IMG/VR virus record: IMGVR_UViG_3300032307_000821
Location: 1 to 31,789 of that record
Length of the DNA stretch: 31,789 nt
DNA from: a virus
Direction: 5' to 3' (one strand)
Part shown: positions 1 to 31,789 of the stretch, piece by piece
How positions within the stretch are numbered: position 1 is the stretch's first letter
Layout of the letters: each line of letters begins with the position of its first letter
Notes under the pieces: model-generated
Database searches by the model: none
What the model was told of the DNA's origin: nothing
Seen by the model: the letters and a program-made list of their open reading frames with translations, nothing else
Made by a program: the position numbers and the translations under genes

Positions 1-1
1 C

Positions 2-46
2 CCCGTAAACTTCATATATATAAGAGTTCCAGTTGGTCTAATTTAA
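2..46 (+). CDS. C-terminal end of an upstream structural gene, possibly tail sheath (partial)
   Basis: Reading from base 2, an open frame encodes PVNFIYIRVPVGLI and ends at TAA (44-46). Only 14 codons are inside the window. The alternating hydrophobic, beta-strand-like ending resembles the C-terminal strand of contractile tail sheath proteins, and a sheath gene normally sits just upstream of the tail tube gene, which appears here at 2350. A terminator follows at 75-100, as expected after a highly expressed structural gene. The reading frame and stop are seen directly; the sheath identity is an inference from position and strand pattern and could be wrong. Confidence 0.45.
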   Translation, partial: PVNFIYIRVPVGLI

Positions 47-66
47 TTAGTAAAACAAAATCAAAA

Positions 67-77
67 AGATATATAGG
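67..77 (+). promoter_or_regulatory. AGATATATAGG motif, candidate phage promoter element
   Basis: The 11-mer agatatatagg lies in the gap before the endonuclease gene. The identical 11-mer recurs in the gap before the 681-aa protein gene (14188-14198), and a near copy (tgatatatagc) lies before the chaperone gene (3057-3067). Recurrence in short non-coding gaps suggests a phage-specific -10-like element. In a genome this AT-rich the match could be chance, and the 14188 copy lies very close to its start codon. Confidence 0.25.
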
Positions 78-100
78 ATCCTGTAACAAGGATCCTTTTT
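75..100 (+). terminator. rho-independent terminator after the upstream structural gene
   Basis: A perfect 7-bp stem (aggatcc 75-81, ggatcct 90-96) encloses the 8-nt loop tgtaacaa and is followed directly by a T tract to base 100. It closes the transcription unit that ends at base 46. The 3' arm also supplies the only plausible Shine-Dalgarno sequence of the next gene. Confidence 0.8.
88..92 (+). promoter_or_regulatory. AAGGA ribosome-binding site buried in the terminator hairpin
   Basis: AAGGA at 88-92 lies 11 nt upstream of the ATG at 104 and is the only purine-rich SD-like sequence available to the endonuclease gene. It spans the loop/stem boundary of the 75-96 hairpin, so on read-through transcripts it would be partly base paired. 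A transcript starting inside the hairpin would leave it free. The arrangement is visible in sequence; the regulatory effect is inferred by analogy with T4 homing endonucleases. Confidence 0.5.
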
Positions 101-103
101 CTT

Positions 104-1516
104 ATGTTGGAATATTTAGAATTTAACAATCAAAATTTAGAAACATTGGAAACAAAAAATTGCATAAAATGCGGTTTTGAAAGACCAATTAATATATCAT
201 TTTTCAAACAGCAAAGAAATCAGAAGTTATTTAACAATCATTGCAAAATATGTTTATCAAACGAAGCAAAAGAAGATAGAATTAAGAATCCAGATTTATA
301 TAAAAAGTTAAGAAGAGAATATTATTTATCGGTGAAAGATTCGGAAGAATTCAAGAAAAAACAAGAAGATTATAAAAAAAGATATAATGAATTATCAAGA
401 AAAAGATACAAAAACAAAAGAATTAAAGAAAATAAATTTGTAAAAGAAAGAGATATAACTGAAATTAAAAGCGAATTTGTTTTCAGAAGTGTTGGTCCGT
501 ATATTAAAGATAAGGTTAATTGTAGATATTTACCGTACAAAACCGAAGAGTTAATAAAGCATTTAGAGAATCAATTTGAATGGTGGATGACTTGGGATAA
601 TTGGGGAGTTTATAGAGCAAGAAAATGGAATGATAATGATCCTTCTACTTGGGTTTGGAATATAGATCATATAATACCTTATTCAGATTTACCTTATACC
701 AGTCCTGATGATGAAAATTTTAAAAAATGCTGGTCTTTAGATAACTTAAGACCTTATTCTGGAAAACATAATATAAAAGATGGAGCTTCAAGAAAAAGGC
801 ATAATCCTACAAATAAGAGAATAAGAGTAGTTAAAATTAATGAAGAAAAAATAAGAAAAGAAAATGAATTAATTAAAAATGTTCAAAAGTTATTTTATTT
901 AGGATTAAGATCAAAAAACATATCTTTAAAGCTTGGGATAAGCAAAAAAAGAGTTTTGAAAATATATAAAAAATTAAATATATCAAAAGAAGAAGCTATA
1001 CAAATTAACAAAAAGTCTTTGCCAGAAACAAAAATCTGCAAGGTATGTAAATTAAATATAAAAATAAATGAATTTAGAATAAGAAAAAACAAAAGTGGTA
1101 ATTTACAAGCAGAAGCTAGGTGTAAGGAGTGTGAATGTTTAGTAAGAAAATGTGAAAGGTATATTTTATACTATAATATAAAAGAATACGAAGATCATTT
1201 AAAAAACTTAAATTATGATAAGTTATTGGAATTAAAGCAAAATTACAAAAAATATGCAAAGAGAAATTCTTCAGAAAGCTTTCTTGCTTTAGATTTCAGA
1301 ATTAGATCGTTTTTGAAAAGAAATATAATGAAAGATATAAGTTATAAGTATTTAAATTATAGTATGAGTGATTTAAGGAAGCATTTAGAAAATCAATTTA
1401 ATGATAGTATAAATTGGGGAAACCTAGATAAAACATGGTCTATAGGTCATATGCAAAAATTTAGCACAATTAAAGAATATTATAGATTAGAAAATATGAT
1501 TGTTAAAATTAAATAA
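104..1516 (+). CDS. HNH homing-type endonuclease with duplicated zinc-ribbon/HNH modules
   Basis: This is a predicted free-standing HNH endonuclease of 470 aa. Module 1 has a zinc-ribbon-like quartet (C20, C23, C47, C50), a basic linker, then an HNH core: D188-H189 in WNIDHIIP, N214 in SLDNLRP and H222/N223 downstream. A basic segment at about 259-293 (containing KNISLKLGISKKRVL) looks like a helix-turn-helix DNA-binding unit. Module 2 repeats the plan with a second zinc quartet (C312, C315, C340, C343), a second KHLENQF block (H427; first copy H153) and a degraded core in which the DH pair is GH (G448-H449) and the gene stops just after LENM. Such enzymes cut DNA at target sites and promote their own spread; they are not needed for the tail. 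It sits between structural genes, as free-standing homing endonucleases often do. The family call is secure; target and activity are unknown. Confidence 0.85.
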   Translation: MLEYLEFNNQNLETLETKNCIKCGFERPINISFFKQQRNQKLFNNHCKICLSNEAKEDRIKNPDLYKKLRREYYLSVKDSEEFKKKQEDYKKRYNELSRKRYKNKRIKENKFVKERDITEIKSEFVFRSVGPYIKDKVNCRYLPYKTEELIKHLENQFEWWMTWDNWGVYRARKWNDNDPSTWVWNIDHIIPYSDLPYTSPDDENFKKCWSLDNLRPYSGKHNIKDGASRKRHNPTNKRIRVVKINEEKIRKENELIKNVQKLFYLGLRSKNISLKLGISKKRVLKIYKKLNISKEEAIQINKKSLPETKICKVCKLNIKINEFRIRKNKSGNLQAEARCKECECLVRKCERYILYYNIKEYEDHLKNLNYDKLLELKQNYKKYAKRNSSESFLALDFRIRSFLKRNIMKDISYKYLNYSMSDLRKHLENQFNDSINWGNLDKTWSIGHMQKFSTIKEYYRLENMIVKIK

Positions 1517-1533
1517 TAATTTGGCATAAAAAT

Positions 1534-1845
1534 ATGAGTAAATTAACAAAAGTGGCTCAACTATTGGCCGAAAAATATTCTGACCAAATGTGGTTTGATA
1601 CAAAAGAAGAGAGAGATCAAGCTGTTCTACAAATGAAGAAAATGGATTCTGAAGATAGAAAATTAGAATTGGAAAAAGCAATAGATATGGTTAATGAAAA
1701 AATAGAATATCTTGAAGAGAATTTAGGTAAATTTGGAATAGAAAAACTTCAAAAAGCATTAGAGAGAAAAGTTGAGTTATCGGAAGCTTTAAATGGAGTT
1801 AATGTTAAAATTGATGAGATTAATTTAAAATTGGAAAAATTATGA
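1534..1845 (+). CDS. small coiled-coil protein, unknown function
   Basis: This 103-aa protein is rich in Glu, Lys and Leu. From about residue 40 onward it shows heptad-like spacing of Leu/Ile/Val (around EKIEYLEENLGKFGIEKL), indicating a long coiled coil. The N-terminal part (about residues 1-30, with QMWFDTKEERDQAV) is likely a small globular cap. There is no signal peptide or membrane segment. Its stop overlaps the next ATG by four bases (ATGA), so the two proteins are probably made together. No convincing SD precedes the ATG. Its place between the sheath and tube positions suggests a tail assembly or accessory role, but this is context only; I do not recognise the family. Confidence 0.6.
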   Translation: MSKLTKVAQLLAEKYSDQMWFDTKEERDQAVLQMKKMDSEDRKLELEKAIDMVNEKIEYLEENLGKFGIEKLQKALERKVELSEALNGVNVKIDEINLKLEKL

Positions 1846-2285
1846 AAGTTGCTGGATTAGATTATTGGGGGAATGAAAGGGATGATGAGCCAGAAGTTGT
1901 GAATTTTGGTTGGGAAGAAGGTATTGAAACCAGTAAAGAATTATTATCCGAAGAAATAATCAAAAGTATAAAAAAAGAAATAAACAAAACAATAATAGAA
2001 AGTTCATTAAAAAAACTTGAATTGGAAAAAACTGGACTTTTTTCAAAATTAATTAGTAAAAAGAAATATTTAGAAAACTTAAAAAATATATCCGATTTAA
2101 ATGAATATATAAAGTTTTTACAGGATAGATTCTCTGAAATATCCGATAATATTGAAGAAGCATACATTACTTATCTAGAATCTTTTGAAATACAAGATTC
2201 GGAATTTATAAATAACATTAACAAAGAAAGATTAAAAAAAGAAGAAGTAAAAGAAATATTTAGAAATTTTGAAAAGATACTGTAA
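1842..2285 (+). CDS. hypothetical coiled-coil protein, unknown function
   Basis: This 147-aa protein starts inside the stop of the preceding gene (ATGA overlap). The first 30 residues are acidic and aromatic (GLDYWGNERDDEPEVVNFGW). The remainder is a Lys/Glu/Ile/Leu-rich helical region, strongly predicted by eye to form coiled coils. There are no catalytic motifs, membrane segments or cysteines. Coupling to the 103-aa coiled-coil protein suggests a partnership, perhaps in a complex needed for tail assembly. The family is not recognised. Confidence 0.6.
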   Translation: MKVAGLDYWGNERDDEPEVVNFGWEEGIETSKELLSEEIIKSIKKEINKTIIESSLKKLELEKTGLFSKLISKKKYLENLKNISDLNEYIKFLQDRFSEISDNIEEAYITYLESFEIQDSEFINNINKERLKKEEVKEIFRNFEKIL

Positions 2286-2291
2286 TAAAAT

Positions 2292-2333
2292 TGTATATAA
2301 TTAACTGTTGCTCTTTAAGATATGAGCAGTTAA
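2292..2333 (+). promoter_or_regulatory. -10-like TATAAT and bulged hairpin upstream of the tail tube gene
   Basis: The 64-base gap before the tube gene contains tgtatataat (2292-2301), ending in a perfect TATAAT hexamer. It overlaps a hairpin in which ttaactg (2301-2307) pairs with cagttaa (2327-2333) and ctc (2311-2313) pairs with gag (2324-2326) around a 3-nt bulge. No T tract follows, so it is not a terminator. A GGAG ribosome-binding site at 2341-2344 precedes the ATG at 2350. A promoter for the abundant tube protein is plausible, but no clear -35 box was found. Confidence 0.3.
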
Positions 2334-2349
2334 AAGTAATGGAGAAAAT

Positions 2350-2985
2350 ATGCCATTAAGAAATGTACCAGCTGGAACAGCTACACCAATATATAATTCT
2401 GAGGGACGTAACGTCACAAACACACATTTATCAACAAATATTTATGTTGCTGTAGATGGCATACCTGTAGCTGCTGTTAGCAGCATTACCATTAATGAAA
2501 AAAGACAAATTGAAATGATAGATGAAATTGGTACAGATGGTCATGTTGACTCAGCCCCAAGATCTTCTACGGACATTTCTGGTTCTTGTAAAAGAACTAG
2601 ATTTGCAGGAAAAAGAATAGCAGAAGCTTTTAGACGAGGTTTCGTTCATGTTAGCGCACAAAGGGTTCCGTTTGATATTCAAATTTATGATTTAATTCAA
2701 GGTGATGAAAACAATGTAATAATTACAACTATTAAGAATGTTTGGATTAATGGTATAGATTATTCTTATGAAGCTGATAACTTTATAATTATAGATAATA
2801 TGGGTTGGGAAGCAGAATCAATTGAATCAGTTAGAGGAAATAGCGGTGCAGAAACTGCCCTTGGAGATCCAACATCGGTTATATTGAATCCATTTGAAGT
2901 ACAAGCAGATATTGGTAAATATAGAGGTGCATTGGATGCGGCCGGCTTCCTTAATGCCTTTGATAATAACGGTTCTGTAGGATAA
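2350..2985 (+). CDS. tail tube protein (candidate)
   Basis: This 211-aa protein is predicted to form the inner tail tube. The sequence is beta-rich with few charged coiled-coil segments. It includes an N-terminal extended arm (PAGTATPIYNSEGRNV), a central part typical of tube-like folds (YVAVDGIPVAAVSSITINEK, then a DIQIYDLIQGD strand), and an IWINGIDYSYEA-like hairpin region (read here as VWINGIDYSYEAD). The size is within the range of myovirus tube proteins. Context is the main support: it lies just upstream of the frameshifting chaperone pair and the tape measure gene, the conserved position for the tube gene. It also has its own promoter-like upstream region, a GGAG ribosome-binding site and a strong terminator, which fits high-level expression. 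The family is assigned by position and general character, not by a diagnostic motif. Confidence 0.65.
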   Translation: MPLRNVPAGTATPIYNSEGRNVTNTHLSTNIYVAVDGIPVAAVSSITINEKRQIEMIDEIGTDGHVDSAPRSSTDISGSCKRTRFAGKRIAEAFRRGFVHVSAQRVPFDIQIYDLIQGDENNVIITTIKNVWINGIDYSYEADNFIIIDNMGWEAESIESVRGNSGAETALGDPTSVILNPFEVQADIGKYRGALDAAGFLNAFDNNGSVG

Positions 2986-2995
2986 TAGAAGTTTT

Positions 2996-3022
2996 AAAGG
3001 GTCAAGAAATTGGCCCTTTTTT
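2996..3022 (+). terminator. rho-independent terminator after the tail tube gene
   Basis: aaagggtca (2996-3004) pairs with tggcccttt (3011-3019), nine pairs with one G-U, around the loop agaaat. The T tract runs from 3017 to 3022. It lies 11 bases after the tube stop codon and would let tube mRNA be made in excess of downstream messages. Confidence 0.8.
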
Positions 3023-3023
3023 A

Positions 3024-3067
3024 ATATATCAAATTGAGAACATTAAAAATGTTTCTTGATATATAGC
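3024..3067 (+). promoter_or_regulatory. long hairpin carrying a GATATATAG promoter-like motif
   Basis: Bases 3024-3032 (aatatatcaa region) pair with 3056-3064 (ttgatatat). An inner stem (gaacatt 3038-3044 with aatgttt 3048-3054) closes a short A-rich loop, with an asymmetric internal loop between the two stems. The 3' arm contains gatatatag (3058-3066), close to the motif at 67-77 and 14188-14198. GGAG at 3073-3076 then serves the ATG at 3085. No T tract follows, so this is more likely a promoter or mRNA-processing element than a second terminator. Confidence 0.3.
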
Positions 3068-3084
3068 AATTTGGAGAAAAATAT

Positions 3085-3708
3085 ATGGAAAGAAGAAGAA
3101 TATCAAGTTCTATTGGTGGAGTAAGTGCTGGTAGTATGCATGAAGGTTTTACAATTCCTGATGAAACTGAGAATTATCAAAGACCAATAAGAAGAGATAC
3201 TTATCAAGACGAGTTGGTTAATTCAAAGATGGAAATTGATGAAGCGGAACGTCATAGATTACAAAATTTAAAGAAAGAAATAAAATCTGAACAACAAAAA
3301 GTTAAACCAAATTCAATTTCAAGATTAGAAATTTTATCTGGAATTGGACGTTTAACAATGGAAAAAGAAATTGGCGGAGTTAATTTTAAATTAAGAAGTT
3401 TAAAGAATCGTGAATTAAAAGAAGTTTTGCATTATTTGACAAAAATAGAATCAAAAATTGATGAAATATTTGCTTTAAAAAATGCAACTTTAGCTTATTC
3501 AATTTATGAAATAGATGGCAAAGAGTTTTGGCAATATTGTGTTAATGATTCTTTAGAGGAAAAGATTGCTATAATTGAAGAGCTTGATGATTTTGTTGTT
3601 GATGAACTTTGGAAGTTTTATTCAAAGACAAAAGAAGATTATGGAAAGAAATTTAATGAGGATTTAGGAAAAGATCCAAAAGAGATTCATGATACAATAA
3701 AAAAATAA
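3085..3708 (+). CDS. tail assembly chaperone, short form (lambda gpG analogue)
   Basis: This 207-aa protein lies between the tube and tape measure genes. By position and by its frameshift arrangement it is the short form of the tail assembly chaperone, which in lambda-type systems coats the tape measure during tube polymerisation. The N-terminal 90 residues are charged and low in complexity (RRR start, then a helical stretch around EIDEAERHRLQNLKKEIK). The rest is helical and acidic, ending in KEIHDTIKK. Directly before its TAA stop the reading frame contains A_AAA_AAA, permitting a shift into the -1 frame and extension to about 321 aa. A GGAG ribosome-binding site lies at 3073-3076. The low-complexity N-terminus is longer than in lambda gpG. 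The chaperone identity rests on gene order plus the frameshift signal, a well-established combination in tailed phages. Confidence 0.8.
   Translation: MERRRISSSIGGVSAGSMHEGFTIPDETENYQRPIRRDTYQDELVNSKMEIDEAERHRLQNLKKEIKSEQQKVKPNSISRLEILSGIGRLTMEKEIGGVNFKLRSLKNRELKEVLHYLTKIESKIDEIFALKNATLAYSIYEIDGKEFWQYCVNDSLEEKIAIIEELDDFVVDELWKFYSKTKEDYGKKFNEDLGKDPKEIHDTIKK
3699..3705 (+). promoter_or_regulatory. programmed -1 frameshift site A_AAA_AAA
   Basis: A run of exactly seven A residues is phased X_XXY_YYZ with the upstream gene: codons ATA AAA AAA TAA. After a -1 slip, reading continues ATA ATA AAG GAG CCA and stays open to 4049. The shifted frame is bounded upstream by TGA at 3690-3692, so it overlaps the short gene by only a few codons, as expected for a dedicated slippery site. 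I found no strong downstream hairpin; the in-frame TAA immediately after the site may itself help. Confidence 0.85.
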
Positions 3709-4049
3709 TAAAGGAGCCAGACCATAGGTTTATTTGGTATTTATGTAAGACATTCGGAAAGACTCCAGACGACAATTTTTTTGAAGAAATGGATGAGTGG
3801 ATGTGGGCATGGATGTATCAAAGCTGGCTCCAGGATAAAGAAGAAGAGTACGATAAGTTTAAGAATTTTTCAATATTTATTGGATCTTTTTCAAACCCGC
3901 AAATGGCGCAATCTATTGCCAAACGTGATAAGCCTGATTATGAATCTGACGAAAAAGATGTTGAGAAGTCTGTTGAAAACATTCAGAAAATTGATGAATT
4001 TCTTGAAAAAGTACCAGAAAGAAGACGTAGGAGAAAAATTAATAGGTAA
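3705..4049 (+). CDS. tail assembly chaperone C-terminal extension, made by -1 frameshift (gpGT analogue)
   Basis: This 114-codon open frame lies -1 relative to the upstream gene. It begins IIKEPDHRFIWYLCKTFGKT and continues through a tryptophan-rich stretch (MDEWMWAWMYQSW) and an acidic/basic tail ending RRRRRKINR. The part before the first ATG (3789) is clearly coding and has no normal start codon with an SD. It is therefore expected to be made only as a fusion with the 207-aa chaperone, about 321 aa in all, by slippage at 3699-3705. In lambda-like systems this T domain recruits tube subunits to the chaperone-coated tape measure. Internal initiation at 3789 would give an 86-aa protein, but only a weak GAAGAA lies in front. 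The stop is two bases from the tape measure start. Confidence 0.8.
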   Translation: MIKEPDHRFIWYLCKTFGKTPDDNFFEEMDEWMWAWMYQSWLQDKEEEYDKFKNFSIFIGSFSNPQMAQSIAKRDKPDYESDEKDVEKSVENIQKIDEFLEKVPERRRRRKINR

Positions 4050-4051
4050 AA

Positions 4052-5986
4052 ATGGCTGATATAATTGATCCAAAAAAAGTACAAGAATCCATAAAATTAG
4101 TACAGGATTATTATAAAGCTATTGATGCTTTAGGTAAAGAAGTAAAAGAAGGTATAGATTCAAGTTGGAAATCAATAGAAGTTGCATTTGAAAATGCAAA
4201 TGGTGATGTTAAACAATTTTCAGAAAATATAAGAAATGCAACAAAAGATAATGAAGCTTTAAGAGTAGGTATTGCTGGTGGTTTAGGTTTAGCTACTGTT
4301 TCTATGCTTGGTTTAAGTAATGAAACTAGTTTTTTTAATGAAAAATTAAGCATTGGATCATCAACTGCAAATGAAATAAATCAAAATGTAAATAAAATTA
4401 AATCATCAATAGAATCAATATCAAAAAGTGATGGTTTAGGAAAATATTTTAGTGGAATTGGAAAAATATTATCTCAAAGTTTAAACTTAATTCCAGCAAT
4501 GAATTTTGCTGACACTATGGAAAATGAATTTTTAAGAGTTCAATCTAGTGTTGGAAACGCTTCAAATTTATTAACTGGCGTTGGTAGTCAAAAAGGACAA
4601 TTAATAGATTCTGGTTTAGATAGTGAGTTAACAAAATATATAAGTGTTGTTGCCGATTTAAGAAAAGCAAATAATTTAGGTCAAGAAGAAGCAAAAAAAT
4701 ATACAACCGACATAATGAAAATACCTGGCGCTTATCGCCAATTGTATACTGATGGTTCTGGAGTTTTGGGACAACTTTCATTAACTGATGCAGCAATCAA
4801 AATGGCTAGAGGTACTACTGGTGAATTTGATGATGCAGTAAAAGCTTTAACTACAACTTATAATAATTTCGGAAAAGAAAGTTTACCATCAGGTTTAGAT
4901 ATGTTATCAGCTACATATGAAGCTGCACAAATGCTTGGTATGAGGTTTGATGATGTAGAATCGTCAATAACTTCTATTACAAATCGTTTTGCTTCATTTG
5001 GTAATAATACACAAAGCTCTATTGATTTGTTTACAAACTTAAGTTTAGCTTTAGGTAAAACTGGAATTGGCATTAGTCAGCAAAAGCAAATCATTGACAG
5101 TATAACCGATTCTATTTATGGAATGAATCAAGCTCAAAAAAGTTTCATTTCTAGTCAAACTGGTGGTTCTGGTGGATTAATGGGAGCTTTCCAAATTGAT
5201 AAAATGTTAGCTTCTGGTGACGTTCAAGGTGTATATCAAAAAATACAAGAAACTCTTCAAAAGCAATTTGGAGAAATAACAACTCTTGATATGGCGGCAA
5301 GTTCAGAAAATGAAGCTGCAAAATATGAAAGACAATTGCAATTTTTACAAAGTGGTCCTTTTGGATCTTTGGTTAAAGATCGCGGTCAAGCAATGAAATT
5401 TTTAGGAGCAATGAGTTCCGGTATAGGTGGAGAAGATATAATTAGGGAAGGAGCAGCTTCCTCTGGTGCTTTGATTTCAGCTTCTCAAATAAATGAAAGA
5501 CAAGGTGGTTTAATAAATCAATTTGATGCTGATTTAGAAAAACAAAAAGCTTTATCAACTCTTGGTGCTGGATACTTAGGAAGAGAAACAATACCAACTG
5601 AATTAAAAGATTATCAAAGCAGAATGAGAAAAGAAGGTTCCGCTAGCGCTTTTGAAAATATAGACGCTACAGTTGTAAAGAATGTTGTTGATGAAATAAA
5701 TAATTCTTTTTTAGGATTAGCAGAATCAGCTGTTGATATAACAAGATCAATTACAGAATCAGCTAGTAGGTTAAAATCAGAATCAATTCTTAATAATATA
5801 CCAAAGCAAGGAACAGAAGTTATGACGCCAACAGGAACTAAAACGGTACAAGATATGGGAAATTATAAACCAGACTTATCAACAATAAAAATTGAAGATG
5901 GAACTTTATTAATTAAAATTGATAATAATGGTTCTGTTTCAACAATTAACCATGAAGTTAAAGCGGCTCTTGTTGGAGGTATGTAA
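4052..5986 (+). CDS. tape measure protein (candidate)
   Basis: This 644-aa protein directly follows the frameshifting chaperone pair, the diagnostic position of the tape measure gene. It is mostly helical with many Ser, Ala, Gln and Asn residues. The N-terminal region (about 1-75) is coiled-coil-like. A Gly/Ala/Leu-rich hydrophobic patch follows at about 73-92 (around GIAGGLGLATVSMLGL). The middle is Gly-rich and helical (around TGGSGGLMGAFQIDKM), and the last 60 residues form a beta-like tail (IKIEDGTLLIKIDNNGSVS). Tape measures set tail length at about 1.5 Angstrom per residue, giving roughly 95-100 nm here, reasonable for a myovirus. No lytic transglycosylase or peptidase motif is seen. 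The start is two bases after the chaperone stop; the last base of its TAA is the first base of the next ATG. Confidence 0.7.
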   Translation: MADIIDPKKVQESIKLVQDYYKAIDALGKEVKEGIDSSWKSIEVAFENANGDVKQFSENIRNATKDNEALRVGIAGGLGLATVSMLGLSNETSFFNEKLSIGSSTANEINQNVNKIKSSIESISKSDGLGKYFSGIGKILSQSLNLIPAMNFADTMENEFLRVQSSVGNASNLLTGVGSQKGQLIDSGLDSELTKYISVVADLRKANNLGQEEAKKYTTDIMKIPGAYRQLYTDGSGVLGQLSLTDAAIKMARGTTGEFDDAVKALTTTYNNFGKESLPSGLDMLSATYEAAQMLGMRFDDVESSITSITNRFASFGNNTQSSIDLFTNLSLALGKTGIGISQQKQIIDSITDSIYGMNQAQKSFISSQTGGSGGLMGAFQIDKMLASGDVQGVYQKIQETLQKQFGEITTLDMAASSENEAAKYERQLQFLQSGPFGSLVKDRGQAMKFLGAMSSGIGGEDIIREGAASSGALISASQINERQGGLINQFDADLEKQKALSTLGAGYLGRETIPTELKDYQSRMRKEGSASAFENIDATVVKNVVDEINNSFLGLAESAVDITRSITESASRLKSESILNNIPKQGTEVMTPTGTKTVQDMGNYKPDLSTIKIEDGTLLIKIDNNGSVSTINHEVKAALVGGM

Positions 5987-6993
5987 TGTCATTAAGACCA
6001 CCATTTACAGGAACTGGATTAAATTCTGCTGCAGCAGGGCTTATATCTAGTGCAACAAATTTAAGTGGATTTGGTTCAACTATTTTGGGTGGCTTTTCTG
6101 GAAATCAACCACCAACGGCAAATGGTAATGGACCAAGAGCAAATCAAATACCACCATTAAAAGGAGCGAATACTACTAGACAAATTATGAAATGGTTAGT
6201 TCCTGAACAACCAATTATATCAATGTATGTTAATCCTAAAAATGTTAGATATGACAATTCAAAAGATATAAAAACAACTCGTGTTAAAGGTGGTTATGCT
6301 TTTCAATATTTTGGAGAGTCTCTTTCTAAATTAACAATTTCTGGCACAACTGGAACTTCAGGTATTGAAGGAATAAATGTTTTAAATGATATTTATAGAA
6401 ATGAACAATTAATGTTTGATCCTTATGCTCTTACTTTAGCTGCTCAAAGAGACAGGATGGAACAATCAAGCTTTGATCAGTTATTATTTGGACAAGATGG
6501 TCCATTAGGATTAAATGGCGGAACTTTAGGTGATATAGCTTCAATTACAACAAGCATAATGAATGGTGGTAGATCAACAAATATTGTAAATTCGAGAACA
6601 AAACCAACTCTAGCATCTCTTGCGTTTACTGTAGAATTATATTGGTCAGGAGAAGTTTATCGTGGTTATTTTGAAAGTTTCAATGTAACTGAAGATGCTG
6701 GCAATTTAGGTTTATTTGATTATACAATGTCATTTGTCGTAACTCAAAAGAGGGGTTATAGAAGGAATTTTATGCCTTGGCATAAAAATCCAAATTTAGG
6801 TCCGAGCAATTGGGAAGATGGTGGTAGAAGATTAAGTTATGGTTATTTAATGGACAGTCCATCAGGAGTTCCAAATCAAAATAAACCATATATTTATGAT
6901 GACGTTGAATCTGGTTCTGGAAAAATAGTTAACAACTTAAGTGGAAGGATAGGCGAAGGCAATGGATCTTTGTCTAGTTTTTGGTTACCATAA
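5986..6993 (+). CDS. baseplate/tail-tip adaptor protein (candidate)
   Basis: This 335-aa protein has a 50-residue low-complexity N-terminus (Gly, Ser, Asn, Pro). It then has a beta-rich domain at about 75-290 with YVNPKNVRYDNSK followed by FQYFGESLSKLTISGTTGTS. That pattern, a strand naming the expected coordinates followed by a strand giving ISGTTG and an equatorial GIEGINVLNDIY helix, resembles small hub/adaptor proteins of contractile tails (XkdP/gp53-like group). The resemblance is by eye only. The region FTVELYWSGEVYRGYFESFNVTEDAGNLGLFDYTMSF (about 215-250) gives further beta strands. Position between tape measure and hub supports a role at the tube-baseplate junction. It overlaps its neighbours by one base on each side. 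Confidence 0.5.
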   Translation: MSLRPPFTGTGLNSAAAGLISSATNLSGFGSTILGGFSGNQPPTANGNGPRANQIPPLKGANTTRQIMKWLVPEQPIISMYVNPKNVRYDNSKDIKTTRVKGGYAFQYFGESLSKLTISGTTGTSGIEGINVLNDIYRNEQLMFDPYALTLAAQRDRMEQSSFDQLLFGQDGPLGLNGGTLGDIASITTSIMNGGRSTNIVNSRTKPTLASLAFTVELYWSGEVYRGYFESFNVTEDAGNLGLFDYTMSFVVTQKRGYRRNFMPWHKNPNLGPSNWEDGGRRLSYGYLMDSPSGVPNQNKPYIYDDVESGSGKIVNNLSGRIGEGNGSLSSFWLP

Positions 6994-9900
6994 TGGCATT
7001 TTTAGATAGTTTAAGAAATTTTGATTCAAATACTTTTTTATCAACAATCAATGAACAAGTTGGTTCTGGGGAAAACGTATCAAGATCTTTAGATTCAGTT
7101 GATCCGAACGACCCAAATAGAGTTGTTGCTTTTGGGTCATTAGGAAATTTTGCATCAAAAATAGATAATACAGCTCAAAGGTCTTATCTTGAATCTGGTT
7201 ACATTCGAAATATAAGACCAAGATATTTTGAAATTATGATGCAACAACCGGATGTAACAATCCTTGTTAAAAAAAGAATGTTTTCAACATTAATAGAAAA
7301 TTATGATGTTGAAAAAATGGATAGTGGTGATCGTGGTTTTTATAAATCTGCTAAAAGATTATTTCAAAATAAATGTCAAGCTATTTCTATCTACGAAAAA
7401 CTATCAAAAGTAGAAAAGGTTATTCAAAATAAAGGTGTACTAGATGATTTTTTCGTTCCTGTTTTAATTAGCGGAATTCAAACTCTTGAACATTTTGGTG
7501 TAAATATAGTAGATACAAAAACAAAAGATACACTGAATGAAATAAGAAAATTAAATGCTTTTTCTGAGCCACTAAATTATACAACTTGGTTAGTTGATCC
7601 AAGTACACCTTATGATTTTGGAGAAGGAACTGGCGTATTTGAACTAACTCTAGTAAGTTCAGTTACAACAAATTCTGGATTAAGATTAGGCTCTGGAAAT
7701 GGAAATTTAACAATTGAAGATCCTTACCATTTAATGATGATTACCCCAGAGGATATAGATAAAGCAATTGCTGATATATATAATCCTGCAAAAAACTCTC
7801 AATTATTTCAATTTTCTGAATCAGTATTGGCTGATCAAAATCAACAATTATTAAATAGATTAAATGCAGACCGACAAAGACGTGGAGTTCCTGGTATAAT
7901 AATAAGGACAAGCCCTTCTTCAAGAATATATAAACGTGTATCTGCATTTATAGATTTGGTTGGTAAAGAGATAATATTTAATTATGATCCAGGTATAGTT
8001 GGTATAAACGGAAATGTAACATTTGACTTTTCAGCTACAGATGTTTCTTCATCTTCATCAAATTTAAACGCTGCAGAAGCAGATCTTCTTTCTGATATAA
8101 TTAGAAATACTTATCAAATTATAAATCTAAGAAGGGATAAAGAAAGAGATTTAGATTTAGGTGCAATAGATGATACAACAGATCAAGGTATAAAATTAAA
8201 AAATGAAATAAGATATGTAAGAGAAAAAATGAGATTGCATTTCTTGAATAAAAACATAATTCAAGTTATGGATTCTGTACACGTTTATATGAATTCAAAC
8301 ACTATGATTGATTCAAAGGTTTCTGGTATAGATAGATCTGGTGTAACAAATTCTAGTAGTAACTTATTATCAAAGTTAAATTCAAATGTAAATAATTTAG
8401 AACAAAGCTTTAACAATTTGAAGGGTTTTTGGGGAGGTACAGACGCAGGTAGCTTTGTAGAACTTGAAAAATCAGCAATTGTTGGCCCAGATTTCCCAAC
8501 TTGGTTATGGGTTTCTATGAGAAATGATTTTACAAGACAGGCTGCTGGAACTCATGTTTTTGCTGGTCTTGTAAATTCTGTAACTGAAAATTTCTCTGAT
8601 GGTTTTTATACTTTAAATGTAAATATGAGTGATAATTCTCATTATTTTAATTTAGGTTTAATAAATAAAAAACCATCAGTAGATGTGTTAGAAAGAAATA
8701 TTTACGATCCATACACTCCTTTTGATTTAGATTTTGATCCAAGTGGTTTTGCAGTAGGTAGGACCCCAAAATTACTTCATGAAAATCAAGTTAGGCTTGA
8801 TTCGGGTTTAATAAAATTCAAAAACGGATCTAAATTTTTAGGTTCTCCAGCATCTATTGGTCTTTACGTTGTTGGCGATGATAGAAAAGACATTAATAAT
8901 TTAGGTAATGTACAAAAAATATTTTATGATCCAGATGGTTTTGTTTATAGATGGAAATCAGGAATAGGAACTTATACTTATAATGGCCCTAAATATTATG
9001 ATGCTTTTAGTCAAGGTGTATTCAGTCAAGGTTTAGGAACGCCAGCTATTACAAATAATATTTATGCTGGCCAGGATGTTATGAATGTTTTATCTTTATT
9101 AATATCTGGAGTTCCTTATAATTACAACACTTTCTTAAAAGCATCTATAGGTAGTGGTAATTTAAGTTTAAACAAAGTAAGTAACCAAAACGTAACAAAC
9201 ACAGAAATAGCAAGATCATTTTTTAAAGGTTTTATATCGGATTTAAAAAAGCAAAATGCAACTTGGGGAAACTTTGTTCCATTTAAAAAATTAATTATGA
9301 GTGAAAAAAGTTATCAATTCATGATTAATGGACAATTTACAATACAAACAGCAAATAAAGATATAGAAGATTTATTAAACCAAAGATCAAAAATATTTGA
9401 TACATTAACATTAGTTAATTCTGCTTTTGCAGATAATCCAACTCCTTATAGAGTTGGTACAGATGGCTCTTTACAACCAAGAATAAATTTAGATTCTAAT
9501 ATACAAGGTAGCGTTGAAGTTTTTGAAGCAATGAAAAAAATAAAAAACATTGATGATAAACTTGACAGAATCAATAGACAAATACAAAGCACAATTGCAG
9601 AAGCTAATACAAATAATGGTCAAATTAAAATTTTCGGAAATGACTTTTCTTTTGACCCAGAATATTCAGAATCAACAGCAACAAATACAGATGAAGAATT
9701 TCAAAGAGCAAGAATAAACTTAAGAAGAAAAACAAAATATTTAACTCAAAGAAGGTTATGGAAAGTAAAATCAAATGATGACTTTAATCTTTTAGTTATA
9801 GATGATACTTATGATAAAGATTATGACATTCAAGCTTTTGAAAAATCACTTGGTTCAATGGAACTTTTTAGAAGCGAATACGCAAATATTATGACCCAAA

Positions 9901-12149
9901 TAGATTCAGTTGCGTCTATATTAGGATTAGAAGTATTTGCTGATTCTCAAGGGCATATAAATGTAAAACCTCCAACATTTAATAAGGTTCCAAGTTCAGT
10001 ATTTACAAGATTAATTACTAGTGGTGAAAAACTTTACCCAAAGCAATTGGAAGATTTATTTGTTGGTCAAGCTGATTCTTTAATTGATAGATTAGAAATA
10101 TTAGAAGATGAAATAAGATTAAGAACAATTGCATTAGGTTATAATGATGATAGTTCTGCAGGAATATTTTTATCAGGTTCTGCTGTTCAAGGAAATGAAA
10201 ATGTTGCCTTTTCATTTTTAACTGATGAGCAAGGAAACTTTGGTTCAAAAGGAACTTCAGTAAAAACAATGATTTCAATGTCAAATCCTGACTTAAGAGA
10301 ATCTATTGAAAAAAGACCACTGAAACCTGTTTTAGAAAAAGTATCTGGACAATTAAGAAAAACAGCTTTATTCGATTCAGTTTCTCAAATAAAAACAGCT
10401 AGAGATAAATATATTACTAATGCAGACAATGCAAGCAGAGATAGATATAATACTGTAAAAATAAGACTACAACAAAAATCAGCAAGATCTTATCCTAATA
10501 TAAATGAATTAAGATCTAACGTAAGAGTTTCTGATGTAGGAAATAATTTAACACAAGGATCAATTTTAAAATTAACAAGAGAAATATCATCAAAAATAAC
10601 CGAAAGACAACAAATTATAAAAAGCTTATATAACGCTATTAAAAATATAGATGATGCTTCTGTAATAAATTCAAATGATTCGAATACAAAAAAGGCAGCT
10701 TTATTTCCTTCTTTATATAAGAAAGAAAAAATACCATCTGTACTTGAACATATGATTGAGGATGAAAACGAAGATGATCTTGGCCCAGGTTCTGGTGGCA
10801 GATATATTATAAAAGATGATCAAATTATTTCAATGAGCATTTCTGAAAACCCACCTGAATTTACAGCTATAGAAGTAAATGGATCTTTTTCTCAGGGTCA
10901 AACGAATGAATCTGGTTTTAACACTGGTACTGTTGGCGGTTTAAGTAACTTCCAAAGCAATGCATTGGCCGTTGATTATGATATGTGGAGAATGTATGGT
11001 TTTAAATATGGAAGCGCTGTTCCAGCTATATATTTTAATAATCCAGAAACTCAATGTGCTCCATTTGCAGTTTGGCAATTAAATAATCAAAGAAGGAAAA
11101 TTATTTCCGGAACGCTAACTATAATTGGCAACGAATATATGCAACAAGGTGAAGTTATTTATATAGAAAGTAGAGATTTGTTATTTTACGTAGAAAATGT
11201 CAGTCATAATTTTACTTATGGATCAAACTTCACAACAACATTAACTTTAACATATGGACATAATCCAGGAGAATATTTCCCTACTATGTTAGATATAATT
11301 GGTAAAGCTTTATATTCAAAAGCTATTTCCGCAAATTCTCATAAACATATAAGAGAAGGAAATTCTTTTGGTTATGATCATTTGGGAACTCTTGTTGTAG
11401 ATAGATTTAACGCAATTAATGCAAATGATCCATTAAAAAGATTGGTTGCGGGTAAATTTGGAGAAAAGAATAGAAATGTTTTATCAAACATATTATTATC
11501 ATTAAAATCTGCGGAGTTACAAGCAGCAACACCTCAGATTGAATTAAGAATTTATAAAAATTCAAAACAAAACAAACCAGCAACATCAGTTACAAATCAA
11601 CTTATTGGTATTTGCGAAGAAGTTAAAGCTTGGCTTTCAAATCCAACAAAAGAATCTTTATCTCCTGATAATAATTCTCTTTTACAAACATCAACATCTG
11701 TAACTCCAGATTTAGATGGAGAATTTTTAAAACCAGGATATGATATAAATTCAATGGTTATTACAAAAGAAATTGATGAAGAAGATCCTTATTCTCCTTC
11801 CGGTGAAGCATGGATGTATTCAGAAAATGTACTTTCTACAAATCCTGGTTTAAATTCTTACTTGCCAGATGTAACGGCAGATCAAATGGCAGGATCGGTT
11901 CAAGGAAGTCAAATAAATACAAACAATTCAAATACGAATGGTGTTACTGCAAACGCTTACTCAAATGCAAATAAAAAATATAAACAAGATGACATAAATA
12001 ATTATACTCCTACAGAAAGTGATGCGTTATATAGTAGTATAATTGATATTTGGATAAAATTTGTTCCAGTACCAGAAACTCCAGAAACATCAACTAGAAC
12101 TAACTTAGGAAATAATCAGTTACAAAATGTAAATAACCAAATAATATGA
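6993..12149 (+). CDS. giant baseplate hub protein
   Basis: I chose ATG at 6993 (MAFLDSLRNF), which overlaps the previous TAA by one base as elsewhere in this operon; a TTG at 6981 would add four residues but is less likely. The product is 1718 residues plus stop. Hub-like beta sections recur: KRVSAFIDLVGKEIIFNYDP near residue 318, a block around 520-555 (FAGLVNSVTENFSDGFYTLN) and the closing block near 1388-1435 (LLFYVENVSHNFTYGSN, then TTTLTLTYGHNPGEYFP). The last resembles the end of gp27/gpD/gp44-type hub proteins. Helical, charged segments lie between them (around 830-960 and 1070-1240). The C-terminus is Asn/Ser-rich and disordered-looking (near 1636-1662). Hubs form the trimeric ring between tube and spike, and the next gene is the spike. 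At 1718 aa it is several times the usual hub length, so it probably includes extra domains or fused neighbours. Confidence 0.7.
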   Translation: MAFLDSLRNFDSNTFLSTINEQVGSGENVSRSLDSVDPNDPNRVVAFGSLGNFASKIDNTAQRSYLESGYIRNIRPRYFEIMMQQPDVTILVKKRMFSTLIENYDVEKMDSGDRGFYKSAKRLFQNKCQAISIYEKLSKVEKVIQNKGVLDDFFVPVLISGIQTLEHFGVNIVDTKTKDTLNEIRKLNAFSEPLNYTTWLVDPSTPYDFGEGTGVFELTLVSSVTTNSGLRLGSGNGNLTIEDPYHLMMITPEDIDKAIADIYNPAKNSQLFQFSESVLADQNQQLLNRLNADRQRRGVPGIIIRTSPSSRIYKRVSAFIDLVGKEIIFNYDPGIVGINGNVTFDFSATDVSSSSSNLNAAEADLLSDIIRNTYQIINLRRDKERDLDLGAIDDTTDQGIKLKNEIRYVREKMRLHFLNKNIIQVMDSVHVYMNSNTMIDSKVSGIDRSGVTNSSSNLLSKLNSNVNNLEQSFNNLKGFWGGTDAGSFVELEKSAIVGPDFPTWLWVSMRNDFTRQAAGTHVFAGLVNSVTENFSDGFYTLNVNMSDNSHYFNLGLINKKPSVDVLERNIYDPYTPFDLDFDPSGFAVGRTPKLLHENQVRLDSGLIKFKNGSKFLGSPASIGLYVVGDDRKDINNLGNVQKIFYDPDGFVYRWKSGIGTYTYNGPKYYDAFSQGVFSQGLGTPAITNNIYAGQDVMNVLSLLISGVPYNYNTFLKASIGSGNLSLNKVSNQNVTNTEIARSFFKGFISDLKKQNATWGNFVPFKKLIMSEKSYQFMINGQFTIQTANKDIEDLLNQRSKIFDTLTLVNSAFADNPTPYRVGTDGSLQPRINLDSNIQGSVEVFEAMKKIKNIDDKLDRINRQIQSTIAEANTNNGQIKIFGNDFSFDPEYSESTATNTDEEFQRARINLRRKTKYLTQRRLWKVKSNDDFNLLVIDDTYDKDYDIQAFEKSLGSMELFRSEYANIMTQIDSVASILGLEVFADSQGHINVKPPTFNKVPSSVFTRLITSGEKLYPKQLEDLFVGQADSLIDRLEILEDEIRLRTIALGYNDDSSAGIFLSGSAVQGNENVAFSFLTDEQGNFGSKGTSVKTMISMSNPDLRESIEKRPLKPVLEKVSGQLRKTALFDSVSQIKTARDKYITNADNASRDRYNTVKIRLQQKSARSYPNINELRSNVRVSDVGNNLTQGSILKLTREISSKITERQQIIKSLYNAIKNIDDASVINSNDSNTKKAALFPSLYKKEKIPSVLEHMIEDENEDDLGPGSGGRYIIKDDQIISMSISENPPEFTAIEVNGSFSQGQTNESGFNTGTVGGLSNFQSNALAVDYDMWRMYGFKYGSAVPAIYFNNPETQCAPFAVWQLNNQRRKIISGTLTIIGNEYMQQGEVIYIESRDLLFYVENVSHNFTYGSNFTTTLTLTYGHNPGEYFPTMLDIIGKALYSKAISANSHKHIREGNSFGYDHLGTLVVDRFNAINANDPLKRLVAGKFGEKNRNVLSNILLSLKSAELQAATPQIELRIYKNSKQNKPATSVTNQLIGICEEVKAWLSNPTKESLSPDNNSLLQTSTSVTPDLDGEFLKPGYDINSMVITKEIDEEDPYSPSGEAWMYSENVLSTNPGLNSYLPDVTADQMAGSVQGSQINTNNSNTNGVTANAYSNANKKYKQDDINNYTPTESDALYSSIIDIWIKFVPVPETPETSTRTNLGNNQLQNVNNQII

Positions 12150-14182
12150 CAAATATATCTTTAAAAAGAAGAGGAACCATAATAGGTTATAAAGGTAACG
12201 GAAAGGTTCAAGTCCGTTTACAAGATGGTACTTCTTTAACAAATTATGATTATATTTGTGATTTACCAGTATCTTATACTAATCAATCTGGTGCATTTAT
12301 AGGTGGTTATCCAGAAACTTTTACTGAAGTTTATATAGAACAATCACAGGGACAATGGACTATTTCTGGTTATGCTGTTCCTGATAATATTTATAATGAA
12401 GATGCCATATCTTCTGGAGTAATATCTCTGGATACTATGGCTGATTTAAAACCCGGTAGATTATTAATTCAATCAAATAATGCTATATCAAAAATATATT
12501 TAGATTCAAAAGAAATACATTCTGGAAATAATATAAATTATACAAAACAAAATATAAATGATTCAATTATAAATACAAAATTTGATACTAAATGGGAATT
12601 ATTATCTTCATCTAGATTAGTAGAAGGTCCAATAAGAAGAAACGTTTCTGATCAATATATTTCGTTTGATTCTAATGACATTTCAAAATACAGAAATGTT
12701 GGAATGGATAATATTTCAAACGTTTCAACGATTACAACTCAAGATTATTACAGAAACTTACCATTAAATGAATCAAGAAAAGTTTTTTTTGAATTTGAAG
12801 AAAAATCAGATGGAAATTCATTTACAGATGATTTCAATGAATCATTAAAATATTCTAGTCAAATTAATTTAAATTCTTATACGCCGTTAAGAACGGATAC
12901 AAAAGATACATCTTTTGATTTAAATTTATATGCTCCAAATAAATTAATAGAAAAAATAGAAGGAACTGGTGTTGATAATTTATCTAATATAATAGATTTA
13001 AATAGAAATATATTGCCAATAGGGAATGAATCTTTTGGGTTTCAAGAAAATGAAAATAAAACAAATGCTTTTGCAAATATAAGGGCAATCCACAGAAAAT
13101 CTCTAGCTTTTCATTTTGAAATAAATGCAAGAAAATCATTAAATAATTATGATGTTTATCAAAATAAACCATCATCCAATAGAGATGATTATTCAAGAGA
13201 TAGATCTACTTTATTTTTTGATATTGATAAAGAAGGACAATTTAAAGCCAATATACCAATGTCTTCTGAGATAGGTAATATAGGTTTACCAACAAGATAT
13301 ATAAATTCTTCAGTTTTAGCCTATGAACAAAAGAAAATAAGAAACCCAAATGAATATTTTGTAAATGAAAATAATATAGATATATTTATTGAAGATTATT
13401 CGAACAATAAACCTAAAGTTGATAATTCCGGCAATTTAAATGAAATTAATCCTTATCGTGGAGTTAATCTTATTGATGAGTTTGGTAATTTAGCAAAAGA
13501 TCGATTTTCAGATTTACCAATAAAATTAAACACAGTATTTCATGATATTACAAAAGCAGGATTTCAATTCACAAAAGAAAGAGCAGAAATTGGACCTATA
13601 TTTGGTTTTATGCAAGATTATTTATCAATATCGTCAAGAATAGATAATATTCAATATGATAATATAGTTGCTCCAGAAATAATTACAAGCGGATCAAATG
13701 CAAATGCTGGTGGTAGATCTGGAACAATAAATCTTGATGGTTCTTTAAATATTTCAATTGGAGCAAATACGGTAGATAGACAAAGTTTATGGCTTGATAC
13801 TGCTGGCGGAATCGTCTCGACTATAGGTAGAGATAAAAGAGGAATAAGTTATTCATCAACTTTAGATGGTGACGTTGTAATTCAAATAGGTGGTCCTACA
13901 ATAGGATCCTCTGAAGATAGTAGGTTTTCAAAAGAAAATAATGCCTCTAAAGCTGGCGTTCTTGATATTAGAATTTTAGATAAAGATGGATCTCAAGCAT
14001 CAATATTGAGATTTGATGAAAAAGGTTTAACCATATATTCTTTTGGAAGAACGGAATTTGCTTCTCAACAAGGAATGGTTTTTCGAACGAATGGCGATAT
14101 GTTATTCGAAGCAGAAAATATAGGTTTTCATTATGCAACAACCCCAAGATATATTAAAAGAAATGGAGTTCCAGAAATATAA
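12146..14182 (+). CDS. baseplate spike / cell-puncturing protein, gpV/gp5-like
   Basis: This 678-aa protein is predicted to form the central spike. The N-terminal 85 residues read RGTIIGYKGNGKVQVRLQDG, then EVYIEQSQGQWTISGY, a pattern matching the OB-fold of gpV, gp5 and VgrG proteins. The C-terminal 200 residues have short repeated polar strands with Gly turns (NLDGSLNISIGANTVDRQS, DGDVVIQIGGPTIG, ILRFDEKGLTIYSFGRTEF), consistent with a triple-stranded beta-helix. The middle (about 110-450) is Asn/Asp/Ser-rich and not recognised; no lysozyme motif is seen there. No PAAR-type tip is visible in the last residues, so a separate tip protein may exist. It overlaps the hub gene by four bases (ATGA), keeping hub and spike synthesis coupled. 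Confidence 0.75.
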   Translation: MTNISLKRRGTIIGYKGNGKVQVRLQDGTSLTNYDYICDLPVSYTNQSGAFIGGYPETFTEVYIEQSQGQWTISGYAVPDNIYNEDAISSGVISLDTMADLKPGRLLIQSNNAISKIYLDSKEIHSGNNINYTKQNINDSIINTKFDTKWELLSSSRLVEGPIRRNVSDQYISFDSNDISKYRNVGMDNISNVSTITTQDYYRNLPLNESRKVFFEFEEKSDGNSFTDDFNESLKYSSQINLNSYTPLRTDTKDTSFDLNLYAPNKLIEKIEGTGVDNLSNIIDLNRNILPIGNESFGFQENENKTNAFANIRAIHRKSLAFHFEINARKSLNNYDVYQNKPSSNRDDYSRDRSTLFFDIDKEGQFKANIPMSSEIGNIGLPTRYINSSVLAYEQKKIRNPNEYFVNENNIDIFIEDYSNNKPKVDNSGNLNEINPYRGVNLIDEFGNLAKDRFSDLPIKLNTVFHDITKAGFQFTKERAEIGPIFGFMQDYLSISSRIDNIQYDNIVAPEIITSGSNANAGGRSGTINLDGSLNISIGANTVDRQSLWLDTAGGIVSTIGRDKRGISYSSTLDGDVVIQIGGPTIGSSEDSRFSKENNASKAGVLDIRILDKDGSQASILRFDEKGLTIYSFGRTEFASQQGMVFRTNGDMLFEAENIGFHYATTPRYIKRNGVPEI

Positions 14183-14187
14183 AATTA

Positions 14188-14198
14188 AGATATATAGG
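14188..14198 (+). promoter_or_regulatory. second copy of the AGATATATAGG motif
   Basis: This 11-mer is identical to the one at 67-77 and lies in the 22-base gap between the spike gene and the hydrophobic protein gene, seven bases or so before the ATG at 14205. It is one of the few real gaps in the operon. It is too close to the ATG for a normal leader, so it may instead act as a poor ribosome-binding region (its AGG is correctly spaced). Confidence 0.2.
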
Positions 14199-14204
14199 TT
14201 ATAA

Positions 14205-16250
14205 ATGCCGTGTAATCCATCAGCAAATACATTAAATCCTCCATACGTACCACCGATAGATATACCCGGTTTTGGTTTAGCCATATCTCCAATACAAATT
14301 CCAGTTCCTGGATTTGAATTTCCAAATGATTTTCCTCAAACAATTTTAGATTTTATAAATAACTTAACAATTCCTTGGGTTGGTGGAAATTTTTCACCAA
14401 ATCTTGATGATTTATCAAATAGTATATTAAAAGCATTAAGTAATCTTTTTACAATGATTGCTCCTTTTTTGTCATTATATAATTTTTTTCAAGCTTTATT
14501 AAATTTAATAATATGTATTATAGAAGTTATTTGTGCAATAGCTAATCCTTTTGCTTTAGTTGCTGCTGTTATTAAATTATTTAAAACATGTATACCTCCA
14601 TTTTTAAATTTATTTCCATGGATTGCTTTAATAATAATGATATTATCAATATTATTATTGATAATAGCTTTGATAGAATATATTTTAGCTAGAATATTAC
14701 AATTAATAGAAGCATTACTAGCTAACTTGATAATACTAGCAAATGGAGCTTCTTTACAGGATGCTGAATCAACTGCCGCTGCCGCAATTAAAATTGCCTC
14801 TTTATTATGTTTAATTGAAAATTTAATGGCCGTATTTTCTGCTATAGCAGCAATTATGTCAATTATTGATGCTTTATCTAGACTTGCCGGATTTACAATT
14901 TGTGGACCAAGTTCTGGGTGTTGTGGGAATGATATTTGTCCACCATTTATTAGAAATAACCCCAATGGAATCACGGGTACTTTAGGAGAATTATTATACT
15001 ATAGAGAAATTGATCCTAGTTTTCCAACAAACTTCTTTGATCGTGCTGAAAGTTGGCAATTCTATAATGAAGATTTAAGTGCAGAATATATATTTAGAGA
15101 TATAATAACTCCAGTTGCAAATGAAAATGGAGAGTTTGGTGGAATTTTTTGGCCTGATGGAATATCTTTTCCATCAAATACTGTAAATAGAGAAGCTCCA
15201 TATAATCTTGATTTAACTATTAAAAGTTTTGATCCAAGATTTTTTCATCCAACCGATTTAGGTGGACCAAGAAACTTTAATATAAATAAAGCAATTGTTC
15301 AATATAAACCAGTTATTGGAGTTTATAATCAAGCAAATCAACTTGATGTATCAACTAATCCAAATGGAACATTAAATTTAATAGGAGGTTTAGTTACAGA
15401 AGAGGATGGAACTCCTTATATTGTAAATGGTTCGCAAGCTACTTTACAAACATTTATTCATAGTCCAATAAATAATTCTGGAACTGCACCACCAACTGAT
15501 GATGGTTATTATATACCAAATATAGATTTTACATTAAATATAAATCATCCAGCTTTGATAAAATATTCTTTAATTACTTTAGGTTGTGTACCAGAAGTTG
15601 CTGCAGAAACAGCTTTAATTAATGCTACAACTGATTTCAGGTCAGCTTTTGATAAGGGTGGAAGTTTACCAAATATACCCAACGCACAAAGGTGCGTAAG
15701 TAATGCTATATCAAGAATAAGATCTGATGTTTCTATAGAAAATGTATCTGAACAGGCAGCAGTAATAGAAACATGTTTAAGAGATTTATTAAATGAAACA
15801 ACTACATCATTTTGTTCATTTTTAAAAGTTGCAGTAAGTCCTTTTAATAGCATATTTGATATTTCTCCAGATTTACAATTTGTAACTAGAGAAATAGAAG
15901 TTAAAGTAACACTAAATGACGCAAATGGAATAAATGTTGCCCAGAAAATACCTGATGGATGTGATCCTTCCCAATGGTTAGAGGGTAATGTTACTTTTGG
16001 AGAAATCTCAGAATTTGTATTTGATGGTTATGGTCAATTTTTGGCATATATAAGTAGCGATCAACCCGGTTCTGGTGAACTTACTGTAAGTTGGGATAAT
16101 AATATATTATCAAGAAAAGTAAACCAAGACAATCTCAATGAACCGACCGCAGTTGAACCTATAGTTTTACCATATACATTTGTTGGTACAGTATTGTCAG
16201 ATCCAATTCCAAGAAGAGGCGTTGATGATATTTCTATATCGGAGAATTAA
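14205..16250 (+). CDS. multi-pass hydrophobic virion protein, unknown function
   Basis: This 681-aa protein has an unusual build for a baseplate operon. Residues 1-65 are rich in Pro, Ile and Phe (PPYVPPIDIPGFGLAISP). Residues 68-231 are overwhelmingly hydrophobic, in blocks at about 81-125, 134-180 and 191-231 (for example WIALIIMILSILLLIIALIE), enough for about four to six membrane helices. A Cys-rich turn follows (CGPSSGCCGNDIC, 233-245), then about 430 residues of soluble beta-rich sequence ending RGVDDISISEN. There is no signal peptide in the usual sense. It lies between the spike and the wedge genes and is coupled to the next gene by a TAATG overlap. A part carried in the virion that enters the host membrane and forms a channel for DNA is an attractive guess but unproven. 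I do not recognise the family. Confidence 0.6.
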   Translation: MPCNPSANTLNPPYVPPIDIPGFGLAISPIQIPVPGFEFPNDFPQTILDFINNLTIPWVGGNFSPNLDDLSNSILKALSNLFTMIAPFLSLYNFFQALLNLIICIIEVICAIANPFALVAAVIKLFKTCIPPFLNLFPWIALIIMILSILLLIIALIEYILARILQLIEALLANLIILANGASLQDAESTAAAAIKIASLLCLIENLMAVFSAIAAIMSIIDALSRLAGFTICGPSSGCCGNDICPPFIRNNPNGITGTLGELLYYREIDPSFPTNFFDRAESWQFYNEDLSAEYIFRDIITPVANENGEFGGIFWPDGISFPSNTVNREAPYNLDLTIKSFDPRFFHPTDLGGPRNFNINKAIVQYKPVIGVYNQANQLDVSTNPNGTLNLIGGLVTEEDGTPYIVNGSQATLQTFIHSPINNSGTAPPTDDGYYIPNIDFTLNINHPALIKYSLITLGCVPEVAAETALINATTDFRSAFDKGGSLPNIPNAQRCVSNAISRIRSDVSIENVSEQAAVIETCLRDLLNETTTSFCSFLKVAVSPFNSIFDISPDLQFVTREIEVKVTLNDANGINVAQKIPDGCDPSQWLEGNVTFGEISEFVFDGYGQFLAYISSDQPGSGELTVSWDNNILSRKVNQDNLNEPTAVEPIVLPYTFVGTVLSDPIPRRGVDDISISEN

Positions 16251-17893
16251 TGTCAACTTTAGAACAAAATAAAGTAAATAAAAATAAATCAGATCAATGG
16301 ATAGAAGAAATTGATTCTGTAAATGACATTAATAGCTTATATATAAATTTTATAAAACCAATAGATTTATATCGTAGCGTTGCAAAATCTGAAGTTTCTA
16401 TAGAAAATACATTTAATTCAACAAATCAAAGTTATGATAAAAACATCGACGTAAACAATTTAAATGAAAGTAGAGCTAATGCTTTTTATAGGATGATTGG
16501 TTTTCCTGTTGCTTCTGAAAAAGGATTTTATAATCCTGGACATGATCCAAACCAATCAAAAACAAAAGAAGCTAGAGATTCAATAGATAAAAGTTTAGTT
16601 GGAACTAATTATTTTAATTTAATGAAATTAAGAGAAAATTATTATAAAAATAAATTAAATATATTTAATAACCAAGATGATTCTACAATAGCTTATCAGT
16701 TTTTAATGCTTGATGTAAAGCCATTTTTGATTGCAAAAAAAATAGGCGAACCATTTGAATTTGATGAACAATCTATTTCTTTAAATTCAAGAAAAGAAAA
16801 ACTAGATCAAATGAATGTTAGCGATAATTCCAATTTTTGGAATATCAAACATATATTAAAGCCATTTATTGTAAACCCAGACGTTTTAAAGGTATGTGAT
16901 GATCAAAAAAGAAGTTGCGTTCCATTTTTATCAGATAAACAATCAACCCAACTTGAATCAAATTTCTATCTAAAAAGACCAGCTATTGAAAAAATAATAA
17001 GAGAAAGGCTAAAAGTAAACAATCAAGAAGATGATTTAAATAAAATAAATTCTTTGTTAAGTTTAGCTGGAGTTTCTTCTTTAGAAGAATTAAATGAGCC
17101 AGACTCTATATTCACTGATGAATTAAATATAATAAATAAAAATCAAAGTTACAAGCAAATATCAAATATTTTAAATTATACAAAATCAATAAGATATTGC
17201 TTAAGAGTTTTAGATAATTCTATTGTTAATGCAAGAGTTTTATCTTCAAATCTTGAAGTTTTTTGTATGCCAAGCACAAAGGGTCCTGAATTTGGCGGAA
17301 AAACAGCTTTAAATACAAGAAATTTATTTAAAGAAGTAAATGAGGATAAAACTAAAAAATCAAAGTTAGATACAGAAAAAGCAATATTAGAATTAAGAAA
17401 GTTAGTTGGTTTATTTTCTTCAGAAAATTCTTCCGGAGAAGTTGAAAATCAAGAATATTATTTTGGACCAGGGTCATTTGCAACACAAAAAGACCCAGAA
17501 CCTCAAATACAAAATATTGAACAAAAACAAAATGAAAAGGGAAAACAAATTATTTCATATTTAAAAAATATAGAAATAATAACTGGAGAAGTTTCTGGTT
17601 TAGGTCTAATTGATGTTTTAGCTACTTATATGGCACTTTGGTCTATTGATATTAAATATTTAATTGGGTTTTTGGATGATGAATCTTTGTTAAGGTTGTC
17701 TAAAGATGTTAATTTTAGAGAAAACTTTGAGGTTTCATTACAGATTTCTGGAGTAAGACCTTCTATAAAAGAAGTTTTATCTGAATATGAAAGGATATTT
17801 TTTGGCATATTAGAGTACGTAGATAAAGTTAATTCTCAAATTAAACAAAATCCAATTTATAAAAACAGAGGAAAAACTGGGAGCCTAATATAA
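16250..17893 (+). CDS. baseplate-operon protein of unknown function
   Basis: This 547-aa protein is mainly helical and rich in Asn, Lys, Asp and Ser, with no membrane segment. Conserved-looking features include YRMIGFPVASEKGFYNPGHD near residues 80-100, a WNIKHILKPFIVNPDVLKVCD block near 198-225 with a second Cys in RSCVPF, and a hydrophobic helical part near the end (GLIDVLATYMALWSIDIKYL). Its stop and start overlap both neighbours by one base. It lies between the hydrophobic protein and the gp25-like gene, so a baseplate wedge or hub accessory part is likely by context. No family is recognised and no enzymatic motif is apparent. Confidence 0.55.
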   Translation: MSTLEQNKVNKNKSDQWIEEIDSVNDINSLYINFIKPIDLYRSVAKSEVSIENTFNSTNQSYDKNIDVNNLNESRANAFYRMIGFPVASEKGFYNPGHDPNQSKTKEARDSIDKSLVGTNYFNLMKLRENYYKNKLNIFNNQDDSTIAYQFLMLDVKPFLIAKKIGEPFEFDEQSISLNSRKEKLDQMNVSDNSNFWNIKHILKPFIVNPDVLKVCDDQKRSCVPFLSDKQSTQLESNFYLKRPAIEKIIRERLKVNNQEDDLNKINSLLSLAGVSSLEELNEPDSIFTDELNIINKNQSYKQISNILNYTKSIRYCLRVLDNSIVNARVLSSNLEVFCMPSTKGPEFGGKTALNTRNLFKEVNEDKTKKSKLDTEKAILELRKLVGLFSSENSSGEVENQEYYFGPGSFATQKDPEPQIQNIEQKQNEKGKQIISYLKNIEIITGEVSGLGLIDVLATYMALWSIDIKYLIGFLDDESLLRLSKDVNFRENFEVSLQISGVRPSIKEVLSEYERIFFGILEYVDKVNSQIKQNPIYKNRGKTGSLI

Positions 17894-18324
17894 TGTCTTT
17901 CGATTTAAAAATAAAAGATGGAGATCTTGTTGTAGGTACGAATGGTGATCTTGAAATAGTAGAGAATGCCGATAAACTTATACAAGATATATTAAAAATA
18001 CTTATGTGTCCTCTTGGTTCAAATGTATTTTTTCCTTGGTATGGTTCAAATTTATCAGGAACTTCCGTTGGTCAAATATTTGATGAACAATTTAAACAAG
18101 ATATTATAGCTCAACAAATTAATTCAAATTTGGAAACTTTACAAAAGTTGCAACAACAACAAATGGAAAACGGACAAAGAGTTACTCCTAATGAATTATT
18201 AGCAGCAATACAATCTGTTTCAGTAGAAAGAAATACTGTAGATCCAACTTTTTTTAGTATAGATGTAAACGTTATTACGAAAGGATTTCAGGTTCGTACA
18301 GCAAGTTTGTCAGTAGGTTTGTAA
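17893..18324 (+). CDS. gp25-like baseplate wedge protein
   Basis: This 143-aa protein matches the GPW/gp25 family in size and layout. It opens with paired strands (DLKIKDGDLVVGTNGDLEIV), then a helix (NADKLIQDILKILMCPLGSN) and the family-typical segment VFFPWYGSNLSGTSVGQ, where other members have a Gly/Tyr-containing loop before the conserved helix. The C-terminal strands (FFSIDVNVITKGFQVRTASL) complete the fold. In T4, gp25 is the core wedge protein that links the sheath to the baseplate. The gene precedes the gpJ-like gene, the same order as in P2, Mu and T4-type tails. A short Gln-rich linker (LQQQQME) is unusual but does not disrupt the fold. Confidence 0.85.
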   Translation: MSFDLKIKDGDLVVGTNGDLEIVENADKLIQDILKILMCPLGSNVFFPWYGSNLSGTSVGQIFDEQFKQDIIAQQINSNLETLQKLQQQQMENGQRVTPNELLAAIQSVSVERNTVDPTFFSIDVNVITKGFQVRTASLSVGL

Positions 18325-18330
18325 TATTTT

Positions 18331-18346
18331 TGTATTATAATAAGGA
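18331..18346 (+). promoter_or_regulatory. -10-like element and strong SD before the gpJ-like gene
   Basis: The 28-base gap carries tgtattataat (18331-18341), with a perfect TATAAT at 18336-18341. AAGGA follows at 18342-18346, six bases before the ATG at 18353. It is the best ribosome-binding site in the wedge region. An internal promoter is possible, but no -35 box was identified, and the TATAAT may be chance in such AT-rich DNA. Confidence 0.3.
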
Positions 18347-18352
18347 AATAAA

Positions 18353-21300
18353 ATGGTTAGAATACGCAGCCAAAATGAACTGGTATTAAATTTGCTTGAT
18401 TTTTATAGGGTTGCCCAACCAAACCTAGATTTAAAGCCTGGTTCTGTATCCAGAGATTTATTAGTTGACGGACCTTCCGCTCAAGTTTCAAGACTTTATA
18501 ATGAATTACAAAGAATATCAACATTACAATCCTTAAGATTAGCTTTAGGCTCTGACCTAGATAAATTAGGTTCAAATTTTGGCCAGTCAAGAAGACAAGG
18601 TACAAAAGCTAGTGGTCCCGCTCTACTTACATTTAAAGAAATAAATAGAGACATTCCAATTCAAAAAGGTGATTTGGTTTATGCTAATAATGGAGCTACA
18701 TTTTTAATATCAAATAATTTAGTTATAAGCCAAGTTTATGCAAATACATATAAAGCAATAGCTACTCAATATAGATCTGATTTGGACTTAGCTAATATAA
18801 CTGATCAATATGCAGTAGAGGTTTTAGTTGAAGCAAGTTCTCCTGGTGTTCAGGGTAACATATCTAAATATAATTTGTCTAGCACAAGTATTTCAGGCAT
18901 ATCTAATGTTACAAATGCATTTCCTTTTGGTGGCGGATCTTCTGCAGAAGATGATGCAACATTTAGAAGTAGAATATTAGCTGTATTTTCTGGAGCAAAT
19001 ACAGGAACTTCTGTTGGTTATAAAAATGCTGCTTTGCAAGATCCTTCAACTTTAGATGCTTTAGTAGTTGAGCCTGGTGATGTTTTAATGACTAGAGATG
19101 GTACATTAGTTTATACTAATCCAAATACTGGAGAAAAAACTATTATATCAGAAGGGTCTGGTGGAAAAGTTGATGTTTATGTTTTAGGCACCAGGCTTTT
19201 GGAAATTATAGAATCATACATTTATATAGATAAAAGTAACACTGGAGATCCAACTAGTGAAAGAAATGATTTTGTTCTTGGTCAAATTCAAGGTGATGAA
19301 AATAAAACTGTATCAAGAAGAAGATTAGAAAATTTAGAAGATGGAATTTTACCAAATCAACCAGTAAATAATATATTACAAGTTTCAGGTTCGGTAACTG
19401 GTTCTAATTATTTACCAAAATCTGTTGATGAATATGGTAGAGTTTCTGGAAATTATGAATTAATTTTAGATAATGGGGTATATGGTGGTTCACCTTGGGG
19501 TTTTGATAGATTAAGATGGATAGATAATAAAATTATAAATCTCAATGAGGATAAAAGCAAAACATTATTTAATGGACAAGATACTTTAACTTATCCAAAT
19601 GTTTTAAAAATAAATAACGTAACACAAAGAATATCTGTAGTTAATGAAAACAGTAAAGTTAATCCTAGTGATAGGTCTATCATTCAACTTTCTCATTCAC
19701 CTATAACAAACGTTACCAGGGTCTTTAATGCTACTACTGGTGAAAGATATATTGTTACAAATCAAAATTTAGATGGCTCTGGTAATATAAATAACTCTGG
19801 AAGAATAAGAGTTTCAGGTAGCAGCTTACCATCTGTAAGTGATACATTGCAAGTAGATTATACATGGATATTTAGTTATGATCCTTACCTTGATTTTGAT
19901 GGTAAATTATCTAATTTAAATCCAAACCCAAGATCTGTAGAAAACAGTATTGATTGGGGCTATTCAAATGCAGTTAGAAGAGAGCAATCTATATTAATAA
20001 GTAGTGGTTCATTTTTATCATGCACTGTAACTCATCCAATCAGCTCTGTAATTAACGTAAATGTTTTTACACAAGAAGCAACAAATGTTACATTTGTAAA
20101 TGGTAGGTTGGCTGTAATAGTATCTCAAATAGCAAATAATGTAATATCTATAATTAGAGATTTTGATGGGACAGATCTTTGGAATTCATCTAAAAATGAT
20201 GGAAGTTTTAGTAATTATGTAATATTTTTACCAACAGATGGTATTGCTGATTTTAATGATTCCGTAATAGTTACATATAATGCTATTGATGTTTATAATA
20301 CAGATACTCCAGGAAGCTTTGATGATAATATAATAACAATAAATCCAACATTTACTGCCGTTAGTGGTTCTATTGTTGAAGTTAATTATATTTCGAATGT
20401 ATCAAATATATTACCTAACACTCAATTAAATCAACTTCCTGCATTAAAAAATATAAATGCTTTCAATACTGTATCTTCCACAAATATTGGTAATCAACCA
20501 TGTTCAAATTTATATGGAATGTCTGGTGACATAATACAAAATTTAAGACAAGCTCCTTCAAATTTATCTTTAAATATATCCGGTTCAATTTCTCCCGGTG
20601 TTATTACTGTAAATGGTACAAGCATTAATAAATCTGCAAGTGTGGTTTTACCTATAGGAACTTCTGGTTTAACTGTAGATTTATCATCTTTAATTAGAAA
20701 GTCACTTGGATTAAATTCTAATGGAAATATACCTTCTAATTTAGAATTAATACGTGTTGTTTCTGTGGAAAAAGTAGAAACTGCATCAAATTTAGAAGTT
20801 TTAAATGTACTTAATACTTATGATTTAAAGGGTTATGTATTAAAAAATAATAATTTCTTTAAAAGCGAATCTATTATTGATACACCACAATTAGCACAAA
20901 GTCAAGGAAGGAATTTATTAAATAATACTCAATTTAGATTACCATCTACAACTAATAATGAAGAAAATGCTCCACAAATAGGTGATAGATTAAGAGTTAC
21001 TTTTTATTATTGTTTATATAATGATTCTGAAAATGTATTGTTTTCTAGAGCTGGAACATTAGTTACAAATAAAAAATACGAATCTGTTAATTCAATATCT
21101 ATCTCTAGCGGATTTACCTCAGCTGGAAGTCAAAATGCTACATTAAGTGTAACCAATTTTAATCAACCATTAACTGGCTCAAGATATGTTGGTATATATG
21201 ATTATACAGGACCAATACCAAATGAAAGAATATCTATAAGATATAATTTAAATAAATTAATTGGAGATGTTACGTTAAATTTAGAAACAGTTAGACCAAT

Positions 21301-21631
21301 TACAGCTGATGTTTTAGCAAAACAATCAACTGCAATATTAGTTGATACAACTATAAATATAGTTTTATTTACTGAATTCTTAGCAAACGCAGCAACGGTT
21401 AAGCAAAACGTTCAAGACGCAGTAACTGCAGCATTAAATCCACCAAAGCTAAATACAACTATAGATGCTTCTGATTTAGTGGTAATTGCACAGGGAATTC
21501 AAGGTGTTGATAGAGCTAGAGTTCTTTATTTTAATAAAGCTAATGAATCTGGTTCTGTACTTAGCATTTCAGCTGGAAAATCAGAATATATTCAAGCTAA
21601 CACAGTTACAATAAATATCGAGACACGATGA
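18353..21631 (+). CDS. gpJ/gp6-like baseplate wedge protein with inserted beta modules
   Basis: This 1092-aa protein belongs to the baseplate J-like group. The N-terminus shows the family pattern: DFYRVAQPNLDLKPGSVSRD, the helix after it, LGSDLDKLGSNFGQSRRQG, then GASSPGVQGN-like and SSAEDDATFRSRILAVFSG at about residues 200-220. The C-terminal 80 residues (VKQNVQDAVTAALNPPKLNT, then SDLVVIAQGIQGVDRARVL) complete the wedge domain. Between them lies a long beta-rich insertion of about 600 residues, not present in P2 gpJ. It contains the motifs SPITNVTRVFNATTGERY (P450) and FDGTDLW (D605), both of which have counterparts in the next protein. In P2 and T4 these proteins build the wedge ring around the hub. 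The gene has an AAGGA ribosome-binding site and overlaps the next gene by four bases (ATGA). Confidence 0.8.
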   Translation: MVRIRSQNELVLNLLDFYRVAQPNLDLKPGSVSRDLLVDGPSAQVSRLYNELQRISTLQSLRLALGSDLDKLGSNFGQSRRQGTKASGPALLTFKEINRDIPIQKGDLVYANNGATFLISNNLVISQVYANTYKAIATQYRSDLDLANITDQYAVEVLVEASSPGVQGNISKYNLSSTSISGISNVTNAFPFGGGSSAEDDATFRSRILAVFSGANTGTSVGYKNAALQDPSTLDALVVEPGDVLMTRDGTLVYTNPNTGEKTIISEGSGGKVDVYVLGTRLLEIIESYIYIDKSNTGDPTSERNDFVLGQIQGDENKTVSRRRLENLEDGILPNQPVNNILQVSGSVTGSNYLPKSVDEYGRVSGNYELILDNGVYGGSPWGFDRLRWIDNKIINLNEDKSKTLFNGQDTLTYPNVLKINNVTQRISVVNENSKVNPSDRSIIQLSHSPITNVTRVFNATTGERYIVTNQNLDGSGNINNSGRIRVSGSSLPSVSDTLQVDYTWIFSYDPYLDFDGKLSNLNPNPRSVENSIDWGYSNAVRREQSILISSGSFLSCTVTHPISSVINVNVFTQEATNVTFVNGRLAVIVSQIANNVISIIRDFDGTDLWNSSKNDGSFSNYVIFLPTDGIADFNDSVIVTYNAIDVYNTDTPGSFDDNIITINPTFTAVSGSIVEVNYISNVSNILPNTQLNQLPALKNINAFNTVSSTNIGNQPCSNLYGMSGDIIQNLRQAPSNLSLNISGSISPGVITVNGTSINKSASVVLPIGTSGLTVDLSSLIRKSLGLNSNGNIPSNLELIRVVSVEKVETASNLEVLNVLNTYDLKGYVLKNNNFFKSESIIDTPQLAQSQGRNLLNNTQFRLPSTTNNEENAPQIGDRLRVTFYYCLYNDSENVLFSRAGTLVTNKKYESVNSISISSGFTSAGSQNATLSVTNFNQPLTGSRYVGIYDYTGPIPNERISIRYNLNKLIGDVTLNLETVRPITADVLAKQSTAILVDTTINIVLFTEFLANAATVKQNVQDAVTAALNPPKLNTTIDASDLVVIAQGIQGVDRARVLYFNKANESGSVLSISAGKSEYIQANTVTINIETR

Positions 21632-24600
21632 GCAATTTAAGAATAGTAAGAAGTAGAGTTACTAGCAATACCAGTTTCAGGGTTCAATTTACATCACCTT
21701 TGAATCCTAGGATAAATTCATCTAATATAATTATAGAATCAATAATACCTTCCTTACCAAATCCTAAAGTTTTAAAAGTTAAAGTTAATAAATATTTATT
21801 AGATATAACAGTACAGCCATTTACTCCATTTGCTTATTATGATGTTACTTTTATATCAACTAATTCTGTTCCATTTAATTCATTAAATGGCAATGATTTT
21901 ATATTGGAAGATGGTTCTGCAAACAAAACTTTAATACAAGCTCCAAATGAAGAAAATTCAACAGTAAAAGAAGCTTTGTTAAATTATAATGATAATAACG
22001 TATATAATTTTGATGGAACAAATTTAGTAAGCCATATTGTTGATGCTCAAGATAAAGTTATAAATAAGGCTTTACAAGATATTGGTCAATCAGCTAATGA
22101 TAATTATTTAGAAATATTAATTGAAGATGAAAGAAAAATTAGAGGATCTGGGGCGTTTGATAGATTAAATCAAGAAGGTGCTTTTGAGGTAATTAAAGTT
22201 GGTTTAAATAAAACGGGATTTAATAATCAATTAACTTTTAATTATGAAGAAATGCCAGCAAGTGTAATAACACTACTAAGATCAGATACTTATAATGAAA
22301 GATTATCTCCAGGAAATTCTGATGGTACCTTTGATGGTTTAGTATTAAATACTAAAAATAAACCGGTTACAAAGTTTACTTCTGTATTGATAAATTATAA
22401 TGATGGATATACTTTTAATTATGATATTACTCAATGGGGATATCAATTAAAGAATAATATTTATGATCAAGAGTTTGGATCTTCCTTCTTGTTATTAGAA
22501 GAAAATCAATTTAAATTATCAGAATTAGCCTTTGATGATTTTGGAATACCAACGGCGACAGATAATATTGTAATAAGTTATGAGTATAAATCTTTAGGAA
22601 GAAATGTAGATGAAGAATCAGTTAACGTATATGAAATAATTAAATCAACAAGAGAAGTTGCTCCTCCAATCATTACAGAGTTTTCATTAAAACACTCCCC
22701 TGTTGTAACTGAAAATGGTTTAATTTCAACTATAAATGGCGTTGAATTTTTGAACCCAAGATCATGCATACCTTTTTCTGAACCGCACCCAGCTTTTCAA
22801 AAAGAAATACCATATAGATTGGAAGCGTTACCTTCTTTTCCAGGTGAATATTCTATAGATTATACTAATGGAAGGGTTTTTGTTTACGGAGAAACAAAGG
22901 GTAGTGGTACAGGTTTATTTCCACCAGCAATGAATTATTATTATAAAAAAACATATAATGATGAAATAGATTATGCTTATAATTCAGAAACTGCTGATTT
23001 AGCAGCTTCACCGCTTAGAGATTTGCGTGGTAAAAATTTATTCATTAACTTTGAATATCAACAAAATTTAATACCAAATATTGATTATAAAGCTAATGTT
23101 CACGTTGAGGTTTTGGGAGAAAGGGTAGAAAATAGAATTGCGAATTTAACCTCCTTATATACAAAAAACACTCCAATTACAAACGTTTTTCGTTTATTAA
23201 ATGAGACTACTGGAGAAATTTATCCAGTAAATAGATATTCTGATACAACTATATTCTTCTCTTCAAATCAACCACCAAGAATAGAGCAAATTATTAGAGA
23301 AAGAGCTTCTTTCGAAGAAATATTAAATGAAACAATCATTGTTGAAAGTTCATTTTTAAATTCAAATAATATAAGAATATTTAAAATACAACTCAGAAAT
23401 AATTCTATTATAAATTCTTCAGAAGATGCTATAGGTTCTAGTTTCAATACTTCTGTTGAATTTAGTAGACCTGATTTATTTAATAAAGAACTTTATTTTG
23501 ATGATCAAGTTCTACCAGAAAGTTATGGATATGAAAGATTATCTGTTGGAGATTTTGTAATAAATTATAAAGACGGTATAATTTGGTTGGGCGTAACTGA
23601 TATACAGAATTTTGATTTAGGTTCAATGAATTATAAACATGGATTTATAAAAACAAAAAACGCACATATAACTTCTGTATCGAATATATATAATAATATA
23701 AATCCAACGTCTTCAATTAATATAAATTATAATTATTCTGATTTTACTGATAATACAGTAACCCCAACAACCTTCCAATTATCAGATGAAAGATTTTTAA
23801 ATGGAGATACTTCTTTACCTTATATTTATAATAATGGTATTATCTCTGTACAAAATGATATTCAATATATACGAGGAATATATGATGTTTATGATTTAAA
23901 TAATAATTTAAATCCAATTAATTTTGTTGGAAATTCAACTTTTTCTTCAAATATAATTAGCGTTGACCAAACTGGTGTTAATTTTCAAGCTCAATCAACC
24001 GTAGGTCTTGGATTAATTGTTACGGTTCCTTTTGTTAGCCCTGGTGTTAATATTGTTTCCGTTAAGAGTGTTGTTAGAATAAGTGATGGTGCTGAATTAT
24101 GGGACCCTACCGCTGCATTTTCTGGTTATAATGTAATTTTAACAGGATATAATACTCCATTTCCTGGAGATGAAGTTATTGTTAATTATAATTTAGGATT
24201 AAATGGTGGATCAACTCCCGTTGTTGATTATGATCGCGGTGGGTATTATATTGATTATCAATATTTGGCAGATGAATTAATTGCTTATTACGAATATGGA
24301 GATAACGTAATAGATTTTAGAGAATCAACTACAGTTAATGAAGGTCAAGAATACTTTGTTACTTATAAGGTTGGGTCTTTAAGAGATTCTTTATATAATA
24401 ATTTTGGCACTTTAGTTGATATACCTATTATTACAAGCTTTGATACTTCTTACAATAGAGAAAATTATAGAGATGCTTTGCAAGGAGCTTTACAATCATT
24501 TTTGTTAGGACCAACAGTTCCTTCTATAAAAAATATAGTAAAAAGTATTACAAAAATAAATCCAGAAATAATAGAAACTGCATTTCAAGTTTGGTCATTG

Positions 24601-27600
24601 GGAATAAGTTCTCTTTATGAAAATAAAATAAAAACAGAAGGTGAATTAACATTACAGCCAGTAAAATATGATAATGGTGTATTAATTGAAAAAAATAATG
24701 AATCAATAATAATACCATTATCTTCAAATTTAAGAATAGAAGATGGAAATTTAAATTTTTGGTTTATTCCAAATTGGAACGGCCTAGATAATGATGCAAC
24801 ATTAACATTTTCGAATTTAACTAGAGATGGTTATACAGTATCTAATTCAAGTATATTTATAGGTTCGTCAAGTTATAACCCTGATTTTATAAATAATTCT
24901 TTTTCAGTTAGTAAATTTGATGATATTTCACCGGAAGGTTTACCATCAAGAATATTTACTGATAATGGCATTTTTATTTTCATAGATCCAGATGAAAATA
25001 AATGGAAAATTTTAATAAAAGATGATATAAATGAAATTCATCAATATAAGGGAAAAATTGAAACATCAGGTTCTTTTTATGATGTAAACTTTATATCTGG
25101 CTTAGGAGAAATAAACGACAAATTAAGAACAATAACTAACAAAATTGAATTTACATTAAACCTTGATGGTTATGATAGTTTATCTCCTGATGGATATAAC
25201 TTATCTGACGGATATATTCCAGGATATTCCTTTGATGGAATCAATTTTTCATCTGATAATTCTCATTATTTATTTGACTTCGGTGAACAAAATAAAAATA
25301 GATTTTCAATTTATAAAGATGGCAGTGGATATTTAAATTTTGAAATATTTGATAGTAAATCAAAAAATTATAAAGTAAGCAGTAACATTCAAAATTGGTC
25401 TTCTGGAGAAAAACATTTTATTTCTACAAGTTGGAAAATAGGAACTTATGAACAAAGAGATGAAATGCATCTCTTTATAGATGGACAAGAAGTTCCAAAT
25501 ATTTTAAAATATGGCGGGAGACCAGAAGTAACATTAGGTGATAAATGGAGATCAGTGAAACCAGAAGTTGTTTTAGGTACTCTCACCAAAAATATATTTC
25601 AAGGATCAACATTAAGTACAACATTTAACTCTGTTTTTGTTACAGATCCTAATTTTAATTTTACAGCAAATGGAATTGTTCCTGGTGATACAATAAATAT
25701 TTTAGAATATAATTTTGGTTTATTTACAATAATTTCCGTCATGGGAAATACAATAGAATTAAATTCTCCAGCTCCAGCAACATATACTGATGCAAGATAT
25801 TCTGTAAATCCTTATTCCGCCGTTGTTTCGGATGAAGTTGATTTATCATCAAATGTAGCCGTTTATTTGTTAAGATCTGGTCAAGAAATTGAAATTCCAG
25901 GTAAAAATGCAGATATACCATCCTACATTGTATCTAGAAATTATTTATTACAAACAGTATTGCAATTACTTGGTCCAGCACAAATAGGTGATCAAATATT
26001 AATTAAAACTTTAGGTTTAAATCATAAAAGAAACAGATCTAATGTTTATTTATGGAATGATCAAAGTTTATTAAAAACTATATTACCACCTCCTGTTTAT
26101 TTAGATGAAGTAAAAGTATTTCCAATAATATTACCTCTATTACCTATTGGTTCAAATAATGCAACCATTGTTGGTCCAAATTTCGTTGCAACTGGAATAA
26201 TACCAACCAACGTATCAAATACAACAGAGGGAAGAACTTTAGCAATTAGAGTTACTGGTGATAATACAAACTTTACAAACCCTGTTTCTGTTGTAATTAC
26301 AGGAACATCTTCTGGTGGACCAACCGAAACTTTAACTTTTAATTCGGCAGAACAAATTTATACTTCAAATAAATGGCGAACTATATCAAATATAGAAGTT
26401 ACTGTAACTCCTTATTCATTTACAAGAAATTCTACAGCTATAGAAATAAAAGAAAAATATTCGGCAACTTATAGTGAAGGAAATTCATTATACCCAATAA
26501 TAAGATATAGTTTCCAAAGTTCATCAGGAAATAATTTAGAATCAGACGGATCAAATATTGTATCTGGTGGTTACTTTTTAGATACAGATATTAATAATAA
26601 ATTAATAATTACAAATCCTTTAGTTGTTGCCGGAACTTATACAATAACAGAATTTATATCTAATAATTCCGTAAGGTTATCTCCTACTCCACCATCTTCA
26701 TTTTCAAGTGGAGAATATAAAATATATAATACAACTATAGGTAGAAGTGGTTTTCAAAATGGATTTTTTACATTCGAAACTGCTGGTCAGGTTGGAGTGC
26801 CTTATAATTTACCTGCTGGGCAATATCTTTTTGATTATAAATCTTATTTAACAATTGATTTTGATTATTTAAAAAATGAACAAATTCATATAGGTTCCGA
26901 TATTAATAATCAAAAACAAGCCGGTGGTATTATTGATGATTTAACAATATTCTCAAGGCAATTATCTGATGTTCGCATAGGACAATCTTCTTCTGGAAAA
27001 TCTGTAACATCTTTATTTAATAGATTAAAGCAGTTTGTTCCAGATAAAGAAACATTAACCTATATTTCTTTCAATGAATTTCCGTTAAAAAACGATGCAA
27101 GTTTTTATAAAATTGCAAATAAAAACTTTTTACAATCTTCAAGTTCTGTTAATGAAAATTTTAGCCAAAGTTTAGTTATAAGTGATAAACCTTATATCTT
27201 TGAAAACGTTGGTAATTTATCAACCTTTTCAGAAGGAACTATAGAATTCTGGGTAAGTCCAAAATTTGATACATATAATGACCCAAATATAAGATATTAT
27301 ATAGATGCAACTTCTACAAAAGAAGAAGAAGTAACAAGCTTAACATCAACTTTAGTTAAAATAAAAGGGTATACAAAGGATATTTTATATGTTAGGTTGG
27401 CTACAGATAATCTTAATACTGGTGTTAACTATTTTGATGGTGGCGTATTATTAGGTGATGGGCAAACCATAAAACTTGGAAAACCTCTACCTGGTCAAAC
27501 AACAAAATTAAAAATATCATATATTCCAGTTGGATTTAATGGAGATAGAATATCAATATTTAAAGATCGTTTTGGGTTTTTAACATTTAATGTTAAAGCT

Positions 27601-28242
27601 TCAGGTATAGATTATCAAGTAAGACAACCTATATTTTGGCAGAAAAATTCTTGGCACAGAATAAAAGCCCTATTTAAATTTAACAGAGTAGATAATAGGG
27701 ATGAAATAAGATTGTTTGTAGATGGAAGAGAATCAGGAACAATAAGATATGGACAAGGATTATTATTCGGCCAAGGCTTTGTTTATGGTCAAGGTTCCGT
27801 TGGTCAAAATTTAGCTAAATTAATTACAGATATCAATTTTAAAGATGTAATTAATAAAATAGCTATAGGCTCTACATATAATAATATAAATATAGCGGAT
27901 GCAAGATTTGATAATTTAAAAATATCCAATTCTTATATCAATCCTATATTATGTTCAGGTTTATATATTGATGAAAATTATCAATCAAATATTGATAATG
28001 TACTTCCAGTAATAGAGGATTTATATACTTTGACATTATTAAATTTTGACACTTTAGTTGAAAAAAATACAGAATTTACAATTGTTAGAGATAAATCTTA
28101 TGGTATTTTCAATTTTATTTTAAATGTTATAGATTCATTTAAAATAATAGAATCTTCAGAAAAAAATAAGCAGATGCTAGAAGATTTAATTAGAGCACTT
28201 AAACCCGCCACTTCAAAAGTTCAAATAAACTACTACAGGTAA
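21628..28242 (+). CDS. giant baseplate/tail fibre protein with LamG-like domains
   Basis: This 2204-aa protein is the largest in the window and almost entirely beta-rich. It opens with Ig-like segments (FRVQFTSPLNPRINSSNII). Several repeats follow that share motifs with the gpJ-like protein (TPITNVFRLLNETTGEIY at P516; SDGAELWDP at D820). At about 950-975 there is a helical block (DALQGALQSFLLGPTVPSI). From about 1020 onward, LamG/concanavalin-like sections recur: GNLNFWFIPNWNG with MHLFIDGQEVPNI, IDDLTIFSRQLSDVRI (about 1770), and EGTIEFWVSPKFDTY with IRLFVDGRESGTIRYGQG (about 1865-2045). LamG modules commonly bind carbohydrates, so host surface recognition or adhesion is likely. The C-terminal 90 residues are helical. 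The place after the wedge gene suits a peripheral wedge or fibre connector. The exact counterpart in known phages is not recognised. Confidence 0.7.
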   Translation: MSNLRIVRSRVTSNTSFRVQFTSPLNPRINSSNIIIESIIPSLPNPKVLKVKVNKYLLDITVQPFTPFAYYDVTFISTNSVPFNSLNGNDFILEDGSANKTLIQAPNEENSTVKEALLNYNDNNVYNFDGTNLVSHIVDAQDKVINKALQDIGQSANDNYLEILIEDERKIRGSGAFDRLNQEGAFEVIKVGLNKTGFNNQLTFNYEEMPASVITLLRSDTYNERLSPGNSDGTFDGLVLNTKNKPVTKFTSVLINYNDGYTFNYDITQWGYQLKNNIYDQEFGSSFLLLEENQFKLSELAFDDFGIPTATDNIVISYEYKSLGRNVDEESVNVYEIIKSTREVAPPIITEFSLKHSPVVTENGLISTINGVEFLNPRSCIPFSEPHPAFQKEIPYRLEALPSFPGEYSIDYTNGRVFVYGETKGSGTGLFPPAMNYYYKKTYNDEIDYAYNSETADLAASPLRDLRGKNLFINFEYQQNLIPNIDYKANVHVEVLGERVENRIANLTSLYTKNTPITNVFRLLNETTGEIYPVNRYSDTTIFFSSNQPPRIEQIIRERASFEEILNETIIVESSFLNSNNIRIFKIQLRNNSIINSSEDAIGSSFNTSVEFSRPDLFNKELYFDDQVLPESYGYERLSVGDFVINYKDGIIWLGVTDIQNFDLGSMNYKHGFIKTKNAHITSVSNIYNNINPTSSININYNYSDFTDNTVTPTTFQLSDERFLNGDTSLPYIYNNGIISVQNDIQYIRGIYDVYDLNNNLNPINFVGNSTFSSNIISVDQTGVNFQAQSTVGLGLIVTVPFVSPGVNIVSVKSVVRISDGAELWDPTAAFSGYNVILTGYNTPFPGDEVIVNYNLGLNGGSTPVVDYDRGGYYIDYQYLADELIAYYEYGDNVIDFRESTTVNEGQEYFVTYKVGSLRDSLYNNFGTLVDIPIITSFDTSYNRENYRDALQGALQSFLLGPTVPSIKNIVKSITKINPEIIETAFQVWSLGISSLYENKIKTEGELTLQPVKYDNGVLIEKNNESIIIPLSSNLRIEDGNLNFWFIPNWNGLDNDATLTFSNLTRDGYTVSNSSIFIGSSSYNPDFINNSFSVSKFDDISPEGLPSRIFTDNGIFIFIDPDENKWKILIKDDINEIHQYKGKIETSGSFYDVNFISGLGEINDKLRTITNKIEFTLNLDGYDSLSPDGYNLSDGYIPGYSFDGINFSSDNSHYLFDFGEQNKNRFSIYKDGSGYLNFEIFDSKSKNYKVSSNIQNWSSGEKHFISTSWKIGTYEQRDEMHLFIDGQEVPNILKYGGRPEVTLGDKWRSVKPEVVLGTLTKNIFQGSTLSTTFNSVFVTDPNFNFTANGIVPGDTINILEYNFGLFTIISVMGNTIELNSPAPATYTDARYSVNPYSAVVSDEVDLSSNVAVYLLRSGQEIEIPGKNADIPSYIVSRNYLLQTVLQLLGPAQIGDQILIKTLGLNHKRNRSNVYLWNDQSLLKTILPPPVYLDEVKVFPIILPLLPIGSNNATIVGPNFVATGIIPTNVSNTTEGRTLAIRVTGDNTNFTNPVSVVITGTSSGGPTETLTFNSAEQIYTSNKWRTISNIEVTVTPYSFTRNSTAIEIKEKYSATYSEGNSLYPIIRYSFQSSSGNNLESDGSNIVSGGYFLDTDINNKLIITNPLVVAGTYTITEFISNNSVRLSPTPPSSFSSGEYKIYNTTIGRSGFQNGFFTFETAGQVGVPYNLPAGQYLFDYKSYLTIDFDYLKNEQIHIGSDINNQKQAGGIIDDLTIFSRQLSDVRIGQSSSGKSVTSLFNRLKQFVPDKETLTYISFNEFPLKNDASFYKIANKNFLQSSSSVNENFSQSLVISDKPYIFENVGNLSTFSEGTIEFWVSPKFDTYNDPNIRYYIDATSTKEEEVTSLTSTLVKIKGYTKDILYVRLATDNLNTGVNYFDGGVLLGDGQTIKLGKPLPGQTTKLKISYIPVGFNGDRISIFKDRFGFLTFNVKASGIDYQVRQPIFWQKNSWHRIKALFKFNRVDNRDEIRLFVDGRESGTIRYGQGLLFGQGFVYGQGSVGQNLAKLITDINFKDVINKIAIGSTYNNINIADARFDNLKISNSYINPILCSGLYIDENYQSNIDNVLPVIEDLYTLTLLNFDTLVEKNTEFTIVRDKSYGIFNFILNVIDSFKIIESSEKNKQMLEDLIRALKPATSKVQINYYR

Positions 28243-28244
28243 TC

Positions 28245-31193
28245 ATGAGCAATAACAGAATTTCAGTATCAAGTCCACAAAATATTTTTTTTGACTCTCA
28301 AGAGGTTGATAAAGAAGATTTAGATACAGAACAATCTCATAATAACAATAATTCTTCTGCTATTGTTCAAAACTTTTTTGGGAGTGGTATTCTATTAGAA
28401 TCACCTTTGCCAAATGTTATATTTGATTCAGATAATTTAAACTCAGTTCAAGCTGCATTATTAGCAGCTGGTAATTTTGATGGTACTGGAATATCACCTA
28501 CAAAACAAACAACTGATTCTAACTTTGGTAATCAATTAACTGTAGAACTTACTAATTCTGAGGTTTTTGGAAGATATTCGGTTAAGGTTATAATTATAGG
28601 TTTATCATTTGAGGGAGAGTTACAATTTGATAGGTTTTATTTTCATAAAAATGAAAAACAAACCACAAAAAAACATTATGCAAAAATTTTAACAATATTA
28701 TTTAATGATTTTCTTGGCAATAATAATTGCTCAAGAACATGGGGAGGAAGAGTATTAATAAGAGAAACTTTACCTTTTGAATTAAGTAGGGATGCAATAT
28801 CGGTTTCTCAAGATATTCAACCAGATATATTCTTTAGAGATTTTAAAGTATCAGATAGAAATTTAACCTTATTTCAAACCTTGCAAGAAGCGATAGGTCC
28901 AGAATATGACGCTGATAAATTACAAATAAATACTACAGGAAAACAACCGCCAAGATATTTAAATTCAGGTGATACAACCACAATAATTGGAGAAAAATTC
29001 CAAGCAACAACAAATAATATACAAGCTGTAACATTATTAATGGGTGCAGTTAAAAATTTAGATCTCCCTATTGAAGATTGGTATGATTGGACTGGAGATC
29101 TTGTTGTAGGTATTTATAAATTACAAAACTCAGTTTCATGTCCATCTGATATTGTTCCAGATTTAGCTATTGAATTTGATCCGCAATCAAAACCTATTGT
29201 TGAAGTAACTTTCAATCAACAAGAATTAAAAGATATAGGTTATGTATTAACAGATGTTGCTCAACCAATTGATTTTGTTTTTTCAAATTCTTTTGTATCA
29301 AAACCAGGAAATATAGAAGTTGGAGCTTATTACATTGTAACTGTAAGAAGATCTTCATCAAATATATCCGGAGATTTGTTTTTAGAAACAGGATATAACG
29401 TAATTGAAAATCAAAGATTATCAGTATTTAGTTCTTCTTGGGTCGATGTAGTTGAAGAAAATCTTTGGTTTCAAATATGGAGCGATTCAGCTAAATATGC
29501 ATCTGGAATGGCTTATGATTATGGAAAAGGTATGGTTGAAGAAAAAACTATACTTGATCAAAAAACAGGAGCGATTGTAGATAATGAATCTGGCTTATAT
29601 TCATTCAATTCTTCTGGTCAAAATATAAATAATATAGGAATTGTATCCGCAGCTTTATATGATTTTCAACCTGTACAAAATGAAAAAACAGGAAATAGCG
29701 TTTTTTCAAGGCAAAAATTTGTACCATCTTTTACTTTTGTAAGTTCTTCAGATTTATCTAATATAAGAAAAACAACAGATCCTCTTGTTATTGGTTGTAT
29801 GTCAGACACAAACCCAAAAGAGAATTTAAATGTAAATTTCTTTCAGAATTTGCCAGGATTAGCTAAAGGTAATACTTTTTATATAGTAAATCCAGAAACA
29901 GACTTACTATCTTTAAGGTTAATTGGTTCAAAAATAATACCCGACAATGAGTGTTTAAATTTTGAATATAGAATATTTAAAACAACCCTATGCACTGATG
30001 GTTACGGAGACGTTAATGGTGATGGTTATATCACTCAAGAAGACGTTAATAGAGCTTCTTTATTACTTGGTGAGTCAGTTCATCTTCCAAGCACTCAACA
30101 AAAGATTATAGACGGTTATGTTTCAACATTAGAGATATTAAGAGCTGATGTTGATGGAGATGGTTATGTATCTTCAATGGACGTTGAATTAATACAACAA
30201 TACGTAAATAAAAGTATAAACTCTTTCCCTATAGGAACATCATTTAATCATTTGGAAGTAGTTGTTCAACCTTCAGTTGGTAGATGGGATGGTTATTTTG
30301 ATTGTGATGGGTATATAAGATACTATGATGGTTATTCTAATAATTATTTAAATCCAGCAGATTTAAGTCCAATTGAATTGGAATATTTTGGAAATCCAAT
30401 ACCTTCTTCGATTGATAATGATAATCCTGTTGTTTGGAATGCAATTCCATTTAACTCTGTAGAATGTACCGTTCAATTCCAACCATTTTGGAAGGATTAC
30501 TTATTATCATTATCTTCAAAAGCAAAAGAAGTTCCAGTTAGTTTTTATAGTCAAGAATCAATTGTAAAAACCGAATGTGCAAGTGACGCAATGTTTAATT
30601 GTGCCGATAGAGAAGATTTACCGCCAGATTGTGATCCTGGTAGAAATGATTTCTTTGTGCCAGGAAATCTAATACTTGGAGATGGCACAGTTCTTGCAAG
30701 AGATGGAAGTCCAGTTAAACCAGATATGGAAGTGGCAATAATAAATTTGGAACTTCCATTAACTGCATTATCCGAAGCAAATATAGATATATTTAGAAAC
30801 TTTCTTGTAGATAGAGGTGATGGTTTTACAAATGCAAGTTTACCAGCTGCTAAATATTATGATTGTACAACAGTTCAAGCTGGAGATATATTATTAAATA
30901 AAATTAGGTTTAATGTATCAATACAATCTTTTGTTAAAAATATAGATGGTTATGATTATATAGATGGTTATGGAATAACTGTTGATGATATAATTGGCGT
31001 CTATATGGATCATTCAACTGGGATATTAAGGTTAACTTCAAAAGATAATGAAAATAATCCTTATTTTAGAACTTTAGTAACAAGAATACAAGTAATTGCT
31101 TATTTAAAAAAATCCGGCTGGAATAATAATATCATTACTGTTTCTGCAACTGACTTAGATAATTTAATTGTTAATTCTTTAATTTCTCCTTAA
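28245..31193 (+). CDS. baseplate/tail-associated protein with a type I dockerin domain
   Basis: This 982-aa protein begins two bases after its neighbour stops. Residues 1-60 are low-complexity (Asn/Ser). Residues 95-560 are beta-rich, with WGGRVLIRETLPFE and LEIEWYDWTGDLVVG-like strands (read as PIEDWYDWTGDLVVGIYKL). Residues 586-662 form a near-canonical dockerin: calcium loops DVNGDGYITQED (589-600) and DVDGDGYVSSMD (635-646), each followed by a helix, and the closing NSFP. A Cys-rich stretch follows (SDAMFNCADREDLPPDCDPG), then a beta-rich C-terminus. Dockerins bind cohesin domains in a calcium-dependent way, so this may be a docking point for another virion or host-surface protein, or just a calcium-stabilised spacer. 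Nine Asp-Gly-Tyr tripeptides occur, seven of them between 585 and 700. The overall family is not recognised; the dockerin is clear from sequence. Confidence 0.7.
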   Translation: MSNNRISVSSPQNIFFDSQEVDKEDLDTEQSHNNNNSSAIVQNFFGSGILLESPLPNVIFDSDNLNSVQAALLAAGNFDGTGISPTKQTTDSNFGNQLTVELTNSEVFGRYSVKVIIIGLSFEGELQFDRFYFHKNEKQTTKKHYAKILTILFNDFLGNNNCSRTWGGRVLIRETLPFELSRDAISVSQDIQPDIFFRDFKVSDRNLTLFQTLQEAIGPEYDADKLQINTTGKQPPRYLNSGDTTTIIGEKFQATTNNIQAVTLLMGAVKNLDLPIEDWYDWTGDLVVGIYKLQNSVSCPSDIVPDLAIEFDPQSKPIVEVTFNQQELKDIGYVLTDVAQPIDFVFSNSFVSKPGNIEVGAYYIVTVRRSSSNISGDLFLETGYNVIENQRLSVFSSSWVDVVEENLWFQIWSDSAKYASGMAYDYGKGMVEEKTILDQKTGAIVDNESGLYSFNSSGQNINNIGIVSAALYDFQPVQNEKTGNSVFSRQKFVPSFTFVSSSDLSNIRKTTDPLVIGCMSDTNPKENLNVNFFQNLPGLAKGNTFYIVNPETDLLSLRLIGSKIIPDNECLNFEYRIFKTTLCTDGYGDVNGDGYITQEDVNRASLLLGESVHLPSTQQKIIDGYVSTLEILRADVDGDGYVSSMDVELIQQYVNKSINSFPIGTSFNHLEVVVQPSVGRWDGYFDCDGYIRYYDGYSNNYLNPADLSPIELEYFGNPIPSSIDNDNPVVWNAIPFNSVECTVQFQPFWKDYLLSLSSKAKEVPVSFYSQESIVKTECASDAMFNCADREDLPPDCDPGRNDFFVPGNLILGDGTVLARDGSPVKPDMEVAIINLELPLTALSEANIDIFRNFLVDRGDGFTNASLPAAKYYDCTTVQAGDILLNKIRFNVSIQSFVKNIDGYDYIDGYGITVDDIIGVYMDHSTGILRLTSKDNENNPYFRTLVTRIQVIAYLKKSGWNNNIITVSATDLDNLIVNSLISP
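30000..30230 (+). other. dockerin domain coding segment (two calcium-binding loops)
   Basis: Each loop fits the type I dockerin pattern D-x-[DN]-x-D-G-x-[IV]-x-x-x-D with all calcium ligand positions kept: D589, N591, D593, D600 in the first and D635, D637, D639, D646 in the second. Each loop is followed by an amphipathic helix (VNRASLLLGE; VELIQQYVN). The spacing between loops, 46 residues, is longer than the roughly 30-35 usual in clostridial dockerins, the excess lying in the linker around HLPSTQQKIIDGY. Position 7 of both loops is Tyr. Confidence 0.8.
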
Positions 31194-31385
31194 TTTAAAA
31201 AAGAAATAATATGTATAGAATATATTTTAAAAAAATTTCCTCATGAAACTATAGTTACTAAAAACAAAAGAATATTAGGTTATGTTCAAGAAGTTAATTT
31301 AGAATTATCAAATGATTTATTAGAATATAATGATTTTAATTTTAATTTTACAAGAAAAACTTCTTTTAAAATTAAAAACGGTTCG
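31194..31385 (+). other. open coding-like stretch upstream of the last gene; start unclear
   Basis: The frame of the 97-aa gene stays open all the way back to the TAA of the preceding gene (31191-31193), 64 extra codons with no ATG, GTG or TTG. It reads like protein, for example KKFPHETIVTKNKRILGYVQ. An ATG at 31211 in another frame reads MYRIYFKKISS and stops at 31244. If the A7 run at 31229-31235 had six A residues, that ATG would join the long frame as MYRIYFKKFPHETIV. So the true gene may start at 31211 with a one-base frameshift (mutation, assembly error or programmed +1 slip), or at a non-ATG codon such as ATT at 31224. Confidence 0.5.
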
Positions 31386-31679
31386 ATGCAATATCATAAT
31401 ATTTATGATTATGATTTCTTGTTAGAATTTAATTCTGATGGTACTAAGTTAAATATAAAATATAATAATGATGGTAAATATATTAAACTTTTTTCTAAAA
31501 AAGATTTCATTGATAAATGTATTAATTTTAAATTTAAATCATCTACAAAAAATATTATAAATACATTTATTATAAATGGTTATTCTTTTTTTGAAGATTA
31601 TGATAAAATAAGCAATCTTGAAGATATTAAATCTTTTAATAAATATAAAAAATTAAAATTATTAAAAGAAATTATTTGA
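31386..31679 (+). CDS. hypothetical protein, probably the C-terminal part of a longer gene
   Basis: From the first in-frame ATG this gives 97 residues, ending at TGA. It is rich in Lys, Asn, Phe, Tyr and Ile, with alternating strands (NIYDYDFLLEFNSDGTKLNI) and a helical end (KYKKLKLLKEII). There is no good SD in front of the ATG, and the frame is open for another 64 codons upstream, so this start is probably not the natural one; a length of about 155 aa is likely if translation starts near 31211. Base composition is even more AT-rich than the tail genes, hinting at a different class of gene. There are no motifs I recognise; it may be non-structural. Confidence 0.5.
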   Translation: MQYHNIYDYDFLLEFNSDGTKLNIKYNNDGKYIKLFSKKDFIDKCINFKFKSSTKNIINTFIINGYSFFEDYDKISNLEDIKSFNKYKKLKLLKEII

Positions 31680-31712
31680 AATTATAATTTTTACAAATGG
31701 CTTTTATTAAAA

Positions 31713-31742
31713 ACGAAGTAAAATATTACTTCGTAATATTTT
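31713..31742. repeat. two competing hairpins after the last gene, possible bidirectional terminator
   Basis: acgaagtaa (31713-31721) is complementary to ttacttcgt (31726-31734), a 9-bp stem with a 4-nt loop. Alternatively aaaatatta (31720-31728) pairs with taatatttt (31734-31742) around loop cttcg. The second form ends in a short T tract, so it could stop transcription 40-60 bases after the last gene, and the A tract on the other side would serve the opposite strand. Only one of the two can form at a time. Confidence 0.5.
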
Positions 31743-31743
31743 G

Positions 31744-31771
31744 TTAGTAAATAATATATATTATTTACTAA
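31744..31771. repeat. perfect 28-bp palindrome
   Basis: ttagtaaataatat is followed directly by its exact reverse complement, with no loop. It is composed only of A/T apart from one G/C pair per arm. A palindrome of this length without a loop is more suited to protein binding or cruciform formation than to an RNA terminator. It overlaps the next palindrome. Confidence 0.7.
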
Positions 31772-31789
31772 GTAAATATTACTTAGTAA
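31765..31789. repeat. 11-bp inverted repeat with 3-nt spacer, running to the window edge
   Basis: ttactaagtaa (31765-31775) and ttacttagtaa (31779-31789) are exact reverse complements around ata. The ttagtaa/ttactaa word is shared with the preceding palindrome, so the element is a small cluster of related inverted repeats. It may continue past the window. Confidence 0.65.

Follow-up and report, generated by a model that had tools for sequence, protein, structure and literature searches.

The 31,789-nt window analysed here (31.8 kb; the whole of IMG/VR virus record IMGVR_UViG_3300032307_000821) encodes, directly downstream of a putative tail spike, a protein of 681 residues that joins a membrane-type helical module to a beta-rich C-terminal part. 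We propose, at roughly even odds (a probability of about 0.5), that this protein, here called X, is a tail-tip structural protein of huge contractile-tailed phages which inserts in the host cytoplasmic membrane and aids in forming the conduit for DNA. The module of X, its place in the operon and its conservation fit delivery into the host membrane; from these we infer location in the virion, release on contraction, membrane insertion and channel activity.

To our knowledge, the passage of DNA of contractile-tailed phages through the host cytoplasmic membrane is poorly described. The usual suspect for this step is the flexible tape-measure protein, which is hard to study. X is a concrete candidate for the component that passes the DNA through the cell membrane of the host and, if the proposal is true, a compact, separately encoded and strongly conserved one, amenable to expression, reconstitution and imaging. 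It also defines a protein family that is new to Pfam, PHROGs, NCBIfam and the named phages, and that is present on many environmental huge-phage contigs.

The tail operon and the place of X

The window contains a contractile-tail operon in the order tube, chaperone-like ORFs, tape-measure protein, tube initiator, hub, spike, X, Y, gp25, J and large fibre-like proteins (genes from the tape-measure protein to J, and the parts of X, are all on the + strand). The tube-like protein is encoded at 2350-2985. A putative tape-measure protein (4052..5986) is recognised by its position and a weak match to PHROG 10613 (E 0.0097) and contains no transmembrane (TM)-type segment, and the putative tail tube initiator (5986..6993) matches PF23980 with an E value of 0.0015, under the curated cut-off. 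The putative baseplate hub (1717 aa; 6996..12149), which served as an independent bait, is assigned by position, and the putative spike (12146..14182), directly 5' of X, by position, beta-rich sequence and conserved adjacency to X; the best PDB profile match of the latter is a CIS spike at an insignificant E of 0.19. The spike, hub and tape-measure labels, positional or weakly supported, are thus putative.

X itself (14205..16250) is an open reading frame beginning with ATG, a start codon supported by an N-terminal sequence (M-P-C or M-x-P-C) that the family shares. It is followed by Y (547 aa; 16250..17893), a putative product with no assigned role, by a gp25-like sheath initiator or wedge protein (17893..18324; Pfam PF10934, E 2.3e-5, under the curated cut-off; PHROG 2669, E 1.9e-14) and by a baseplate J-like wedge protein (18353..21631; Pfam PF04865, E 8.4e-18; PHROG 6, E 8e-29). 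An earlier note on this DNA had placed X between spike and wedge genes, and the profile matches of gp25 and J bear this out. The same note regarded X as translationally coupled to both neighbours. On the downstream side the ATG of Y overlaps the stop codon of X by 1 nt, consistent with coupling, whereas X begins 22 nt past the spike stop, so upstream coupling is at best plausible.

Y is conserved along with X, evolves faster than X and, in most relatives, has a moderately hydrophobic helix close to the C-terminus. It had no match in the databases, its PDB profile search gave nothing meaningful, and comparison of the X and Y family profiles revealed no homology between them.

Three further features of the window were observed. 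The tail chaperone pair (3085-4049) resembles a -1 programmed frameshift, with A AAA AAA directly before the stop of the first ORF and the second frame uninterrupted over 3693-4049. An HNH-type endonuclease gene lies at 104-1516, and genes of this type are recurrently inserted among the baseplate genes of related loci. The 982-aa tail-end protein (28245-31193) combines a type I dockerin pair (PF00404, E 3.8e-9) with 11 cysteines, which is unusual among phage proteins.

A conserved family next to the spike

Direct searches with the window X protein alone found nothing, and the family was reached through its neighbour J and then with profiles. The J search led to two contigs, of 435 kb and 46 kb, on which X (50-54% identity) occupies the corresponding position. 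At least 116 IMG/VR loci encode relatives of X; 80 were kept and 68 non-redundant copies aligned. Complete members have 661-767 residues, and many of the contigs carrying them measure 200-481 kb, the largest being 481 kb. A contig of 383 kb that carries one relative had been binned with a Chitinophagales MAG, a weak hint of a Bacteroidota host.

X is invariably found just downstream of the spike, in a near-fixed order of tape measure, tube initiator, hub, spike, X, Y, gp25 and J. A search with the hub only, in which the 80 best hub matches were examined, recovered X in all 54 loci that included the spike and continued for more than 300 nt past it; outside these 80, there may be more distant hubs that lack X. 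X was single-copy in each of the 20 records searched for this, 18 of them without an in-frame stop; the other two each had one in the matched stretch, possibly upstream of the true start. X has the fixed membership of a tail/baseplate operon expected of a virion structural protein. At one locus (L028:9511-12291) an ORF identified by eye as an IS200/IS605-like transposase separates X from the spike, and neither Y nor gp25 is in its usual place.

No homologue of X was found in Pfam, PHROGs (above noise), NCBIfam, the PDB sequences or 50,697 phage records, and two relatives, including a member of the most divergent branch, likewise had no match among the phage records. PDB profile searches with X and with the hub gave nothing meaningful.

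The hydrophobic module

Hydrophobicity was measured as the Kyte-Doolittle mean over 19-mer windows. The peak value of X, 3.29, is the strongest in the window, where the other likely genes reach at most 1.55, save for one segment of 1.85 in a 2204-aa protein. The contrast holds across the family, with a median peak of 3.32 for 79 copies of X against at most 1.83 for the tape-measure protein, tube initiator, hub, spike, Y, gp25 and J. Residues 68-231 had been described as near-continuously hydrophobic. Averaging over 68 relatives resolves this stretch into three TM-grade segments (residues ~94-113, ~138-158 and ~200-221), but the stretch is not uniformly membrane-like, as amphipathic helices occupy ~115-134 and ~159-183.

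In the structure model described below these segments belong to four helices. Helix 1 (residues 73-110; 14421..14534) includes the first TM-grade segment and the invariant C104, acidic residue 107 and C110, and helix 2 (115-134; 14547..14606) is amphipathic and positively charged, with the invariant C129. Helix 3 (138-183; 14616..14753) is fully apolar over residues 138-158 and then amphipathic over 159-183, and helix 4 (187-225; 14763..14879) carries the invariant K196 and the third TM-grade segment. The family-mean hydropathy of segment 138-158 exceeds 3 with almost no polar face, some 20 residues being apolar on nearly every side (moment 0.18, mean hydrophobicity 0.88). The long helices, of 38-46 residues, are longer than a simple membrane span.

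The module is also the best conserved part of X. Residues 61-232 are almost indel-free across the 68 sequences and have a mean entropy of 1.42 bits, compared with 1.93-2.11 bits in the C-terminal domains; C104, the acidic residue 107 (Glu or Asp), C110, C129, P131, P138, K196 and C233 are invariant. Close pairs of X differ mostly at third codon positions, more markedly in the module than elsewhere, and the module is under strong purifying selection. Its hydrophobicity is conserved over genomes of 27-50% GC. An artefact of AT bias was considered and rejected, since the segments are kept in relatives of 45-50% GC and the codon changes show purifying selection. Taken together, the membrane-like module, the baseplate-operon placement and the strong conservation that had singled out X all hold.

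Structure model and cysteines

The AlphaFold2 monomer computed from the 68-sequence alignment has a mean pLDDT of 85.7 and a pTM of 0.74; with three sequences the pLDDT was 41 and the model unusable. A Pro/Gly-rich N-terminal arm (residues 1-60; 14205..14384) with a near-invariant Cys3, mostly of low confidence, precedes the four helices. These are followed in the model by a beta-rich domain (~256-446; 14970..15542), a helical domain with the conserved C461, C497 and C524 (~448-543, or more narrowly 463-543; 15546..15833) and a terminal beta domain, with no long coiled coil. Foldseek matched X at probability 1.0 to Ig-like domains of invasin, intimin and filamin (Big-1/filamin-type); beta strands and weak profile matches suggest that the Ig-like domain spans residues ~550-660 (15852..16184). 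Against PDB and BFVD, Foldseek returned no soluble-bundle match for X and no significant viral match.

The Cys-rich turn that had been noticed after the hydrophobic stretch (residues 233-245; 14901..14939) is real, as each of C233, C239, C240 and C245 occurs in 67-68 of the 68 relatives. In all, eight near-invariant cysteines lie within or adjoin the hydrophobic module, and the cysteine content of X, 2.0 per 100 aa against at most 0.6 in its neighbours, is conserved. The pairs 547/636, 3/202, 497/524 and 239/240 are gained and lost jointly; 547/636 is concordant in 68 of 68 rows, with only about three changes on the tree. The cysteine content and paired gain and loss, with few independent events, are suggestive only of disulfides.

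X and the tape-measure proteins

X shares with tape-measure proteins the possession of TM-type hydrophobic segments, of which it has three, and gives weak matches to PHROG tape-measure families. The best E value was 1e-4 in the forward direction and 0.01 with reversed sequences, and the similarity appears to be mostly compositional. X was rejected as a tape-measure protein, as it follows the spike rather than lying between the tail chaperones and the hub, and as a homologue of one, as hhalign against the putative tape-measure profile of the same phages gave a probability of 0.1%.

None of the 55 putative tape-measure ORFs of the X-bearing phages has a 19-mer of 2.0 or above (highest 1.80). Because these putative tape-measure proteins have no TM-type helices, X is the obvious membrane-active tail component of this group. 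Among known phages, TM-type segments in the tape-measure protein number three in P2 gpT, one in T4 gp29 and none in Mu or Bacillus phage G. Mu and phage G thus have neither a TM-type tape-measure protein nor, in the regions read, an X, which implies that a dedicated TM protein is not generally needed. Furthermore, the T4 baseplate wedge protein gp7 holds a TM-scale segment (2.07), so hydrophobicity alone does not prove insertion.

A model for X and its alternatives

In the model that we favour, X would be built into the central baseplate beside the spike, with the beta/Ig-like C-terminal part as a possible docking portion, and partner proteins would shield its hydrophobic helices before contraction. 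Contraction of the sheath would then push X, spike and tube through the envelope. Helices 1, 3 and 4 may insert into the cytoplasmic membrane while the positively charged amphipathic helix 2 would lie at its surface, the acidic residue 107 and K196 could be either a buried charge pair or pore-facing residues, and several copies of X may form or line the passage for DNA. This proposal draws on a hydrophobicity far above that of the neighbours, the conserved module, the fixed adjacency to the spike, tape-measure proteins without TM segments and the precedents of diffocin and the type VI secretion system (T6SS). Set against it are the missing match in named phages, the Mu and phage G precedent, the T4 gp7 segment, the compositional nature of the tape-measure similarity and the over-long helices. 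We put forward tentatively a more specific form, in which X is a dedicated spike-associated pore protein, separate from the tape-measure protein, that serves as the genome's conduit through the cytoplasmic membrane; it would be held ready in the baseplate, stabilised by cysteines, and in some of these phages a small chaperone of its own would shield it.

Several of these observations would also suit a soluble protein. X could be a structural hub or plug whose helices pack on each other and on those of further copies, as a trimer or hexamer, inside the baseplate or the lumen of the tube, without ever entering a membrane. A tightly packed core would agree with the strict, near indel-free conservation and the many invariant residues, the helices exceed a membrane span and are partly amphipathic, the eight near-invariant cysteines suggest a rigid and perhaps disulfide-locked unit, and a wedge protein, T4 gp7, likewise has a TM-scale segment. 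Yet helix 3 lacks a polar face over about 20 residues, an unusual feature even in a buried helix, and the best matches in PDB and BFVD are Ig-like domains rather than any soluble bundle. We regard a soluble role as rather unlikely, if well worth weighing.

A role of X in the membrane of the infected cell, as an inner-membrane platform for hub and baseplate assembly or in the timing of lysis, without ejection, seems improbable to us. The first hydrophobic helix (~94-113) could be a signal anchor, and a C-terminal domain placed in the periplasm, where disulfides form, would agree with the wealth of conserved cysteines; but X is invariably encoded amid structural genes, with the spike on one side and the wedge genes on the other, ends in an Ig-like domain such as virion parts commonly have and is far bigger than a holin. 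Holins are small (about 60-150 aa) membrane proteins of lysis cassettes; as a protein of 661-767 aa encoded in a baseplate operon, X was rejected as one. That X is instead an effector carried by the spike and acting on the infected cell, for example in superinfection exclusion or envelope remodelling, is very unlikely. The locus does resemble a T6SS layout of spike, small chaperone and TM-domain effector, but effectors usually vary, whereas X is present in 54 of 54 hub loci with room for it and is most conserved in its TM part, and no toxin domain, PAAR or prePAAR was found in it.

Comparison with known systems

In the T6SS, effectors borne by the spike have TM domains at their N-termini, which are shielded by a small chaperone from the adjacent upstream gene (PMC7773334). 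Like the TM-domain effectors with Eag chaperones (Tse6, RhsA; PMC7773334), X has an N-proximal TM region and a gene on the spike side; unlike them, it has neither PAAR or prePAAR nor a toxin domain and is universal within its phage group. A PAAR-type tip was rejected, with a Pfam PAAR in 0 of 68 members and no AAR sequence in X. In 36 loci, outside the lineage of the window, a conserved ORF of ~118 aa lies between spike and X (e.g. L075:9561-9974 and L060:9627-9974); it has no match in Pfam, and its position recalls an Eag-type chaperone.

Disulfide-stabilised contractile tails exist in the Agrobacterium phage Milano, whose contractile-tail proteins are likewise Cys-rich (2.1% cysteine in its structural proteins and ~2.0% in X; PMC10811340). 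The Milano network spans sheath, tube and baseplate, whereas here a high cysteine content is confined to X and the 982-aa protein of the window, and the disulfides are predicted. Bacillus phage G is the closest named relative for the J and tube proteins of the window; unlike the X locus, it encodes no strongly hydrophobic protein between its tape-measure and J genes.

Tape-measure proteins have been described as ejected and membrane-inserted in work on CIS effectors (PMC13277306), and the diffocin tape-measure protein (CD1366), with five predicted TM helices, has been proposed to enter the target membrane and form a 15-helix pore there (PMC10996793). X resembles P2 gpT and CD1366 in being a contractile-tail protein with a multi-helix hydrophobic segment of similar hydrophobic make-up, but differs in having its own gene beside the spike, with a candidate tape-measure gene upstream, and in showing no long coiled coil in the model. 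The membrane role proposed for the TM part of the diffocin tape-measure protein would, in the phages described here, fall to X, the product of a separate gene adjacent to the spike.
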